Shown here: positions 1 to 64,000 of the stretch, piece by piece
Layout of the letters: the number at the start of each line of letters is the position of its first letter
How positions within the stretch are numbered: the first letter of the stretch is position 1
Assembly: GCA_020631395.1 (NCBI GenBank)
Contig: JAHDHI010000001.1
Span: forward strand, 1-64,000
Direction: 5' to 3'
Origin: Bizionia sp.
GTDB taxonomy: Bacteria; Bacteroidota; Bacteroidia; Flavobacteriales; Flavobacteriaceae
DNA length: 64,000 nt
Translations under genes and position numbers: made by a program
Notes under the pieces: model-generated
Seen by the model: the letters and a program-made list of their open reading frames with translations, nothing else
The model's database searches: none
What the model was told of the DNA's origin: nothing

Positions 1-345
1 TTTGTGTCCAATTGTTAGGTGCTTTGTAGAGTAAGTATCTACTTCTAGCTAAGAGCTGCTTTCTGGTATCCCCGTTAGGGAATATTTCAGGTGTATGTTC
101 CACTTGTTTGTCCTTGGCCTGTTTGATTTGCTCATTTTCCTGATCCATAGCTTCCCATCGATGTTTGATTCTAATGTCCTGTAGGTCTGCTTTAGTTTCT
201 GACAGTATGGCAACGATAGCTCCTTTCTTGCCTTTGCTTTGTGTGTGGTTTATCTTTCCATTTTTTAAACTCACTTAGACAATCCCGGTATTGACGTTGT
301 AATTTCTTTCCATTGACGCCATAAAAACTACCAATGGTATGGCAA
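1..345 (-). pseudogene. ISAon1 transposase, internally deleted and cut by window edge
   Basis: Reading leftward from 345, one frame gives LDDCHTIGSFYGVNGKKLQR and then KKWKDKPH, the usual start of the ISAon1 transposase. The frame then shifts and continues KGKKGAIVAILSETKAD, joined directly to LQDIRIKHRWEAMDQENEQI and DTRKQLLARSRYLLYK. In intact family members the KGKKGA and IRIKHRW blocks are separated by the catalytic core, so a large internal segment is missing and there is at least one frameshift. The 3' part lies outside the window. Confidence 0.7.
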
Positions 346-349
346 TCAT

Positions 350-703
350 CTAGTATTGACCAAGTACTTTTAAAAAAGCAACAAACTCAACAGTCATACG
401 AGTTTCCTGTGCAACTAAATCCCAATCTCTTTGAAGGACCTCTCCACGAGTCTTGTTTAGCCAGCGTCGGCGCTTAATATGTAGATAAACATTCTTGCCT
501 CTCAATGGAAAATCCTGAATCATAACCTCTTTATGAAATCCGTGAGAGATAATAATGCCCGAGGTAAATTCCTTTGGGGTGTCTTTTTTCTCTTCAAAAT
601 ACAAATGAAGTACTTTGTCCTTTGTCTCGTGTTTAACAATATCAAAATGGGTAACCAGCAATTCTGGTAATACTAACTTGAGTATATCTAAATAGGAATC
701 CAA
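350..703 (-). CDS. ISAon1 transposase N-terminal region protein
   Basis: A 117-residue protein with the features of the ISAon1 N-terminal region family: an initial leucine/valine-rich segment, the block FPLRGKNVYLHIKRRRWLNK in the middle, and a C-terminal DWDLVAQETRMTVEFVAFLK. The block is basic and probably contacts DNA. The family is always found directly before the catalytic transposase frame, as here. The ORF itself is intact, but its partner is deleted internally, so it is unlikely to mobilise anything. Recognition is from memory of the family. Confidence 0.75.
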   Translation of the reverse strand: MDSYLDILKLVLPELLVTHFDIVKHETKDKVLHLYFEEKKDTPKEFTSGIIISHGFHKEVMIQDFPLRGKNVYLHIKRRRWLNKTRGEVLQRDWDLVAQETRMTVEFVAFLKVLGQY

Positions 704-727
704 TCTCTGCTTTTTTTGGCAAAGGTC

Positions 728-1092
728 TTAATCTTGTTCATTACTTGCCCTAGCTCCCACAAACGTATTGCTGCTTCCTGTTTGTTGTATTATCCAAGCC
801 TACATTGGAGCCAATGAATACATTGTCGTCTCCTGTAGCATTGTCAAAACCTGTTTGGTTTCCTAAAAAGACATTGCCGTCTCCATAGGTTAAATTATAA
901 CCAGATCCATGTCCTATTTAAAACATTGCCATCTGCTGCTATTAAATTCGCACCCTGCTTCATTTCCAATAATAGCATTATCATTAGAGCTGGTTACAAC
1001 TCTTCCTACATCTGCTCCTAAAATTACATTGTCATTGCCTACCAAAGCTCTTGCTGCCTGGCTCCAATTACAACATTGTCGAAAGTTGAATT
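728..1092 (-). pseudogene. frameshifted NVFIG-repeat (YadA-head-like) surface protein remnant
   Basis: No single frame is open, but piecing three frames together yields a regular repeat: NVVIGA, NVILGADVG, NAIIGNEAG, NVLIGHGSG, NVFLGNQTGFDN, NVFIGSNVGLDN and NTFVGARA. This short beta-helix-like repeat is typical of Bacteroidota surface or tail-fibre-type proteins. One-base shifts near 750-785, 918, 957 and 1060 break it. It sits between a dead insertion sequence and the end of the large protease gene, so it looks like a decaying C-terminal fragment. Base-calling errors could also give clustered frameshifts. Confidence 0.6.
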
Positions 1093-1099
1093 ACATAAG

Positions 1100-4000
1100 T
1101 TAATTTGCGCCTTCCGGTAGTTGTTGTATAAAGACATACGTTGATGTTGGAGGGCCTCCAAAGACTGAATTTGATGGATTGTTGAATATGTTATTTCTAA
1201 CATACAATACGTCACTTGATGCTCCTGAGTATACAGTTACACCATCCATGTCCACATCTGTACCGTTATACCCTTGCGAAGGGTAGCTAGCCACAGGCGG
1301 CCCACCAAACACAGAGTTGTCTGGATCATTAAAGACCTGACTTCTCATTCCTGGAACATCGGACAAGGCTCCCGAATAATTCAAGCGCCCATCGCCGTTG
1401 GCATCACCAGCCCACATCGCTGCTACGCCACTTGGCATGCCAAAGGTGGTTTGGGCATTGGTACCATAGGTAATTTGGTTGTTTGCATCCGTAAAATCGA
1501 TTGTCGTTGTAGCGTCACTAAAAAACAATGGACTGGTATCATGCATAACACCCAAATGATTACGGTGTTTAATGGCGACGTAATACGCATCTTGCTCTAG
1601 CGAAAATGTAAGATGAGATGTTCCATCAACATCTACTACATCTCCATCTCGTTGTAAGAGTGCTGAGCGAGACGCAGAGATTACTGTTTGATCTACAGTA
1701 TCACGCAACTCAATCCACACCCAATCGACAATGGCATCACTTCCTGTCACATCAAAAACGGTGCTGTCGCAAGTTTCTGTATTGTATGGACTAGTTGTTG
1801 GTAACAATCCTGCTACTCTTAAGTCATCGCGCATTAAGGTTTCTTCTCCTGTATTAGGGTTTATGGCTGCACCTTGTAAATAAACATCAATAGCTAATGT
1901 GTAATCTGTGGTACAAAATGTATCGGTAAAACTGGTTTGTACATCAATGTAAGTCCAGTTTGTAGTACTGTAAGATGCATCATCTACTATTATACAGTTC
2001 AAATTAGGATTTGTATCTGCATAAAAGTCACTATTTCCTATATTGATATTGTTTCCATTTTGGATATTTAGATATGATAAATCAGCATTAGACACATCCA
2101 AATATTCAAGATTTTGGTTTTGTGATAAATCAACACTTGTAAGACCTGGCGCGTTTGCAATCTCAACCTCTTTAAGTTGACTATTATTAGAAAAATTAAC
2201 AGTTGTTAGGTCATCATTTTCACCACAGTCAATAACTACTAAGGCTATATTACTAGTGATATCTATATTTGATAATAGGTTATCTCTTACATTTAGATTT
2301 ACCAAATTTGTATTTGTTGACAAATCAATAGCTGATATTTGATTTTCATTAACCTGCAATTTTTCAAGAAAATTAAGACCAGTAATATCAATACTCGTTA
2401 AATTACAATTATTGGCACTAAATTCTTCAAGTAATAAATTATTACTTAAATCAATACTTGTGATACTATTAAAGCCAGATTCTAAATGTGTTAGGCTTGT
2501 AAAATCTTCTATACCTGTAAAATCAGAAATGTTTTTAGAACTTACGTTTAAAGTTATTACTCCATTTATTAGTGCTGTAGGTACTTGTCCGTCACTAGAA
2601 ATATCATCATATTCTAAAGCTTCTAATGCTGCTTCAAAATTAGCATCTGGTATAGCTGTATAATTGCAATAACTTAGTGTAAAGTTGGTAGTAGCGTCAA
2701 TATTAATCCAATTGACTTCACTATAAGCCACATCATCAACTAAAATACAATTGAGATTATTAAGTTGTGTTTCAAATTCTGTAATACTCGTGTTGTTCCC
2801 GTTTCTAACATCTAGAAATTCTAAATCATTTCCTTTAACATCTAAATGTGTTAAAGCTGTGTTATTGGTCAAATCCAAACTCACTAAATCATTAGTATCA
2901 ATAAACAGCATAGCAAGTACACTATTATTAGAAAAGTCTAATGCATTAATTTGATTACTCTCGGCATAAACTTTAATTAAATTAGGAAGTAAGGCGGTAT
3001 CTAGCTCTGTAAGATTGTTGTGATTACATCTTATGTCAGATAATAAGATATTAGTCGTTAAATCTACAGCAGCAATATCGTTATTATTAAACCAAAGGCT
3101 TTGCAGGTTAACTAAGGTGGTTGTATTTATTTCAGTTAAATCGTTATTATTGGCATTAAGTGCTTGTAGAGCAGTAAAATCTTCAATTCCGGTAAGGTCA
3201 GCAATATTGGAATTTGAAATGGTTAACGAAGTCACGACTTCGATTAATTCGGTTGGTACTTGGCCATCATTTGAAAAATCATCATAACCTAATGCCTCTA
3301 ATGCAGCTTCAAAATTGGCATCTGGAATCACTGTATAATCACAATAATCTCCCGTAAAGAAATTAGTATGGCTATCGTAATAAACATCTGCAGTTGTTAA
3401 GAGGTCTTGATCATCGATAAAAACACAAGTCAAATCATCATTACTGCTAATATCTAAAACAGATATTATGCTGTTAGCACCATTTCTAAGATTAAGTTCT
3501 GTTAAATCATTACTATTTAAACGTATATCAACCAGATTATGAAAGGCTGTAAAATCTAAACTCGTAAGATTATTAAGTGCTAATTGTACCTCTATAAGTT
3601 GTGTTAGTCCTGTAAGTTGAATATTTTCAATATCACAACTTGCTGCATCGAGATACTGTAGTGATGTATTACTCGTTAAATCTAAAGATGTTGTAGAATT
3701 TGATGCTATTAAAAGAGTTGTTAGTGATGTGAATGCTTCTATTCCTGTAAAATCAGAAATATTCTTGTTAATGACATTCAGAGACGTTAAACTATTTATA
3801 TATCCTGTTGGTACTTGACCATCACCAGAAATATCATCATAGCCTAATTCATCTAAAGCAGCTTCAAAATTAGCATCTGGAATGGCTGTATAGCAACTTA
3901 CATCACTAAAAAAGGTTTGTGCATCAATGATTGTCCAATTTGCTGAAGAATACGCCGCATCATCGACTAAAACACAGGTAAGATTGGGGTTGCCGTTTGC

Positions 4001-6517
4001 CGCAAATGTGGTTATGGCTGTATTGTTCCCGTTTTGAATATTTAAACTTGACAGGTTATTAGGGTTTAGACCCACTATCGTTAAGTTAGGGTTGTTGCTT
4101 AAATCTGCACTGGTTATTGCATTGCCGGCTGTATATAATTCTGAAAGCAGTGCATTGTTGGATACGTCTAAACTTGTTACTGCATTGTTGGTTATATTTA
4201 AAAATGTAATATCTGTGTTATTACTGACGTCAATAGAAGTAAGATTATTATTCTGTACTTTAAAACTGGTTAGTAATACGTTGTTACTAATATCTACAGT
4301 GCTTAGATTATTGTTACGAATGTCTAATTCCAATAAACTGGTGAAATCTTCGATTCCTGTTAAATCCGAAATACTTTTATAAGAAACATCTAATGACGTT
4401 ATTGTTTCAATATTGGCAGTAGGTACTTGGTTGTCACCAGAAATATCATCGTAACCTAAAGCTTCTAAAGCCGCCTCAAAATTAGCATCTGGAATACTGG
4501 TGTAACAACCACTATCATCTAAGCTCACAGTGTAGTCCCCTAATTCAATAGGGCAGTCATCATCGCCCCAACGAACCCAAATGGTGTAGTCACCTACTCC
4601 TATATCCGAAATTGTTTGTGGCGATGTAGTATCTGCATAATTGTAAGGATAGGTTGAGCCATTATCTAAACTAAACTCAAGGTTGGTTCTATTTGGGTCC
4701 TCAGAGAATGCAAATGTTATCGTTCCAGAACAGGCTGTGCTTCCTGTAGTAATCGAAGCTATTGGAAGGGTATCTATATTTGCGGTTACTTCATTGGAGT
4801 AAGCCACCTCATTACAAGTGTTTCCAAAAGCCAATCGATACATATAATCATCCATGCTGGTGTCTGCAATTACTCCTAAAGTAGTCGTGGTCACGTTAGA
4901 ATACACGCTATCATTACTTAAATCTGTCCAACCGTTCCCATCATTGACCTGCCATTGTAAACTACTGTAATCCGTTCCATCTGCACTTATTGTAAAGACT
5001 TCTGTATCACAAACATCTGGCACTGAAGGTTGAGTGGTAATTGTGATGTCATCGCAACAATAGTTTTGTCCTGTCATGGCTGATAATCCGCATCCAACAC
5101 TAGTACTAGACACACTCATAATATGATTAGCACCATCAATATCCAGCTGGTCCAGTACATATTTATTAACTCCATTCCCTAATGAGTAGTGCATGATGAG
5201 GTCATCATCGATCACATGGCCCAATTGATGCGCATGTCCCATTTCGTGTAAGGCCACCGATTTAAAATCATATTCCGTAGCTCCCGGATTACCACTTCCG
5301 TAGTACCAGTTAGTGGTATTGTCCCAAACGATATCCATATCGATTGGTATCGCTTTATTTGTCGCCGAACAAACATTATACGTATTAACAACAACACCTA
5401 AAGCCCCGGTGCTTAAAAGACTACCATTGTCAAACTGCACGATGTTTTCCCCATCATTTCCTGTGGCATTTGTTGTTGTTGTACCACTAAATGTAAAATT
5501 TAGTTGCGATTCGCAATTCCATTGCTCAAAAGCGGCTTCGAAATAAGTAGCGGCTATAGAACCATCAAATCCCGTATGGTAAACAAAAGACAATCCACCA
5601 TTACCATCCTGATCATATAATGCAGCCGGATAGGCCGTAGTACCATCGCCAGGGTTAAGCTGAGCATATTCTATGGTTAATGGCACTGTACTTTCCTCAT
5701 TAGCGCCGCTGTCTGTAACAATATTTATAAAACCTGTTCCGGCAGTACTGGGTATTTCAACCACAATGTCGGTGTTTGACCAACTAATGACTTGACTGTC
5801 TAAAGCATAGGTATAGGAAGCACCACCATCATTTGCGTTTGAAAACCCTATACTTCCTTGCGTTGTACCAAAGTTGTTACCCGTTATGGTAAATTGCGTT
5901 TGTGTTCCTGCCGTAGCCGTTAATGGCGAAAAACTATATAAAATTGGAGAATTAGAGCTAGACTTATTGTTGTTGGAGAATATAGGTCTTGCTTGTAATT
6001 CTGTATAACCAGAGCCCGTAAGTTGCTGGATAGAATTATATACGTCATTCGTAATCGAATTGTAAGTGGTAAATAAATCACTGCCTCTGTTAGTAAATGG
6101 ATTGTATTTAATGACACCTTGTGCAGCAGCAACCAGTTCAAAACCATTTACTGAGCTTAGGACTGAACTGCTAAAAGGCTTTAACATAAAAGTACCTTCG
6201 TCATTTATTTGCAATTGAGAGGCATTGGAAACGGTTTGAACAATCGTACCAACACGCCCCCCCTGGGTTACAACATTTACGGTAGAAGCAGCGTTTCCTT
6301 TTAAACTTTTGTATACTGTTACTTCATGTACCGTATAGATATGTCGTTGATTTTCATCCCAGTAACTTTTACTGTTGAGAATTTTACCCTCAATGATTAG
6401 AGATGATTCTGAAACACGCTCAGAGAGTGATACAGGTTTCATTAAACTAACACAATCCTGTGCAAAGTTTATTAATGGAAGCAATAAAATAATTAGTATA
6501 AGTAGTTTTGTTTTCAT
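1100..6517 (-). CDS. secreted zincin metalloprotease with IPT/TIG, LRR modules and dockerin-like tail
   Basis: An 1805-residue exported protein. Residues 1-19 are a signal peptide ending in FAQ. An IPT/TIG-like domain lies around 190-285. The zincin site HEMGHAHQLGH is at 424-434 (ligands H424, H428, H434; catalytic E425). Four modules, starting near residues 672, 876, 1061 and 1286, each open with IPDANFEAAL and continue into leucine-rich repeats resembling internalin-type LRRs. The end (about 1690-1800) has two DxNxDG / DxDxDG calcium-loop segments of dockerin type, each followed by SVFGGPP. No standard T9SS type A sorting tail is seen. A cell-surface protease or adhesin is likely; its substrate is unknown. 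The regulator gene lies upstream in the same orientation. Confidence 0.8.
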   Translation of the reverse strand: MKTKLLILIILLLPLINFAQDCVSLMKPVSLSERVSESSLIIEGKILNSKSYWDENQRHIYTVHEVTVYKSLKGNAASTVNVVTQGGRVGTIVQTVSNASQLQINDEGTFMLKPFSSSVLSSVNGFELVAAAQGVIKYNPFTNRGSDLFTTYNSITNDVYNSIQQLTGSGYTELQARPIFSNNNKSSSNSPILYSFSPLTATAGTQTQFTITGNNFGTTQGSIGFSNANDGGASYTYALDSQVISWSNTDIVVEIPSTAGTGFINIVTDSGANEESTVPLTIEYAQLNPGDGTTAYPAALYDQDGNGGLSFVYHTGFDGSIAATYFEAAFEQWNCESQLNFTFSGTTTTNATGNDGENIVQFDNGSLLSTGALGVVVNTYNVCSATNKAIPIDMDIVWDNTTNWYYGSGNPGATEYDFKSVALHEMGHAHQLGHVIDDDLIMHYSLGNGVNKYVLDQLDIDGANHIMSVSSTSVGCGLSAMTGQNYCCDDITITTQPSVPDVCDTEVFTISADGTDYSSLQWQVNDGNGWTDLSNDSVYSNVTTTTLGVIADTSMDDYMYRLAFGNTCNEVAYSNEVTANIDTLPIASITTGSTACSGTITFAFSEDPNRTNLEFSLDNGSTYPYNYADTTSPQTISDIGVGDYTIWVRWGDDDCPIELGDYTVSLDDSGCYTSIPDANFEAALEALGYDDISGDNQVPTANIETITSLDVSYKSISDLTGIEDFTSLLELDIRNNNLSTVDISNNVLLTSFKVQNNNLTSIDVSNNTDITFLNITNNAVTSLDVSNNALLSELYTAGNAITSADLSNNPNLTIVGLNPNNLSSLNIQNGNNTAITTFAANGNPNLTCVLVDDAAYSSANWTIIDAQTFFSDVSCYTAIPDANFEAALDELGYDDISGDGQVPTGYINSLTSLNVINKNISDFTGIEAFTSLTTLLIASNSTTSLDLTSNTSLQYLDAASCDIENIQLTGLTQLIEVQLALNNLTSLDFTAFHNLVDIRLNSNDLTELNLRNGANSIISVLDISSNDDLTCVFIDDQDLLTTADVYYDSHTNFFTGDYCDYTVIPDANFEAALEALGYDDFSNDGQVPTELIEVVTSLTISNSNIADLTGIEDFTALQALNANNNDLTEINTTTLVNLQSLWFNNNDIAAVDLTTNILLSDIRCNHNNLTELDTALLPNLIKVYAESNQINALDFSNNSVLAMLFIDTNDLVSLDLTNNTALTHLDVKGNDLEFLDVRNGNNTSITEFETQLNNLNCILVDDVAYSEVNWINIDATTNFTLSYCNYTAIPDANFEAALEALEYDDISSDGQVPTALINGVITLNVSSKNISDFTGIEDFTSLTHLESGFNSITSIDLSNNLLLEEFSANNCNLTSIDITGLNFLEKLQVNENQISAIDLSTNTNLVNLNVRDNLLSNIDITSNIALVVIDCGENDDLTTVNFSNNSQLKEVEIANAPGLTSVDLSQNQNLEYLDVSNADLSYLNIQNGNNINIGNSDFYADTNPNLNCIIVDDASYSTTNWTYIDVQTSFTDTFCTTDYTLAIDVYLQGAAINPNTGEETLMRDDLRVAGLLPTTSPYNTETCDSTVFDVTGSDAIVDWVWIELRDTVDQTVISASRSALLQRDGDVVDVDGTSHLTFSLEQDAYYVAIKHRNHLGVMHDTSPLFFSDATTTIDFTDANNQITYGTNAQTTFGMPSGVAAMWAGDANGDGRLNYSGALSDVPGMRSQVFNDPDNSVFGGPPVASYPSQGYNGTDVDMDGVTVYSGASSDVLYVRNNIFNNPSNSVFGGPPTSTYVFIQQLPEGAN

Positions 6518-6567
6518 TTGGGTGTTATTTAAGGGCTAGATGTTAATTTATTTCTTCAACGCGGCGT

Positions 6568-6747
6568 TTAATTTAACCTTCGATTAAAATCACGTAACTC
6601 TTGTTCGACAATAGTCAATTCTTCAAGCGTATTTTCGAGTTTATGTTTTTCATTTTTCAAAGCTTCAATTTCAAGAGCCTTTGTGCCTTCCTCCTTTTGA
6701 TTAAAATTATCCTTGATAAGATTAATCAGGGCTTTAATTCTTTTCAT
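6568..6747 (-). CDS. small coiled-coil protein, unknown
   Basis: A 59-residue ORF starting MKRIKALINLIKDNFNQ. It is highly charged, with a heptad-like run of Glu, Lys and Leu that suggests one coiled-coil helix. The frame stays open upstream to 6834, but that extension is Cys/Pro-rich and unlike the rest, so I prefer the internal Met at 6747. It lies about 50 bp before the large protease and 140 bp after the regulator gene, on the same strand. No family is recognised; it could be a chance ORF. Confidence 0.4.
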   Translation of the reverse strand: MKRIKALINLIKDNFNQKEEGTKALEIEALKNEKHKLENTLEELTIVEQELRDFNRRLN

Positions 6748-6884
6748 GCAACAAATAAAGGGGCTTGCCTTAAAAGGACAAAAAAAGATGGGGGTACACA
6801 TGGGGTGACAACAGGTTAACTCATTGACAATCAATTAAAATAAAACACATTGCAATTGAATAAAATATGAAAAACTGAACGTTC

Positions 6885-8588
6885 TCAAATAGATTTCAAA
6901 TAATCTACTAAGTCAACTTCTGAAGAAATGCCCAATTTTTTTCGCAATCGGTTTCTTGTTTTTTTAACAGCATCGACAGAAGTAAAACGCAATCTTGCGA
7001 TTTCTTTTCGTCCAAGGGACATCCTTAAATAGGAGCATATTTCCAAATCAGTTAGGGTAAGATTTGGGTGAAGTGTTTTTAGGCGTCGAATAAATTCGTG
7101 ATTGTATGCTTCCAGATCATTCTTTATTAATCTTAATTGCGCATCTTCAAGCAATTCTGATTTAAGATTGGCAATCAATGCAGGAATTGTAAATGATGAA
7201 TTGTTGGTATCAACTTTCTTAAGATTCTCTACGAGTTTTTCTTTAGACTTTAATTGCTGAAAAGATTCGATTCGCAAATGTGACACCTCCTCTTCCTTAC
7301 TTCTAATTTTAGTCGATAAATCAGAAATCTCCGAAAAGAGCGTTGACATCTTTTTCTCGGTCTGATGTTGTACCAAATTAGTTATGGCAATTTGATAAAT
7401 AATATAAAACAGTAATCCAACATTGGCAAAGTAATCGGTTTCCAACAATGACATGGCATTTAACAAGTCGTTGATTAAAATTATGCTCATTAGGGACATG
7501 CTTATGAGCATACCATAGGCATAGGGTCGTTTATCCCTCACCGCTCTTATCATCTGATAAAAGCCAGACAATATGATGACCAATCCCAAAACTTGAAAAA
7601 TAGGAGCGCTAAAAGTAGTATGGTATACCGATGCAAATACCACGTAAAGAATACCAGCCACTATGATGGATACCATGGTCTTCTCATATAATTTTGAAAA
7701 ATAGTTAGGATAAAGTTTGTGATGGTACAGAAAGACGAAAAGCAGACCTCCGTAATATCCAATGTATCGCATTTTCTGAACTATAGCAAATGAAATATCT
7801 GGAATAAAACTATAGATAAGTGACTCTCCAACAAACAGTTGTCTTGACCCTCCAAAAAGACAGAACAACCCTAAATACAGAAAGTAGGGGTATTTTTTTA
7901 AATGAAAATAGCGGATGACTTGATAGACCCCAAAAAGCAATATCAAAATGGTAAGTACAGCTTCTAATATAGGCTTTGTTTTGTTTACTTTTTCAAAGTA
8001 TTCTTTCTTGATTATAGTGTTTGCCAAAGGAAACCCTCCTCCCAAACGACTGTTGTGATTTGAAACAAGAAAAAACAATGTTGTTCGTTGTTGACCAGGC
8101 AAATCAATTCTTAAAGGTCTTCCATCGCACACTTCACCGTCTATAGTCTTGGAGATTTTGCCGTGCGAATAAATTCTTTCGCTGTTTGTCCACACTTCTA
8201 GTGCACCGAGACCTCTCTTTAGCTCTAAAATCAATGGTGTAATTGTGTCTTTTCGCTCAATTGTGAATGCATAGGTACCAAAGCCTTGACTCTCATAGTC
8301 TTTTTGGGTCCATAAGGCAGGAGGCCAAGACATCGTGTCTGAGTCTTTTAGTAGATGCTCATTAAAATTGAAACTGCTATCTAGTGGCCACTGCTTCCAA
8401 TAAAATAGACTTTCGACTTTGAGCGGTACTTTGTCAGCACTTTTAAAGTCTATATCTGTTAAGTTGAAAGTAATGGCATTGTTATGAGAACTCTTATTTT
8501 TTTCTGACTGACCATTTAACTGAATAATTACTAACAGTACAATTAAAAAAAAACAGAAAACTTTTGTATTGTTATTTTTTATAATCAA
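6885..8588 (-). CDS. 7TMR-DISM sensor with C-terminal LuxR-type HTH
   Basis: A 567-residue one-component membrane regulator. Residues 1-27 form a signal or anchor. About 35-205 is an extracytoplasmic beta-sandwich of the 7TMR-DISM extracellular type (WPLDSSF, GFGTYAF, GALEVWTN). About 210-400 holds seven hydrophobic helices. About 405-450 is a coiled coil (KIRSKEEEVSHLRIESFQQL). Residues 500-567 are a GerE/LuxR helix-turn-helix (LTLTDLEICSYLRMSLGRKE, then VDAVKKTRNRLRKKLG). This layout is common in flavobacteria, where an outside signal is passed to a DNA-binding output. The ligand and targets are unknown. The adjoining protease and coiled-coil genes are plausible targets by position only. 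Confidence 0.8.
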   Translation of the reverse strand: MIIKNNNTKVFCFFLIVLLVIIQLNGQSEKNKSSHNNAITFNLTDIDFKSADKVPLKVESLFYWKQWPLDSSFNFNEHLLKDSDTMSWPPALWTQKDYESQGFGTYAFTIERKDTITPLILELKRGLGALEVWTNSERIYSHGKISKTIDGEVCDGRPLRIDLPGQQRTTLFFLVSNHNSRLGGGFPLANTIIKKEYFEKVNKTKPILEAVLTILILLFGVYQVIRYFHLKKYPYFLYLGLFCLFGGSRQLFVGESLIYSFIPDISFAIVQKMRYIGYYGGLLFVFLYHHKLYPNYFSKLYEKTMVSIIVAGILYVVFASVYHTTFSAPIFQVLGLVIILSGFYQMIRAVRDKRPYAYGMLISMSLMSIILINDLLNAMSLLETDYFANVGLLFYIIYQIAITNLVQHQTEKKMSTLFSEISDLSTKIRSKEEEVSHLRIESFQQLKSKEKLVENLKKVDTNNSSFTIPALIANLKSELLEDAQLRLIKNDLEAYNHEFIRRLKTLHPNLTLTDLEICSYLRMSLGRKEIARLRFTSVDAVKKTRNRLRKKLGISSEVDLVDYLKSI

Positions 8589-8788
8589 ATTAAGAAAGAC
8601 TAGACTTGGTTATTAAACTTTGCACTAAATATACCAAAATTGTCTTTAACTACGTATCTTAACTCCATTATCATGCTCATGAAACTTATTTTGATTCTCA
8701 ATAATAGAAAAACATATTTTTGAAAGCTAAAAGAAAGCTTCTGCCTGTATTTAAACTACTACAATATGTGAATTTTATCAATTTCTTT

Positions 8789-9018
8789 TTAATATGAGTT
8801 TTGTCTCATTTCTTTGATAATTTCAAGTGCATCTAATCCAATATGATAAGCAGTCAATTGATTTTCTCATTTGACTCTTTTAAACGCCTGAAAACATCTT
8901 TATTTTCAATTATGACTTTATGTTTCAAAGATAACTCAAGTCCTACCGATACATTATTTATTGAATAACGATACATTAAACTCGTTAACCGCTTTTCAGC
9001 TTTTGCATCATCAATAAC
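8789..9018 (-). pseudogene. possible degraded small gene, unknown
   Basis: Minus-strand translation from 9018 gives VIDDAKAEKRLTSLMYRYSI, continues as a charged helical sequence to KESNEKIN, and hits a stop. Shifting one frame at that point continues QLTAYHIGLDALEIIKEMRQ to a stop at 8789. The two pieces have the same protein-like character, so this looks like the C-terminal part of a gene broken by one frameshift. No family is recognised and no start codon is seen. Confidence 0.3.
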
Positions 9019-9070
9019 CGTTCAGCATTAGTTTTGAAGCATCATCGAAGACTAGACGAAGTCTATGCCA

Positions 9071-9106
9071 AAAAGGAGCAATCACTATCTAGTGATTGCT
9101 CCTTTT
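9071..9106 (-). terminator. strong intrinsic terminator
   Basis: A perfect 16-bp stem, AAAAGGAGCAATCACT with its complement, closes on a 4-base loop (9087-9090) and is flanked by A/T runs on both sides. It lies about 40 bp past the stop of the T9SS protein at 9144, so it serves that gene; its symmetry would let it work in both directions. Confidence 0.8.
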
Positions 9107-9143
9107 ATTTTCCTATTATGATTATTATTCCTTTTAGTGAATG

Positions 9144-11795
9144 TTATTTTTTAATAATTCTAAAAGTTTCTTCGCTGTTATTAATACTTGCCTTTACAAA
9201 ATAAACACCATTGTTTAAATCTGAAAGATCTAATTGGTAGTTGTTCAAACCAGGAGTTGCCACCTTTACGGTTTGCCCTAAAGCATTGATTACCGTTAAA
9301 CCATTGATACGACTTTTTGCTGAAACATTTAAAACATTTTCTACTGGATTAGGGTAAAAAGCAAAGCTTTTTTCATATTCTAAATCTCCAACATTTAAGG
9401 TTGTGTAGGTTAGCACTTTAAAATTATCGATGAAAAAGTCATAATCTTGTGGATCATTTACAGTTCCGTCACTAGCCCAAAAGGCGAATTTGGTCGTAGA
9501 AGAGGTATAACCCGCTAAATCATATGTCTTGGTTTCTCCCAAGTAGGAAGGTGTGTTCGACGTATTGAATGTTTCCAAATTAATCCAATTCACCCCATTG
9601 TCATTGGAAATCAAGACCTGTACCTCATCATCACTTCCCATGTTCAATTGATTAGTTGTATTCCATTCTGTAACGCCTACATCGAAAACCAAACCATAAT
9701 CTCCAGCAGACAAATCAAATACGGGAGAAATCAACCAATCTTTTCGTCCAGTATTATACAAATTTATTTTTGCAGCCCCAGCAGAGCCTACATTTAAAAA
9801 ACCATCACTTGTCCAACTACCTTCCTGTTCATTAGGTCCTTCTGCTATACTTGTACCATTCCCCTCTGTCCAACAGGATCCAGCACCATAAACCTGAAAG
9901 TCATATTCATACTCCGGTACAAAAACATCACATTTCGTTCTAAAGAAATAGGGTCCGGACCACGAGCTATAACTTCCTCCTCCACAATTGGTCCTCACAT
10001 AAAATTCGTAACCTGTATTTGGAACCAACGATGTTGAGGTATGAGTAATTGCCCCCCCTGTGGATGTTCCTGCTCCTGCAGGTGTACCAGATCCAGAAGT
10101 CTGTAGCACAACTTCCCAATCTGTCTCTGATCCTGTTACCGCAGCCCAACCTAGCACCGCACTTGTATTTGTAATGGCCGATGTCGTCAATATGCCTGGC
10201 TCATGACAAGCAGGTATCGATCTTACATTGAAGTTATCCACAAAAAAGTCATATTGCTCTGAGTCAATGACAGTTCCTTCATTGACCCAAAAGGCAAATT
10301 TTGTCGTAGAAGAAGTATAAGCAGCCAAGTTATATACTTCGACCTGACCTGAATGTGATGGTGCGTTCGTTACGTTAAATGTTTCTAAGTTGATCCAGCT
10401 TGCTCCATCGTCGTTGGATATCAATACCTGAATCTCATCGTCGCTACCCATGCTCGAAGAATTGGTCGTCCCAAATTCAGTAAGTCCAACATCATATCTT
10501 AGTTCATAACCTCCGGTAGACAAATCAAACGTAGGGGAAACCAACCAATCTCTATCTCCAATGCCACTAATGGTTATTTTCGCTGCTCTTGAACCATATT
10601 CATTTAAAAAGTCACCAGTTGTCCAATTTCCATTTTGTTCATTTGGTTCATCTCCTACAAATGTATCATTTCCTTCAGCCCAACAAAAATCAAAACTATA
10701 AGACGGAAAGCTGTACGTATACTCTGGTACGAAAGCACCACATTTTGTTCTAAAGAAATATGGTCCGGCCCAAGAACTATAATTCCCTTCTCCACAATTG
10801 GTCCTTACATAACATTCGTAATTTGTATTTGAAACCAATGATGTAGCGGCATAGGAATTTGTTCCTGTTACAGCTGTTCCTGCTCCCGTAGGCACACCAG
10901 AGGAATTAGGCTGAACTACAATTTCCCAATCTGTTTCCATACCAGTTACCAAATCCCAGCCAATTACTGCACTGGCAATAGTAACATCGGTTGCAGTCAA
11001 AGACTCTGGCTCAATGCACACTTCATTGGTAACCGAAAAATTATCGATGAAAAAATCATAATCTTCCGAATCATTTATAGTTCCATCGCTAGCCCAAAAA
11101 GCGAATATGGTTGAAGAAGAGGTATAGGCAGATAGATCATATATCTTTTCCTCTCCTAAATTAGAGGGGAGATTCCACGCATTGAATGTTTCCAAATTAA
11201 TCCAACTTGCTCCATCATCGTTGGATATTAATACTTGTACCTCATCATCACTACCCATATTTGAATAATTAGTTTCATTCCATTTAACAACTCCCACATC
11301 GAAAACTAAAAAATAATTCCCTGCAGACAAATCGAATGTAGGTGAAACCAACCAATCTTTCTGTCCAGCAGAATACAAATTTATTTTTGCAGCCCCAACA
11401 GAACCCGAGTTCAAAAAGCCATCGCTGGCCCAACTACCATCCTGACCATTAAACCCTTCTGTTATGGTAGTATTGTCTCCTTCTGCCCAGCAGTCATCAA
11501 TATAGTTGGAAAAATCAAAATCATAGTTAGGTACAATGGTTTCACAATTTGAAAACATCTTATAATATAGTCCCAATGAATCAGAAAATTTGTGATTATC
11601 TGCATCATTGCCAATTTCTTTAAAAAAATTCCTTTTTTTGGAAAACAATGGAGCTAGATCTGTTTCAGCAGTTGAGCCACTTGTCTCCAATTTCCCTTTT
11701 GATTCAATATAGACATTTGATAAATTGTGGTGTGCAATCGATTTAGAGATTCCAAACAACACAACAATTAATACTAGAAATACTTTTTTTTTCAT
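9144..11795 (-). CDS. T9SS-exported protein with three MAM-like/anchor-J and two Fn3 domains
   Basis: An 883-residue secreted protein. Residues 1-21 are a signal peptide (MKKKVFLVLIVVLFGISKSIA). Three homologous beta-sandwich units (about 75-255, 355-530 and 630-795) share the pattern CWAEGN, DWLVSPTFDLSAG, DDEVQVLISNDDGASWINLE and DYDFFIDNF, as in the choice-of-anchor J / MAM-like fold. Two fibronectin type III domains follow units 1 and 2 (WEIVVQ, CYVRTNCG, GPYFFRTKC). The last 75 residues are a T9SS type A sorting domain (FAFYPNPVENVLNVSA, ending FRIIKK). It is probably an outer-membrane-attached adhesin or binding protein without an enzymatic domain. The unit repeats arose by internal duplication. 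Confidence 0.85.
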   Translation of the reverse strand: MKKKVFLVLIVVLFGISKSIAHHNLSNVYIESKGKLETSGSTAETDLAPLFSKKRNFFKEIGNDADNHKFSDSLGLYYKMFSNCETIVPNYDFDFSNYIDDCWAEGDNTTITEGFNGQDGSWASDGFLNSGSVGAAKINLYSAGQKDWLVSPTFDLSAGNYFLVFDVGVVKWNETNYSNMGSDDEVQVLISNDDGASWINLETFNAWNLPSNLGEEKIYDLSAYTSSSTIFAFWASDGTINDSEDYDFFIDNFSVTNEVCIEPESLTATDVTIASAVIGWDLVTGMETDWEIVVQPNSSGVPTGAGTAVTGTNSYAATSLVSNTNYECYVRTNCGEGNYSSWAGPYFFRTKCGAFVPEYTYSFPSYSFDFCWAEGNDTFVGDEPNEQNGNWTTGDFLNEYGSRAAKITISGIGDRDWLVSPTFDLSTGGYELRYDVGLTEFGTTNSSSMGSDDEIQVLISNDDGASWINLETFNVTNAPSHSGQVEVYNLAAYTSSTTKFAFWVNEGTVIDSEQYDFFVDNFNVRSIPACHEPGILTTSAITNTSAVLGWAAVTGSETDWEVVLQTSGSGTPAGAGTSTGGAITHTSTSLVPNTGYEFYVRTNCGGGSYSSWSGPYFFRTKCDVFVPEYEYDFQVYGAGSCWTEGNGTSIAEGPNEQEGSWTSDGFLNVGSAGAAKINLYNTGRKDWLISPVFDLSAGDYGLVFDVGVTEWNTTNQLNMGSDDEVQVLISNDNGVNWINLETFNTSNTPSYLGETKTYDLAGYTSSTTKFAFWASDGTVNDPQDYDFFIDNFKVLTYTTLNVGDLEYEKSFAFYPNPVENVLNVSAKSRINGLTVINALGQTVKVATPGLNNYQLDLSDLNNGVYFVKASINNSEETFRIIKK

Positions 11796-12248
11796 TATTT
11801 TTTATTTGTTAAAACTTATGAGTTTTGTTTTTTAACATTATTATGAGCAGACAACTATTTTATGAATAGACAAGGGTTTCCGTAATAATTCCTACAAGTT
11901 TCCCTTAACGAGAAATAGTTTGTAAAAAACAGTAATGGTAATTTTTTTTTCATGGATATTTAGATGTTAAATTTATAATTTTGGGCAAAACTATGTACTT
12001 AACTTTCATCATGCCTCACCCAAAAAGGGTGATTTCTCAATCTATATAATATAATTCCCTCACCCTTAGCATTACCATCATAGGAAAAACAATCGAAGTA
12101 CCGTGCTCTATGCCAAAAGACATTTTTTGAATGGAATCCAACAATTGAAAATAGTCTAAAGACATCTCCATTCTCACTTCAATCTTCAAAAAAAAAAGTT
12201 AGACTATTTTTTTTAATAGTATTACTTTCATTATATTTGTTTCAACAT
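11796..12248. other. divergent intergenic region
   Basis: About 450 bp between the T9SS protein (minus) and the TetR gene (plus). It must hold both promoters; the TetR side is described separately. The central part (about 11880-12180) shows no ORF, hairpin or repeat that I could support. Confidence 0.5.
12203..12239 (+). promoter_or_regulatory. promoter and candidate operator of the TetR gene
   Basis: A perfect -7 box TATATTTG is at 12232-12239, predicting transcription from about 12245, only a few bases before the ATG at 12249, so the mRNA would be nearly leaderless. Just upstream is an inverted repeat ACTATT-N6-AATAGT (12203-12220) covering the -33 region, where a TetR dimer would block transcription. 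Autoregulation is an inference from position. Confidence 0.45.
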
Positions 12249-12917
12249 ATGAGAAATTTGCAAATAAAAATAACGATTGGACCAGAGCATTACATTAAAA
12301 ACCCCGAGTTTACAAGCTTGGGTAAAAATATTGTAAGCAAAAGCATTGAGATGATTGACGAATTAGGTTTTGAAAGTTTTACTTTCAAAAAACTAGGTAC
12401 AGTCATTGGTTCCAACGAAAGTTCCATCTATCGTTATTTTGAAAGCAAGCACTCCTTGCTGGTATATTTAATAAGTTGGTATTGGAGTTGGATTGAATAT
12501 AAATTAGTCTTTTCCACTATGAATGTAGATGATCCCAAAATAAGACTATCGACTTGTCTATCCATATTGACAGAAGATATTCATGAAGACAATTCGATCT
12601 CGTTCATAAATGAAGTTCTGCTTCATAAGATAATCATTGCAGAATCTTCCAAGGCATATCACACCAAAGACATAGACAAGGAAAATGAAAAGGGTTACTA
12701 CAAAACCTATAAACGAGTGGTACATCGTGTTGGAAAAATCGTACTTGAAATAAACCCAGAATTTGAGTTCCCCAATATGCTTGTATCTACTGTAATTGAA
12801 GGTGCACATCATCAACGTTATTTCTCTAAACATCTACCTTCGCTTACCGATGTGGAGGAAGGGAAGAACAACATTGTTAGATTTTACAAGGATTTGGTAT
12901 TCAAAACTATAAAATGA
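12249..12917 (+). CDS. TetR family transcriptional regulator
   Basis: A 222-residue regulator. The N-terminal HTH (about 25-75) reads IVSKSIEMIDELGFESFTFK, then IGSNESSIYRYFESKHSLL, the normal TetR recognition helix and its YRYF signature. The C-terminal ligand domain is helical and not classifiable. The frame opens at a TTG at 12237, but that codon overlaps the -7 box, so I choose the ATG at 12249. Its stop overlaps the next start (ATGA at 12914). It heads the ABC-HlyD-TolC export genes and probably represses them and itself until a substrate binds. Confidence 0.85.
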   Translation: MRNLQIKITIGPEHYIKNPEFTSLGKNIVSKSIEMIDELGFESFTFKKLGTVIGSNESSIYRYFESKHSLLVYLISWYWSWIEYKLVFSTMNVDDPKIRLSTCLSILTEDIHEDNSISFINEVLLHKIIIAESSKAYHTKDIDKENEKGYYKTYKRVVHRVGKIVLEINPEFEFPNMLVSTVIEGAHHQRYFSKHLPSLTDVEEGKNNIVRFYKDLVFKTIK

Positions 12918-13240
12918 ACCTAGAAAGCAACACAATGACAATATGCTTCAAACATCTCACTTTCGTGCTGATGTTTTTGGCCTTGGTTACCCCACAATTA
13001 AATGAAACTGTGGCATTCCTTTCGAATTCCAACCACGAATTGACCAAGGCCGAAGGAGAAAAAGGGGCAGACGAAAAAGAAAAGCAAGTAAATGAAGAAG
13101 AGAAGATAGAATTGCAAATCGTTGCCTCCTCCCCTTGCCTCTATTGTTTTGATGATCGCAGTGCTTTGTATGGCCATCTTGCTGCCTTGCACGACAACTT
13201 GTATTCGGAAATCAACATTCCACCACCTGAATTCATTTAA
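12914..13240 (+). CDS. small exported protein of unknown function, translationally coupled to tetR
   Basis: A 108-residue protein whose start overlaps the TetR stop by 4 bp. A hydrophobic segment at residues 11-33 suggests a signal peptide; an alternative start at Met8 (12935) would give a shorter n-region. A very charged Glu/Lys stretch follows (about 45-68), then a short C-terminal part with a CLYC pair (PCLYCFDD) and a PPPEF end. No family is recognised. Being inside the export operon, it may be an accessory periplasmic piece of the pump, perhaps metal- or thiol-dependent because of the CxxC. Confidence 0.55.
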   Translation: MNLESNTMTICFKHLTFVLMFLALVTPQLNETVAFLSNSNHELTKAEGEKGADEKEKQVNEEEKIELQIVASSPCLYCFDDRSALYGHLAALHDNLYSEINIPPPEFI

Positions 13241-13372
13241 AGTGAGGCTCGTGCCTTCACGCCAAACTCACAATTGCAACCCAAACATCTCATCGTTCCA
13301 TAAGGTAGGCATATGCCTCCCCATGGACATCAATGCCCAATTTAATAGAAATCCGACTTTTCGGTCATTACA

Positions 13373-15046
13373 ATGAAAGAAATCACATCCCCTTGGAAAC
13401 GCTTTACAAGCTTGCTCCAATTAGATAGAAAAGACATTCGTCAAATCTTCTACTATGCCATATTCGCTGGCCTCGTGGCCTTGACATTGCCACTTGGAAT
13501 ACAGGCCATCATCAACCTCCTACAAAGTGCTCAAGTCTCCACATCCTGGATAGTACTTGTCGTATTGGTAACTCTTGGTGTTGCCTTTCAAGGCCTATTG
13601 CAATTGATGCAGATACGCATCTTGGAAAATATGCAACAAAAGATATTTACAAGAGCCTCCTTCGAATTTGCCTATCGTTTTCCAAAGATAAAAATAGAAG
13701 AACTACGTAACTACTACCCCCCAGAATTGGCAAATCGCTTCTTCGATGTGCTGACCATCCAAAAAGGATTGCCAAAGATATTGATTGATTTTCCTGCCTC
13801 AGCCTTGCAAATCATATTCGGGCTGATGCTACTCTCATTCTATCACCCATTTTTCATAATCTATGGGTTCTTGCTGGTCTTGCTCATATATATACTATTC
13901 AAATTTACAGCAAAGAAAGGATTAGAAACCAGTCTCGTCGAATCCAAAAACAAATACAAGGTAGCCCATTGGATTCAAGAAATCTCACGCTCACTCATAA
14001 GCTTCAAGCTATCTGGAGCCACAAACTTGGCAATGAAAAGGAACGACGACCTGACGACGAACTACTTGGAAGCTCGTGAAAATCATTTCAAGGTTTTGGT
14101 GTTTCAATTCATTCAGCTCATCGGCTTCAAAGTTTTGGTTACAATGGGACTCCTTATCATTGGCGGTTTGCTCGTGCTTAACCAAAAAATGAACATTGGA
14201 CAATTCGTTGCTGCAGAAATAATCATCCTCTTGGTATTGAGTTCAGTCGAGAAACTCATAAAAGGTCTGGAATCCTTTTATGACGTGTTAACCTCTCTTG
14301 AAAAGATAGGACAGGTGGTAGATAAAAAGTTAGAACCACAGAACGGTGAAGACCCTTTTGAAAATACAACCGAATTACGCATAGAACTCAACAACCTGAA
14401 ATACATCACGCCTGAAGACCAAGAAATATTGAGCAACATCAATTTCAACATAGAAAACAAGGACAGAATACTCTTCGAAGGAGCTTCCGGTTCTGGAAAG
14501 ACGACGGTATTGAAGATAATCTCTGGACTCCTAACGCCCTCCAAAGGTGATTTGTACGTCAACGATGTCTCCATGAAGGGCATCTGGCTCAATGGATATC
14601 GTGCTCATGTGGGGCAAGTACTTCCCTCCCAACTTCCATTTGAGGATACCATACTCGAAAACATAACCTTTGGCAGAAAGGACATCTCGCAAGAGCACCT
14701 TCGTATCGTACTCAAAGAGCTTGGCCTGCTTGCTTTCATTAAGGATCAACCCAACGGAATAAATACGGTACTTTACCCTGAGGGTCAGCAAATTCCGTTT
14801 ACGGTATCCAAACGCATAGTATTGGCCAGGGCCATCATCCACAATCCTAAGTTACTCTTGTTGAAAGATCCATTGGAGCATTTTGAAAAAGAGGAAACTG
14901 AACGAATAATCAAGTATTTGACTGCTCCCGAAAGACCTTGGGCCTTGATAGTCTCCAGTCGAAATGCCTTATGGAGAAACCATTGCAACCAAACCATAGA
15001 AATTATGGGAGGAAGAATAACTTCTAAAGACAAGAACAATGCTTAA
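13373..15046 (+). CDS. ABC exporter (membrane + ATPase domains) with degenerate ATPase motifs
   Basis: A 557-residue half-transporter. Residues 1-330 form the transmembrane domain of about six helices; about 340-557 is the nucleotide-binding domain. Walker A is intact (GASGSGKT, 370-377). The signature position, normally LSGGQ, reads IPFTV (474-478), though the following RIVLARA is kept. Walker B reads LLLLKD (494-499), where the Mg-binding Asp and catalytic Glu should stand. The H-loop position reads SSR (528-530), with no His. Such an ATPase should bind ATP but hydrolyse it poorly. It resembles type I secretion or bacteriocin-type ABC proteins without a peptidase domain. The next gene overlaps by 8 bp. 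Confidence 0.8.
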   Translation: MKEITSPWKRFTSLLQLDRKDIRQIFYYAIFAGLVALTLPLGIQAIINLLQSAQVSTSWIVLVVLVTLGVAFQGLLQLMQIRILENMQQKIFTRASFEFAYRFPKIKIEELRNYYPPELANRFFDVLTIQKGLPKILIDFPASALQIIFGLMLLSFYHPFFIIYGFLLVLLIYILFKFTAKKGLETSLVESKNKYKVAHWIQEISRSLISFKLSGATNLAMKRNDDLTTNYLEARENHFKVLVFQFIQLIGFKVLVTMGLLIIGGLLVLNQKMNIGQFVAAEIIILLVLSSVEKLIKGLESFYDVLTSLEKIGQVVDKKLEPQNGEDPFENTTELRIELNNLKYITPEDQEILSNINFNIENKDRILFEGASGSGKTTVLKIISGLLTPSKGDLYVNDVSMKGIWLNGYRAHVGQVLPSQLPFEDTILENITFGRKDISQEHLRIVLKELGLLAFIKDQPNGINTVLYPEGQQIPFTVSKRIVLARAIIHNPKLLLLKDPLEHFEKEETERIIKYLTAPERPWALIVSSRNALWRNHCNQTIEIMGGRITSKDKNNA

Positions 15047-16391
15047 CATATCACAAAACCCGTTAAACAAGAAGGTATCACTTGAAGAATACAATGCCTA
15101 CGAAAAGGTATTCATCTCCAAGCACAACAAGTTCTTCAATCGCTTCTTGGGCATATTTGCCTTAATGCTAATCATCATACTATTCCTTCCATGGACTCAA
15201 AATGTGAGTGGGAATGGCTATGTGACCACACTCGCACCAGATCAGAGACCACAAACAATACAATCACCCATTCCTGGTCGAATCGAAAGATGGTATGTGA
15301 AAGAGGGTGATCATGTAACCAAAGGTGACACCATTCTCTTCATCTCAGAGATCAAGACCGAATATCAAGATCCTCGTCTCGTGGAACGAACCAACCAACA
15401 ACGTGATGCAAAAAGTCGCTCAGTAATTTCTTATCGCGATAAAATAAAAGCACTGGAAGGGCAAATCGCTGCTTTGGTTGGAGAACGAACATTGAAGCTC
15501 TCGCAAGCCGAGAACAAATTAAAGCAATCTCGCTTCAAGGTGAAAAGCGATAGCATAGACCTCCTAGCTGCCAAGACGAATCTCGACATTGCTCAAAAAA
15601 AGTATGATCGTACTTCCATACTCCAAGCTGAAGGGTTGAAAGCTGTAACCGATGTCGAAGACAAACGCTTGAAATTGCAAGAGACACAAGCAAAGCTAAT
15701 TTCACAAGAAAACAAATTGTTGGCAAGCAGAAATGCCATAATGAATGCCGAATTGGAAATTAATCGCATCATGGCGGAATATGCCAACAAAATAGAAAAA
15801 TCGAGAAGCGATCGCTTCAGTGCAGCATCCAACCAGTTTGAAGCAGAAGCTCAAGTATCCAAGTTAGACAATCAATCCTCCAACTATGAAATACGCAATG
15901 CCATGTATTACATTACTGCCCCACAGGATGGTTACATAAACAGAGCCATAAAAGGTGGTATAGGAGAAACATTCAAGGAAGGCGAGAAAATAGTCGGCAT
16001 AATGCCAGCAAACTACGATCTCGCCGTAGAAACCTATGTGGCTCCCATAGATTTGCCGTTGATGCATCTTGGAGAAAACGTACGCATTCAATTCGATGGT
16101 TGGCCAGCCATTTTCTTCAGCGGTTGGCCAAACGCCTCATTTGGAACATATGCAGGAAAGGTAGTCGCCATAGAACGATTCATTAGCGACAATGGGAAAT
16201 TCAGAATCCTCATCGCTCCAGATGAAAATGAAAATCCATGGCCAGAAAATGTACGAGTTGGTTCTGGAGCATACACCATCGCACTGCTGGAAGATGTTTC
16301 CATTTGGTACGAACTATGGAGACGACTAAATGGTTTTCCTCCCAACTATTACACTCCAAACAATAAAATATTAGACAAAAACAAAAAATAA
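15039..16391 (+). CDS. HlyD family membrane fusion protein
   Basis: A 450-residue periplasmic adaptor. One transmembrane helix near 38-56 (FALMLIIILFLPWTQ) anchors it in the inner membrane. A biotinyl-lipoyl-like half (GRIERWYVKEGDHVTKGDTI, about 85-105) is followed by a long coiled-coil hairpin (about 125-285), the second lipoyl half (YITAPQDGYINRAIKGGIGE) and a beta-barrel. It links the ABC protein to the TolC-type channel encoded on either side, with an 8-bp overlap before and no gap after. Confidence 0.9.
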   Translation: MLNISQNPLNKKVSLEEYNAYEKVFISKHNKFFNRFLGIFALMLIIILFLPWTQNVSGNGYVTTLAPDQRPQTIQSPIPGRIERWYVKEGDHVTKGDTILFISEIKTEYQDPRLVERTNQQRDAKSRSVISYRDKIKALEGQIAALVGERTLKLSQAENKLKQSRFKVKSDSIDLLAAKTNLDIAQKKYDRTSILQAEGLKAVTDVEDKRLKLQETQAKLISQENKLLASRNAIMNAELEINRIMAEYANKIEKSRSDRFSAASNQFEAEAQVSKLDNQSSNYEIRNAMYYITAPQDGYINRAIKGGIGETFKEGEKIVGIMPANYDLAVETYVAPIDLPLMHLGENVRIQFDGWPAIFFSGWPNASFGTYAGKVVAIERFISDNGKFRILIAPDENENPWPENVRVGSGAYTIALLEDVSIWYELWRRLNGFPPNYYTPNNKILDKNKK

Positions 16392-17804
16392 ATGACAGCA
16401 ATCCACAAATGCATAATCATCCTCTTTTCATTTATTTGCGTAAAAACCGCGTGGACACAAACCTCTGTAGTCACAGCAGAGAGTATGCTATCCTTCGAAG
16501 AGTATCTAGGTTATGTCAAAAAACACCATCCTCTTATAAAGCAAGCCGAACTCACATTGAGCGTCGGAGAAGCCAATTTGTTAAAGGCACGTGGCGGCTT
16601 CGATCCAAAGATCGAAGTGGATTATGATCGTAAGACATTCAAAGATACCGAATATTACGATCAACTCCGTGCAACATTCAAGATACCAACATGGTACGGC
16701 ATCGAATTCAAGGCAGAATTTGAAGAAAACACAGGTGATTTTATAAACCCCAACCTTACTGTCCCAAAAGATGGACTGTATGCAGCAGGCGTCTCATTCT
16801 CGTTGGCACGAGGTTTCTTGATTAACGAACGTATGGCCTCACTTAAAAAAGCACGTTTTTTCAAAGAACAGACCAAGGCAGATAGAGACTTGCTAGTAAA
16901 CAACCTACTGTTCGATGCCAGCAAAGCATATCTTGCTTGGGTTGAAACCACGAACGAGCAGTTCATACTTGAAACCTTCTTGGAAAATGCCTCCACGAGA
17001 ATCAAAGCCGTACAACGTAGTGTAGATGAAGGCGACAAAGCTGCCATAGACATCACCGAAGCACGCATCACATTGCAAAACAGACAACTCGACCTTGAAG
17101 CAGTGGTTCTAAAAAGAAGGAAAGCCGCATTGGTTGCCAGCAATTTCCTATGGCTTGATGACATCCCAATGGAAATACGAGACAATGTGACTCCGGCATT
17201 GCCTGAATATTCAATCCTTGAAGCATCATTGTTACTTGATGCCCCCTCCAAGTTATTGGAAAATCATCCAAAAATATTGAGCCTCGATGCAAAAATAAAT
17301 GGCTTGACCATAGACAAAAGACTGAAAAATAACAAGCTATTGCCCAAACTGAATCTAAAATACAATTTCCTATCGCCAGACATTGACCAAGTAGATACAT
17401 TCAACACGACAAATTACAAGGCTTCCGTGGACTTCAGTCTACCACTCTTTCTACGCAAGGAACGCGGCGATGCAAAACTCGCCAAATTGAAATTGCAAGA
17501 TGCCAATTTCGAACGGTCTTCCTTGACATTGACCATTAGAAACAAGATTACTGCTGCGAATGCCGAAATCGAATCTCTGGACATTCAAAACGAATTGATA
17601 AGAACCATCGTGAAAGACTACAAGATTCTGGTGAAAGCAGAAGAACGCAAGTTCCTTTTGGGAGAAAGCTCCTTGTTCTTGATAAATTCTAGGGAGCAAA
17701 AACTAATAGATGCAAGACTCAAAGAAAACAAACTGACAATAAAGCAACTAAGCGCCTTGTTAAAATTATACAATGCAATGGGAATTGTCGAACCAAACCA
17801 ATGA
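16392..17804 (+). CDS. TolC family outer membrane channel
   Basis: A 470-residue outer-membrane efflux protein with a signal peptide at 1-23 (ending AWTQ). The rest is the expected repeat of long amphipathic helices and short beta stretches (SFEEYLGYVKKHHPLIKQAE; LGESSLFLINSREQKLIDAR near the end). It starts on the base after the HlyD stop. With the ABC and HlyD proteins it completes a tripartite exporter from cytoplasm to outside. The substrate is unknown; no peptide precursor with a double-glycine leader was seen beside it. Confidence 0.9.
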   Translation: MTAIHKCIIILFSFICVKTAWTQTSVVTAESMLSFEEYLGYVKKHHPLIKQAELTLSVGEANLLKARGGFDPKIEVDYDRKTFKDTEYYDQLRATFKIPTWYGIEFKAEFEENTGDFINPNLTVPKDGLYAAGVSFSLARGFLINERMASLKKARFFKEQTKADRDLLVNNLLFDASKAYLAWVETTNEQFILETFLENASTRIKAVQRSVDEGDKAAIDITEARITLQNRQLDLEAVVLKRRKAALVASNFLWLDDIPMEIRDNVTPALPEYSILEASLLLDAPSKLLENHPKILSLDAKINGLTIDKRLKNNKLLPKLNLKYNFLSPDIDQVDTFNTTNYKASVDFSLPLFLRKERGDAKLAKLKLQDANFERSSLTLTIRNKITAANAEIESLDIQNELIRTIVKDYKILVKAEERKFLLGESSLFLINSREQKLIDARLKENKLTIKQLSALLKLYNAMGIVEPNQ

Positions 17805-17967
17805 CAGATTAAATAAAGCAGATGCAATGAAATCTACATTTATACATGGATTGAAAAGATCTAACAATTTGGATGCATTGTCAATAAATTAAATATTTAG
17901 TTCCAACACATTGCTTTCATTGGATAGTCATAAGAATGAAAAATATATTTTTACAAAAGGAGTATAA

Positions 17968-18180
17968 TCACTCTACTAGCATTCCATAGCCTTTGCTTTT
18001 CAACTCTTCCCGCAAGCCTTCCAATGCATTGTGCGTCGTATAGACTAAGGTTGCCTTTATTTCCATTGTACCAATCATCACATCAGAGATTCCGCTCAAA
18101 CATTTCATACAGTCAACCAGTTCTTTTTTGCATACCCCTTCATTTCTGGTAACAAGAGTCACTTTCGCTTTCATATTCAA
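17968..18180 (-). CDS. HMA-like small protein lacking the usual CxxC site
   Basis: A 70-residue protein whose pattern fits the beta-alpha-beta-beta-alpha-beta ferredoxin fold of heavy-metal-associated domains (KVTLVTRNEGV, LSGISDVMIG, KATLVYTTHNALEGL, LKSKGYGMLVE). The metal loop normally reads GMxCxxC; here it is EGVCKKELVDCMKC, with a CxxC placed later in the helix. The start could be Met1 or Met3. It diverges from the universal stress protein gene across a shared Fnr-type box, so it is probably also induced at low oxygen. A copper-handling role beside the cbb3 assembly genes is an inference. Confidence 0.65.
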   Translation of the reverse strand: MNMKAKVTLVTRNEGVCKKELVDCMKCLSGISDVMIGTMEIKATLVYTTHNALEGLREELKSKGYGMLVE

Positions 18181-18224
18181 GAATATTTAGATGTAAACAT
18201 AGGCAAATGAAAAAAATCACTAGA

Positions 18225-18236
18225 TGACTTTTGTCA
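18225..18236. promoter_or_regulatory. Fnr/Crp-type box TGACTTTTGTCA, bidirectional
   Basis: Perfect TGAC-N4-GTCA dyad. Its centre (18230.5) is 29.5 bp from the first base of TAATTTTG (18260-18267, plus), the -7 box of the stress-protein gene, which puts it near -42 (a class II activator position). On the minus strand at exactly the same distance is TATGTTTA (18201-18194), a one-mismatch -7 box for the HMA-like gene. One dimer could serve both promoters. Confidence 0.7.
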
Positions 18237-18296
18237 CCATAATAAAAAAACATACTCCTTAATTTTGAACTGTATTAACAACTAAATCCCAATACG

Positions 18297-19124
18297 ATGA
18301 AAAAAATATTAGTACCAGTAGATTTCTCAAAACATTCAGAAAATGCTCTCAAAGTAGCTTCAAAGATAGCTAAGCAACAGGATGCGGAAATCGTCGTTGT
18401 GCATATGATGGGACTCAATGACTCTGTGATCACCAAGGAAAATGACTCTATGGAGGGGATGTTCTTCTTGCAGCTTACACAAAAACGTTTCACTGAATTC
18501 TTGGACAAGGACTATTTGGAAGATATCACCATACATCAAACCGTAAGAAATTACAAGATTTTTAGTGAAATAGACGACGTAGCCAAGGAATACGATGTGG
18601 ATATGATAGTAATGGGATCACATGGTAGTAGTGGCATTAGCGAAGTCTTTGTTGGTTCCAACACGGAAAAGGTTGTTCGTACCACTAGCATTCCTGTTTT
18701 AGTTGTCAAAGAAGACAATGGTTTCTCCGCTTCGAAAGCTGTATTTGCCTGCGATTACAAATTTGAAAGCCTTGATGTCTTTAAAAAGATAACGTCTCTA
18801 TTTAAAGCTCTGGATGTAGAAGTACACTTGTTGTACGTCAACCTTCCAGGAGAGAATTATGAGACTACACATCAAATAGAACAACGCATTGCTAATTTCT
18901 TGATCCGTCTGGGTGGAGATTACAACATACTACCTGAAGACATTTCTATATATTCTGATTATTCTGTAGAAAAAGGAGTTTTCAATTATGCGAAAAAAAT
19001 AAAAGCAGACATCATAGGCATTCCAACACATGGAAGAAGAGGTTTGGCACATTTTTTCTCTGGAAGCATAAGTGAAGACATTGTGAACCACTCTAGAGTT
19101 CCCGTATTGACTGTAAAGATTTAA
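18297..19124 (+). CDS. tandem-domain universal stress protein
   Basis: A 275-residue cytoplasmic protein of two Usp domains (about 1-140 and 145-275). Each carries the ATP-binding pattern GxxG-x9-GS: MGSHGSSGISEVFVGS and PTHGRRGLAHFFSGS. It starts KKILVPVDFSKHSENALKVA, typical of the family. Usp proteins are often induced by oxygen or energy limitation; an Fnr-type box and a good TAnnTTTG promoter precede it, consistent with that. The leader is about 24 nt. It is transcribed convergently with the Fnr-type regulator. Confidence 0.9.
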   Translation: MKKILVPVDFSKHSENALKVASKIAKQQDAEIVVVHMMGLNDSVITKENDSMEGMFFLQLTQKRFTEFLDKDYLEDITIHQTVRNYKIFSEIDDVAKEYDVDMIVMGSHGSSGISEVFVGSNTEKVVRTTSIPVLVVKEDNGFSASKAVFACDYKFESLDVFKKITSLFKALDVEVHLLYVNLPGENYETTHQIEQRIANFLIRLGGDYNILPEDISIYSDYSVEKGVFNYAKKIKADIIGIPTHGRRGLAHFFSGSISEDIVNHSRVPVLTVKI

Positions 19125-19135
19125 TTATAACAACA

Positions 19136-19846
19136 TCAAAAGCCTTCTACCATTCTATAGAGGGCTTTTTCGTCTTCTATCTTTATGCGTTTTCCATCCG
19201 TGGAAATCCATCCCTCTTTTTTAAATGAAGACAGCGTTCTTATACAAGCTTCCTTGGCAGTACCAACCACACTGGCTATGTCTTCACGCGTAAGTGTCAT
19301 GGAGATGTAACCTTCTTCGTCCACACCAAAGTTCTTTTCAAGATACATTACCGCCTCGGCTATACGTTGTTTTACGGTTTTTTGGGCCATGTTCACAATC
19401 ACATTGTCTGCGAACTTCAAATCATTTGCCATATGCACCAAAATTGCCTTGGTGAACTCGACATTGCCATCTATGCACTCCTTGAGGTGATTTTTTGGAA
19501 CATAGCAAACTTCCATGTCATCGAGAGCTATCGCACTAAGATTGGTTTTTTCTTCTGAAATGACGGAACGTTGTCCCAACAACTCTCCCTTGGTAGCAAT
19601 CTTTATTATTTGATCTTTCCCATTGTTACTCATCTTTGACAATTTCGAAACTCCAGATCGCACACAAAACACCCCATTCAACTTCTCCCCTTCATCGAAG
19701 ATGACCTCTCCCTTCTTTATTATTTTGGTGACCTTACTATCCGAAATACGCTTGAGTTCGTCCTTCTTCAATGCCTTGAGTGAGTTTAATTGCCTAATGA
19801 TGCAATTCTCACAACGACTAAGTGTTTCACTCTCTTTTTTCATCAT
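19136..19846 (-). CDS. Crp/Fnr family regulator, probable oxygen sensor of the cbb3 island
   Basis: About 236 residues from the Met at 19846; the frame stays open to another Met at 19861. The N-terminus has CENC followed by IIRQLNSL, which together with an internal Cys in MEVCYV resembles the cysteine pattern that holds an iron-sulfur cluster in Fnr. A cyclic-nucleotide-type beta-roll follows (KKGEVIFDEGEKLNGVF), then a long dimer helix and a winged HTH (LTREDIASVVGTAKEACIRT, then LSSFKKEGWI). Recognition-helix residues K-E and R fit a TGAC half-site. TGACnnnnGTCA boxes stand on both sides of the gene. A fourth cluster ligand is not certain, so redox sensing is an inference. Confidence 0.85.
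   Translation of the reverse strand: MMKKESETLSRCENCIIRQLNSLKALKKDELKRISDSKVTKIIKKGEVIFDEGEKLNGVFCVRSGVSKLSKMSNNGKDQIIKIATKGELLGQRSVISEEKTNLSAIALDDMEVCYVPKNHLKECIDGNVEFTKAILVHMANDLKFADNVIVNMAQKTVKQRIAEAVMYLEKNFGVDEEGYISMTLTREDIASVVGTAKEACIRTLSSFKKEGWISTDGKRIKIEDEKALYRMVEGF
19138..19171 (+). terminator. hairpin at the end of the stress-protein gene
   Basis: AAAAGCC at 19138 pairs with GGGCTTTTT ending at 19171, with a partly paired interior, and the run ends in T residues on the plus strand. It lies just after the stress-protein stop but inside the last codons of the converging regulator gene, so the two share this space. Confidence 0.5.
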
Positions 19847-19908
19847 CACAAAGGTAACCAAATCAATTTTCTTGACCTAAAAGCCAATAGATATCCTTTC
19901 ATTAAGGG

Positions 19909-19920
19909 TGACAAAAGTCA
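19909..19920 (+). promoter_or_regulatory. Fnr/Crp-type box TGACAAAAGTCA before ccoI
   Basis: Perfect TGAC-N4-GTCA dyad centred at 19914.5, exactly 29.5 bp from CAATTTTG (19944-19951), a one-mismatch TAnnTTTG box. The start would be near 19957, giving ccoI a leader of about 25 nt. On the minus strand no -7 box stands at the matching distance, so it probably does not activate the regulator's own gene this way. Confidence 0.7.
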
Positions 19921-19981
19921 TCGTTTGAAAGCATATGTTTCATCAATTTTGCCATAGGTATAACGAGCAAATAAAACAATT

Positions 19982-22390
19982 ATGGAAAACTGTTTCCATT
20001 GTGGTGACGAATGCAGAGCAACTACAATTGTTCATCACGACAAATCCTTTTGTTGCAACGGTTGCAAGACCGTCTTCGACATCCTGAATGACAATGACCT
20101 CACATATTATTATGAATTGGAGGGAACGCCAGGCACCACCCCATTCTTACTAGAAGGCAAATTTGATTTTCTAGGAAACGAACAAATTGCCTCAAAGTTT
20201 TTGGAATTTGACGAACAAGGCACACAGATCGTCTCCTTGTTAATTCCTTCCATTCATTGTAGTTCCTGCATTTGGGTATTGGAAAATCTCGACAAACTCG
20301 ATTCGGCAGTAAGGACTTCTCAGGTCAACTTTCCGAAAAAAATCGTCAGAATTACTTTTTCATCTAAAAAAACAACACTTCAAAACCTTGTCATTCTTCT
20401 ATCCAGATTAGGTTACGAACCATATATGTCCTTGGACGATGCATCCGAAAAAAAACCGACTGTTGATAGAAGCCTCATCTATAAATTGGGGGTCGCAGGT
20501 TTTGCATTCGGGAATATTATGTTTCTCTCATTCCCTGAATATTTCGAAGTAAATGAGTTTTGGTTGGAAAGATTCAAACATCTCTTTCGGTGGTTAACGT
20601 TCCTTTTTTCAATTCCAGTGACCATCTATTCAGCTCGAGATTATTTTATATCCGCATACAAGGGGTTGCGTTCAAAAATATTAAACATAGATGTACCCAT
20701 AGCCATTGGCATTTCTGTATTGTTTGTTCGTTCTACCATAGAAATAGCAATGGATTGGGGAGCTGGTTTTTTCGATAGTATGGCTGGACTGGTATTCTTC
20801 CTCCTTCTCGGTAAATTCTTTCAACAAAAGACCTATGCCTTCCTTTCATTCGAACGCGATTACAAATCATACTTTCCGATTGCAGTAACCCGATTAATCA
20901 AAAATGACATTTCAAAGATTGAAGAACAAACGCCAGTCTACCATCTTGAAAAAGGAGATAGGATTTTGATAAGGAATTCGGAATTGCTACCGGTAGATGC
21001 CATTCTCATAAATGGAAAAGCATTGATGGACTATAGCTTTGTAACCGGGGAAGCAGAACCCATTACAAAAAAATCAGGTGACCAATTGTTTGCTGGAGGA
21101 AGACAGCAAGCAGGGTCGATTGAAGTGGAGGTATTGAAACCTGTCAAACAAAGTTACCTAACCCAATTATGGTCCAACGAAATATTCGACAAAAACAACC
21201 AAAGTCTGTTCGAGTCTTTAACAGATCGCATTAGCAAACGCTTCACTTTAAGCATTCTATCCATTGCAATGATAGCGACTACGATATGGTTGTTCATAGA
21301 TTCATCCAAAGCCTTGAATGTCTTTACTGCCGTATTGATAGTTGCATGTCCATGTGCAATCGCACTTGCTGCGCCATTTACCTTGGGTAACCTACTACGC
21401 ATGTTTGGATATCATAGACTCTATATGAAAGACAGTGTATCCATAGAGCGACTGGCACGTGTTGATACCGTTGTCTTCGATAAGACAGGAACACTTACCA
21501 CAAGTACAAAAAACACCATTGCCTATGAAGGTGTCGTTCTAACAAAAGAAGAAAAGTCTATGCTGACAAGTACCTTGAGAGCCTCCAACCATCCCTTGAG
21601 TAGATCTTTGTATGCCACTTTGGACAACAACGACATAAAAACCCTAGATGACTTCAAGGAAGACGTCGGGCAAGGAATTACTGGAACAATCAACAACCAT
21701 AAAATCAAGATAGGCTCTTATGGGTATACAGATAGTAACCAAAAAAGAAGAGAACGGCAAACACGAAACAAAACGGCAATCCACATTAGTACAGATGATG
21801 AATACAAGGGGTATTACATATTTTTCAATGATTATCGCAATGGTGTGAAAGAGGTATTCGACAAACTTGGTAAAAATTACAAGATAATCATCCTATCTGG
21901 AGACAACGATGGAGAGAAAGACTATCTAAAAACCTTGCTTCCAGAAAATGCGACTCTATTGTTCAATCAAAGACCAGAAGACAAACTCAACTACATCAAA
22001 GAACAGCAAGAACAAGGGAAAAACGTATTGATGATAGGAGATGGCCTAAATGACGCAGGGGCATTGGCACAAAGCAATGTGGGCATCTCCATATCTGAAA
22101 ACGTGAACGTCTTCTCCCCTGCATGCGATGGCATATTGGATGCTTCTAGGTTCAAAGACATTACTCGCTTTCTTTCACTTTCAAAAAAAGGAATCAAAGT
22201 CATTGAACATGCATTCGTCTTTTCGTTGTTTTACAATATGGTTGGCCTTCTATTTGCAATCACAGGGAATTTAGAACCGGTAGTGGCTGCAATCCTGATG
22301 CCTTTGAGTTCCATAAGTATTGTGGTGTTTACGACAATGGCAACCTTCTTTCTTGGTAGAGAATTAAAAAATGAAACAGCACCATCGTGA
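19982..22390 (+). CDS. ccoI: copper-transporting P1B-ATPase CcoI/FixI for cbb3 assembly
   Basis: An 802-residue inner-membrane ATPase. An N-terminal Cys cluster (CFHCGDEC, then FCCNGCKTVF) is of the type fused to FixI proteins. It is followed by an HMA domain with SIHCSSCIWVLENL (about 90-100), transmembrane helices, the CPCAIALAAPF ion motif, the phosphorylation site DKTGTLT, and the hinge GDGLNDAGALA. Two last helices close the protein. CcoI exports copper for the binuclear centre of cbb3 oxidase. Its place before ccoS and an Fnr-type box agree with that role. Confidence 0.93.
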   Translation: MENCFHCGDECRATTIVHHDKSFCCNGCKTVFDILNDNDLTYYYELEGTPGTTPFLLEGKFDFLGNEQIASKFLEFDEQGTQIVSLLIPSIHCSSCIWVLENLDKLDSAVRTSQVNFPKKIVRITFSSKKTTLQNLVILLSRLGYEPYMSLDDASEKKPTVDRSLIYKLGVAGFAFGNIMFLSFPEYFEVNEFWLERFKHLFRWLTFLFSIPVTIYSARDYFISAYKGLRSKILNIDVPIAIGISVLFVRSTIEIAMDWGAGFFDSMAGLVFFLLLGKFFQQKTYAFLSFERDYKSYFPIAVTRLIKNDISKIEEQTPVYHLEKGDRILIRNSELLPVDAILINGKALMDYSFVTGEAEPITKKSGDQLFAGGRQQAGSIEVEVLKPVKQSYLTQLWSNEIFDKNNQSLFESLTDRISKRFTLSILSIAMIATTIWLFIDSSKALNVFTAVLIVACPCAIALAAPFTLGNLLRMFGYHRLYMKDSVSIERLARVDTVVFDKTGTLTTSTKNTIAYEGVVLTKEEKSMLTSTLRASNHPLSRSLYATLDNNDIKTLDDFKEDVGQGITGTINNHKIKIGSYGYTDSNQKRRERQTRNKTAIHISTDDEYKGYYIFFNDYRNGVKEVFDKLGKNYKIIILSGDNDGEKDYLKTLLPENATLLFNQRPEDKLNYIKEQQEQGKNVLMIGDGLNDAGALAQSNVGISISENVNVFSPACDGILDASRFKDITRFLSLSKKGIKVIEHAFVFSLFYNMVGLLFAITGNLEPVVAAILMPLSSISIVVFTTMATFFLGRELKNETAPS

Positions 22391-22425
22391 AACAAATCCA
22401 ATGCAATGAGCAAATTTAACAAAGC

Positions 22426-22437
22426 TGACAAAAGTCA
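22426..22437 (+). promoter_or_regulatory. Fnr/Crp-type box TGACAAAAGTCA before the ccoS operon
   Basis: The same dodecamer as before ccoI, centred at 22431.5. The sequence exactly 29.5 bp on is TAGTTTTA (22461-22468), a one-mismatch -7 box, so transcription should begin near 22474, about 14 nt before ccoS. The box lies 36 bp after the ccoI stop and gives the oxidase genes their own promoter. Confidence 0.7.
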
Positions 22438-22487
22438 TCTTTTTTGAAAACGACGAACAGTAGTTTTACAATCTAATTCAGATAGGT

Positions 22488-22682
22488 ATGAATATCATAT
22501 ATATGCTTTTGGTAATTAGCGTCATTGTTGCCCTAGTCTTCTTTTGGGCATTCATATTGTCCGTTAGAAAAGGCCAATATGACGATACCTATACTCCTTC
22601 GGTACGAATGCTCTTCGAGGATGAGATCGTAAAAGACAAAGACACGAAAAAGAAACAAAAAACAAATGAACAATTAAAGTAA
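22488..22682 (+). CDS. ccoS: cbb3 oxidase assembly protein CcoS
   Basis: A 64-residue protein with one N-terminal transmembrane helix (about 5-26: YMLLVISVIVALVFFWAFIL), the GQYDD motif seen after the helix in CcoS (KGQYDDTYTPSVRML), and a short charged tail. CcoS is needed for cofactor insertion into the cbb3 oxidase. It is the first gene of the operon; the fused ccoNO starts 2 bp after its stop. Confidence 0.9.
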   Translation: MNIIYMLLVISVIVALVFFWAFILSVRKGQYDDTYTPSVRMLFEDEIVKDKDTKKKQKTNEQLK

Positions 22683-22684
22683 AT

Positions 22685-24889
22685 ATGGAAGTACAAAAAT
22701 TTTATTACGACAATAAGATCGTACGCAAATTTATCGTTGCTACAATGTTTTGGGGCATCATAGGGATGAGTGTTGGCTTACTGCTGGCATTTATGTTCTT
22801 ATTTCCCAATCTTACAGATGGCATCTCTTGGTTGAGCTTTGGTCGTCTACGTCCATTGCACACCAATGCGGTAATATTCGCCTTTGTGGGCAATGCCATT
22901 TTCGCTGGTGTATACTATTCGACACAACGATTGCTAAAAGCACGAATGTGGAAGGACTGGTTAAGCAACCTCAATTTCTGGGGGTGGCAAGCCATTATTG
23001 TGGGAGCAGCCATAACATTGCCTTTGGGTTATACCACATCCAAGGAATACGCAGAATTGGAGTGGCCCTTTGACATTGCCATTGCCTTAATTTGGGTCGC
23101 CTTTGGAGCTAATTTGATCGGTACGATTTTCAAAAGAAGACAACGTCACCTATATGTTGCCATCTGGTTCTACCTAGGAACATTTGTTACGGTAGCTGTA
23201 CTTCATATCGTCAACAGCATCGAAATACCGGTAAGCGCATTAAAGAGCTACTCTGTCTATGCCGGCGTACAAGATGCTTTGGTACAATGGTGGTACGGGC
23301 ACAATGCCGTAGCCTTTTTCCTAACGACACCATTTCTTGGTCTAATGTACTATTTCGTTCCCAAGGCAGCCAATAGACCTGTATACTCCTATAGATTGTC
23401 CATCGTTCACTTTTGGTCACTCATATTCATCTACATCTGGGCAGGACCTCATCACCTATTATATTCCACACTACCGGATTGGGCACAGAATTTGGGAGTG
23501 GCCTTTTCCATCATGCTCATCGCCCCTTCCTGGGGAGGAATGATAAACGGCCTCTTGACCTTGCGTGGAGCATGGGACAAGGTACGTACCGACCCTGTTC
23601 TCAAATTTATGGTCGTAGCCATTACGGGTTATGGTATGGCAACATTTGAAGGCCCCATGCTATCCCTTAAAAACATAAATGCCATAGCTCATTTTAGCGA
23701 CTGGATCATAGCCCACGTGCACGTAGGTGCCTTGGCCTGGAACGGTTTCTTTACCTTTGGTATGGTGTATTGGATGGTTCCCAGACTGTTTAAAACGAAA
23801 CTTTGGTCCATCAAATTGGCCAATGTACACTTTTGGGTAGGAACATTGGGCATCATACTCTATGCCTTGCCAATGTATGTTGCTGGATTTGTTCAAGCTT
23901 CCATGTGGAAGCAATTCAATCCCGATGGTACACTTACCTATGGGAACTTCCTAGAGACCATAAGTGAAATTATCCCAATGTATTGGATGCGTGCCATTGG
24001 AGGAACAATGTTTATCGTAGGTGCATTGATCGGGGTTTACAACATTATCATGACTGCTCGTTCAGGCAGCAAGGTTACAGATGAGTTGGCTGAATCCGTT
24101 CCACTTCACAGGGTAACAAAAAAACGTACTAAGAAAGAAGGCTATCATACATGGTTGGAAAGACGTCCTGTAAAACTAACCATATTTGCTACCATTGCCA
24201 TTTTAATTGGTGGTATGGTACAAATCATTCCATCTCTGATGGTAGACGACTATATTCCAGTCATATCAAGTGTAAAACCATATACTCCATTAGAATTGGA
24301 AGGTCGAGACATATACATTAGGGAGAGTTGCGTATCATGCCACTCCCAAATGATTCGCCCGTTCCGAAGTGAAGTCGAACGCTATGGTGAATACTCCAAG
24401 GCTGGAGAATATGTTTACGACCACCCTTTCCTTTGGGGGAGTAAGCGTACAGGACCGGATTTGATGCGCATTGGAGGCAAGTACAGTGACAATTGGCATT
24501 TAAATCATTTCTACGATCCTCAAAGTACCTCATCCGGCTCCATAATGCCTTCATACAAATGGCTCATCCAAAATGAATTGGACAAAGGCCTGACAGAAAC
24601 GAAGATGAAGGCCATGGTCACACTAGGAGTACCATACACGGATGAAGACATTGCTCGTGCACAGCAATGGATGGATGAACAAGGCACCCAGATCGAGAAA
24701 AACCTCTATAGCGATCCCGACTTTGTCAAAACCTATGAGGCTGACAAGAAACACGCCAAGGAAAATGGAGAAGAATTCATTGAAATGCGCAATCGAGAAA
24801 TTACAGCCATAATCGCATACTTACAACGATTGGGAACCGACATAAAGATTAAAAACGCAGGAGACACTGCACTTAACAAAAACAAATAG
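22685..24889 (+). CDS. ccoN: fused cbb3 cytochrome oxidase subunits I and II (CcoN-CcoO)
   Basis: A 734-residue inner-membrane protein. About 1-480 is CcoN, with multiple helices and heme/copper histidines in RPLHTNAVIFAF, WWYGHNAVAF, GPHHLLYS and HVHVGALAW. A linker leads to a second anchor helix (about 496-517) and CcoO, a mono-heme cytochrome c with CVSCH at 549-553 and a later Met-containing stretch SGSIMPSYKWL. Reduction of oxygen happens in the CcoN part. The fusion is the usual form in Bacteroidota, while proteobacteria have separate genes. It is cotranscribed with ccoS, ccoQ and ccoP. Confidence 0.95.
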   Translation: MEVQKFYYDNKIVRKFIVATMFWGIIGMSVGLLLAFMFLFPNLTDGISWLSFGRLRPLHTNAVIFAFVGNAIFAGVYYSTQRLLKARMWKDWLSNLNFWGWQAIIVGAAITLPLGYTTSKEYAELEWPFDIAIALIWVAFGANLIGTIFKRRQRHLYVAIWFYLGTFVTVAVLHIVNSIEIPVSALKSYSVYAGVQDALVQWWYGHNAVAFFLTTPFLGLMYYFVPKAANRPVYSYRLSIVHFWSLIFIYIWAGPHHLLYSTLPDWAQNLGVAFSIMLIAPSWGGMINGLLTLRGAWDKVRTDPVLKFMVVAITGYGMATFEGPMLSLKNINAIAHFSDWIIAHVHVGALAWNGFFTFGMVYWMVPRLFKTKLWSIKLANVHFWVGTLGIILYALPMYVAGFVQASMWKQFNPDGTLTYGNFLETISEIIPMYWMRAIGGTMFIVGALIGVYNIIMTARSGSKVTDELAESVPLHRVTKKRTKKEGYHTWLERRPVKLTIFATIAILIGGMVQIIPSLMVDDYIPVISSVKPYTPLELEGRDIYIRESCVSCHSQMIRPFRSEVERYGEYSKAGEYVYDHPFLWGSKRTGPDLMRIGGKYSDNWHLNHFYDPQSTSSGSIMPSYKWLIQNELDKGLTETKMKAMVTLGVPYTDEDIARAQQWMDEQGTQIEKNLYSDPDFVKTYEADKKHAKENGEEFIEMRNREITAIIAYLQRLGTDIKIKNAGDTALNKNK

Positions 24890-24891
24890 TC

Positions 24892-25089
24892 ATGTTGAAA
24901 TATGTAAAAGGCAACTTGGAAAACATAGATGGTGTAGAAATCTACCCCATGATATCGCTATTGATATTCTTCATCTTCTTCACAATCCTTTTTTGGTGGG
25001 TATTCACTGCAAAAAAGGCACATATATCAGAGGTTAGCAATATCCCTCTGGAGGATGACACCATTAACACTAACAATGAGCAATTATGA
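24892..25089 (+). CDS. ccoQ: CcoQ/FixQ-like cbb3 oxidase subunit
   Basis: A 65-residue protein with one transmembrane helix at about 21-43 (ISLLIFFIFFTILFWWVFT) followed by KKAHISEVSNIPLEDD, the FixQ layout. It stabilises the oxidase complex in other bacteria. The start is 2 bp after ccoNO and its end overlaps ccoP by 4 bp (ATGA). Sequence conservation in this family is low, so the call rests mainly on size, topology and place. Confidence 0.75.
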   Translation: MLKYVKGNLENIDGVEIYPMISLLIFFIFFTILFWWVFTAKKAHISEVSNIPLEDDTINTNNEQL

Positions 25090-26039
25090 AAACAACAGCA
25101 TCATTTATAAGGCTCTCGTTCTTTTTCACAACAGCCATAATACTCATAGAATGGGTTTACGAAACTGGAGAAGAATGGGCAATGTTCACGCAACCCATAT
25201 TTTGGGCCATCATTGGTACGACAATGTTATTTGCCTTTGCATTCGAAATCTGCATAGAAGCACTGAAATCCATTCTTTTCAAAACATTGACAACTAAGCA
25301 ACAAACACGTTATTTAGCTAAAGAAGCGATAAGAAAGAACAATGAATTTAAATGGATACGTGAAACCTACAAAAAACTACTAGGAAGCAAAGCCATTGAG
25401 GAGGAAGGAGAAATCATACTTGATCATGACTATGATGGCATAAAAGAGCTTGATAACAACCTTCCTCCTTGGTGGGTATACATGTTCTATGCGACCATCA
25501 TTTTTGGTATTGCCTATTTGATACGTTATGAAGTGTTGAATGGCAACAATCAAGTTGAAGAATATGAAATTGCAGTGGCTGAAGCCAAAATAGAAATTGA
25601 AGAATGGAAAAAAACAGCAAAGGATTTGGTTGATGTCAATACAGTGACATTGTTAACCGATGCTTCAGATCTAAAAGCAGGAAAAAAGATTTTCAACATC
25701 AATTGCATTGCTTGTCACAAAGCAGATGGCGGTGGCGGAATTGGCCCGAACCTTACCGATGAAAACTGGATTTTAGGAGGAGGCATCAAAAATGTGTTCA
25801 ATACAATTTCCGAAGGTGGTAGGGATGGAAAAGGAATGATTTCATGGAAATCGGACCTGAAACCTGCCGAAATGGCTCAAGTAGCAAGCTATGTGCTCTC
25901 CTTTCAAGGAACCACTCCAGCAGAACCTAAAGAAGCCGAAGGAGATATATGGGTAAATCCAGATACTCCAACAGAAACAAAAGAAACACCTCAGGTTATT
26001 ACAACAGATTCAATTACAGCCAAAGTAATGCTTAAATAA
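25086..26039 (+). CDS. ccoP: cbb3 oxidase cytochrome c subunit CcoP (mono-heme)
   Basis: A 317-residue membrane-bound cytochrome c. Two helices lie in the first 60 residues. A third, near 140-158, belongs to the CcoP N-terminal motif (ELDNNLPPWWVYMFYATII). A single heme site CIACH is at 207-211, with GMISWKSDLKPAEMAQVASY supplying the likely Met ligand. Proteobacterial CcoP has two hemes; one is normal in Bacteroidota. The C-terminus is a Pro/Glu/Thr-rich tail. It passes electrons to the CcoO heme. Confidence 0.9.
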   Translation: MKTTASFIRLSFFFTTAIILIEWVYETGEEWAMFTQPIFWAIIGTTMLFAFAFEICIEALKSILFKTLTTKQQTRYLAKEAIRKNNEFKWIRETYKKLLGSKAIEEEGEIILDHDYDGIKELDNNLPPWWVYMFYATIIFGIAYLIRYEVLNGNNQVEEYEIAVAEAKIEIEEWKKTAKDLVDVNTVTLLTDASDLKAGKKIFNINCIACHKADGGGGIGPNLTDENWILGGGIKNVFNTISEGGRDGKGMISWKSDLKPAEMAQVASYVLSFQGTTPAEPKEAEGDIWVNPDTPTETKETPQVITTDSITAKVMLK

Positions 26040-26079
26040 TTGAATCCGCATTTCGCTGAAACAAACAGATGCAATCTAA

Positions 26080-27501
26080 ATGGCAGAACAAGGTCAAGAT
26101 AACTTTAGAGATACCATAGGTACGCTTAACGAAGAAGGAAAGCGCGCTTGGGTGTATCCTAAAAAACCAAAAGGCAAATGGTATGAATATCGTAAATACG
26201 TAAGCTATGCGCTCCTCATTTTTTTGTTCTTTGCTCCCTTTATAAAAATCAATGGCAATCAATTTTTAATGTTCAATGTGTTGGAGCGCCGTTTCAACAT
26301 CTTCGGATTTCCTTTCTGGCCACAAGATTTTCATTTGTTTGTCATCATTATGATTATAGGTGTGGTATTTGTCATTCTATTTACAGTTGCTTTTGGAAGA
26401 TTCTTCTGTGGTTGGATCTGTCCGCAAACCATTTTTATGGAAATGGTTTTCAGACGTATCGAATATTGGATAGATGGTGATCGCGGAAAACAGATACGCC
26501 TCAAAAAAATGCCTTGGAATGTCGAAAAGATAAGAAAAAGAGTATTCAAATGGCTTGTATTCTTTATCATCTCATTCCTTATTGCCAATGTTTTTCTAGC
26601 TTACTTGATTGGTAGTGATCAGCTAATGCGCTATATCATAGATGGTCCTTCAAGACACGTGAATACCCTCATTTCTCTATTGATCTTCACTGGTGTATTC
26701 TATTTTGTATTTGCATGGTTCAGAGAACAAGTATGCATAATTGCTTGTCCATATGGTAGGCTACAAGGCGTATTGCTGGACAACAAATCCATTGTAGTGG
26801 CTTACGACCATAAACGTGGAGAAAAAGAAGTCGGTCGTGCAAAATTCAAAAAAAATGAAGATAGGTCAACCACAGGAAAAGGAGATTGCATTGATTGTTT
26901 TCAATGTGTACATGTATGTCCAACTGGCATCGACATAAGAAATGGCACTCAATTGGAATGTGTGAACTGTACTGCCTGCATTGATGCTTGCGATCATATG
27001 ATGGAAAGCGTAAATCTACAAAAAGGCCTTATCCGCTATGCCAGCGAAGACAATATAAGAAAAGAAGAAAAATCCAAATTCTCACCTCGTTTGAAAGGCT
27101 ATACAGTCGTATTGGCAATTCTGATGGCCATATTGACAGGCATGCTTTTTTTGCGTAACGACATTGAAGCAAACATCTTGCGTCTACCAGGTCAACTATA
27201 CGAACGCAAAGCCGATAATGTGATTAGCAATGTATATACCTTCAAACTGATAAACAAAACGGTGGATGACATAGACAATGTTCATTTCAAACTCCTATCA
27301 CACAAAGGTGACATCAAACTGGTATCCCATGACAACTTCAAAGTAGATGGTCAAGGACTTGCTGAAGGTACATTGTTCATAGAGGTAAACGCACATGAAC
27401 TTGAAGGAGACAAGGATCGCGTAGAAATAGGCATTTACAGTGGAGAAGATTTGATAGAGACCACGACAACTGCTTTTTTAGGGCCAAGAAGTTATAAATA
27501 A
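26080..27501 (+). CDS. ccoG: cytochrome c oxidase accessory protein CcoG
   Basis: A 473-residue polyferredoxin of the CcoG/RdxA/FixG type. It has five or so transmembrane helices, the motif FCGWICPQTIFMEMVFRRIE early on, and CIIACPYGRLQG mid-way. Two 4Fe-4S sets follow: CIDCFQCVHVCPTGID and CVNCTACIDACDHMM. The C-terminus is a periplasmic Ig-like domain. In proteobacteria CcoG reduces copper for delivery to the oxidase. The gene follows ccoP by 40 bp. Confidence 0.93.
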   Translation: MAEQGQDNFRDTIGTLNEEGKRAWVYPKKPKGKWYEYRKYVSYALLIFLFFAPFIKINGNQFLMFNVLERRFNIFGFPFWPQDFHLFVIIMIIGVVFVILFTVAFGRFFCGWICPQTIFMEMVFRRIEYWIDGDRGKQIRLKKMPWNVEKIRKRVFKWLVFFIISFLIANVFLAYLIGSDQLMRYIIDGPSRHVNTLISLLIFTGVFYFVFAWFREQVCIIACPYGRLQGVLLDNKSIVVAYDHKRGEKEVGRAKFKKNEDRSTTGKGDCIDCFQCVHVCPTGIDIRNGTQLECVNCTACIDACDHMMESVNLQKGLIRYASEDNIRKEEKSKFSPRLKGYTVVLAILMAILTGMLFLRNDIEANILRLPGQLYERKADNVISNVYTFKLINKTVDDIDNVHFKLLSHKGDIKLVSHDNFKVDGQGLAEGTLFIEVNAHELEGDKDRVEIGIYSGEDLIETTTTAFLGPRSYK

Positions 27502-27521
27502 ACACATAAAATCGAATAATC

Positions 27522-27968
27522 ATGAAATGGAATTGGGGAAAAGGAATCATAGTAGGAATGCTCGCTTTCATAAGCTTTATAATGTATTTCGTCATCACTA
27601 TGAGTATCGATGAGAAATATAGTCACGATCTGGTCACCGAAGAGTATTATGCAAAGGAAATGATGTACCAAACGGAAATCGACGCAGAAACAAACACCTA
27701 TGCCCTTAAAGAAAGAATTATGGGCAAAAGAACAAATGAGGGTTGGTTGTTGGTTTTCCCAAAGGAACTGGAGCCATCGAAAATCAAAGGAAAAGTGTTC
27801 CTATATAGGCCGTCCAATGAAAAGCTGGATTTTGACCTTCCGTTAAATCCAACCTCTTCTAATTTGCTCATACCAGACAACAAGATGTTGGATGGCCGTT
27901 GGAACATTACCATGGAATGGGTATACGAAGGCACTTCCTACCTATATAAGAAACAAATAACATATTGA
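27522..27968 (+). CDS. ccoH: FixH/CcoH family protein
   Basis: A 148-residue membrane protein with one N-terminal helix (about 8-28) and a periplasmic beta domain beginning SHDLVTEEYYAKEMMYQTEI, the usual FixH signature in flavobacteria. CcoH/FixH works with the copper ATPase in cbb3 maturation. It starts 20 bp after ccoG and overlaps the next gene by 4 bp. Confidence 0.88.
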   Translation: MKWNWGKGIIVGMLAFISFIMYFVITMSIDEKYSHDLVTEEYYAKEMMYQTEIDAETNTYALKERIMGKRTNEGWLLVFPKELEPSKIKGKVFLYRPSNEKLDFDLPLNPTSSNLLIPDNKMLDGRWNITMEWVYEGTSYLYKKQITY

Positions 27969-28675
27969 TGCTTTACTCTGCTCTCATTTTTGGCTTGTTA
28001 GGCAGTTTTCACTGTGTGGGAATGTGCGGCCCCATCGCATTTCTATTGCCTCTGGATCGTAAAGACAAAACCAAGAGTACCTTACAATTGTTGAGTTATC
28101 ATCTAGGTCGCATAACTATGTATGGCTTCCTTGGCTTATTATTTGGCATTGTAGGGAAGAGTCTCAATCTATTTGGCTTTCAACAACAGCTATCGATTGG
28201 CATTGGTGTATTGATGATCCTTACCATATCGATTCCCCAAAAACTATTTAACCGTTACAATTTTTCCAAACCCATCTACAGACTTGTTTCCAAGGTAAAG
28301 CATAAAATGGGCAATGAATTGAAAAAGAAAGATCCAGGTACGTTTTTCACCATTGGCTATCTTAATGCATTGCTACCTTGTGGTCTCGTATACATGGCCA
28401 TTTTTGGTGCAATGGCTACAGGTGAAACATGGGAAGGAAGTTTGTATATGATAATATTTGGACTAGGTACGATCCCACTTATGACCACAGCAATACATCT
28501 TGGAAACTTTCTTACCAAAACGGCGAAGCAACGTGTCTTGAAAGCAATACCCATCTTTGTCATCATAGTTGGCTTGCTATTTATTCTAAGAGGTTTGGGA
28601 TTGGGGATTCCTTACCTTTCTCCTTCAGAAATGATAACAGTCGAGAAAGTCGATTCGAAACATAACTGCCATTGA
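27965..28675 (+). CDS. SafE/TauE-like membrane protein of the cbb3 cluster (CcoH2-type)
   Basis: A 236-residue inner-membrane protein of six helices in the sulfite exporter TauE/SafE superfamily. The first helix carries GSFHCVGMCGPIAF, and the fourth has NALLPCGLVYMA. This Cys/Met-rich pattern recurs in the subgroup that lies beside cco genes and is thought to move copper. The C-terminus ends with HNCH. It is the last gene of the operon (ATGA overlap with ccoH). Its annotation as a sulfite exporter is probably wrong in this setting. Confidence 0.8.
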   Translation: MMLYSALIFGLLGSFHCVGMCGPIAFLLPLDRKDKTKSTLQLLSYHLGRITMYGFLGLLFGIVGKSLNLFGFQQQLSIGIGVLMILTISIPQKLFNRYNFSKPIYRLVSKVKHKMGNELKKKDPGTFFTIGYLNALLPCGLVYMAIFGAMATGETWEGSLYMIIFGLGTIPLMTTAIHLGNFLTKTAKQRVLKAIPIFVIIVGLLFILRGLGLGIPYLSPSEMITVEKVDSKHNCH

Positions 28676-28716
28676 GATACCATAATTTGAATCCCATTGA
28701 GGTATGACTAATATAA

Positions 28717-28745
28717 AAGCTGAACAACATAACATTGCTCAGCTT
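28717..28745 (+). terminator. hairpin after the cco operon
   Basis: AAGCTGAACAA pairs with TTGCTCAGCTT with one mismatch around a short loop. No T-run follows, so termination is only a suggestion; it lies about 40 bp past the last cco gene and before the converging hemN. Confidence 0.35.
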
Positions 28746-28803
28746 CTTGAGAAAGTAACGAATCCATATAGATCACTTAAATACAGCTACATTACCTAAA
28801 GTG

Positions 28804-30168
28804 TCAAATGGTCATTGAAAATAGTTTTGTTTCTGGCTTTTCTCGTTGCAACCTAAGATCGAATGGTAGACATATGTTCCTTACAAATGGTCTTCCCTTT
28901 AGTGTGACTTCCAAACATCTGTCACCTAACTCCACCAAACCATCGTTTTCCAATTCTCTCAATTTGGCCAAAACCTCAGGAAGTTCACTAAAAACCAAAG
29001 CATTGTCTTTCCAAGACGTTTTGAAATGACACATTATATTGAGAATGTGTCGTCTTATGATCAAGTCTTCTTCATTTGAAATATGACCTCTGAAGACTGG
29101 TATTATTTTTTTGCCGACTAGTTCTTGATACTCTTCTACATGCTTGGTATTTTGAGCGAAACCATACCAACTATCACTAATTGCGGAAGCCCCCAATCCA
29201 ATCATCACTTTGGTTTTAGATGCTGTATACCCCATGAAGTTCCTATGGAGTTCTTGTTTTAATTGTGCTCTGTACAATGTATCTGTCGGTAACGAAAAAT
29301 GATCCATACCTATTTCCATGTAGCCAGCTTCCAACAACATCTTCTTCCCTAATTCGTATTGCAAACTCTTTTGTGAGGGTGTCGGCAAATCTTCCTCATC
29401 AAAACCACGTTGACCATTTCCTTTCATCCATGGCACATGGGCATAACTATAGAAAGCAATGCGATCTGGTTTCAACTCCATTGTCTTGAGAATGGTATTT
29501 TCGACATCTTCAGCCGTTTGAAAAGGTAAACCAAAAACAATGTCGTGTCCTACCGAAGTAAAACCAATTGCTCTTGATGCTTCCGTGACTTCTTTCACAT
29601 TTTCAAAAGGCTGTACCCTGTGTATTGCCACCTGAACCTTATGGTTGTAATCTTGAACACCATAACTGACACGTTTGAAACCGTAGTCTGCAAACATTTC
29701 CAGATGCTCGTTCGTGGTATTGTTCGGGTGTCCTTCAAAGCTCAATTCACAGTCTTCCATAAATCTTCCTACCCTACCAATCAATCGAAGTAGGTTCCCA
29801 ATGTGCCTTGGCTTGAAAAAAGTGGGTGTACCACCACCAATATGCAACTCTCCTATATTTGGTTTCTCTCCGAGCAATTCCCTGTAGAGACTGAATTCGT
29901 CTATTAACGATTGTATGTATGGAAGTTCAACAGAATGATTTTTGGTAATGCGCTTGTGACAACCGCAAAATGTACACATGCTCTCACAAAAAGGAAGATG
30001 TATGTAAAGACTTATCCCTTTGGATTCATTGCTTTCATCAAAACTCTTTTTAAGAGTGTCTTTCCATAAGCGCAAAGAGAAAGAACCTCCATCCCAATAT
30101 GGAACCGTAGGATAACTTGTATATCTAGGTCCAGGCACGTTGTATTTTGATATTAAAGATTCTGTCAT
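28804..30168 (-). CDS. hemN: oxygen-independent coproporphyrinogen III oxidase
   Basis: A 454-residue radical SAM enzyme that makes protoporphyrinogen precursor without oxygen, so heme can be built for the cbb3 oxidase in low oxygen. It starts SLISKYNVPGPRYTSYPTVP (HemN hallmark). The cluster motif CESMCTFCGC (CxxxCxxC) lies near residue 60, followed by GGGTPTFF and later GFGLPFQT-like and YSYAHVPW segments. I place the start at the Met at 30168 (alternative 30177); a longer frame to 30201 would overlap the preceding gene. It follows the small membrane protein by about 13 bp and probably shares its Fnr-type promoter. Confidence 0.93.
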   Translation of the reverse strand: MTESLISKYNVPGPRYTSYPTVPYWDGGSFSLRLWKDTLKKSFDESNESKGISLYIHLPFCESMCTFCGCHKRITKNHSVELPYIQSLIDEFSLYRELLGEKPNIGELHIGGGTPTFFKPRHIGNLLRLIGRVGRFMEDCELSFEGHPNNTTNEHLEMFADYGFKRVSYGVQDYNHKVQVAIHRVQPFENVKEVTEASRAIGFTSVGHDIVFGLPFQTAEDVENTILKTMELKPDRIAFYSYAHVPWMKGNGQRGFDEEDLPTPSQKSLQYELGKKMLLEAGYMEIGMDHFSLPTDTLYRAQLKQELHRNFMGYTASKTKVMIGLGASAISDSWYGFAQNTKHVEEYQELVGKKIIPVFRGHISNEEDLIIRRHILNIMCHFKTSWKDNALVFSELPEVLAKLRELENDGLVELGDRCLEVTLKGRPFVRNICLPFDLRLQREKPETKLFSMTI

Positions 30169-30181
30169 TTTTCTCATACCC

Positions 30182-30472
30182 TTAAAACAACAATGTGCCA
30201 ATTATGTTCAATACGTTCACCACCGTACTAATTTCCAACCATCTAAAGATTACTATGGGTCTTTGCACCGTTAAAATGGTAGCGTTGTGCCCACTGCATA
30301 TAATCACCGTTATCATTACCAATAGCATTTGAAAAAAGCCATTGCCATGAGCCAATGTACTCATAATTGCTATGGACCCCAAACAGGTACTCAAGATCAT
30401 TCCCATAGCGGAATAACCCAATATGTTTCTTGTATATTCTTGTTGAAATTTAGATAATATAGTCATGATCAT
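30182..30472 (-). CDS. small three-helix membrane protein upstream of hemN
   Basis: A 96-residue protein, or 94 from the second Met. It has a short charged N-terminus (SKFQQEYTRN) and three hydrophobic helices (about 18-40, 45-63 and 75-95). Gly, Met and His residues occur in the loops (LAHGNGFFQM, CSGHNATIL). No characterised family is recognised. It has an Fnr-type box and a perfect TAACTTTG promoter, and is followed closely by hemN, so it belongs to the microaerobic set. A role in heme or electron transport is a guess from position. Confidence 0.65.
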   Translation of the reverse strand: MIMTILSKFQQEYTRNILGYSAMGMILSTCLGSIAIMSTLAHGNGFFQMLLVMITVIICSGHNATILTVQRPIVIFRWLEISTVVNVLNIIGTLLF

Positions 30473-30524
30473 TCTATTTTTGTTTGTTTATGACAAAGTT
30501 AGAATGAGAAGCAAACATAAAAGA

Positions 30525-30536
30525 TGACAAATGTCA
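30525..30536 (-). promoter_or_regulatory. Fnr/Crp-type box TGACAAATGTCA before the small membrane protein and hemN
   Basis: Perfect TGAC-N4-GTCA dyad centred at 30530.5. On the minus strand, exactly 29.5 bp away, is TAACTTTG (30501-30494), a perfect TAnnTTTG box; transcription would start near 30488, 16 nt before the ATG at 30472. Geometry is identical to the boxes before the stress protein, ccoI and ccoS. Confidence 0.72.
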
Positions 30537-30582
30537 CCTTCAAGAAAAATAACAAGCAACTTCACAAGAAGAAACTGTTAAT

Positions 30583-32091
30583 CTAAATTATAGAGGGTTT
30601 ATCCATATAAGTTGCGTTTCCCAATGCATCAATTTTCAAAACATAATATTCCTTAATCGAAGAAGAAGATTCTACGGCTACCAATATGCGTTCACCATCT
30701 GTTCTTACTCTCACCGAGCCATAAACCAATCTGTTAAAAGCGGGAAACCCCTTTTTCAACTTCACCTTCTTGCCATCGTCCTTTACCACTTCCATTGGCC
30801 CCAATACCACTCCCATATATGCAAAGAAGGCAGCCAATTCCGTACAAAAGATCAGTGGCAAATCATTTCTAGAGGCTCTGCCCAATGCTCCCAACAAGTT
30901 GGCACGAGGATGTACGTAGTCCTTCCCTACATTTTCGTCACCAGAAGACACTATGGAGATCACGGGGCTTATTGTTTTGAAAAAATTCAAATGGTATTCA
31001 TGGGATCCATGATGTGGGACCTTCATTATTTCCGACCTGATGTTCACGGCAGCATCTTGTTGAGCATAAGAATGCATCAAATGCTCCGATGCATCAATGT
31101 TCAAATCTCCACCAAAAAAGAAGTTTACATTGTTATAGCTCAACCTTATCGTTACCGAATGCCCATTGACCGTATGCGAAGCCGATTTTGATCCTCTCTC
31201 ATTTCTGTAGTATCTCAATGCATCCTTTCCGTCCAAGGTTTCATTTATTGGTCCCAAAACCTTTATTTTCACCCCATTGTTCTCATGTCTATCAAACTCT
31301 TCATCATCTCCAAACTTCAATCGTCTGACCTTCCCATCTGTGGTCAATAGCTTGTTTATGGCATCGTCCCATTTTTTGAAGGTATTGCTCTTATGTACTG
31401 CATCCCTGGAATCGTTCCAAATTTCCGTAGCATACAATAGTTTTCCTTTGGGCTTCGATGTTCCAAAGGCATTTTTGTATCCTTTCAGTCCTGATTTGAC
31501 TAGTCCATTGTGATATATATTCCTTGCTTTGAAGAAAATACGTTTCCTTTCAGTAGGATGAGTCTCTGTTTCCGGTATTTTAAAAAGTCCCGAAAAATGA
31601 TCTGCATCTCCGTGCGTAACGATTATGGAATCAAAGACCACGGGATTAGTCTTTGTAGTTTTAGGATATAGCGCAGCCAAAATCCTTGAGATGAACTTCC
31701 CTTCTCCTCCATCTATCAGTATTCTTTCTCCAGATGGCAAGCTCACAATGGATGCGTCCCCTTGTTGAACATCCAAAAACAGGACTTGCAATAAATTACC
31801 CTCCCTAAAGCACAAAGGCAAATAACCAATGTTCTTTTTGAATTTCTTGTTAATGTACCCTTCTTCGAATTCTCCAGTACCGTAATTGTAAAATTTGACG
31901 TCTAGTTTTTTACGAGTAGCATCCTCGTTTTGGATATCATCGATCAATTCTACTTCATCCCCCCAAAATAACATTCTCACCGTTTTGTTCTTTTCGGATT
32001 TTTGATGTACTCTATTCCATCTGGTTCCTCTTAACCTTACAATGTACTCGTCCAATATTTTCTTTCCCATCTTGAAATCATTTAAAGTCAT
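30583..32091 (-). CDS. ComEC-like metallo-beta-lactamase-fold hydrolase
   Basis: A 502-residue protein without signal peptide or membrane helices. The first 100 residues have no recognised fold, though they contain WGDEVELIDDI. The MBL core starts at FLDVQQGDASIVSLPSGERI. Metal sites are IVTHGDADHFSG, LIDGGEG and VPHHGSHEYHL, then SSGDENVGKDYVHPR, as in the ComEC/Rec2 C-terminal domain. Stand-alone members act as phosphodiesterases or nucleases. It is last in an operon with an FAD oxidase and a lipoprotein, so a nucleic acid substrate is not assured. Confidence 0.8.
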   Translation of the reverse strand: MTLNDFKMGKKILDEYIVRLRGTRWNRVHQKSEKNKTVRMLFWGDEVELIDDIQNEDATRKKLDVKFYNYGTGEFEEGYINKKFKKNIGYLPLCFREGNLLQVLFLDVQQGDASIVSLPSGERILIDGGEGKFISRILAALYPKTTKTNPVVFDSIIVTHGDADHFSGLFKIPETETHPTERKRIFFKARNIYHNGLVKSGLKGYKNAFGTSKPKGKLLYATEIWNDSRDAVHKSNTFKKWDDAINKLLTTDGKVRRLKFGDDEEFDRHENNGVKIKVLGPINETLDGKDALRYYRNERGSKSASHTVNGHSVTIRLSYNNVNFFFGGDLNIDASEHLMHSYAQQDAAVNIRSEIMKVPHHGSHEYHLNFFKTISPVISIVSSGDENVGKDYVHPRANLLGALGRASRNDLPLIFCTELAAFFAYMGVVLGPMEVVKDDGKKVKLKKGFPAFNRLVYGSVRVRTDGERILVAVESSSSIKEYYVLKIDALGNATYMDKPSII

Positions 32092-32155
32092 TATCCATGT
32101 TATCTATGAGCAAGCATAATTGTTTTTTATTAATTTTCAGTGCAATAAGTACTGC

Positions 32156-33760
32156 CTACAAGGATACTATCCAATCCTCAGTATCTCCCAAATCCTTATC
32201 GGACAACCCAGTGGTTTCCAAAAAATCATTGGAAAAGAGCCTGGCCATGTCATCGGAAAGCAAACCATTGCGATAGTTCTTCCATTCGTTTACCTTGTCG
32301 TCACCAAACATGTGCGTTACCAGGTCAGGAAATGCCCAATCACTTGTTTTCCCCCAATGTATGGTGAAAGGAATGTCGTTCTGTTTCAACGTCTCTATCA
32401 TTCGTCTTGAAAATTCAGTGACGCTCATTATACGCTTCGTCTTCTTCCATAACACACCATCGATCTCTATCATGCAAGTAATCGGAAACTTTGTAAAGGC
32501 CAACGTCGCTTGTGATTTTTTAACGAAGCGCATTGCAAATATGCCTGGAATTGGACCTTCATTCTTCGTAAGACATCCTAAAAGCTTCATGGTTCTTGGC
32601 GCATCTTTGTGATCGACTCCAAAGGAACAAGCAAAAGCTGGACCTTGGTATGGCGCATCCCAGAATATCTCTGGAACAGTTCCTACAAGTTCCTCATCTA
32701 CGGTTGGCAAAATGGTTTTTCTCAAGCGTCTTACCAACCACGGAATGCTCTTTGGAAACTTTTCAGCCATTTTTACAAACAAGTGAATCAAATCACGATA
32801 TAGAGATTCTTTTATTACCGGAAATGGATCTTCATATGGAACTGCATATGCTTTTTTATACATCAACTCCACCACATATTCCGGATCGTCATTGTATTGA
32901 TTTATGAATATCTTGTAATGATATGGTCTATTGGCATTTCCTTGGGCATCGGTTTCCTCAGGAATCTTGAACAGTGAATTTTTGAAGTCCATCGTTTCTG
33001 CCAACTTCAAGGCAATATGCTTGTCTATTTTCTTGACGTACCGCTTCAACAAAAAACGCGGTTCCGACTCGATGACCACGCCATGAATGAATCCAAAAGC
33101 TCCCAAGCCAACCAATGCAGCATTGAAAAGTTCATCGTTTCGAATAACTTTAGCCTTCAACTTAGATGCAAAAGCATTGCTCAAAGCTGGTTTTGTATGA
33201 CGCTCCAAGTAAATGACATCTTCAGGGTTTGGACCGACTATCAGGTTCAAACCTACCACATAATCTTGAACGGAACCGACATCCAATGCAGAACCATGGA
33301 CTCCTGTAGAAATACAACCCGCTATGGTTTGCCCATTGCTTGCTCCTGTCGTTTTCAACGATTTCCCATGTGCAGACAATTGTTTGGACACTTCTTTTAT
33401 GGTGTTTCCACACTCAAACAAGAAGAGATTGGTAGCATCATATGTCGTATCATTGTGGCAATCTCCATCTCCTATTGGCAAATGTATGTTCATAAATCCA
33501 TTGTAGTGCATTCTATCCTTATGATGCGCTATGTTATTCATGGACCATCGAGACCCGTAAGCCCTAAAGCCTTCATTGTCATCAGCAGTTTCTTTTATCA
33601 ATCTCTGAATTTCCCTTGCTGCATCGTTATAACGATCTATTTTATTGGGAATGTTTCCATCGCCTGCCAACTCTGTGACATATAGGGTCTTCAATGGAAA
33701 AGGACCATTGTTGTGCAATGTATCCCACTTTGTCTTTGGATGTGCTATAGTAGTTGCCAT
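32156..33760 (-). CDS. FAD-linked oxidase (PCMH type, aldonolactone oxidase-like)
   Basis: A 534-residue flavoprotein. The PCMH-type FAD-binding part (about 90-260) includes GASNGQTIAGCISTGVHGS and VGLGAFGFIHGVVIES. The His in STGVHGS is where some relatives attach FAD covalently. The C-terminal substrate domain is long and resembles gulonolactone / arabinonolactone oxidases only loosely (IHWGKTSDW near the end resembles their HWGK motif). It has no signal peptide. The lipoprotein ends 7 bp upstream and the MBL gene begins 64 bp downstream. Substrate unknown: a sugar lactone or another alcohol is possible. Confidence 0.8.
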   Translation of the reverse strand: MATTIAHPKTKWDTLHNNGPFPLKTLYVTELAGDGNIPNKIDRYNDAAREIQRLIKETADDNEGFRAYGSRWSMNNIAHHKDRMHYNGFMNIHLPIGDGDCHNDTTYDATNLFLFECGNTIKEVSKQLSAHGKSLKTTGASNGQTIAGCISTGVHGSALDVGSVQDYVVGLNLIVGPNPEDVIYLERHTKPALSNAFASKLKAKVIRNDELFNAALVGLGAFGFIHGVVIESEPRFLLKRYVKKIDKHIALKLAETMDFKNSLFKIPEETDAQGNANRPYHYKIFINQYNDDPEYVVELMYKKAYAVPYEDPFPVIKESLYRDLIHLFVKMAEKFPKSIPWLVRRLRKTILPTVDEELVGTVPEIFWDAPYQGPAFACSFGVDHKDAPRTMKLLGCLTKNEGPIPGIFAMRFVKKSQATLAFTKFPITCMIEIDGVLWKKTKRIMSVTEFSRRMIETLKQNDIPFTIHWGKTSDWAFPDLVTHMFGDDKVNEWKNYRNGLLSDDMARLFSNDFLETTGLSDKDLGDTEDWIVSL

Positions 33761-33766
33761 AATGTA

Positions 33767-34129
33767 TTAATTTGATGATTTGACGCAAACATATTTAACC
33801 TTCATTTTTCGTTTCCTTCCAAAGGTCACTGCACTTAGCAATACACTACCTAGGGTGTTCCTATATTCTACCGTATGCAATTGCCCTGATTTGCACAAGC
33901 TACTTTCCTTTATTAGAAATGTTGGAATGCTCGTAGTTGCCTTTATGGTGAGGGTTGTATCTATTTCCACCACGCTCATGTTTCTATAGTCGTCTGTTCT
34001 TTCACTTATGGGATCTGGTTGTTCGTTCCCCTTTATGCTTTTAATCCTTACGGAATAGCATGATTGCAATACAACGAAGAAGCAAGTCAATACTAAACAT
34101 TTGGACATCGTTAATCTTGATTTTTTCAT
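33767..34129 (-). CDS. small lipoprotein, unknown
   Basis: About 120 residues from the Met at 34129. A lipoprotein signal ends in VLQSC (Cys at about residue 24). The mature part has short beta-like stretches (VVEIDTTLTIKATTSIPTFL, HTVEYRNTLGSVLLSAVTFG) and ends in a basic KRKMKVKYVCVK. The open frame reaches 34204, but only the internal start gives a proper lipoprotein signal. It precedes the FAD oxidase by 6 bp. No family is recognised. Confidence 0.6.
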   Translation of the reverse strand: MKKSRLTMSKCLVLTCFFVVLQSCYSVRIKSIKGNEQPDPISERTDDYRNMSVVEIDTTLTIKATTSIPTFLIKESSLCKSGQLHTVEYRNTLGSVLLSAVTFGRKRKMKVKYVCVKSSN

Positions 34130-34509
34130 TTCTATGGTTTTTGTGGGTTGTTTATGAACTTCCATCTCACATTTAATACTCCAGTAGTGACATAAAACAT
34201 TCATAATTAAAAATATACTTGAAATAGGATGTTTTTATTCAACTGAAAATTAATTATTTACAAAAAGGGATTCAAGAGGCAAAACACCCTTTATTCAGAA
34301 ATCCAGTCAAACCAACACTAAACATCTAAAAGCAAAACAATTAAACCGCCTTGTAATTGCCAAAACATTTCCAATTCTCACAATGAATCAATGCTTCATT
34401 TTTTCATTGTTCTCGATTTATTAAAGCGCAATTCCACTTATACTTTTCTTTTTCATATATTAGCCGTCATTAAAATATAAATCTTAATCATTAACACAAA
34501 CCTACCCTT
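34130..34509. other. 380-bp divergent intergenic region
   Basis: Very A/T-rich gap between the minus-strand lipoprotein operon and the plus-strand gene at 34510, presumably carrying two promoters. I see no convincing TAnnTTTG element, strong hairpin, repeat or ORF here. Confidence 0.5.
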
Positions 34510-35301
34510 ATGAAAAACCCTACATTATTTAAATTAGTAATGTCAATAACTCTTTTGTCATTTCTTTCAGGATTCTCACAAGACAAACCAGTGACTCAGC
34601 TTTTAAAGTCTTACATAAAAGCATCTAACGAATTGGGTGCGAATGAGGATGCAGAAAATATATTGGCATTGTTCGATAAGAATTACCAAAACAATACTGC
34701 ATACATAGGATTGACTGGTGTATTGCACAGAACATCTACCACCTATGGTCAATTTGCAGATAAATTGGCTGAAGACATCAAAAACAAAAACTACAATTTC
34801 ACAATGTCCTTGGGTGAAACGGTATACGAATCTCAAAAAGATAGAGCTGGAACCGTATCTGCCCTTATAAACTTTCAATCCAAGATTGATGGAAAAGTAG
34901 CGGAAAAAGGCACCATTTTAATGAACATCGTAGCTTCAAAAATTCAAGGAGAATGGAAGATCACACATAACAATACCGTTAGAGTTTCTGAGGAAAGCGA
35001 AATAGGCAATTGCGTATGCTATTTATTTTCCAAGGGAAAATCTTTCTTCAATGCTGAAACTTACTATCCAGCTGGTGTAAAATACGATAGAGAATACAAA
35101 TCGTACAGAGTAAGCGTAAAAGAAGGGAAGCGTAGCATCGTTAACAGAGGAAACAACGACAAGGAATTCATCTGGGAGGAAAACGGAGATGTATTGGACG
35201 GAGGTCGTAAGATAGGAACTGCACAAACACCAGACGAAGCCATACAAGCCGTATTGTCTTTCGTATATGGTAAAACGTGTACGAAAATCAATTTCAGTTA
35301 A
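34510..35301 (+). CDS. exported protein of unknown function
   Basis: A 263-residue protein with a signal peptide at 1-23 (ending GFSQ). About 25-170 could be an NTF2/SnoaL-like fold, judging from LKSYIKASNELGANEDAENI at the start and EWKITHNN near its end; this is only an impression. The second half (about 170-263) is a separate Cys-containing region (NCVCYLFSKG, CTKINF) that may form a disulfide. A terminator follows. It is not in an operon with its neighbours. Confidence 0.6.
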   Translation: MKNPTLFKLVMSITLLSFLSGFSQDKPVTQLLKSYIKASNELGANEDAENILALFDKNYQNNTAYIGLTGVLHRTSTTYGQFADKLAEDIKNKNYNFTMSLGETVYESQKDRAGTVSALINFQSKIDGKVAEKGTILMNIVASKIQGEWKITHNNTVRVSEESEIGNCVCYLFSKGKSFFNAETYYPAGVKYDREYKSYRVSVKEGKRSIVNRGNNDKEFIWEENGDVLDGGRKIGTAQTPDEAIQAVLSFVYGKTCTKINFS

Positions 35302-35326
35302 TTGATTTAACTCATCATAAGTTTTT

Positions 35327-35363
35327 AAAAGCCGTCAATATATGATCTATGGGCGGTTTTTTT
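35327..35363 (+). terminator. intrinsic terminator
   Basis: AAAAGCCGTC (35327-35336) pairs with GGCGGTTTTT (35352-35361) through two G-T wobbles around a 15-base loop and runs into seven T residues. It lies 25 bp after the stop of the exported protein at 34510-35301. Confidence 0.65.
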
Positions 35364-35530
35364 ATGCCCAACATGCAACACATAGACATCTTTTTTTAAT
35401 TTGAATAACCATCAAACAACACTCTTTTTCAGTGGGGACGAAATTAGGCTTTCAATAATTTTGGACTACGTGCAATACTTCGGCATAATTAATGTTTGTA
35501 TTCTTATCTTTGAAACATTAAAACCTAATT

Positions 35531-36313
35531 ATGAAATCCTATTTCTCAATATTATTATTCAGTTTTGCATTTATCCTAAGTGCTCAAAACAACGCTTTCA
35601 AGGCTGGTGAAAAATTAAGCTTCACGGCGTCATACAACATGTCTGGATTGATGACGGACATTGCTCAAGTAACGATGGAAACCAGTGAGGTGAAGACGAA
35701 GTCCTCTACCCTTTTACGCTTGAAGTGTTCTGCCACCACCTACAAGAAATGGGATGGTTTCTTCAAAGTCAGGGATTTGTACGAAAGTTACGTAAACCCG
35801 AAAACGGTAATACCTTACCTATACAAGAGAGACATAAGCGAAGGTGGTTATTATAAATACGTAAAGTACAATTTCAACCAAAAGACGAAAAATGTAAAAA
35901 GTTTGATTCGTAAGAAAACAAAGAACACGGAATCTGGTTTTTGGGATCAAAACAATACCATAAAAATCAAATCGGGAACTAGAGACATTGTATCCACAAT
36001 ATACTATTTAAGGAGTTTGGACATAAAGAAAGCACCAGTTGGAGCTAGCGATACGTTTGTCGTCTTGTTTGACAACAAGGAAACCAAATTTTCATTTACC
36101 TACGTAAAAAAGGAAACCATAGACACAGCCATTGGAAGGAAGGAATGCTACAAGCTCAAAATAAGTGTTGCCAACGATGTGTTGAAAGGGAGCAATAACA
36201 ATTTCCTATGGCTCACGGCGGATGAAAACAAAATACCTGTTTTCGCAAAATTCAAAGTAGCTGTCGGCAATGGAGAGTTAAAGATAAAATCGGCAACAGG
36301 ATTGAAAAACTAA
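35531..36313 (+). CDS. DUF3108 domain-containing exported protein
   Basis: A 260-residue protein with a signal peptide at 1-19 (ending LSAQ). The mature part is a beta-rich DUF3108 domain: FKAGEKLSFTASYNMSG at the start, KVRDLYESYVNPKTVIPYLY in the middle and LWLTADENKIPVFAKF at the end. The fold is thought to be a lipid-binding-like beta sandwich of the periplasm, but no function is established. A clear TATCTTTG -7 box is at 35508-35515, so the leader is short. A small membrane protein gene follows 6 bp later, probably in the same operon. Confidence 0.8.
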   Translation: MKSYFSILLFSFAFILSAQNNAFKAGEKLSFTASYNMSGLMTDIAQVTMETSEVKTKSSTLLRLKCSATTYKKWDGFFKVRDLYESYVNPKTVIPYLYKRDISEGGYYKYVKYNFNQKTKNVKSLIRKKTKNTESGFWDQNNTIKIKSGTRDIVSTIYYLRSLDIKKAPVGASDTFVVLFDNKETKFSFTYVKKETIDTAIGRKECYKLKISVANDVLKGSNNNFLWLTADENKIPVFAKFKVAVGNGELKIKSATGLKN

Positions 36314-36319
36314 AGCATC

Positions 36320-36649
36320 ATGAGAAAACTATTAGTAATTTTGGCATTGACAACATCGATAATAGCTGTGATTTTATCAGTTTTGCCTTTATCCAATCTA
36401 GCATTCATTCCAGCCATCTTGGCTTTCGTATTTGGTCTTTTGGCCTTTTTCAAATCAAGGAAAGAAAACACCTCCAAACATACCATTCAACTTGTATTTC
36501 TATTCACCATCATTGCCTTGTCCCTGGCTACCTATAAATCCATTTTCAGCACTACGGAAGTTGGAGACACTGAGCAGTTGGAACAAAGGGTGGAAGAATC
36601 TTTGGAAGACTCGATAGAAGAGTTGGAAGACATCGAAATTACCGAATAA
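36320..36649 (+). CDS. small membrane protein with acidic tail
   Basis: A 109-residue protein with three hydrophobic segments (about 4-22, 27-44 and 55-72), a basic loop (KSRKENTSKH) between the last two, and a C-terminal tail very rich in Glu (QLEQRVEESLEDSIEELEDI). The pattern suggests an inner-membrane protein with the tail exposed. No family is recognised. It follows the DUF3108 gene by 6 bp. Confidence 0.65.
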   Translation: MRKLLVILALTTSIIAVILSVLPLSNLAFIPAILAFVFGLLAFFKSRKENTSKHTIQLVFLFTIIALSLATYKSIFSTTEVGDTEQLEQRVEESLEDSIEELEDIEITE

Positions 36650-36715
36650 AGAAAAGTTGTCATCTAACCGAATACGAGGATTTATCTATATCTTTGAATC
36701 ACAAACCTTAACCCG

Positions 36716-37750
36716 ATGAAGTCCTTTTTAATAATTTCAGCATTTACGTTGGTAGGTTCCTGTGCTACGACAAAATACAGCACAAAGATCGAAAACCTAA
36801 AGAATAGCGTACACGTTACGGATAGTACATTAATTGCCACCTATGCGGAAACCATAACAGCGAAGGAACTGGAAAAGAATTTATATGACTTTGCCTCCTC
36901 CACGTTCGAAGGACGAAAAACTGGACAGGAAGGGCAAAAGAAAGCCGTCAAATTTCTCGAGGAATTTTACAAGAAGGAAAATATAGCTCCAGCAATGGAC
37001 TCCTCCTACTTCCAGACCATCCCAGAATCTTTTCTTCCAGATGGCATTGGTTCTTCGGAAAACGTATTGGCCTACATAGAAGGTTATGAATATCCGGAGG
37101 AGTTGCTCATCGTCTCCGGTCATTTGGATCATTTGGGAATGGAGGATGACACCATCCATTTCGGTGCAGATGACAACGGTTCCGGTTCCATGGCCATATT
37201 GGAAATCGCACAAGCTTTCAAAATTGCAGAAATGGCGGGTTGCTCTCCCAAACGTAGCATATTGTTCATACATTTGACTGCAGAAGAAATAGGACTGTAT
37301 GGTTCTCAATATTATGTAAAAAACCCTGTTTTCAAATTAGAGAACACCATAGCAAACCTAAACATAGACATGATTGGTCGTGTGGACAACAAACATGAAG
37401 GCAATTCCAATTACATCTATGTCATCGGAGCCGATCGCATTAGCAAGGAGCTACACTACGTTTCCGAAAAAGTGAACAACACGTTCTATGACTTGGAGTT
37501 GGATTACACATACAATGAGGAAGACGATCCCAATCACTACTATTATCGATCCGATCATTACAACTTTGCAAAGCAAAACATTCCAGTCATCTTCTATTTC
37601 AATGGAGAACACAAGGATTACCACAAACCCACGGATACGGCAGACAAGATAAACTACGAGCTTCTGGAAATCAGAACGAAACTCATTTTTGCCACGGCTT
37701 GGCATCTTGCAAACCAAAATCATAGATTGTTACACAATGACGACATCTAA
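36716..37750 (+). CDS. M28 family metallopeptidase, lipoprotein
   Basis: A 344-residue zinc aminopeptidase-like lipoprotein; the signal ends VGSC (about residue 16). The M28 core is complete: SGHLDHLG (first zinc His and Asp), GADDNGSGSMAILE (bridging Asp), LTAEEIGLYGS (catalytic Glu and ligand), NLNIDMIGR (Asp), and SDHYNFAKQNIPVIFY (last His). It is shorter than its neighbour because it has no PA domain. A TATCTTTG -7 box lies at 36689-36696. It likely trims peptides in the periplasm or at the outer membrane. Confidence 0.9.
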   Translation: MKSFLIISAFTLVGSCATTKYSTKIENLKNSVHVTDSTLIATYAETITAKELEKNLYDFASSTFEGRKTGQEGQKKAVKFLEEFYKKENIAPAMDSSYFQTIPESFLPDGIGSSENVLAYIEGYEYPEELLIVSGHLDHLGMEDDTIHFGADDNGSGSMAILEIAQAFKIAEMAGCSPKRSILFIHLTAEEIGLYGSQYYVKNPVFKLENTIANLNIDMIGRVDNKHEGNSNYIYVIGADRISKELHYVSEKVNNTFYDLELDYTYNEEDDPNHYYYRSDHYNFAKQNIPVIFYFNGEHKDYHKPTDTADKINYELLEIRTKLIFATAWHLANQNHRLLHNDDI

Positions 37751-37927
37751 GTTGTTAAAAAGTGTTAAACAAAACTCTTAAACAGCTTATTTTCTTGTAT
37801 TTTTACGCATTACCATTATTACTAATTACACTTTGTTTGTATGACAAGCGTCCATAAAAATATACTGCTAACCAAGAATACGATTTATACGCTCCAATAA
37901 GGACAAAGAATTAAAACAAAAAATTTC

Positions 37928-39490
37928 ATGAAAAAACTACTATCACTTTTAGCTTTGGCAATATTCATTGCTGCTTGTGGCTCTTCCAACAATGGCACAA
38001 GTTCTAACGCCAAAAGTAAAAAAAAGGTTGCTAACCCTACGGATTATGCAAATACCATTACTTCCGAAGATCTAAAGACTGCTCTTTACAAATACGCATC
38101 GGATGAGTTTGAAGGAAGAGAGACCGGTAAACCTGGTCAAAAAATGGCTGTGAACTTCTTAAAGGATCATTATGTCAAATATGGCATTCCTGCTGCAAAA
38201 AAAGATGGTGACTACTTTCAAAACGTACCATTGGAAGTAATGTCTCCTCCAGATATAAATGTGACCGTAAATGGCAAGGCGTTCAAATCCATAGACCATT
38301 TGGTTTCCGTTGGATCTGGAGAATCCAATACCATCAATGCAAATGACATCGTCTATGCAGGTTTTGGCATCGAGGATGAAAAGTACTCTAGTTATACCAA
38401 CATCGATGTAAAAGGAAAAATCGTAGTTATAAAATCCGGTGAACCAAAGAATGCCGATGGAACCTATGTGATATCAGGAAACGAAGACGAATCCAAATGG
38501 TCAGGTTTCAGAGAACAATTTGCTTCAAAACGCGATGCAGCAAAAGAAAGAGGTGCTATTGCCATAATGTTTCATTACCCGGAAGTTTTTGCAATGGCGA
38601 AAATGCGTTTTGGAACTTCCAGCGGAAGAATGTCTTTGGCTGGCAAGAATGATGAGATGTACTATTTTATGATAAATGAAGATTTGGCGAAAAGTCTGGT
38701 TAAGGACATCGACACAAATGATGAATCCAAAGTCGTAAAAGCAAATATAGCTTTGGACTTCAAGAAGAAATCCGAAGCGATCACTTCTGAGAACGTTGCT
38801 GCTTACATAAAAGGTTCGGAAAAACCAGATGAAGTAATAGTAGTCTCTGCACATCTAGATCACGAAGGTGTCAAGGATGGCGAAGTATACAACGGTGCAG
38901 ATGATGATGGTTCTGGTACAGTCGCAATATTGGAAATGGCCGAAGCTTTTGCAAAAGCCGTGAAAGATGGTAACGGACCAAAACGTTCCATCTTGTTTCT
39001 AAATGTAACAGGAGAAGAAAAAGGCCTTTTGGGATCTAGGCACTATACGGACAACGATCCAATATTCCCATTGGCAAATACAGTCGCCAATTTAAACATA
39101 GACATGATTGGGCGTACAGATCCAAAACGCAAGGAAGGAGACCGCAATTACATTTACCTGATTGGTAGCGACAAACTAAGTACGGATTTGCATAACGTAT
39201 CGGAAGAAGTAAACACGAAGTACATGAACATAGAGTTGGATTACACCTTCAACGACGACAACGATCCAAATCGCTTTTACTACCGCTCCGATCACTACAA
39301 CTTTGCCAAGAACAACATTCCAGTAATATTCTATTTCAATGGAACGCATGACGATTATCATCAACCAAGCGATACGCCTGATAAAATTGAATATGATTTA
39401 TTGGAAAATCGTACTCGTTTGGTATTTTATACTGCTTGGGAAGTAGCCAATCGTGAAAACCGCATCGTTGTAGACAAAGCTGTTGAGTAA
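37928..39490 (+). CDS. M28 family metallopeptidase with PA domain, lipoprotein
   Basis: A 520-residue paralogue of the preceding gene. The lipoprotein signal ends IAACG. A protease-associated (PA) insert occupies about 135-290 (YAGFGIEDEKYSSYTNIDVK, KGKIVVIKSGEP). The M28 metal sites follow: SAHLDHEG, GADDDGSGTVAILEMAEA, TGEEKGLLGS, NLNIDMIGR and SDHYNFAKNNIPVIFY. The C-termini of the two proteins are almost identical in pattern, so they arose by tandem duplication with gain or loss of the PA domain. A strong bidirectional terminator follows. Confidence 0.92.
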   Translation: MKKLLSLLALAIFIAACGSSNNGTSSNAKSKKKVANPTDYANTITSEDLKTALYKYASDEFEGRETGKPGQKMAVNFLKDHYVKYGIPAAKKDGDYFQNVPLEVMSPPDINVTVNGKAFKSIDHLVSVGSGESNTINANDIVYAGFGIEDEKYSSYTNIDVKGKIVVIKSGEPKNADGTYVISGNEDESKWSGFREQFASKRDAAKERGAIAIMFHYPEVFAMAKMRFGTSSGRMSLAGKNDEMYYFMINEDLAKSLVKDIDTNDESKVVKANIALDFKKKSEAITSENVAAYIKGSEKPDEVIVVSAHLDHEGVKDGEVYNGADDDGSGTVAILEMAEAFAKAVKDGNGPKRSILFLNVTGEEKGLLGSRHYTDNDPIFPLANTVANLNIDMIGRTDPKRKEGDRNYIYLIGSDKLSTDLHNVSEEVNTKYMNIELDYTFNDDNDPNRFYYRSDHYNFAKNNIPVIFYFNGTHDDYHQPSDTPDKIEYDLLENRTRLVFYTAWEVANRENRIVVDKAVE

Positions 39491-39510
39491 ATAGATTATC
39501 CCCATAATTG

Positions 39511-39548
39511 AAATGCCGCTCTTTTAAAATTTAAAAGAACGGCATTTT
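39511..39548. terminator. bidirectional terminator between converging operons
   Basis: AAATGCCG and CTCTTTTAAA pair with TTTAAAAGAACGGCATTT in a long, nearly perfect hairpin flanked by A/T runs on both sides. It lies between the M28 peptidase (plus) and the cupin gene (minus), so it can end both the peptidase transcript and the 11-gene minus-strand operon. Confidence 0.8.
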
Positions 39549-39574
39549 TATTGATAAACTAAAAGGAATGTACA

Positions 39575-40021
39575 CTAGTATGTTCCTTCTTCCAATACCT
39601 CGTGTCCGTATTTCTTGGAATAGGCTTGGATTTCTTCAAAATCATCTTGTGACAACTCCGTCAACTTATCAAAGAAATCATAGGTTCCAGAAGGAGTAAA
39701 CGTTCCAATCAATCGTCCTTCCTTGGTCCCAACGTTTGTAAATTTGTGAGCTACGCCTCTAGGGATGTAAAGAAATGTTCCCGGAGGTGCTTCAGATTCG
39801 GTTTCATCGACTTGAAATGTAAAGTCTCCTTCCAAGACATGTAGGCTCTCGTCATTTTTATGATGGATGTGCAATGGTGCTCCTTGTCCTGCTGGTACCA
39901 CCAATTCAAAATAATCCAGCAAATCGCCAGTTGTATTCTTATAAGTACGATAAATGGCATCAAAACCTGTTATTTTCGTTTTTTGACCTTCATTAGGTTT
40001 GCGTAACATTGTTTCACTCAT
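39575..40021 (-). CDS. cupin domain protein
   Basis: A 148-residue single-domain cupin without signal peptide. Motif 1 reads PLHIHHKNDESLHVLEGDF (two His and a Glu as metal ligands) and motif 2 reads PPGTFLYIPRGVAHKF (last His). Such proteins are often small dioxygenases, isomerases or binding proteins on metal centres. It is the last gene of the long minus-strand operon, 28 bp after an SRPBCC gene. Its substrate is presumably a product of the oxidoreductases upstream; this is an inference. Confidence 0.85.
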   Translation of the reverse strand: MSETMLRKPNEGQKTKITGFDAIYRTYKNTTGDLLDYFELVVPAGQGAPLHIHHKNDESLHVLEGDFTFQVDETESEAPPGTFLYIPRGVAHKFTNVGTKEGRLIGTFTPSGTYDFFDKLTELSQDDFEEIQAYSKKYGHEVLEEGTY

Positions 40022-40049
40022 GGTTTTTATATTTTAGATTGTTATTAGA

Positions 40050-40493
40050 TTATTTCAATGGAAAGCGCTTCAGCAATTCGTCAAAACCTCTTTGATAGAA
40101 TTCCGAAATTGCGTCTTCCTTGTAATAGAACGTGGCAACCCATTGTACTATGCTCGTCCCTCCCTTAAGGTCGAATACTCGCAAGTCCGAATAGTATTTG
40201 TGAATCGCTTCTCCCCATTCTCCCCAGTGCCATTTGTAACGGTAATGGAAATCGTCATTATCCATCATGACCAATTCTTCGATTGCCTTGGGTTGGCCAG
40301 GAAAAGTAAGAAGCCTTCTCATTTGGCGAGTTTTCGTTTGATCGTCGATAACCTCCAGTTCCGTAATGTCCGGATGCCATTCGTGAATCGTATAGAAACC
40401 TCCGATGACTTCCCATACTTCTTCTGCCGTAGCCCCAACCTCTATGGATTGGACCACTCTCCAGTCTTTGTACCCTTGTTCTTGTTCTGTCAT
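40050..40493 (-). CDS. SRPBCC (polyketide cyclase-like) protein, copy 1
   Basis: A 147-residue START-like domain beginning KDWRVVQSIEVGATAEEVWE, with the motif FYTIHEWHPDI and later YKWHWGEWGEAIHKYYSDLR. The fold makes a deep hydrophobic pocket for lipids, polyketides or aromatics. A close paralogue is encoded at 43209-43673 in the same operon. The gene lies 28 bp from its neighbours on each side. Confidence 0.8.
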   Translation of the reverse strand: MTEQEQGYKDWRVVQSIEVGATAEEVWEVIGGFYTIHEWHPDITELEVIDDQTKTRQMRRLLTFPGQPKAIEELVMMDNDDFHYRYKWHWGEWGEAIHKYYSDLRVFDLKGGTSIVQWVATFYYKEDAISEFYQRGFDELLKRFPLK

Positions 40494-40521
40494 AATAATT
40501 GATTTTTTAAGTTTTAAAGTG

Positions 40522-42012
40522 TTAAGAATGATTTATGTTGAATTTCTTGCAAAAGGAAATGCTTGGTGCAAAAAAGTATTCGCCTCCACGTATCTTCACC
40601 AAATTCTGATATTTGAAATCGATGGAAACTTCCTTTCCATCCATTTGAAGCTGCCATTTTTTTGCTGCTTTCCCGTCTCCGGCATTCTGTTCTCCTGTTA
40701 TTGGATCCGTACCAGTTCCCTCAACGACGAAGTTTGGATTGTCGGACCAACCACATTGCATTACTAAAAATTGTTGTTCTATGTCGCTTTGACAAGAAAG
40801 AAAGAGCAGCCCTGCATCCGTCCATTCGGAGGATGGATTCAAATCCTTGGAACCATAACTTATTCCTCTACGGGCTATTCGATGACTTCGCTCGCTTCGC
40901 ATTGGAATTTTGTTTTTTCTATTGGTATCTCCCCTTGGATTCGTCTTTCGGATATGAGATTGAAATGGGCATCCCAAACCTTCCACATCCTCATCGTAAT
41001 TGAAATTATTCAAAGGTTTTGCTGTTTTGTTCGGATTCGTGGTTACCAAAGTCCCATCTTTAAACCTACCAAATGCAAGGGCACCAGCCAATTCTTGATC
41101 GACCTCACGCCCAACTTCCTTTGAAATCAATGCTCCAAATTGCTTTGTCTGATCATTGAACCCCTTTATGTTTTGTTGCATCTTGCGATATACGTAATAA
41201 GATCCAAAACTAGTTTCGGTGGAACTACCACCCGGATCATTGACCGCAATCAATCCAAAAGGTGCGGATGGATCATAGTATTCGGTTCCTTCCTTTTCTT
41301 CCCAGCGTTGAAAATCGGCTTTAAAGAACACAGGGTTGCTAATTCCATCTTCAAACCCAAAATGTTCTATGACATTTCCTTTTTCATTTCTAAGAGTGTA
41401 GCCTTTTTCAACGGATAGAATGGTGGCAACTCCTTCAACCTCTTCCTTGATTCTTTCCAATTCTTCGTTTAAATGGTCTTCACATGTTGTGGGATCCAAA
41501 CTTTCGCCTCCATAGGCGAGTATTGCCAAAGCATCAATATTTTCTTTGAATGGCTCTTCCCAATTTTCAGGATTGTCATTTAAGGGATTGATAGTGCGTT
41601 TATGGACTCCTCCTGGTCCTGTGTCATATCTGAATTCAATGTTTTTCATACCAGCTCGAAAAGCTTTGTCATCGGGGATCTCCTCATCGTCTATTCCTAG
41701 CGCTTGAAACCCCGAATAACTTAGCATTAGACCTGTAAACAGATGCTCTTGTCCTGATTCCTTGAAATCCAGTGCGGTTTGATGCTGCTCGAAAGCAGAA
41801 GTCAATCGTGACGAAATCTTTCCTATCCATTCTCTACTTTTGTCAGAATCCTCACTTGTAAATTGCAAGAACAAATGCAAAGAGTGGGAACGCCCATGAC
41901 TTTTTAGGATATTGCCCTGCAAATCTTCGAAAACGACACGTAAATCTGGATCATTGACATCCAGTTTTGATTGACTCAATTTAATGGTGGATCGGTTTGA
42001 ATCTGTACCCAT
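40522..42012 (-). CDS. Dyp-type peroxidase
   Basis: About 496 residues from MGTDSNRSTIKLSQS at 42012; a longer frame reaches 42120, but its extra part (MYDFALSKSSFHSCKEKC) does not look conserved. The GxxDG motif is GFEDGISNP, and the heme-pocket region follows (FGRFKDGTLV, then PRGDTN and RSHRIARRGISYG with a probable heme-ligand His). DyP peroxidases oxidise dyes, phenols and some lipids with peroxide. No Tat or Sec signal and no encapsulin-targeting tail were seen, so it should act in the cytoplasm, with peroxide perhaps from the GMC oxidase of this operon. Confidence 0.88.
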   Translation of the reverse strand: MGTDSNRSTIKLSQSKLDVNDPDLRVVFEDLQGNILKSHGRSHSLHLFLQFTSEDSDKSREWIGKISSRLTSAFEQHQTALDFKESGQEHLFTGLMLSYSGFQALGIDDEEIPDDKAFRAGMKNIEFRYDTGPGGVHKRTINPLNDNPENWEEPFKENIDALAILAYGGESLDPTTCEDHLNEELERIKEEVEGVATILSVEKGYTLRNEKGNVIEHFGFEDGISNPVFFKADFQRWEEKEGTEYYDPSAPFGLIAVNDPGGSSTETSFGSYYVYRKMQQNIKGFNDQTKQFGALISKEVGREVDQELAGALAFGRFKDGTLVTTNPNKTAKPLNNFNYDEDVEGLGCPFQSHIRKTNPRGDTNRKNKIPMRSERSHRIARRGISYGSKDLNPSSEWTDAGLLFLSCQSDIEQQFLVMQCGWSDNPNFVVEGTGTDPITGEQNAGDGKAAKKWQLQMDGKEVSIDFKYQNLVKIRGGEYFFAPSISFCKKFNINHS

Positions 42013-42146
42013 ATTTAGTTCTTGATTGTTTTTATAATTAGTCCTCTTGAAGACATAAATACCATAACATTTTTCTTTACATGAGTGAAAACTGCTTTTA
42101 GAAAGTGCAAAATCATACATTGCTGTTTTCTAACCATATAGATGAT

Positions 42147-42743
42147 TCATGATAGTGCATCCAATTTTACCTTGTGCATGTAGTCGTAAACTTTTTTCAA
42201 TTCCATCACTTTGACAAATCCTGCAATTAAAAAGCATGCCAAAGGGATGTAATCGTTGATAAACATCAAGGAAAGACCTAATATGTGAATGCTAAAAAAA
42301 AGAAAGTTCTTTCCATTTTTTGTTAAATGCTCGCTCACTTTCGATGTCTTACCATGAAGGTTTATAATGTTCTTCTTTAAAATGAGAAAGGAAATCTCAC
42401 TCATCAACAAAACAATACCATATAGTGCAACAGGAATGTCGTCAATATGATTGTCTCCTATCCATGACGTCGTAAAGGGAATTAGGGACAACCAAAACAA
42501 CAAATTCAAATTGGCCCATAGAATCGCCCCATCTATCTTGTCTGCTATTTTGAACAACTGGTGATGGTGGTTCCAATAAACGCCTATGTATAAAAAACTC
42601 ACTATGTAGCTAATAAATACAGGGAACATTTCATACAATGCATCTAGTGTTGTTTCATGTGGCGGCTCCAACTCCAAAACCATGACCGTAATGATTATGG
42701 CAAGAACACCATCACTAAAAGCTTCTAATCTTTCAGATGTCAT
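42147..42743 (-). CDS. TMEM175-like potassium channel family protein (DUF1211)
   Basis: A 198-residue membrane protein of six helices. The family signature RLEAFSDGVLAIIITVMVLE opens the protein (R-x3-FSD), and helix 3 has YWNHHHQLF. Bacterial relatives form tetrameric K+-selective channels. Finding one inside an operon of peroxidase, SRPBCC and ferritin-like genes is unusual. It follows the gene at 42792 by about 48 bp. Confidence 0.85.
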   Translation of the reverse strand: MTSERLEAFSDGVLAIIITVMVLELEPPHETTLDALYEMFPVFISYIVSFLYIGVYWNHHHQLFKIADKIDGAILWANLNLLFWLSLIPFTTSWIGDNHIDDIPVALYGIVLLMSEISFLILKKNIINLHGKTSKVSEHLTKNGKNFLFFSIHILGLSLMFINDYIPLACFLIAGFVKVMELKKVYDYMHKVKLDALS

Positions 42744-42791
42744 CTCTCTTTATGTATAAAGCTAATAATACTGATTCTTGAGAAAGAATGT

Positions 42792-43193
42792 CTATTTGAA
42801 ATAGTTTCTATCGTCTGGTGCTTCGTTCAATGTGAATGTATGCTGGTATTCAGGATCATACACATTCAATATGGTATATGTTCCCGATGTTTTCCATGAG
42901 TCACCATCCCAAGTTCCATCAGGATTCAATTGTTTTTCTATTTTTTGAGATTGAATCAATACTCGTCCCCAGAACAGCCATTTCCCATCGATGTTATGTA
43001 CATAATATACTCTAACTGGGTCGATTTGAAAGATTCTTGCACTAGGTTTGTCTTTGAATTCAAAGACCTTTCCTTCAACGTCTTTAAGAGTCACAGGATT
43101 TTTTCTGTGCTTTTCCAAGTCAAAAATATCAACAGGAAACCCTTGTTCCTCCGTTAATTGCAATGTGTCGTTGATTTCTACGTAACTTCCCAT
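42792..43193 (-). CDS. hypothetical protein of the oxidoreductase operon
   Basis: A 133-residue cytoplasmic-looking protein with no signal or helix-spanning segment. Repeated short beta strands are suggested (KVFEFKDKPSARIFQ, VRVYYVHNIDGKWLFWGRVL, GTYTILNVYDPEYQHTFTL). Trp and Tyr are common, so a small beta barrel with a ligand pocket is possible. No family is recognised. It sits 15 bp after the second SRPBCC gene, in step with the operon. Confidence 0.65.
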   Translation of the reverse strand: MGSYVEINDTLQLTEEQGFPVDIFDLEKHRKNPVTLKDVEGKVFEFKDKPSARIFQIDPVRVYYVHNIDGKWLFWGRVLIQSQKIEKQLNPDGTWDGDSWKTSGTYTILNVYDPEYQHTFTLNEAPDDRNYFK

Positions 43194-43208
43194 TTTTTTT
43201 ATAAGTTT

Positions 43209-43673
43209 TTAATTGTTAATTAATTTTCCGCCAAACATTTTTACCAAATTCTCAAGTCCGTTTTTATAGAACTGAGTCAAGCCATCTTCAGAATAATAGA
43301 AAGATGAAGACCATTGCACCAAGCAACGTTTGTCCAGTTCCAACTCCACTACCTGAATTTGAGAGTGGTATTTTTGTATTACCTCACCCCATTCTCCTTT
43401 GTGCCATTTGTATTTATAACGCATGTTTTCGTTATCCATGAAAACAAGTTCCTCATATGTCGGTTCTTGTCTTGGGAATGTCAGTTTGCGTCTGATGTCT
43501 CTTTCCTCTACTTGCTCCTCTGGCACTTCAGAAATGTCAATGTCTGGATGCCATTGGTCGATATTGTAAAAACCACCAACCAAATGCCATACTTTTGCTG
43601 CAGGTGCATTTAATTCGCAAACGACAACCACACGCCAATCCTTGTAATCCCTTGTATCTATTTTCATGTCCAA
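43209..43673 (-). CDS. SRPBCC (polyketide cyclase-like) protein, copy 2
   Basis: A 154-residue START-like protein that can be aligned along its whole length with the one at 40050-40493: KDWRVVVVCELNAPAAKVWH, FYNIDQWHPDI, KLTFPRQEP, YKWHKGEWGEVIQKYHSQ. The two keep the same pocket motifs but differ in their C-termini, so they may handle two related molecules or form a heterodimer. The ferritin-like gene ends 5 bp before its start, indicating tight coupling. Confidence 0.8.
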   Translation of the reverse strand: MDMKIDTRDYKDWRVVVVCELNAPAAKVWHLVGGFYNIDQWHPDIDISEVPEEQVEERDIRRKLTFPRQEPTYEELVFMDNENMRYKYKWHKGEWGEVIQKYHSQIQVVELELDKRCLVQWSSSFYYSEDGLTQFYKNGLENLVKMFGGKLINN

Positions 43674-43678
43674 ATTGA

Positions 43679-44818
43679 TTAAAGCATTCTAAAACAAGGT
43701 CCGTAGTGCAATCCTTCTTCACTATTTGGAATAGGTGTCTTTATGAGAGGGAGCGCGTAGCGCTCAAGCTTAAACATGACTTCAATTGCATTTACCAAAG
43801 CTGCTTGTCCTCTTCCATCAATTGCCCAAGCATCTTGAAGCAACTTCACCAAGTCGGTATAGGCCTTGTCAAATTCATAAATCAAATGCCAAACCTCTGG
43901 AGCTACTTCTGATTTTTGATAGCCTCCTTCAGGAATTCTTGCCATGTTGTAAATTTCTGGGCGAGGCATGGGATCTTTAAAGTAATACTTGTCTCCTTCT
44001 TCAACTATTTTTTTCTGATAGAATACTTCCCAAAAACGGTAAAAGTGTGCAAGGTTGTCCATTCCTGTACTTGCAGGAGTTACGTTTTCCGATCCCTCTC
44101 CTTGTTCCTTAATCATGTCGATGGCTTTGGAAACACTATCTGCATCAGACATAACCCACCATGACAAGGGACCAGCCAATTGACGTTCTACATTCATTTT
44201 TGGTTGCAACTCTTGGAACAACTCGTTGATCCTATCGTACAATTCACCAATGGTGGTATTGTGTTCATGACTTTGAACATGTTTTTTTTCACCAATGTTC
44301 CCTTCTTTGTCACAAAGGCCACCAAGAGTTACCAATTCTTTGGTTTCATAATCATAGATTTCAGCGATTTCCTCAGGCAATTCTATTTCAATGAAATTTC
44401 GAAGAGAGCAATCGTTTAATCCTTCCAAATACAAGAAAAGCTCTGGATGTACACCTCCAGGAAGCCCAGAAGGGAATTTCAAACCGTTTTCGGGGTCGTA
44501 TATTTTGGGTTCCCCTCCTATTCCGGCAATCATGTTGCAAACCATTGCCATATGCAACATTTCTTCTTGAAATATGTTGCGAATGGATTTTGCCACCTCG
44601 CAATTGTTGTCTTTTATGCTCCACATAGCTTGCAAGTATATGGGGATGGTCGCAAACTCCAATACTACAGCACTATTCAATAACTCTTTTAGTACGTGCA
44701 ATTTATCGTCGTCTTCATCTTGTACCGATTTCGAATGTTGAATTAATTCGTGTACATTATCTATTTTTGATGCTTTTTCTTGAAAGGCATTTTTAAATTG
44801 TATCGCTTTTGTGGACAT
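43679..44818 (-). CDS. ferritin-like protein of the VioB (iminophenyl-pyruvate dimer synthase) type
   Basis: A 379-residue protein with the ferritin-like domain that VioB and RebD share. Helix 1 has LLNSAVVLEFATIPIYLQAM, helix 2 has IFQEEMLHMAMVCNMI (ExxH) and a third block has IEIELPEEIAEIYDYETKEL. VioB itself is about three times longer; free-standing domains like this one are common in bacteria, and their reaction is not known. A di-iron or heme site would fit. It is followed by an SRPBCC gene and preceded by a GMC oxidoreductase, so an oxidised small molecule is the likely theme. Confidence 0.8.
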   Translation of the reverse strand: MSTKAIQFKNAFQEKASKIDNVHELIQHSKSVQDEDDDKLHVLKELLNSAVVLEFATIPIYLQAMWSIKDNNCEVAKSIRNIFQEEMLHMAMVCNMIAGIGGEPKIYDPENGLKFPSGLPGGVHPELFLYLEGLNDCSLRNFIEIELPEEIAEIYDYETKELVTLGGLCDKEGNIGEKKHVQSHEHNTTIGELYDRINELFQELQPKMNVERQLAGPLSWWVMSDADSVSKAIDMIKEQGEGSENVTPASTGMDNLAHFYRFWEVFYQKKIVEEGDKYYFKDPMPRPEIYNMARIPEGGYQKSEVAPEVWHLIYEFDKAYTDLVKLLQDAWAIDGRGQAALVNAIEVMFKLERYALPLIKTPIPNSEEGLHYGPCFRML

Positions 44819-44836
44819 TCTTCAAGTTCTTTTTTA

Positions 44837-46432
44837 TTAGTTTTTTTCAATTAGATGCTCTACCAGCCTAAAAGCCATTGCTGTAAGCGTAAGGGTAGGA
44901 TTTACTGCACTTCCAGTAGGAAAGGCAGCATTGGAACATACATATAGGTTATTGGTTTCATGCACTTTCATATACTTGTCGGTCACACTGTTTTCTGGAC
45001 TCGTTCCCATGCGGGCAGTCCCAGTTGTGTGGTGTCCTCCTGGTTTGTCAACACGGGAAGATGTTACTTCCAAGCCCATCTTTTCGATGATTTGCTCCAA
45101 TAGCTTCAAACGATCGTTGGCATTTTTCATTTCTTCATCTGTTCTACTAAAATGCACGGTCGTTTGAGGCAATCCAAAACGATCTACCCCTGGCTTTGAC
45201 TCCAATCGGTTACTGTATTTTCCTTTTTCTTCCAAAAAGGCTTGAATGTTAACCGTCATTTCTCCATAGACGATTTCGTCGATTTCTTCCCTCGTTTTTC
45301 CCTCTATCATCAATTTAGCAATATCGGTATTGGGGGTCGTACGGTTTTTGAACATGAATATCTTCCCTTTCTTTTGATGCTCTTTCGTGTTGTAGCTATG
45401 GGACATCAAAGTTGGAAAATCGTATTCTTGAAACCATCCATTTGGATTTGACTTTGCCTTGCCCACCACATTCAACATGGAGTGCGATACCACGAAACGT
45501 CCAACCAAATCATTGTCGTTGCCAATGCCATCTTTCCAATGTTTGCTTTTAGATGCCCTCAATAGCTTGGGAACGTTGTATGCACCCGAAGCCAATATCA
45601 CGGTATCACCACAAACGGTATGTTCTTCCCCTGTCAAGTTATCCGTATAGGTAACGGAATCCATGTTTGCTTTGCTTTCTGCATTCACCTTGTGAACTGG
45701 AGAATTCACACGGACTTCAAAATTGACGAATCTTACATCACCCTTCAAATCATCCAATACGTACTGCGCATTGAAACGTCCTCCGATGGGACAGTATTTG
45801 CAGGTACCCGTAGTCATGCATTTTCGGTAGCGTGCAATGGGCATCTTTCCTGATTTTATCTTGCTTTTCGTGCCTGGATCCATGTCACCATCTTGATAGA
45901 CCACATCCAATTGTTCCCAAGCCTCGATCATTTCTCCATCGGCAGCCGTCCATTGGAAAGGCGGTACCGAATATGGTTTCGACCTAGGAATCCAATTGGC
46001 ATCGTTGTCCCCACAAACCGATAGATAAGCTTCGGCATCGTTGTAATATTTTTCCAAATCTTCGTAATCGATCGGCCAATCTGCTCCTTCCCCCGTATTG
46101 GTGAATAGGTTGAAGTCTTCAGGTCTGAAACGCAAACACCACGCTCCCCAATGCATCGTAGAGCCTCCATAGGCCTTGACACGTACTCCATCCGTCTGAT
46201 AGTCTATGTTACCCGTCGAATCTGCTTCCCATTTTTGATCGTAGGTAAACGTATAAGGTCGTTCTCCACGTGTAATGTAATCCCACCAAAAACGCCTGTC
46301 TTTCGCAACAATTTCTGGACCTGCTTCCAATATCAATATGGAAGTATCATTTTTATGTTCCAACAAACCTTTGGCAATTGTGGCTGCGGCAACTCCACCT
46401 CCAACAATTACATAGTCAAATTGTTTTTTCAT
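44837..46432 (-). CDS. GMC family FAD oxidoreductase
   Basis: A 531-residue flavoprotein. The FAD dinucleotide-binding site is at the N-terminus (YVIVGGGVAAATIAKGLLEH, then LILEAG). GMC motifs include MHWGAWCLRF near residue 95. The catalytic end is GGHHTTGTARMG, then SNAAFPTGSAVNPTLTLTAM with His and Asn. The central part has a CMTTGTCKYCPIGGRF segment with four Cys, reminiscent of glucose/fructose dehydrogenase-like members. Relatives oxidise alcohols or sugars. The previous gene overlaps its start by 4 bp and probably encodes its partner subunit. Confidence 0.9.
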   Translation of the reverse strand: MKKQFDYVIVGGGVAAATIAKGLLEHKNDTSILILEAGPEIVAKDRRFWWDYITRGERPYTFTYDQKWEADSTGNIDYQTDGVRVKAYGGSTMHWGAWCLRFRPEDFNLFTNTGEGADWPIDYEDLEKYYNDAEAYLSVCGDNDANWIPRSKPYSVPPFQWTAADGEMIEAWEQLDVVYQDGDMDPGTKSKIKSGKMPIARYRKCMTTGTCKYCPIGGRFNAQYVLDDLKGDVRFVNFEVRVNSPVHKVNAESKANMDSVTYTDNLTGEEHTVCGDTVILASGAYNVPKLLRASKSKHWKDGIGNDNDLVGRFVVSHSMLNVVGKAKSNPNGWFQEYDFPTLMSHSYNTKEHQKKGKIFMFKNRTTPNTDIAKLMIEGKTREEIDEIVYGEMTVNIQAFLEEKGKYSNRLESKPGVDRFGLPQTTVHFSRTDEEMKNANDRLKLLEQIIEKMGLEVTSSRVDKPGGHHTTGTARMGTSPENSVTDKYMKVHETNNLYVCSNAAFPTGSAVNPTLTLTAMAFRLVEHLIEKN

Positions 46433-46968
46433 GTGTTGTCATTTTTTAAGTTATCGGTATCTGGTTCATAGGCACGTACCCTGGAAAGACGGTTATAGCG
46501 TGTCCCTCCCAAGAAACCGTGATAGTTCTTTGCTTGTTCGCCTCCATTTTTTGTTCCCCAGCTTTTAAATCCACCAGCAGTAATTTGCATTCGGATAAAT
46601 TCATTGACCACGTATATCTTACAGTGTGCCAATCTAGTGGTAGGTGGAGCATCATTGTCGATGCCGCTTTCAAAGAACAATTTTTTAAAAGCATCTTCCT
46701 TACCGTACATTTCATACAATTCATTCAAAACATAAATTGCATTTACATATTCACCTGCATAATTGGGTGCGTTTTCAGTTTTCGCCTTCAGCATTTCATA
46801 CCATGAGCTTCTTTGGTTGTTCGAATTGTAAATTGTATTGGACCAATTCTTACCAATGGCTTCAAATATGTCCCAAAGCGCTTCTTTGTTTTGGTGCGTA
46901 AGGTGTTGACCTTCGGCAAAGATCAATCCTGCCGAAAGTTTTTCATTACAGACAGAGCCTCCTATCAT
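46429..46968 (-). CDS. probable small subunit of the GMC oxidoreductase
   Basis: A 179-residue mainly helical protein overlapping the GMC start by 4 bp. Membrane-bound GMC dehydrogenases (gluconate, fructose, glucose types) have a small helical subunit encoded directly before the flavin subunit; this protein has the right size and place. No Tat or Sec signal is visible, although the first residues (MIGGSVCNEKLSAGLIFAEG) are odd. Recognisable pieces are YVNAIYVLNELYEMYGKEDA and GFLGGTRYNRLSRVRAYEPD. The role is inferred from position, not from a clear family match. Confidence 0.55.
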   Translation of the reverse strand: MIGGSVCNEKLSAGLIFAEGQHLTHQNKEALWDIFEAIGKNWSNTIYNSNNQRSSWYEMLKAKTENAPNYAGEYVNAIYVLNELYEMYGKEDAFKKLFFESGIDNDAPPTTRLAHCKIYVVNEFIRMQITAGGFKSWGTKNGGEQAKNYHGFLGGTRYNRLSRVRAYEPDTDNLKNDNT

Positions 46969-47008
46969 AATAAATAAAGTGTTTTAATTAGTAATCGTTG
47001 ATTTTATC

Positions 47009-48622
47009 TTATCGGAATAATTCGCGTTCCCTTAAATGCAATGTTCCTGCTTTGAAATACACGTCGGTCCAAGAATCGTCTGTTGCCAAAAAATCACTAA
47101 ACACGACATTGTCTTCTTCTATGCCATGATTCTTCATGTAATCCCTAAACTCAAAATGATTGAAAAGGCGTGAGAACTCGGTGAGATACACATCTACCAC
47201 CCCTTTGTCTCCTCGAATGATTACCATGTTCTCATCATTGTTCTTGGTAGAGGCCGTAGAGAAGTTTGCCGACCCTGTAATCAATGTAGGATCATCGGTT
47301 AGCGGATCTATGAACAAATACTTAGTATGGAGGTATTTTACATGCTCGTTCAAGCCTGTTAGATGTTCTGCTTCCCACCCAGTAAGATGTTCTTCCTTTA
47401 TTTCATCTTCAGTCAATGTGGCCCCCAATGCAATTTTATTGTTTGGGGTATCTTTGAATACATCAAAGGTATTTCCTTCATGCTCCAACAAGATGTACCT
47501 AAAAGAGTCATTATCCACGCTCATGATATCGGCAAAATCCTGATTTACACCAAAAGCAGCTGTAAATCCTATGGATTTCTTGGCTTCTTCTATTTGCTTT
47601 CCATACCATTCCAAAGCGCCTAAATCTGGCCTTGGGCTAAAAATTGGAGTAATTCCCTTTTTCACCTCTCCTTCCGGCGTCGGGGAATATTCTTGGTTCA
47701 AGGGACGTATCTCCTTCATTGTGGGATTTGCGGACAAACGTGTCCAATATTGAAAATAATCTTGGGCAACGACTATGTCCCTAACGATGTGCCCCACGTT
47801 GGACTGTCCAAAAATGCCTCCTTTGGTGAAATTGGTAGAACCAGTCCAAACCTCTATTGGTTTACCCTTGTAAAGCAGAACGATGTACTTGTTATGTTTG
47901 ATTGAAGAGTTTGAAGATCTAGGAATCATCAATTTTTCAATGCCAGGAACATTTGCAATGGCTTTATCCGTATTTTCCCACGGCCCCCTATTTGATCTAT
48001 CATATATGATTTTAACATCTGCCCCAGTCAAGGAAGCATCGTACAAAGCCTGAATGACAGGAACATAATCAAACTCGTATGCCGCAACGCGCAATCCGAA
48101 GTCTTCGCCTTTGGCTTGAGCTATGAAGGCTAGCATAGCCTCTTCCAAACCTCTCGACAACCATTTGTAGGCTTCGTTGTTGGGTACCAAATCAGGGTTT
48201 TTGTTGTTAAACTTCCTAGCGTAGGCTTGCCCTACGGATCCTCTATTGAAAAACACTCCATGGGTCCCCGAATTTGGATCTTCTGTAGAAATCGCAACAG
48301 TCACGACATCTCCATATCTCATGTTATCTTGTGTTCCATAGACTGGCGTAGCAGAATATTCGTATTTAGTATTGGGAGTCGCTTGGTAATCCCCCCATAG
48401 AAATGCTTGGATTAAGTTTGCATTGCTTTCCTTTCCTTTTTTTTCAAATTCTTTCAATCCCTTAAGGTCTAGGACTTCTCCGGATGAGACGTCTCTACGT
48501 TTGAAATGGAAACCCAACAATTCCTTTCTAGCGTTTTGGTCTACATCCAAACAAAGGAGGGAAATGTGAGTTCCTGTTATTACGTGTAATGAAACACCAT
48601 TTACTTGATTTCTTAATCTCAT
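47009..48622 (-). CDS. phospholipase D-like (HKD) protein
   Basis: A 537-residue protein with two PLD-type halves. The first catalytic motif is KHNKYIVLLYKG (about 245-256), followed by VWTGSTNFTKGG; the usual Asp after HxKx4 is a Leu. The second is YLHTKYLFIDPL with a complete HxKx4D, followed by ITGSANFSTAST. Relatives cut or transfer phosphodiesters in lipids or nucleic acids. It lacks a signal peptide and lies second in the operon, 40 bp before the GMC small subunit gene. Whether it acts on lipids here is open. Confidence 0.85.
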   Translation of the reverse strand: MRLRNQVNGVSLHVITGTHISLLCLDVDQNARKELLGFHFKRRDVSSGEVLDLKGLKEFEKKGKESNANLIQAFLWGDYQATPNTKYEYSATPVYGTQDNMRYGDVVTVAISTEDPNSGTHGVFFNRGSVGQAYARKFNNKNPDLVPNNEAYKWLSRGLEEAMLAFIAQAKGEDFGLRVAAYEFDYVPVIQALYDASLTGADVKIIYDRSNRGPWENTDKAIANVPGIEKLMIPRSSNSSIKHNKYIVLLYKGKPIEVWTGSTNFTKGGIFGQSNVGHIVRDIVVAQDYFQYWTRLSANPTMKEIRPLNQEYSPTPEGEVKKGITPIFSPRPDLGALEWYGKQIEEAKKSIGFTAAFGVNQDFADIMSVDNDSFRYILLEHEGNTFDVFKDTPNNKIALGATLTEDEIKEEHLTGWEAEHLTGLNEHVKYLHTKYLFIDPLTDDPTLITGSANFSTASTKNNDENMVIIRGDKGVVDVYLTEFSRLFNHFEFRDYMKNHGIEEDNVVFSDFLATDDSWTDVYFKAGTLHLRERELFR

Positions 48623-48675
48623 TGGTTATGGTTTTAAATTGGTTAAGGGTAACGATTTTTGTTGTAGTAGGTATT

Positions 48676-48882
48676 CTATTGTTGTTGCAGTTCTTCTTTG
48701 TATAAAAATCCAGAGTTAGATGAAGATTTTGAATGCTTATCGAAAATTAGGAAGAAAGCGATGCTTTTTCCATTGTTTCCTTCAATCGACAATGATAGTT
48801 CCTGCTCTTGTTGACCTTTTAAATCTTGAGTAGATTTTCTTGACAATCCAAAGTTTTTGACCCTAATTTTGTTTGTATACAT
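48676..48882 (-). CDS. small hypothetical protein leading the oxidoreductase operon
   Basis: A 68-residue protein with no signal peptide or membrane helix. It is rich in Ser, Gln and Lys (STQDLKGQQEQELSLSIEGN, then SIAFFLIFDKHSKSSSN). The spacing to the PLD gene (53 bp) and a promoter directly upstream suggest it opens the operon. No family is recognised. Confidence 0.5.
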   Translation of the reverse strand: MYTNKIRVKNFGLSRKSTQDLKGQQEQELSLSIEGNNGKSIAFFLIFDKHSKSSSNSGFLYKEELQQQ

Positions 48883-48909
48883 ATCTTTTATTCATTTAAT
48901 TATGTGCGA

Positions 48910-48940
48910 CAAATCAGCTTGGATTTCATTGAAGTCCAAA
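48910..48940 (-). promoter_or_regulatory. probable promoter of the 11-gene operon
   Basis: On the minus strand TTTG (48940-48937) is followed after exactly 19 bp by CTGATTTG (48917-48910), a -7 box with the TTTG intact but CT in place of TA. Transcription would begin near 48904 and leave a leader of about 22 nt. It fits the Bacteroidota TTTG-N19-TAnnTTTG consensus except for those two bases. Confidence 0.45.
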
Positions 48941-49048
48941 CATTTTGAATTTCCGCAATGCGAATAAATTTATTAGTATTTCTTTTAGGGAGAAGAAGTA
49001 ATAATATCATGAATATAATATTTTTTTAAGAAATAAAATGCTAACTCC

Positions 49049-49210
49049 CTATAAGTTCATGAAGATACGCCTATCAATACCCCATAAGGTGTTCAGTATA
49101 CGAGACATAGCGATTCCTTTTCTTATGATGATTTTTCGAGGGTCGTCAATTTGCTTCACATAGTTTCCTTTTGATTGAATTTGCGAAACAACCAATGGTG
49201 AAAATCCCAT
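49049..49210 (-). CDS. short ORF or gene fragment, unknown
   Basis: 53 codons from the ATG at 49210 to a TAG at 49049: MGFSPLVVSQIQSKGNYVKQ, then IDDPRKIIIRKGIAMSRILN and a WGIDRR end. The composition is protein-like, and the frame stays open six further codons upstream, so it may be the tail of a lost gene. No family is recognised and no promoter is obvious. Confidence 0.25.
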   Translation of the reverse strand: MGFSPLVVSQIQSKGNYVKQIDDPRKIIIRKGIAMSRILNTLWGIDRRIFMNL

Positions 49211-49251
49211 CTTGGATATGGCCGTCAAGTAAATAAATTATCATTATATTG

Positions 49252-49296
49252 AATGCCGCGTTCTTTTTTTGAATCAAAATTGAACGGCATTTTTTA
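49252..49296. terminator. terminator-like hairpin
   Basis: AATGCCG and TTC pair with GAA and CGGCATT across an A/T-rich loop, followed by TTTTTT. The stem shares its AATGCCG / CGGCATT ends with the hairpin at 39511-39548. Here no plus-strand gene ends upstream within 10 kb, so its client is unclear. Confidence 0.5.
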
Positions 49297-49333
49297 TTGA
49301 AGCGAAAACCATTAATTTAAATACCATTCCATA

Positions 49334-50470
49334 ATGGAAGAAAGAAAACGTTTATTGATCGGAGAAGGCAAAATAAGTGGCTACCTTTCCATTTTCCTTG
49401 CCATAATCTCTCTCGGGTTTGTTATCTGTGCCTATTTCCCCGATGTATTCACAACAAAGAATTTCAGGGACATCTATGATCCTCAAATCGTGAAATGGGC
49501 CATTTTGGGAGTTCTGGTTCTATCATTCGCTTTTGCTTTCACCAGTTTCATCCTAAGCAAGAGAAAGCGTTATGGCTTCATATCCACCGTAATTATAGCT
49601 GCCACCATTTTTATAGGCTCTGCGTTACCGGAAACTTCCGGAATTCAAGATAAATCTGTCACCATTGGTTTGGATTGGCTATTGATAGACATCCTCGTTT
49701 CCGCCATAGTATTCATTCCCATCGAATTGTTCTTGCCCAAACGTCTCAACCAATCGAAATTTCATAGCGAGTGGCATACCGATTTGGTTTATTTCATAAT
49801 AAGCCATCTATTGATACAGGTTACCGGTGTAATCATACAAATGCCAGCCGTCTTTGCCTTCAAGGGCATTGGTTTGGAGAGCTTTCACGACAACATACAA
49901 TCCATCCCTTTCATTCCACAATTGTTCGTAGCCTTGTTGGTGTCCGACCTATTCCAGTATACGGCACATTACTTTTTCCACAAAGTTCCTTATTTGTGGC
50001 GTTTTCATGCCGTGCATCACTCTACGAAGCATTTGGATTGGTTGGCTGGTTCCAGAACCCACTTTCTTGACTTGATAGTTGTTAGGGCCGTATCCTTCAT
50101 TCCCATATATGTATGTGGATTCAGTAGCTCGGTATTTCTTACCTACATCGTCATCGTCTCCTTTCAAGCCGTACTTGCACATTCCAATACTCGCATCAAC
50201 TTTGGATTCCTCAAATATGTGTTCGTGACACCGCAATACCATCATTGGCACCATTCCGACGACCCAAAGGCCTATGACAAGAACTTTGCCATCCATTTCC
50301 CATTCATAGATATGATCTTCGGTACTTACTACCCTATGGGCAATACTTGGCCAGAAGGTACAGGCTTGGGCAATGTGAAGTTTCCCAAAGGATTCAGTAG
50401 GCAATTTATATACTCGTTTACTACCGACCCTTCCAAGGAACAGAATTTAAAAAACCCAAGCGAGCGTTAA
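49334..50470 (+). CDS. sterol desaturase / fatty acid hydroxylase family protein
   Basis: A 378-residue membrane enzyme with about seven helices. The di-iron histidine set is complete: HYFFHK (HX3H), HAVHHSTK (HX2HH), and QYHHWHHSDD (HHxHH) near the C-terminus. Family members add hydroxyls or double bonds to lipids using oxygen. The N-terminal 150 residues, with four helices, extend beyond the usual core. The gene is monocistronic and diverges from the oxidoreductase operon. It ends in a polar tail (TDPSKEQNLKNPSER). Confidence 0.88.
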   Translation: MEERKRLLIGEGKISGYLSIFLAIISLGFVICAYFPDVFTTKNFRDIYDPQIVKWAILGVLVLSFAFAFTSFILSKRKRYGFISTVIIAATIFIGSALPETSGIQDKSVTIGLDWLLIDILVSAIVFIPIELFLPKRLNQSKFHSEWHTDLVYFIISHLLIQVTGVIIQMPAVFAFKGIGLESFHDNIQSIPFIPQLFVALLVSDLFQYTAHYFFHKVPYLWRFHAVHHSTKHLDWLAGSRTHFLDLIVVRAVSFIPIYVCGFSSSVFLTYIVIVSFQAVLAHSNTRINFGFLKYVFVTPQYHHWHHSDDPKAYDKNFAIHFPFIDMIFGTYYPMGNTWPEGTGLGNVKFPKGFSRQFIYSFTTDPSKEQNLKNPSER

Positions 50471-50523
50471 TGAAAAACAGATTTTCCCTTAGACTATAAA
50501 AAGACATGCATCCAAGAGAAACA

Positions 50524-50543
50524 CCTCTTTTACATTAAAGAGG
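50524..50543. terminator. short hairpin between converging genes
   Basis: CCTCTTT-N6-AAAGAGG perfect 7-bp stem, 54 bp after the desaturase stop and 43 bp before the end of the minus-strand gene at 50586. There is no T-run, so termination is uncertain. Confidence 0.4.
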
Positions 50544-50585
50544 CTAATCTGATATCGCCGAAAACAATTTATCAAATTGAGAAAA

Positions 50586-51320
50586 TCAATAAAGGGCTAC
50601 GACTTTCAACAAGTCGGTAGAGGATGCTCCCATATAACTTGAAAATGAATCACTGGTACTGGTTCCATCTCCAGAAAACACATAACCATAAAAATGAAGA
50701 CTGTGGGTTCCTGCCGTAAGAAAAATGAATTCCGTGCTCTGGTTATAGGCAAATCCCGTAGGGGTGAAACCAAAAGAAGCATTGTTGCTATAGGTTTGAC
50801 CTGAATATCCATATGTTGTCGTAAAATTTGGAGTTGTTCCATCTCCCACATAGAAAAAATTGTGTGCGACTTTTGGTTTTCCATCTGTGACGGTTCCTGA
50901 TCCAATACGATTGTTAAAAGTAAGGCTTACGGAATAAGTGACCATTATCAATGCATCTTGTGTCAGGATGAAAGGAGCTGTTTGATAGACTTGAATACTA
51001 TTTCCTTCTCCTCCTGTCCCTGTCTGTACGTGTTGTCCAGTAGTTATAAAATCGTTGAAACTAAACAACAACTCTGCTCCTGCTGGCGTAGCTGGTAGAA
51101 TCAGATCTCCATTGGCATTGACATAAACAGCTTGATTTCTAACACCAGTGTTGACTGGGTTGTTGGTGCTATTCAAACCGTCGATTCGGATTGTTGAACT
51201 TGATCCAGCAACGTGCAATTCTTGCTGGGGATTCGTCGTACCAATTCCTACTTGACCATAAGACGTCATAGTTACAAATAGCATGGTAAAAACAATAAAG
51301 ATGGGAGCTTTAGGTTTCAT
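50586..51320 (-). CDS. exported beta-rich protein with VGIGTTNPQ repeat start
   Basis: About 244 residues from MKPKAPIFIVFTMLF at 51320; the frame is open further to 51386 but the internal Met gives a proper signal peptide (ending SYGQ). The mature N-terminus QVGIGTTNPQQELHVAGSSS is the motif found at the start of many Bacteroidota surface and tail-fibre-like proteins. The rest (about 95-244) is a Gly/Thr/Ser-rich beta domain with SFNDFITTGQHVQTGT and THSLHFYGYVFSGDG. No sorting domain is seen. Function unknown. Confidence 0.65.
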   Translation of the reverse strand: MKPKAPIFIVFTMLFVTMTSYGQVGIGTTNPQQELHVAGSSSTIRIDGLNSTNNPVNTGVRNQAVYVNANGDLILPATPAGAELLFSFNDFITTGQHVQTGTGGEGNSIQVYQTAPFILTQDALIMVTYSVSLTFNNRIGSGTVTDGKPKVAHNFFYVGDGTTPNFTTTYGYSGQTYSNNASFGFTPTGFAYNQSTEFIFLTAGTHSLHFYGYVFSGDGTSTSDSFSSYMGASSTDLLKVVALY

Positions 51321-51531
51321 AAAATAATAGTGATTTGGGTTATAAAGGGGGCTCCAAATGTCACTCATTAATTTAATTAAAAACAATAAAACAAGTATAC
51401 AAAAGGTATACAGTTTAAAAAAAATGGTCTAAAAAAAGTTTACTGGACATTTTCAATTAATCGCTATTCATCAAGCATTGGTTTGTAACATTTTTGATGA
51501 AACGATGTCAAATATTATAAACATATTGATT

Positions 51532-51825
51532 ATGACAGGAGGAGCAGGACATATTATGGACATGAACAATAGAATGAAACAAAACCGTTCTATGAAAACA
51601 TCCAAAAGGCAAAAATTCAAATCTAACAATCGAGATGCGATCTTTAACAACAATCGCAAAGAAGAAGGAATGTTCAGGGAAATACCTGAAAGAGACCTTG
51701 AAAAGCTAAAGAATGAAATAAGGCAGAAAACAAAACAACAACAACGAAAAGAGCTGCTCCTCATCTTAACGACGATGTTCATTGTTTTGCTAACCGTCAT
51801 TATTCTGTATATAAACCTCCTTTGA
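51532..51825 (+). CDS. small tail-anchored membrane protein
   Basis: 97 residues from MTGGAGHIMDMNNRMKQNRS at 51532; the frame opens earlier (51478) but the segment GGAGHIMDM looks like the family's N-terminus. The middle is basic and then charged (RDLEKLKNEIRQKTKQQQRK), ending in one hydrophobic helix (LLLILTTMFIVLLTVIILYI). The protein should be anchored by its C-terminus. Similar small proteins are common in flavobacteria and uncharacterised. It diverges from the gene at 50586. Confidence 0.65.
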   Translation: MTGGAGHIMDMNNRMKQNRSMKTSKRQKFKSNNRDAIFNNNRKEEGMFREIPERDLEKLKNEIRQKTKQQQRKELLLILTTMFIVLLTVIILYINLL

Positions 51826-51927
51826 TCTCTATTAAGCTTTTATTCAAAGATTTTATTAATGAATCAATGTAGAGTTCAACAATAAAATTGTGGAGTTGCC
51901 CCAACTTAATGAGAGGTCTAAAAAACA

Positions 51928-51952
51928 ATAAACCTCGTAAAAACGAGGTTTA
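51928..51952. terminator. intrinsic terminator
   Basis: AATAAACCTCG pairs with CGAGGTTTAT (9-10 bp) around a TAAAAA loop. It lies between the converging tail-anchored protein gene (plus) and DUF547 gene (minus) and can serve either. Confidence 0.65.
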
Positions 51953-52053
51953 TCTATATCATTTGCATCCTATTTTCATTTAGTTCCTTGAAAGTTGTCA
52001 TTCTTATATGAGAACACCTCAGTGAAACGCAAGGATGTGATGGGATTGTTTAA

Positions 52054-52758
52054 TTATTTGCGGTGTAAGTTCCAATCATACTCCATATAGAACAAATTGG
52101 TGGTTTGGTTAACCTTCCCGCTTCCCGAATACTTGTTAATGAAATGCTTGATGGCCTCTTCGCTTCCAAAATCATCTTTATACCACTCAAATATCTTGGA
52201 TATCTTGCTAGCATTCATATCTATCTTGTTTTTTGTCGGATCATTTATAAAGTTAATGGTTGCGGCTTCCAACTCTTGCTCTACAGTTTCTGGCTTATAT
52301 GCTGTCCTACTCAACATTGGAGATGATATTGTCGTAGCATAAAGTGCAAAGTTAACTCTGGGATCCCCCAAAGGTCTTAAAAGTTCATGTTGAATGAAAT
52401 CCAAAGATATTTTTCCTCCATCATAGTCAACAACGTCTATTTTAAAAGCATCTACTATGTAATTGATGCTTTTTATAGGGTAGTTTTCTGCCAATAGCTT
52501 TATGATGTTGGCATTGTAAAAGTTAATCCAGAAAGTCTTGTACTCACTCTTGCTCCATCCTTTGTTTGGAGAGATTTTAGAAAAATTTTGTGTAATGCTA
52601 TTCAACTCTTCTATGTTTTTCAAGACTTTGTCAAAGTTCACAACTCCTTTCGCCGAGACATGCCTTTTCAAAAAATCATCATATTTCGTTAAATCAATTG
52701 TCTGAGTAAATCCGCTCAGGCAAATAAATAATAGTAGTAGGGGCAAAATGCGTTTCAT
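52054..52758 (-). CDS. DUF547 domain-containing exported protein
   Basis: A 234-residue protein with a signal peptide at 1-18 (LLLFICLSGFTQ). The DUF547 core includes EYKTFWINFYNANIIKLLAE, YDGGKISLDFIQHELLRPLG, and PRVNFALYATTISSPMLSRT; the last two carry the conserved His and Arg-Asn-Phe. The fold is transglutaminase-like, but no activity has been shown. It is monocistronic, and a terminator follows. Confidence 0.88.
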   Translation of the reverse strand: MKRILPLLLLFICLSGFTQTIDLTKYDDFLKRHVSAKGVVNFDKVLKNIEELNSITQNFSKISPNKGWSKSEYKTFWINFYNANIIKLLAENYPIKSINYIVDAFKIDVVDYDGGKISLDFIQHELLRPLGDPRVNFALYATTISSPMLSRTAYKPETVEQELEAATINFINDPTKNKIDMNASKISKIFEWYKDDFGSEEAIKHFINKYSGSGKVNQTTNLFYMEYDWNLHRK

Positions 52759-53293
52759 AATATGATTTAATTATAGTTATTTATTAGTCAATATTTTTGA
52801 TGACACATTTCGTGCCCAATTATATCTTATTATTTTTTTAGTTTAATCTCTGGCTATAAAAGAGATGCCGTTTAAATCAACATTAGGGGTAAAGCCATTT
52901 CGGGCGTAAAAGTATATTATTTATATTTATTTTACAATTATATCTTATCCCGTTTCGTTAGTTGATAAAATTAACTAAAATGGTTCTTGTTATTTCCCTC
53001 TGTTCAAAATTGATGCCAATTTGAGAATGGGACATGGACAAAGGGGTATTTTTTCTTGCAACAGCTGAACTTTCAGCTGATTAACAATTCTGCTCGCGGA
53101 CATCCCAAACTTGGTTATAGGGGTTGGCTCATATCTCTTTTAATCAACTGATTTTTATAAATAAAATATGAGTAATTCTGGTTTCAACACATTAAAAAGA
53201 TAGATTAAGGTGTAGATTTTTCCTACATTTTTTACTTATACTTAGAACTGAACACTCTTCATTAAAACGACTAACAACCTTATTTGCAACACA
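52759..53293. other. 535-bp intergenic region with a palindrome
   Basis: No credible ORF. It contains an 18-bp perfect palindrome CAGCTGAA-CT-TTCAGCTG (53062-53079), listed as a separate finding, and a T-rich weak hairpin at 53211-53227. The 14-mer CAATTATATCTTAT occurs twice (52817 and 52935), probably by chance in such A/T-rich sequence. TTATTTG at 53282 could be the -7 region of the small ORF at 53294. Confidence 0.4.
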
Positions 53294-53443
53294 ATGAGTT
53301 ATTTGGCTTTGCTGGTTTTTGTCATTATTTTTGTCATCCTAATCAATGTGCTCAAATCCTTTTATCCAAATCATTTCAAAGACGACGACAATGATTGCGA
53401 TCCTTGGGATGGCATCGAAGATTTTGACAACCAATTCTTTTAA
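53294..53443 (+). CDS. 49-residue single-pass membrane protein with acidic tail
   Basis: MSYLALLVFVIIFVILINVL is one membrane helix, followed by KSFYPNHFKDDDNDCDPWDG and a short acidic end (EDFDNQFF). The pattern of helix plus Asp-rich tail is coherent and ends in a normal stop. It faces a similar protein on the other strand (53486-53632). Too short for family recognition; the call rests on composition. Confidence 0.5.
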   Translation: MSYLALLVFVIIFVILINVLKSFYPNHFKDDDNDCDPWDGIEDFDNQFF

Positions 53444-53485
53444 TGTCCTTGCCCTTCTTGACAAATTTCAAACAATAAGTCTTGC

Positions 53486-53632
53486 CTACCCATAGTCAAG
53501 GGAATCATCATCCTCATCGAAAAAGGCTTTCAACTCTTCTGAATTGTTCGAGTCTTCTCTTGAGTTTTTCAAATAAACATAGACTACGTATACGACAGCA
53601 GCAATTAGCCCCACTATTATCTTTACAACCAT
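53486..53632 (-). CDS. 48-residue single-pass membrane protein with acidic tail
   Basis: MVVKIIVGLIAAVVYVVYVY forms one membrane helix; the tail is LKNSREDSNNSEELKAFFDE followed by an Asp run (DDDSLDYG). Architecture and end resemble the convergent ORF at 53294-53443, 42 bp away. Upstream is the palindrome at 53686-53703, which points in the other direction. Function unknown. Confidence 0.5.
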   Translation of the reverse strand: MVVKIIVGLIAAVVYVVYVYLKNSREDSNNSEELKAFFDEDDDSLDYG

Positions 53633-53685
53633 ATTTCCAAATGTAAACAACTAAAAATGATTTACCTCACCAAATGCCAATAAAT

Positions 53686-53733
53686 ATACGTAGGACTACG
53701 TATTGCATACATCACCAATGTTATCTAATTTTG
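53686..53733 (+). promoter_or_regulatory. palindrome ATACGTAG-N2-CTACGTAT with promoter
   Basis: Perfect 18-bp dyad (53686-53703) centred 31.5 bp before TAATTTTG (53726-53733), a perfect -7 box. The dyad would lie near -44, an activator position. A second copy with the same distance to TACTTTTG is at 58508-58555. LuxR/FixJ-type regulators bind such interrupted palindromes, but the binding protein here is not known. Confidence 0.6.
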
Positions 53734-53738
53734 CTTCG

Positions 53739-53855
53739 ATGAATAATAGTACAATACCAAAAAAGAAATCTTTTCTTAGAAACATAGAAAAATGGGAATC
53801 AATCTTGTTATGTTTCATCGTTGTTTGTTTGATAGTTTGCATTGCATCTTGTTGA
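53739..53855 (+). CDS. 38-residue membrane peptide, probably leaderless
   Basis: ATG at 53739 lies 6 bp after the perfect -7 box TAATTTTG, at the expected transcription start, so its mRNA should have no leader. The product is MNNSTIPKKKSFLRNIEKWE, then a hydrophobic helix SILLCFIVVCLIVCIASC: a basic N-terminus followed by a membrane helix rich in Cys. No homologue is recognised. It could be a small regulator or toxin-like peptide, or only the start of an untranslated RNA. Confidence 0.4.
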   Translation: MNNSTIPKKKSFLRNIEKWESILLCFIVVCLIVCIASC

Positions 53856-54483
53856 ATTGAACAGGCCATGCCATTTCGTATTCGACATCTTCTACTTGGT
53901 GTAGACAATTCCTTTTTTACTACATTTCGTGTTTACCTAATCTTGTCATAATTTCAATCTAATCTTGCATTATCTAAACAAAAGGTGTTTTACCTTATCC
54001 AAAATTGGGGTTATCCCCATTGTCATACTTGTCATTATGTTGGAAATTTGCATCAATGTCAGTTTATAATTTAGCTTCATACCATTACAATGAAGCATAT
54101 GGTCTTAAAAAGTGTTTTTGAATGAAACATAAATTAAGTGGTTTTTATTCACCTCTAAAAAGAAACATTCCAAAACACTTTTTTGTTCCCTACACCACTC
54201 TTTTACAATTATTTATTTATCGTCCCATTGTATTATATATTCCATATTCAATAGTTTCTTATCATTTCATTGTTTTTGCTCCGTATGTCAAGACATTATA
54301 ACTTTATGATTAAGAACAACTTATACTCCAAAACCCATAAATCAAACTAGTAGGGACTGGTTTGGTCGTGTCTTTTTTTATTTATACTTTGAAAACCAAA
54401 CACATACATAAAAAAGACTACTTAGATGTTAAACCAACAAAAACATATGGTAGTATAATTGTTAATTAACTTAAAATTCCCTC
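53856..54483. other. 630-bp intergenic region before the M43 protease
   Basis: No credible ORF. Seen here: hairpin TGGGG-TTAT-CCCCA (54006-54019); a long imperfect inverted repeat AAAAAGTGTTTTTGAATG (about 54107-54124) against CATTCCAAAACACTTTTTT (about 54166-54184); and GAAACAT-containing 15-mers repeated on the other side of the protease gene. The protease promoter probably lies around 54380-54480, but no clear -7 box was found. Confidence 0.4.
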
Positions 54484-57400
54484 ATGAAAAAAAACATTAC
54501 TTTATCCCTAATCAAGACATTGATGACTTATTTGGGTATCATATGTCTATCGTTCTTTACAATTAATTCATTGAACGCCCAAACGACAGAAGGCAACAAA
54601 TGTGGTACAGACGAACAGATGCAAAATCTGTATGATGAGAATCCGAATTCATTGAATGAATCCATTGCTTTGAGGCAAAGCATAGCCTCTGAGTCAACAG
54701 ACTTCGGTATGCCTCCTCCTTATGTAATCCCCGTCGTATTTCACGTATTTGGAACGGAATACAACAACGGAACAACTGTAAACTTGTCAATAATACAGGA
54801 TGCACTAGACAAGACCAATGAAGATTTCAAAGGTCTCAATGCCGATTATGTCGGGATCGATGCTCCCTTCGATGCCATAAAACAACCTTTGGACATCACA
54901 TTCAAACTCGCTCAATTGGATCCCAACGGCAATCCCACGACTGGAGTCATATTCTATGACGAAGCATCGGGAATGGGTAATTATGGCAATCCAAAAGTGC
55001 CTCAAGTTGCTTGGGACAATTACAAGTATTGCAACATATACATAACTCGGGACCTATATGGCAATGGTGCATTCAATGAATCGGGCGTTGCCTGGTATCC
55101 GGATACTTACATGTCCGACAACAACCTTGCAAGAATAACCTACAATGGGAGCTACCTAGGAAGCAATACCGATGAAAACTTCAGGTCCGTACTAACCCAT
55201 GAATTTGGACATTGGCTGGACTTGCCACATACATTCGCAAACAACATATGCAGCAGCAACCCAGCGGATGGAGATGGAGTTGCAGATACCCCATCATTGG
55301 CAAACAACTCCTCTGGTGCCAATTGCTCCGTAATTCAGAACTGCTTGAATGAAGAGATAAACAACGAGAACTTCATGGATTACGATTGCTATAAGATGTT
55401 TACCCAAGGGCAGGTAGCCAGAATGGTCAATGCCTTGGACAATTCACCAGCAAGAAACACACTTTGGACTTCCGCCAACTTGACTTGTACCGGTTTGGAC
55501 ACGGATTTGGGAACAAGAATCATTGCTTCGTCCAACACCTATGGTGAGCGATATGAAAACGATGGCATCATAGAATCCACCATCGATTTGACTTGTAGTG
55601 GCTGCACATTCAGTGCAAGTTCAGGAGACTTGGCGTTGAATACAGACTATACGGTGGCCAACTTGCCAAATGGATTGACCTCGAGAATTACTCTTACCAG
55701 CAATACTACGGCCCAAATTCATCTGGATGGTACAGCTACAGCTCATGAGTTGGCAGATTCAATAACCAATTTGAATTTCACCTTCCTTGATCCTATGGTC
55801 ACAGGTGGTGTGGCACAGCTATACAACTCGGGATTGAGTCAATTGAGCATAGATTTCTTGGATGTCTACACAGAATATTGCGACGTTACCATCGGTTATG
55901 CCGTATATACCCACATTACCGAAGTAAACTTCAACGGAACAGCCAATGCAAGCGGTTACGATGGAATAACCAACTATACACAGGGTCTGGCATTTCCAGC
56001 CAGACAGGGTGACACCTACCCCATTAGCATTACGACAAACAAGGGCAATGGCGGTGCTGCCGAAAATGAACGCATACAGGTATGGGCCGATTGGAACAAA
56101 AACTTCATCTATGAAGATTCAGAGCTAGTCATGTCACACCCTTACAATTCTTCGGCTGCCGATGTTGACGGAAACTACACCCATGCATCCAACATCACCA
56201 TTCCAGTAGATACGGATCTCGGTACCACTTCTTTCAGGGTAATGGCCCATTATGTTCAAGGAACGGACGGAGATACGCCTTGTACATACATCGATAGTGG
56301 CGAAACCGAGGATTATGGTTTGCTCATCTATGATGAAAACGCCACTTTCGAGATGGAATTCAGTTCCAACAGAACCGTCGTCAACTTTTCCGAACCAGTG
56401 AATTTCCTCGACTTGACCATTACGGATTCAGGAGATTCCGTCACCTCATGGCTGTGGACCTTTGAAAATGGAGTCCCAAACACATCTACCGACCAAAATC
56501 CAACCAACATTCTTTTCCCTGACGCCGGGACTTACGACGTCACGTTGAATGTAATTACCAACAACGGTACGAATGAAACGATAACCAAAGTGGATTACAT
56601 CACCTCGGAATTGAATTACTGCGACAGCTCTCCAAACTTTGGCAGCTACTTCAACGTAAACCATGTAAACTTTGAAACCATTGACCATTCTCCAGGACTA
56701 AGCAACTCCTACGATTACTTCGATACCGTCTTCACCTCTGCGAGCACCGGTGAAACATACCCCATCACCATCACGACCGAAAAAGGCAATGGTGGAGCTG
56801 GCGATACCAACAGAGTGAGAGTCTGGGTAGATTGGAATTACGACAGTGTTTTTTCCGAAGATGAATTGATCATTAGCGAAAACGTGACTTTCGATGATTA
56901 CGATGCCGGTGGGGAATATTCCTTTACTTCCAACATAACGGTTCCATACAACGCCTCTGTAGGCAACAAGGTTGGACTGAGAATAATTGGCCATTACTTG
57001 GATGGTACTGGTGGAGAAACGTCTTGCGGTCAATACGACAGTGGCAACACGGCTGACTACGGGTTGAACATAACAGCTGGTGCTCCGGGCATCGTCGCAA
57101 ATGCCACGACTTCCAGCAATTCCTTTCCGGTAACAGATACCGTTAACTTTCAAGACGCGTCCTCAAGCTCCGATACATTGACTAGTTGGGTTTGGAGTTT
57201 TCCAGGTGGCACCCCTTCCACTCACATAGGGCAAGTACCTCCTGCCATTTCCTATGAAAACCCCGGTGTTTACAACTACAGTTTGACGGTGGAAGATTCT
57301 GAAAACAGAACGGATACATACAATGGTACCATAGAGGCCATCTACCAATTGTGCGACGTCACACAGTCGTTTGCCACCTATGGCCACATCACCAACGTGA

Positions 57401-58083
57401 CTTTGGACAACATAGACAACACCACTGGGTATGACGGTACAACGAGCTACTTTGACACATACTCCCCCACTGCAGAATTGAACGAAGTCGTTCCTTTTTC
57501 GGTGACGCTGAATACGGGGAACAGCGGAAATTCAGATGACATTCGTTTGCGCATGTGGATAGATTGGAATTACAACTCTGCCTTTGAGCCATCGGAATTG
57601 GTACATACCGAAACCATAAATGTAGCAACCGTTGGAGGAGCAAACGTAAATCATGTGATACCTGCTTCCTTTACGGTGCCCAACGATGCTCACTTGGATG
57701 ACAAGATAGCCATTAGAACCCTAGTGCATTATGTAGATTCCTCTTCTGCCGGAGATATGGCTTGTGGGGAATTGGACAGTGGAGAGGTGGAAGACTATGG
57801 AATAACCATATCCAACTCCCTTTCTACGGAAGATCCAACCACTACCCCATTTTCGATCTATCCAAACCCGACCAAGGGAGATCTTTACATACAGTCAGTT
57901 CTAAATGATGAAGTCAACATCGAATTGTACAACATGTTGGGACAAGTCATACTATCGGAAAAAATGCAACCTTCCAATGGAAACTTGCATATTTCTCTAA
58001 GAAATTTTCAAAACGGCATTTATATCTTGTCGATCAATCAAGGAAAGACATCCTCCACTGTAAAAATCATCGTAAACAAATAA
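54484..58083 (+). CDS. T9SS-secreted M43 zinc metalloprotease with GEVED and PKD domains
   Basis: A 1199-residue exported protease. A signal peptide ends near residue 32 (SLNAQ). The M43 (pappalysin/cytophagalysin) domain occupies about 75-340, with HEFGHWLDLPH at 239-249 (H239, E240, H243, H249) and the Met-turn FMDYDCYKM. Three GEVED domains follow, recognisable by WADWNKNFIYEDSEL, WVDWNYDSVFSEDEL and WIDWNYNSAFEPSEL, each ending in a DSGE/NTxDYG motif. Two PKD-like units (WLWTFENGVPN, WVWSFPGGTPS) lie between them. The last 80 residues are a T9SS type A sorting domain (FSIYPNPTKGDLYIQS, ending IIVNK). It should degrade extracellular protein. A strong terminator follows. Confidence 0.92.
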   Translation: MKKNITLSLIKTLMTYLGIICLSFFTINSLNAQTTEGNKCGTDEQMQNLYDENPNSLNESIALRQSIASESTDFGMPPPYVIPVVFHVFGTEYNNGTTVNLSIIQDALDKTNEDFKGLNADYVGIDAPFDAIKQPLDITFKLAQLDPNGNPTTGVIFYDEASGMGNYGNPKVPQVAWDNYKYCNIYITRDLYGNGAFNESGVAWYPDTYMSDNNLARITYNGSYLGSNTDENFRSVLTHEFGHWLDLPHTFANNICSSNPADGDGVADTPSLANNSSGANCSVIQNCLNEEINNENFMDYDCYKMFTQGQVARMVNALDNSPARNTLWTSANLTCTGLDTDLGTRIIASSNTYGERYENDGIIESTIDLTCSGCTFSASSGDLALNTDYTVANLPNGLTSRITLTSNTTAQIHLDGTATAHELADSITNLNFTFLDPMVTGGVAQLYNSGLSQLSIDFLDVYTEYCDVTIGYAVYTHITEVNFNGTANASGYDGITNYTQGLAFPARQGDTYPISITTNKGNGGAAENERIQVWADWNKNFIYEDSELVMSHPYNSSAADVDGNYTHASNITIPVDTDLGTTSFRVMAHYVQGTDGDTPCTYIDSGETEDYGLLIYDENATFEMEFSSNRTVVNFSEPVNFLDLTITDSGDSVTSWLWTFENGVPNTSTDQNPTNILFPDAGTYDVTLNVITNNGTNETITKVDYITSELNYCDSSPNFGSYFNVNHVNFETIDHSPGLSNSYDYFDTVFTSASTGETYPITITTEKGNGGAGDTNRVRVWVDWNYDSVFSEDELIISENVTFDDYDAGGEYSFTSNITVPYNASVGNKVGLRIIGHYLDGTGGETSCGQYDSGNTADYGLNITAGAPGIVANATTSSNSFPVTDTVNFQDASSSSDTLTSWVWSFPGGTPSTHIGQVPPAISYENPGVYNYSLTVEDSENRTDTYNGTIEAIYQLCDVTQSFATYGHITNVTLDNIDNTTGYDGTTSYFDTYSPTAELNEVVPFSVTLNTGNSGNSDDIRLRMWIDWNYNSAFEPSELVHTETINVATVGGANVNHVIPASFTVPNDAHLDDKIAIRTLVHYVDSSSAGDMACGELDSGEVEDYGITISNSLSTEDPTTTPFSIYPNPTKGDLYIQSVLNDEVNIELYNMLGQVILSEKMQPSNGNLHISLRNFQNGIYILSINQGKTSSTVKIIVNK

Positions 58084-58116
58084 CGAGGTACAATTATATC
58101 GAGTTCAATATTACAA

Positions 58117-58145
58117 AAAAGCTTCTCTTTTTAAGAGAAGCTTTT
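58117..58145 (+). terminator. strong intrinsic terminator of the M43 protease
   Basis: AAAAGCTTCTCTT-TTT-AAGAGAAGCTTTT, a perfect 13-bp stem with a 3-base loop, starting 34 bp after the stop. A-rich and T-rich flanks make it likely to work in both directions. Confidence 0.8.
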
Positions 58146-58507
58146 CCTTTGGGCGGAAGATTGGATTTACACCCATCGCCCATAATTGTTTGGTTGTTAT
58201 TAATACTTCGACATCACCCCAAAGCCAATCATTGTCATTTGCAAAAAATGAGACTTGAATTGTCTCTAATTGAAAACACTCTCTTCTTTTGGGTAACATT
58301 TTCATAGACTGTGTATTTAACTATGAAGGCATAAATGAAACATAAAGTAAATCCTCGAAAGAAAGAGTTGCAGGGTCACTAAAAAGAAACATTGATGCCA
58401 AATGCATGGGATGAAACATTCATAACTAAAAAGTCAGATACACATCGGAATGATTATATGAATTATGGATGACCGATAAAAAACAATAAATATAAACAGA
58501 TGAAAAT

Positions 58508-58555
58508 ATACGTAGCTCTACGTATTTTCTATTAGCAAAACATTTGTTACTTTTG
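58508..58555 (+). promoter_or_regulatory. second palindrome ATACGTAG-N2-CTACGTAT with promoter
   Basis: The perfect 18-bp dyad at 58508-58525 is centred 31.5 bp before the perfect -7 box TACTTTTG (58548-58555), the same geometry as at 53686. The predicted start is near 58561. Confidence 0.6.
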
Positions 58556-58560
58556 AAAGA

Positions 58561-58586
58561 ACCATAAAACAAAGACATTTTATGGT
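58561..58586 (+). promoter_or_regulatory. 5'-end hairpin at the predicted transcription start
   Basis: ACCATAAAA-N8-TTTTATGGT, a perfect 9-bp stem beginning at the predicted first base of the transcript. It could protect the RNA end or regulate the next gene; an ATG lies within its 3' arm. Confidence 0.4.
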
Positions 58587-58719
58587 TTTCAGTAAACGTA
58601 ACTTCCCAACATTTTATACGTTTGCTTTAAATACTATGTAAAGAACAATAACGTAAACATATATGGAATATAATAGCAATTGCTATCATAACATTGTTGT
58701 AGTGTATGCATAAAAATCG

Positions 58720-60021
58720 ATGAATAACAATCATATCAGATATCTTAATCAAAATCACATTCTTTTTAAAGAGGCAATCATTGCATTTTCTAAAGAACAA
58801 GTCGAAAACACCCCATCATTAGTTAAACTATATGAGACAACTGCCGACAAAAGATTATTTGGATATTTGGTGCTAGACTTCAATCTATCCGAAGATATAG
58901 TATGTGGAGATATTACAATTTTTAAATCTGAAAAAATATATTTTGACTTAAAAGATACTTTAGGTCAGCAAATGTCTTGGTCATACATATCAACCGTAAG
59001 ATTACCCGAGTATGTGAATTTCCTGAACTCATCTTTATATACGTTAGCATTAAGTTCGATTTGTTCTTTTGCTTTTGAACGACCTGTATATTCAGGAACC
59101 GAATACTCATATGAAAAGCATTTGGAAAAAAAGGCTAGCCTAGAAGAATTAAAACATATTGGAATGTCATTTCCTATACTTTCTTTAGGAAATAACGGTA
59201 CAGAGTCAAGAGTACATCATTCTGTAATATCTCAATGGATAAACAATTTCAAAGAAGTATATGAAGTAATAAACAAGTTCTCTAAAACTGATAATTCAAA
59301 CTCAAAACTATCTTTTTATTCTTTTTTTCAAATAATGAGATTGTTCCAGTTATCTCTTCAAAATAAAAAGAATGATTTTGACCTGTCCTTTAGTTTGTTA
59401 ATAGCTTCAATTGAAAGTACAGCTACATTTTACTCTATGGCTATAAGCCCTACAAAACCAAAGGAACATAAACAATGGTTGAAATTAAGAGAAAGTGGAG
59501 ATCCAATAATTAGTAGTTTAGCGAATAAATACCAAGAATTATGGGCTACATTTTCCCAAGTAGAAAAAGACTCTCAATTATCTTCTAGGTTTATTAAGTT
59601 TATATTTGAATGTACTCCAGAAGAAACTTGGGAAGCAACTATTGATGACGATTTATTAAGAGATGGACTTGACTATAGACAAAAATACCCGCACGAAGTA
59701 AGTCGCCAACCTGAATTGACTCCTCATTCACTAACTGACGAAGAATTAAAAGATATTATTAAAAAGACTTATTCTTATAGGTCAAAATTTATTCATAAAG
59801 GAATATCAACCCCTCATCAAGAGCATAAAAATTCAAATAGAAATAGATTTTTTGAAAAGACATTAAATATGCCCAGCTACAGTGCACAAAAAAAAGCGGC
59901 TATTATGAACATTGAAGATTTATACGATTTACACGCAAAATATGAGTTAATGAGCTGTATTGCTCGAGTTTCGATAACTGAATATGCAAAACGCACTACA
60001 ACAAAAGCTAAAATACATTAA
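58720..60021 (+). CDS. HEPN-like (Apea-type) domain protein
   Basis: A 433-residue cytoplasmic protein. The C-terminal third is helical and contains YSYRSKFIHKG with R354-x4-H359, the motif of HEPN ribonuclease-like domains, in the form typical of the Apea subgroup. A helix with FDLSFSLLIASIESTATFYS (about 230) precedes it, which is also usual. The N-terminal half is not recognised. HEPN proteins often act in toxin-antitoxin or phage-defence modules, but many have no known role. It is A/T-richer than the genes to its left. The next gene follows 26 bp later. Confidence 0.6.
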   Translation: MNNNHIRYLNQNHILFKEAIIAFSKEQVENTPSLVKLYETTADKRLFGYLVLDFNLSEDIVCGDITIFKSEKIYFDLKDTLGQQMSWSYISTVRLPEYVNFLNSSLYTLALSSICSFAFERPVYSGTEYSYEKHLEKKASLEELKHIGMSFPILSLGNNGTESRVHHSVISQWINNFKEVYEVINKFSKTDNSNSKLSFYSFFQIMRLFQLSLQNKKNDFDLSFSLLIASIESTATFYSMAISPTKPKEHKQWLKLRESGDPIISSLANKYQELWATFSQVEKDSQLSSRFIKFIFECTPEETWEATIDDDLLRDGLDYRQKYPHEVSRQPELTPHSLTDEELKDIIKKTYSYRSKFIHKGISTPHQEHKNSNRNRFFEKTLNMPSYSAQKKAAIMNIEDLYDLHAKYELMSCIARVSITEYAKRTTTKAKIH

Positions 60022-60047
60022 AACGCAGTTTAGCCAATTCACAGAAA

Positions 60048-60563
60048 ATGATTAATAAGATATCGACTAAGACATATTTGAACACTTTTAGTGGTAACAA
60101 CTTCTATGTGATAGAAATAGATGGAAAACCCTTGGAAGATATTATTATGGAAAATCGTCCGGACATAAAAAAAGGAATTGTACCAACATTACTTAATTGG
60201 TTAGGTAGTAATGAAGAAAGGAAAGTAGTTTGGGATAGGGCGATTCCAAAAATCGGAGAGAAATCAATATTTCCAATACTAATGTGCTCAGAGGACATCG
60301 ATTTATGGTGCACCTTGATTATGGTCGAAGTTGAAACTGATGGGAAATATGTTTATTGGAATAAATTTGGACTTGAAGATTCTGATGCTGAAAAACCAGA
60401 AGACATTGGAAAAAGTGTAGAATGGTTTTCTGGAATTAAAAACCTGATTTTTGAGAAAAACGAATACCTAAATCTGTTGAGTGAATTTAGAATAAGATTA
60501 GATGGAAATTTAGATTATTCTCCAAAGGAAAAAGAAACAGTAAAAGAATATAAAAATCTCTAA
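60048..60563 (+). CDS. hypothetical protein, possibly paired with the HEPN-like protein
   Basis: A 171-residue cytoplasmic protein without signal or membrane segment. Trp-rich motifs stand out: VPTLLNWLGSNEERKVVWDR, DIDLWCTLIMVEVE and VYWNKFGL, with SVEWFSGIKNLIFEKNEY toward the end. I think similar uncharacterised proteins exist in other bacteria as isolated accessory genes. The short gap to the HEPN-like gene suggests joint expression; an antidote or partner role is conjecture. Confidence 0.55.
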   Translation: MINKISTKTYLNTFSGNNFYVIEIDGKPLEDIIMENRPDIKKGIVPTLLNWLGSNEERKVVWDRAIPKIGEKSIFPILMCSEDIDLWCTLIMVEVETDGKYVYWNKFGLEDSDAEKPEDIGKSVEWFSGIKNLIFEKNEYLNLLSEFRIRLDGNLDYSPKEKETVKEYKNL

Positions 60564-60606
60564 CAATGGTAATCAACGATTAGTAAAAAATGAGCTCCAT
60601 ATAAGC

Positions 60607-60660
60607 CTATCCAACAAGGTTTTCATTCTATTGCCATAGTTTGAGGTTTCATTTTTAATA
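60607..60660 (+). repeat. intergenic repeat, copy A
   Basis: Begins CCAACAAGGTTTTCATTCTA and continues ATAGTTTGAGGTTTCATTTT. It matches copy B (61497-61546) over about 45 bp with small gaps, in the same orientation, each copy lying directly after or before an accessory gene. Confidence 0.5.
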
Positions 60661-60709
60661 GCCTTGTCTGGAAGGAAAAGGCTTCGCAAAAGGCTACAAA
60701 CTAGCAACA

Positions 60710-61486
60710 ATGAAAAGAATACATTTATTTGAATTTGAAGACTTAAAATGGTTTCCTAACTGGATTAGGATTTGTATGACTCGGCTAATTATGGTAATGC
60801 ATAAAAAGTTCAATACAAGCGAGGACATGGCTAAATTACTTGTAAAACTCATTAAACAAACAAATACTAGCACAATAGTAGATTTATGCTCGGGAAGTGG
60901 AGGTGCAATGATTGACACTGTTTCTCACCTAAACAATACCCATAAAATCAAAAACGTTAAACTTCTTTTAACAGATTTATACCCGAACTTAGCTGATGCG
61001 GAAAGAATAAATCAAAAAAATAATCGTATTCAATATAGAACAACACCTTTAAATGCGACAAACCTTGATACTGATATTCGAGGAATTTTAACTATGGTTG
61101 GGAGTTTCCACCATATGAAACCAGAATTGGCAAGAAAAATTTTGGTTGAGGCTCAGAAAAAGCGACAACCAATATGCATTATGGAAATCCATAAAAAATT
61201 CCCAATAATTTTATGGTGGCTATTTATCCCTTTAAGTGCAATTTTATGTTTGTTCATTACTCCATTGGTGAAACCTTTAACAATAAAGCAAATTATCTTT
61301 ACCTATTTAATTCCAATTATTCCCATCTGTTTTGCTTGGGATGCTGTAATCACTAGTGGAAGAATTTATCGGATGGAAGATTTAGATGTCTTATTAAAAG
61401 GTTTGAAAGAAAACAATTACGCTTGGGAAAAAGGAATTATTAAAGGAAAATCCGAAAAAATTTATTTGATGGGGTATCCTAATTAA
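60710..61486 (+). CDS. class I SAM-dependent methyltransferase with membrane helices
   Basis: A 258-residue protein. The SAM site is TIVDLCSGSGGAMIDTVSHL (about 60-80), followed by an acidic strand end LLLTDLYPN and the motif MVGSFHHMKPELA. Around 165-215 are two hydrophobic helices (FPIILWWLFIPLSAILCLFI and IIFTYLIPIIPICFAWD), so the enzyme is probably membrane-associated and may act on a lipid or quinone. It lies between two copies of an intergenic repeat. Confidence 0.75.
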   Translation: MKRIHLFEFEDLKWFPNWIRICMTRLIMVMHKKFNTSEDMAKLLVKLIKQTNTSTIVDLCSGSGGAMIDTVSHLNNTHKIKNVKLLLTDLYPNLADAERINQKNNRIQYRTTPLNATNLDTDIRGILTMVGSFHHMKPELARKILVEAQKKRQPICIMEIHKKFPIILWWLFIPLSAILCLFITPLVKPLTIKQIIFTYLIPIIPICFAWDAVITSGRIYRMEDLDVLLKGLKENNYAWEKGIIKGKSEKIYLMGYPN

Positions 61487-61496
61487 AACGAAATGC

Positions 61497-61546
61497 CAAC
61501 AAGGTTTCCATTATGCTAAGCAATAGATTGAGATCTCATTATATCA
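61497..61546 (+). repeat. intergenic repeat, copy B, followed by two hairpins
   Basis: Begins CCAACAAGGTTTCCATTATG and continues CAATAGATTGAGATCTCATT. It is followed by two small perfect hairpins, CTCGTC-TGT-GACGAG (61552-61566) and GACAC-GA-GTGTC (61571-61582). Copy A is at 60607. Confidence 0.5.
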
Positions 61547-61619
61547 AGCAGCTCGTCTGTGACGAGTGACGACACGAGTGTCTTATTCTGAAATAGATTT
61601 ACATAAAAGTATGATTTGA

Positions 61620-62264
61620 ATGAAAAAAATCCTAAAATCAATAATCCGCCCAATTCTATTTGGGTTTTCATTTTACCTATTCATCTTGTTAGGGCATAAT
61701 GCAGATTTCATCTCCAAAGATTCAATTCGGACTTGGACAGCAATAATAGCAGGAACCTTATTTATGCATTTAATTGTTTATGCAGCAATTAATAGAAGAG
61801 AGCGTTTTGAAATTAGCGTACTCGGGTTATACATTGCCCATATTCTATTTAGCATAGGAATGCCAATATTTCTAATTTTCAATCAAGTTTTCTTCACTGA
61901 CCATCATAGAAACGAACCAAAATCCCTATTAGAAAAAAACAAGATTGAGTTTATTTCTATTCCAATGGATTGCAATAAAATAAAGTATGGCACTTTCCTA
62001 AATGGGATTGACACCATTATTAGATATTCGGAAAACAACAAAGACTATGAACTAATTAAAATTGTTGGTTTTGAAGACGAACTCAATCACATTAAATGGC
62101 TTGACAGTTGTTCCTATGTTAGAGTCATGAATAAAGGTTCTGTTACAAAATATATAAGATTGGGAAACATAGAAAACGGACAACATCAAATGTATGAGAA
62201 ACCAGCCATAATGCACAAAATGATAGAGGAAGACATCAAAACATTAATTGAATTAAAAAACTAA
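61620..62264 (+). CDS. hypothetical membrane protein
   Basis: A 214-residue protein with three hydrophobic helices in the first 105 residues (about 11-28, 38-58 and 70-95), then a soluble C-terminal domain (HHRNEPKSLLEKNKIEFISI to the end) that is mostly charged. The leader region shows no signal peptide. No family is recognised. It is the last gene before the Crp-type regulator and lies after the hairpins at 61552-61582. Confidence 0.6.
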   Translation: MKKILKSIIRPILFGFSFYLFILLGHNADFISKDSIRTWTAIIAGTLFMHLIVYAAINRRERFEISVLGLYIAHILFSIGMPIFLIFNQVFFTDHHRNEPKSLLEKNKIEFISIPMDCNKIKYGTFLNGIDTIIRYSENNKDYELIKIVGFEDELNHIKWLDSCSYVRVMNKGSVTKYIRLGNIENGQHQMYEKPAIMHKMIEEDIKTLIELKN

Positions 62265-62457
62265 AGCTAACATTTGAAGGTAACCATACTAGACAACTCA
62301 GTTTTTACATGTTGATAGTGCTTGGAGGTTCAAGTACAAGAAACCATTACGATGACATTGCCAAAAACATAAAAATTCAACTCTTTACTTAATCAAAAAT
62401 GTAGTATCTTTTTGCCTCTACGTTTCATAATGAAAACCGTTAGTCAGAATTAAAAAA

Positions 62458-63033
62458 ATGAACGAACTAAGTAAGATATTAGAAGAATTAATAGGATTGA
62501 CAGAAAGTGAATGGCAAAAATTCTCCAATCTATTAAAGAGACAAGAGCATAAAGCAAAAACCATATTGATAAAGGAAGGCAAAGCAACAGACACCTTGTA
62601 CTTCATTGAAAGTGGGCTACTTAGAACATACAAGAATTTAGACGGGAAGGAAGTTACTACTTATTTCGCTTGTGACAATCAATTTATAACCGTTTTCAAT
62701 AGTTTTATAAACCAAACATCTTCTTCGGAAATGTTAGAAGTGATTGAAGATAGCATTGTTTATGAGATATCTTCTCACGATTTGATTCGACTATATGAAG
62801 AATCTTCAAAATTTGAAAAGTTTGGAAGGATCTTAGCCGAGAGAAATCATCTTTGTGCCTTGGAAAGAACTTTAACGATGCAAACAAAATCGGCTAAAAA
62901 AAGGTATTTGGATTTTTTGGAAAATTACGATAAAAAAATTGTCCGCAGAGTTCCTCAATACCAAATTGCCAGTTTTCTTGGTATAGCTTCCGAGTCGCTA
63001 AGTCGAGTTAGAAAAGAAATTGCCATTTCATAA
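62458..63033 (+). CDS. Crp/Fnr family regulator without redox cysteines
   Basis: A 191-residue regulator. The beta-roll (about 25-115) includes KTILIKEGKATDTLYFIESG and TTYFACDNQFITVFNSFINQ; the HTH near the end is RVPQYQIASFLGIASESLSR. The Fnr-type N-terminal Cys pair is absent, so it is not an iron-sulfur sensor. Such short Crp-like regulators are numerous in Bacteroidota and usually control the adjacent gene. Here that is the exported SMP-30-like protein, 68 bp downstream. Confidence 0.85.
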   Translation: MNELSKILEELIGLTESEWQKFSNLLKRQEHKAKTILIKEGKATDTLYFIESGLLRTYKNLDGKEVTTYFACDNQFITVFNSFINQTSSSEMLEVIEDSIVYEISSHDLIRLYEESSKFEKFGRILAERNHLCALERTLTMQTKSAKKRYLDFLENYDKKIVRRVPQYQIASFLGIASESLSRVRKEIAIS

Positions 63034-63101
63034 CAAATGTCAAGATATAAATATTAAGACGGTCGTTCCTTTGTGTTTTATAAATCAAAAAAATAAACAC
63101 A

Positions 63102-64000
63102 ATGACAATTTCAAAGAAAATAAGAATTTCAATTGCCTTGATACTAGCAATATTCATAATATTAATTAGTAGTGTCTCGTACAATTCTTGGTCACTTGAC
63201 CCAGTAGCTTGGGCACCACCACCAATGCCAAAACTAGAAGGAGTCCTCGCGGAAAATCAATTGTTAAGTACGAGCCAACGGGTAGATTTGGACGGTTGGT
63301 TCGGCCCAGAGGACATTGCAGTAGACAATCGAGGAAACTTATATTGTGGAGTGCACATTTCTGAAACAGACTTCACAAATGGCAAAGTTTTAAAAATTGA
63401 TCCTTCTGGGAAAATTTCCGTGTTTTGCAATTCAGAATCTTGGGTTACAGGATTGCATTTTGACAGCAACCAGAATCTCATTGCTTGTGACCTGGAAAGA
63501 GGTTTGATAAGCATTGACCAAAATGGTGAAATAAAAACATTGGCCAGTGAAGATAAAAACGGAAACAAGTTCCTAATTCCCAATGATGTAGACATAGCCA
63601 AAGATGGCATGATATATTTTACAAATACATCGTCCAAAGTGTCTTTTAGCAATAGACACGTTTGGAAATTGTTAATGGAAGCAAAACCAGATGGAGGGCT
63701 TTACAGTTACAACCCAAAAACCGAACAAGTAAAAACGCTCATAGATGGAACTTATTTTGGCAACGGAGTTGCTGTATCTCAAAATGACGACTTTGTCCTA
63801 ATGGTCAATTTAGCAAAATATAGAATAATTAGATATTGGCTCAAAGGCGCTAAAAAAGGAACCAAAGATGTGTTTTTAGATAATTTGCCAGGCTTTCCAA
63901 ACGGAATTTCTAGACGGTTGGATGGTAGTTTTTGGCTTGGTTTTTCTACTAAAAGAGATAAGTCATTGGATGAAATACACCCAAATCCCCTAATGAAAAA
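63102..64000 (+). CDS. SMP-30/strictosidine synthase-like beta-propeller, 3' end missing
   Basis: Starts MTISKKIRISIALILAIFII at 63102, an N-terminal membrane anchor or signal, and is open to the window end (299 codons seen). The propeller carries GPEDIAVDNRGNLYCGVHIS, GKVLKIDPSGKISVF, PNDVDIAKDGMIYFTNTSSK and FPNGISRRLDGSFWLGFST. The NDVD and NG residues are those that bind calcium in the SMP-30/gluconolactonase fold, and the PPMPKLEGVLAEN start resembles adipocyte plasma membrane-associated protein relatives. It is likely a periplasmic hydrolase or binding protein; the substrate is unknown. The Crp-type gene precedes it by 68 bp. Confidence 0.8.
   Translation, partial: MTISKKIRISIALILAIFIILISSVSYNSWSLDPVAWAPPPMPKLEGVLAENQLLSTSQRVDLDGWFGPEDIAVDNRGNLYCGVHISETDFTNGKVLKIDPSGKISVFCNSESWVTGLHFDSNQNLIACDLERGLISIDQNGEIKTLASEDKNGNKFLIPNDVDIAKDGMIYFTNTSSKVSFSNRHVWKLLMEAKPDGGLYSYNPKTEQVKTLIDGTYFGNGVAVSQNDDFVLMVNLAKYRIIRYWLKGAKKGTKDVFLDNLPGFPNGISRRLDGSFWLGFSTKRDKSLDEIHPNPLMK

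Follow-up and report, generated by a model that had tools for sequence, protein, structure and literature searches.

Closest described systems

The flavoprotein of the operon described here is closest to FAD-dependent glucose and fructose dehydrogenase (GDH/FDH) complexes (PDB 6a2u and 7w2j), with which the FAD-dependent sorbitol and gluconate dehydrogenase complexes are grouped. In GDH-type enzymes the partner subunit receives its electrons from FAD by way of a 3Fe-4S cluster, according to the accessible part of PMC6719666. The ferritin-like protein of the operon is closest to VioB, RebD and StaD. The PF12902 domain is widespread, yet the roles met in the accessible portions of the literature are confined to bisindole synthesis. 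No description of a GMC-ferritin-like pair was found in the open-access literature, including the accessible parts of PMC4417212, PMC6719666, PMC13061610 and PMC10784701.

Compared with the GDH/FDH complexes, the operon shares the catalytic subunit family, the FAD-linking histidine, three Fe-S cysteines, the His/Asn pair and a small gene just upstream. In contrast, none of its ten genes belongs to a cytochrome c family and the ferritin-like gene FER stands next instead; the small protein U179 lacks an obvious export signal and is unrelated by sequence tests, and the cysteines are spaced x5-x2 instead of x5-x3. The operon shares with VioB, RebD and StaD the PF12902 domain and a flavoenzyme partner. 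However, FER is short (379 aa) with little besides PF12902, the partner GMC is not an amine oxidase, and no tryptophan-pathway genes are present. VioB has a large N-terminal part and a tryptophan-oxidase partner, both of which are missing in the operon.

Gene content and layout of the operon

Analysis of the window (the whole 64,000-nucleotide stretch) confirmed ten consecutive minus-strand ORFs at 39575-48622, and this ten-gene operon is real and occurs as a shared cassette in marine flavobacteria. The family names given by the sequence-only reading were borne out by Pfam (PLDc_2, GMC_oxred_C, Ferritin-like PF12902, Polyketide_cyc2 twice, TMEM175, Dyp_perox_C and Cupin_2); U179 and U133 are the two operon genes missing from its title. 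The features are as follows.

48676..48882, minus strand: 68-aa ORF (68 codons), unsupported as a gene
47009..48622, minus strand: PLD, PLD-like protein, 537 aa (PF13091, 6e-20)
46429..46968, minus strand: U179, 179 aa, in the small-subunit position, without a significant Pfam/NCBIfam match
44837..46432, minus strand: GMC, GDH/FDH-type flavoprotein, 531 aa (PDB hmmsearch and alignment)
43679..44818, minus strand: FER, VioB-type ferritin-like protein, 379 aa (PF12902, 155.5 bits, cut-off 22.3)
43209..43673, minus strand: SRP1, SRPBCC (Polyketide_cyc2) protein, 154 aa (PF10604, 6.6e-14)
42792..43193, minus strand: U133, 133 aa, in 13/13 loci with 81-89% identity across genera
42147..42743, minus strand: TM175, TMEM175-type cation channel, 198 aa (PF06736, 107.4 bits, cut-off 25)
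40522..42120 (inner ATG 42012), minus strand: DYP, dye-decolorizing peroxidase, module B (PDB 5c2i, 8e-96)
40050..40493, minus strand: SRP2, SRPBCC protein, 147 aa, module B (PF10604, 4.7e-17)
39575..40021, minus strand: CUP, cupin, 148 aa, module B (PF07883, 1.4e-14)
39506..39552, no strand: hairpin, probable terminator (arms 39506-39528 and 39530-39552, 23 nt each; folding z -6.4)

From PLD to CUP the intergenic gaps are 40, -4, 18, 5, 15, 48, 26, 28 and 28 bp, the value of -4 bp being an ATGA overlap between U179 and GMC, as had been read from the sequence. With the inner ATG at 42012 as the DYP start, the distance from TM175 is 134 bp, in agreement with the gap of about 130 bp that had also been claimed. 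Either start is possible for DYP, since orthologues align from DYP residues 24-42 onward and residue 37 is the inner ATG. An eleventh gene had been counted, and ten are supported: the 68-aa first ORF gave no match by tblastn at 1e-3 against the fetched orthologous loci, and inspection by eye of the 330 bp upstream of PLD found a counterpart in 0 of 12 loci.

The promoter candidate at 48910-48940 gained no support, with sigma-70-like sites at chance level (24 found against 26.9 in shuffles). The Bacteroidota -7 motif was looked for in front of PLD, and neither the window nor 11 of the 12 orthologues has it there. For the terminator placed at 39511, a strong hairpin is present, though a simple terminator scan did not list it. 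A convergent M28 peptidase gene ends at 39490 and has the hairpin in common with the operon, for both of which it is the probable terminator. The MBL-fold/FAD-oxidase pair at 30583-33760 was considered as a further part of the system and rejected, with no match in 12 long loci.

The flavoprotein GMC and the small protein upstream

Searches against the PDB with hmmsearch gave as best matches of GMC 6a2u, an FAD-glucose dehydrogenase, at 5e-70 and 7w2j, a fructose dehydrogenase, at 4e-62; pyranose oxidase came only at 1e-23. Similarity to 6a2u is full-length (positions 2-530 of 534). Pyranose oxidase, the best NCBIfam match but far below cut-off, was overruled by the PDB result. All 11 GMCs in the alignment (8 FER-linked and 3 other) share H94, C205/C211/C214, H468 and N511 without exception, H468/N511 being the catalytic His/Asn pair. 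His105 and Cys212/218/222 of the B. cepacia GDH correspond to the invariant residues (PMC6719666, accessible part), and the x5-x2 spacing in GMC is one residue shorter than in that enzyme. Covalent FAD (via H94) and a 3Fe-4S cluster (C205/C211/C214) are predicted from the conserved residues. The sequence-only reading had GMC supplying product or peroxide; since GMC is of the glucose/fructose dehydrogenase type with three Fe-S-type cysteines, an electron-passing dehydrogenase is likelier than an oxidase that yields peroxide.

Profile comparisons (hhalign) of U179 with known small subunits and with the small proteins of other triads gave 0.24, 0.02 and 0.086, none significant. No member of its family (0/12) has a significant Pfam match, comparison with the PDB gave nothing better than E 0.7, and the AF2 model is poor (pLDDT 48). 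U179 relatives occur in four plasmid records; three were opened, and in each the relative is followed by GMC and PF12902 genes. The small proteins of three Bacteroidota triads (L045, L046 and L053) resemble known small subunits as a group (hhalign E 1e-6), and that of L046 alone matches PF12318 at 1.3e-4, slightly below cut-off. A crude check of the first 40 residues of U179 found neither RR nor a strong hydrophobic stretch. Among the triad small proteins, 14 of 15 lack RR within residues 1-40 (the exception is L028), against its presence in 5 of 6 known small subunits. We infer a cytoplasmic location for the oxidation cassette.

The ferritin-like protein FER and its relation to GMC

FER starts 18 bp after GMC, and its PF12902 domain spans residues 47-266. 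Residues E54, E86, H89, E146, E241 and H258 are invariant in 10 of 10 aligned sequences, and the PDB match is 3hl1 (4e-13). Our favoured reading, to which we give a probability of about 0.42, is that the GMC dehydrogenase may pass electrons to FER within an accessory oxidation cassette, with substrate, complex and direction of electron flow all conjectural. The three-gene module U179-GMC-FER would be the centre of the cassette. GMC would oxidise an alcohol or sugar-like substrate and FER would replace the usual cytochrome c as its redox partner, with electrons moving from FAD through 3Fe-4S to the ferritin iron site of FER, where O2 or peroxide could be activated to act on a second substrate. 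The SRPBCC proteins (SRP1, or else SRP2 alongside DYP and the cupin) might bind or shape a hydrophobic product, and PLD, U133 and the TMEM175 channel would serve as constant accessories. Oxidation of a small molecule or lipid, as proposed from the sequence, fits the operon.

The VioA-VioB type of precedent is one of product transfer, not electron transfer, and counts against the electron model. The main rival is a product hand-over in the style of VioA/VioB and RebO/RebD: GMC makes a reactive carbonyl, which FER couples or oxidises further. Electron transfer between the two proteins would play no part, and the resulting peroxide would serve DYP. PF12902 is the VioB-type family. The rival is also supported by RebO and RebD, which jointly convert tryptophan to chromopyrrolic acid (PMC10784701), and by fungal ferritin-like genes that adjoin lodA-like oxidase genes (PMC4417212), both as described in the accessible parts of these papers. 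Peroxidases beside GMC-FER in two unrelated contexts, namely DYP in the window and a PF03098 peroxidase in another locus (L056), favour it as well. It is nevertheless the less probable reading, and an unlikely one: GMC belongs with the Fe-S dehydrogenases and not with the amine oxidases, and the 3Fe-4S cluster of such dehydrogenases relays electrons (PMC6719666, accessible part). Furthermore, the DYP orthologue is absent in 6 of 13 carrier genomes, therefore peroxide use by DYP is not a core function. No indole-pigment pointer (an amine oxidase or similar gene) was found among the ten operon genes.

Constant accessories and the replaceable module

Comparison of the loci sets the core (PLD-U179-GMC-FER-U133-channel) apart from what can be exchanged, namely SRP1 or DYP-SRP2-cupin; this split guides priorities for deletion. 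PLD orthologues are 70-78% identical in 12 of 12 long loci. The first HxK motif of PLD lacks the Asp and the second is complete; the motifs are kept in 13 of 13 loci and in Methylorubrum, where a PLD 23% identical to that of the window comes after the triad. U133 has no Pfam or NCBIfam match above cut-off; its AF2 model is poor (pLDDT 57), and a PDB fold search with it gave no match at E<=0.001. TM175 (PDB matches 6w8n and 5vre) carries RxxxFSD, the TMEM175 motif, at residue 5, and occurs in 13 of 13 loci at a variable position, with a broken reading frame in L012.

Seven of the 13 orthologue genomes carry SRP1. Its paralogue SRP2 (51%) lies next to DYP wherever a DYP orthologue occurs (7 of 7), and one or other SRPBCC protein occurs in all 13 carrier genomes, both in one. 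CUP orthologues (76-88%) follow SRP2 in the five places inspected (L010, L011, L014, L022 and L033). DYP and SRP2, with the cupin where inspected, are a detachable module that alternates with SRP1 of the core. DYP exceeds the cut-off for Dyp_perox_C (25.7 bits against 20) and falls below those for DyP_N (25.9 against 27.5) and TIGR01413 (97.5 against 100.5). It has the GxxDG motif and a conserved H.RKTNPR in 6 of 6 sequences; GxxDG and the haem-site His are DyP motifs. Anabaena Alr1585 (5c2i) is alike in sequence family (8e-96) and GxxDG; in contrast to that type, DYP sits with SRPBCC and cupin genes, and no encapsulin was found among the operon genes scanned. The DYP orthologue occurs in 7 of 13 carrier genomes, in three of them on another contig.

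In a stress or detoxification cassette, FER would resemble rubrerythrin and handle peroxide or oxidise iron, the dehydrogenase supplying it with electrons; DYP would be a second peroxide sink, and PLD and the channel would act in membrane repair or ion balance. Ferritin-like and DyP families are present, the distribution is that of an accessory (a FER orthologue in 5 of 397 genomes of the family, hence patchy), and ferriperoxin, a rubrerythrin-like protein, is reported in an anti-oxidative-stress system (accessible part of PMC3317640). We consider this improbable, as the ten genes include no regulator or catalase, the DYP orthologue is inconstant, and the SRPBCC and cupin proteins are left unexplained.

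Distribution of the core and of the GMC-FER pairing

All 12 long flavobacterial loci contain the core PLD-U179-GMC-FER-U133-TMEM175, although their genomic settings are of several kinds, and the cassette is probably shared horizontally. Core order is kept in all 12, with extra genes inserted in several. The insertions, together with the separable DYP-SRP2-CUP, suit an operon of convenience in which the enzymes act independently and are inherited together. Against this stand the constancy of the core order across settings, the GMC-FER pairing in separate GMC clades and the alternation of SRP1 with SRP2, and we rate it slightly lower still than a stress cassette.

The sequence-only reading was to be refuted if the families never co-occurred elsewhere. 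It is not refuted in this way: GMC and PF12902 genes are neighbours in further Bacteroidota as well as on plasmids of Alphaproteobacteria, and the core gene set is found in all 12 long flavobacterial loci. The order small protein-GMC-FER was found on two Rhizobium plasmids and one Methylorubrum plasmid and in Bacteroidota loci L045, L046 and L053. In a draw of 395 Bacteroidota genomes, GMC lies directly upstream in 4 of 15 PF12902 loci (17 places minus two below cut-off) and is not upstream in the other 11; with the window excluded and 3,800 genes per genome assumed, the chance of this is about 1e-8. Matches to the window's FER occur in 164 plasmid records. The rhizobial and Methylorubrum triads are plasmid-borne near TIR, SIR2 and VapC genes, which, along with the patchy distribution, could indicate a system that turns oxidative chemistry against phages or competitors, with PLD and the channel as effectors. 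This is very improbable: PADLOC, with 8 of the ten operon proteins scanned, found nothing specific (only PLD, to DrmC at 2.9e-9 and ZacB at 6.6e-8, and marginally FER matched), and the flavobacterial flanks inspected resemble housekeeping genes by eye. One IMG/VR scan with the GMC alignment found no viral relative.

The GMC alignment gave at least 224 matches in 188 Bacteroidota genomes, against 15 PF12902 loci in 395, therefore most GMC relatives cannot be FER-linked. The pairing is not obligatory either, since no FER lies within 5 kb of L105, a GMC 38% identical to that of the window. The genome of the window holds a second small-subunit-GMC pair (L104) with a truncated GMC and no FER.

The AU test was applied to small, long-branched trees and to groups seen before testing. 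It rejected a single clade in two cases: the FER-linked GMCs, 10 in number (p 8e-4), and the FERs from six window- or rhizobial-type triads (p 1.7e-4; this tree excluded three long rows, mnio_L063, gmcfer_L056 and fusRieske_L059). Another FER tree was made without L058, L060, L062 and L064. The GMC-FER pairing therefore appears to have arisen repeatedly among bacteria. L059 is a 1080-aa fusion of PF12902, FAD amine oxidase and Rieske domains from one genome; it resembles the operon in combining ferritin-like, flavin and iron-sulphur parts and differs in flavin family, cluster type and its single chain.

Repeated pairing with an iron-sulphur flavoprotein of the sugar-dehydrogenase type provides a concrete candidate redox partner for PF12902 proteins, and could define a new way to power a diiron oxygenase. 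The bolder form of electron transfer from GMC to FER is a 'self-fuelled' diiron enzyme: a cytoplasmic GDH/FDH-type dehydrogenase would send electrons from FAD through its own 3Fe-4S to a ferritin-like diiron centre, activating O2 with no need of NAD(P)H, a ferredoxin or a cytochrome, a coupling assembled independently more than once, and once as a single-chain ferritin-flavin-Rieske protein. We regard this fuller version as doubtful.

Six plasmid-borne relatives of GMC were opened. In the two archaeal ones a small subunit is present, and the stretch contains no annotated cytochrome. In all four bacterial ones a small subunit precedes GMC; each also has a cytochrome c gene, which lies before the small subunit in one and after GMC, where the operon has FER, in three.

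Organization of the operon

39575-48622, minus strand: operon in the order PLD-like protein (PLD), 179-aa protein (U179), glucose/fructose-dehydrogenase (GDH/FDH)-type flavoprotein (GMC), VioB-type ferritin-like protein of PF12902 (FER), SRPBCC protein SRP1, 133-aa protein (U133), TMEM175-type channel (TM175), dye-decolorizing peroxidase (DyP), SRPBCC protein SRP2 and cupin
30583-33760, minus strand: tandem genes for an MBL-fold protein and an FAD-linked oxidase, outside the conserved cassette

Analysis of the operon revealed ten minus-strand genes in a row, the first being PLD (48622) and the last the cupin (39575); the intergenic distances are -4 to 48 bp. GMC is overlapped by U179 via ATGA on one side, and FER is the next gene on the other. 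The gap of about 130 bp described in the sequence-only reading was recovered as 134 bp before DyP, provided that the inner start at 42012 applies; the DyP start is unsettled, as alignments of orthologues begin at residues 24 to 42. A strong hairpin at the operon end, common to the convergent peptidase gene, agrees with the terminator proposed there, while the sequence gives no argument for the proposed promoter, and the eleventh gene, a 68-aa first ORF, was dropped since its counterpart is absent from related loci. Eight of the ten proteins were named by Pfam; U179 and U133 had nothing over the cut-off in Pfam or NCBIfam. Operon GC (0.402) is just above the maximum (0.401) of 110 sampled 9-kb windows of the 64 kb, some of which overlap the operon, and is a weak hint.

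Conservation and distribution of the cassette

A single scan of 84,980 species genomes added 13 loci, which carry the labels Flavivirga, Tenacibaculum, Kordia, Bizionia and other Flavobacteriaceae. PLD, U179, GMC, FER, U133 and TM175 (the core) were all present in that order, with TM175 last, in all 12 long loci; L010, the 13th, lies on a short contig starting at FER and carries FER, U133, TM175, DyP, SRP2 and the cupin. Identity to the window was 86-90% for GMC, 77-85% for FER, 81-89% for U133, 77-90% for U179, 70-78% for PLD and 57-75% for TM175. In several loci the stretch from FER to TM175 contains inserted genes. Those of L017 (11174-11737 and 12940-13455) encode one protein with an Lcl_C domain and one of DUF6265, and an insert resembling the first is present in another locus. 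In L012 the TM175 frame is broken into two overlapping frames (11913-12501), the other core genes being open.

Three Tenacibaculum loci have a common set of flanking genes and five Flavivirga-type loci have another; the flanks of L019 and L021 have one gene in common, and at the thresholds applied no shared flanking gene was found for the window, L018 or L020. Because the flanks differ, the cassette occupies several sites while preserving its internal order. Its distribution is rare: an FER orthologue was found in 5 of 397 family genomes, the window's own included, and the U179 profile matched the window alone among 395 phylum genomes.

At 4 of the 13 loci, DyP, SRP2 and the cupin are adjacent to the core. 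Among the 13 whole carrier genomes a DyP orthologue was found in seven, always with SRP2 beside it, and on a different contig from the core in three of the seven (genomes of L012, L013 and L015); the cupin comes next in each of the five places inspected, including one separate from the core. In the 397-genome draw, DyP orthologues occurred in the window's genome and that of L012 (G021), both core carriers, the next match being far weaker (166 vs 927 bits). The orthologue is absent from 6 of 13 carriers and, among the five genomes of the draw that have the core, from three. SRP1, 51% identical to SRP2, was found in seven of 13 genomes. All 13 possess SRP1 or SRP2, one of them both, which suggests that an SRPBCC protein is needed and that either paralogue can supply the function. 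Fisher p for this alternation is 0.004, or 0.009 with the window (which has both) added; the significance is overstated since the genomes are kin.

Recurrence of the GMC-FER pairing

Relatives of U179 were found in four of 72,556 plasmid records, and all three opened have the order U-GMC-PF12902. Among the GMC records listed (60 of 135) these four alone scored above 300 bits, the next scoring 210. Downstream of the Methylorubrum triad lies a gene for a PLD protein sharing 23% identity with that of the window. The alphaproteobacterial triads L028, L029 and L030 are plasmid-borne, with genes for TIR (L028), SIR2 (L029), VapC (L029, L030) and S8 peptidase (L028, L030) nearby, and the two Rhizobium triads among them are preceded by a CxxCH-motif protein.

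In 395 Bacteroidota genomes, 15 PF12902 loci passed the cut-off, four with GMC directly upstream (window, L046, L053 and L056); L045, from a same-genus genome outside this draw, is an additional triad. As a group, the small genes of L045, L046 and L053 are related to known small subunits; taken singly, those of L046 and L053 match and that of L045 does not. L056 lacks a small-subunit gene and has an animal-type haem peroxidase beside GMC-FER (PF03098, 5e-25; 3775-5310), a second peroxidase association of this pair. Based on the 224 or more GMC matches found in 188 genomes, and assuming 3,800 genes per genome, the chance of three GMC-PF12902 adjacencies in 14 is about 1e-8, or 3e-6 with eight GMCs in every genome.

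The GMC tree placed the window and rhizobial proteins in one group and those of L045, L046, L053 and L056 in another, and holding all ten together was rejected (p 8e-4). A single clade for the FERs of window-type and rhizobial triads was rejected as well (p 1.7e-4), in a tree that omitted three long rows. The trees had 16 to 26 rows and long branches, and the tested groups had already been seen beforehand. Given these rejections, the pairing seems to have arisen, or exchanged partners, more than once.

Relation to known dehydrogenases and proposed function

The closest full-length likeness of GMC is to catalytic subunits of FAD glucose and fructose dehydrogenases and not to simple oxidases. 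The B. cepacia enzyme has FAD attached to His105, and its Cys212, Cys218 and Cys222 carry a 3Fe-4S cluster (PMC6719666). In all 11 aligned GMCs, H94, C205, C211, C214, H468 and N511 (window numbering) are invariant; the cysteines lie one residue closer together than those of the B. cepacia protein. Of six annotated plasmid-borne relatives inspected, the four from bacteria all carry a cytochrome c gene and have the small subunit preceding GMC; the cytochrome gene lies downstream of GMC in three of them and ahead of the small subunit in one. The two from archaea also encode a small subunit, and an annotated cytochrome was not found within the stretch. Two chromosomal Bacteroidota relatives fit by eye: several CxxCH motifs occur in the protein after GMC in L106, and the gene before GMC in L107 is small, with a twin-arginine-like start.

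Of the ten operon proteins TM175 alone looks exported or membrane-bound (by eye and, for nine N-termini, by a crude hydropathy test). The core is therefore probably cytoplasmic, and a periplasmic cytochrome could then not serve as acceptor. The catalytic subunit is a member of the GDH/FDH type and the complex as defined is not matched, because the cytochrome and export features looked for were not found; we file the triad as a putative variant of this complex. A description of it was not found in the open-access literature searched.

Our preferred reading, at a probability of roughly 0.4, is a cytoplasmic dehydrogenase with the ferritin-like protein as partner. FER E54, E86, H89, E146, E241 and H258, invariant in 10 of 10 aligned proteins, match the expectation for a predicted diiron site. 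Ferredoxin plus its reductase was among the redox systems supplied in assays of Dob3, a diiron oxidase that is ferritin-like but belongs to another family (PMC13061610); by analogy the operon's dehydrogenase could fill that role. L059 (7077-10316, another Bacteroidota genome) is a natural example of ferritin-like, flavin and iron-sulphur parts in one chain: a continuous 1080-aa frame of PF12902, FAD amine oxidase and Rieske [2Fe-2S], 80% coverage of which was reached by none of ten matched plasmid records. As a suggestion only, PLD may free an alcohol for GMC, which the PF04185 phosphoesterase gene after FER in L045 fits.

Counting against the dehydrogenase-partner reading, U179 as small subunit is not demonstrable from sequence, and GMC is not upstream in 11 of 15 PF12902 loci. 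So do L105 (5976-7634), with a window-type GMC 38% identical to the window's and no FER within 5 kb, and L104 in the window's own genome (G000:C20, 6642-8443), where a small-subunit-like gene precedes a truncated GMC frame (432 aa) of the other type, again without FER. The main rival, product hand-over after the VioA/VioB model, is judged rather unlikely. The L105 GMC has a 403-aa protein before it and a 131-aa protein after it.

Other settings of PF12902 proteins

Eight of the 15 Bacteroidota loci have MNIO- and DUF2063-type genes (Pfam-tested in L057, by eye in the rest); the others without GMC comprise one ebo-type cluster, one FAD-Rieske fusion and one locus without assigned partner. MNIO (MbnB/TglH/ChrH) and DUF2063-type neighbours were seen in L049, L054, L055, L057, L058, L060, L061, L063 and L064, with a Cys-rich peptide in most, a RiPP-like setting for VioB-type ferritins. 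L049 and L061 have THAP4-like haem-binding proteins under the cut-off. An ebo-type cluster lies after the PF12902 gene in L027, where it is annotated, and in L047 and L052, where it was recognized by eye. In these three and in L048, which has no ebo genes nearby, the PF12902 gene is preceded by a protein of about 590-660 aa that resembles the N-terminal part of VioB.
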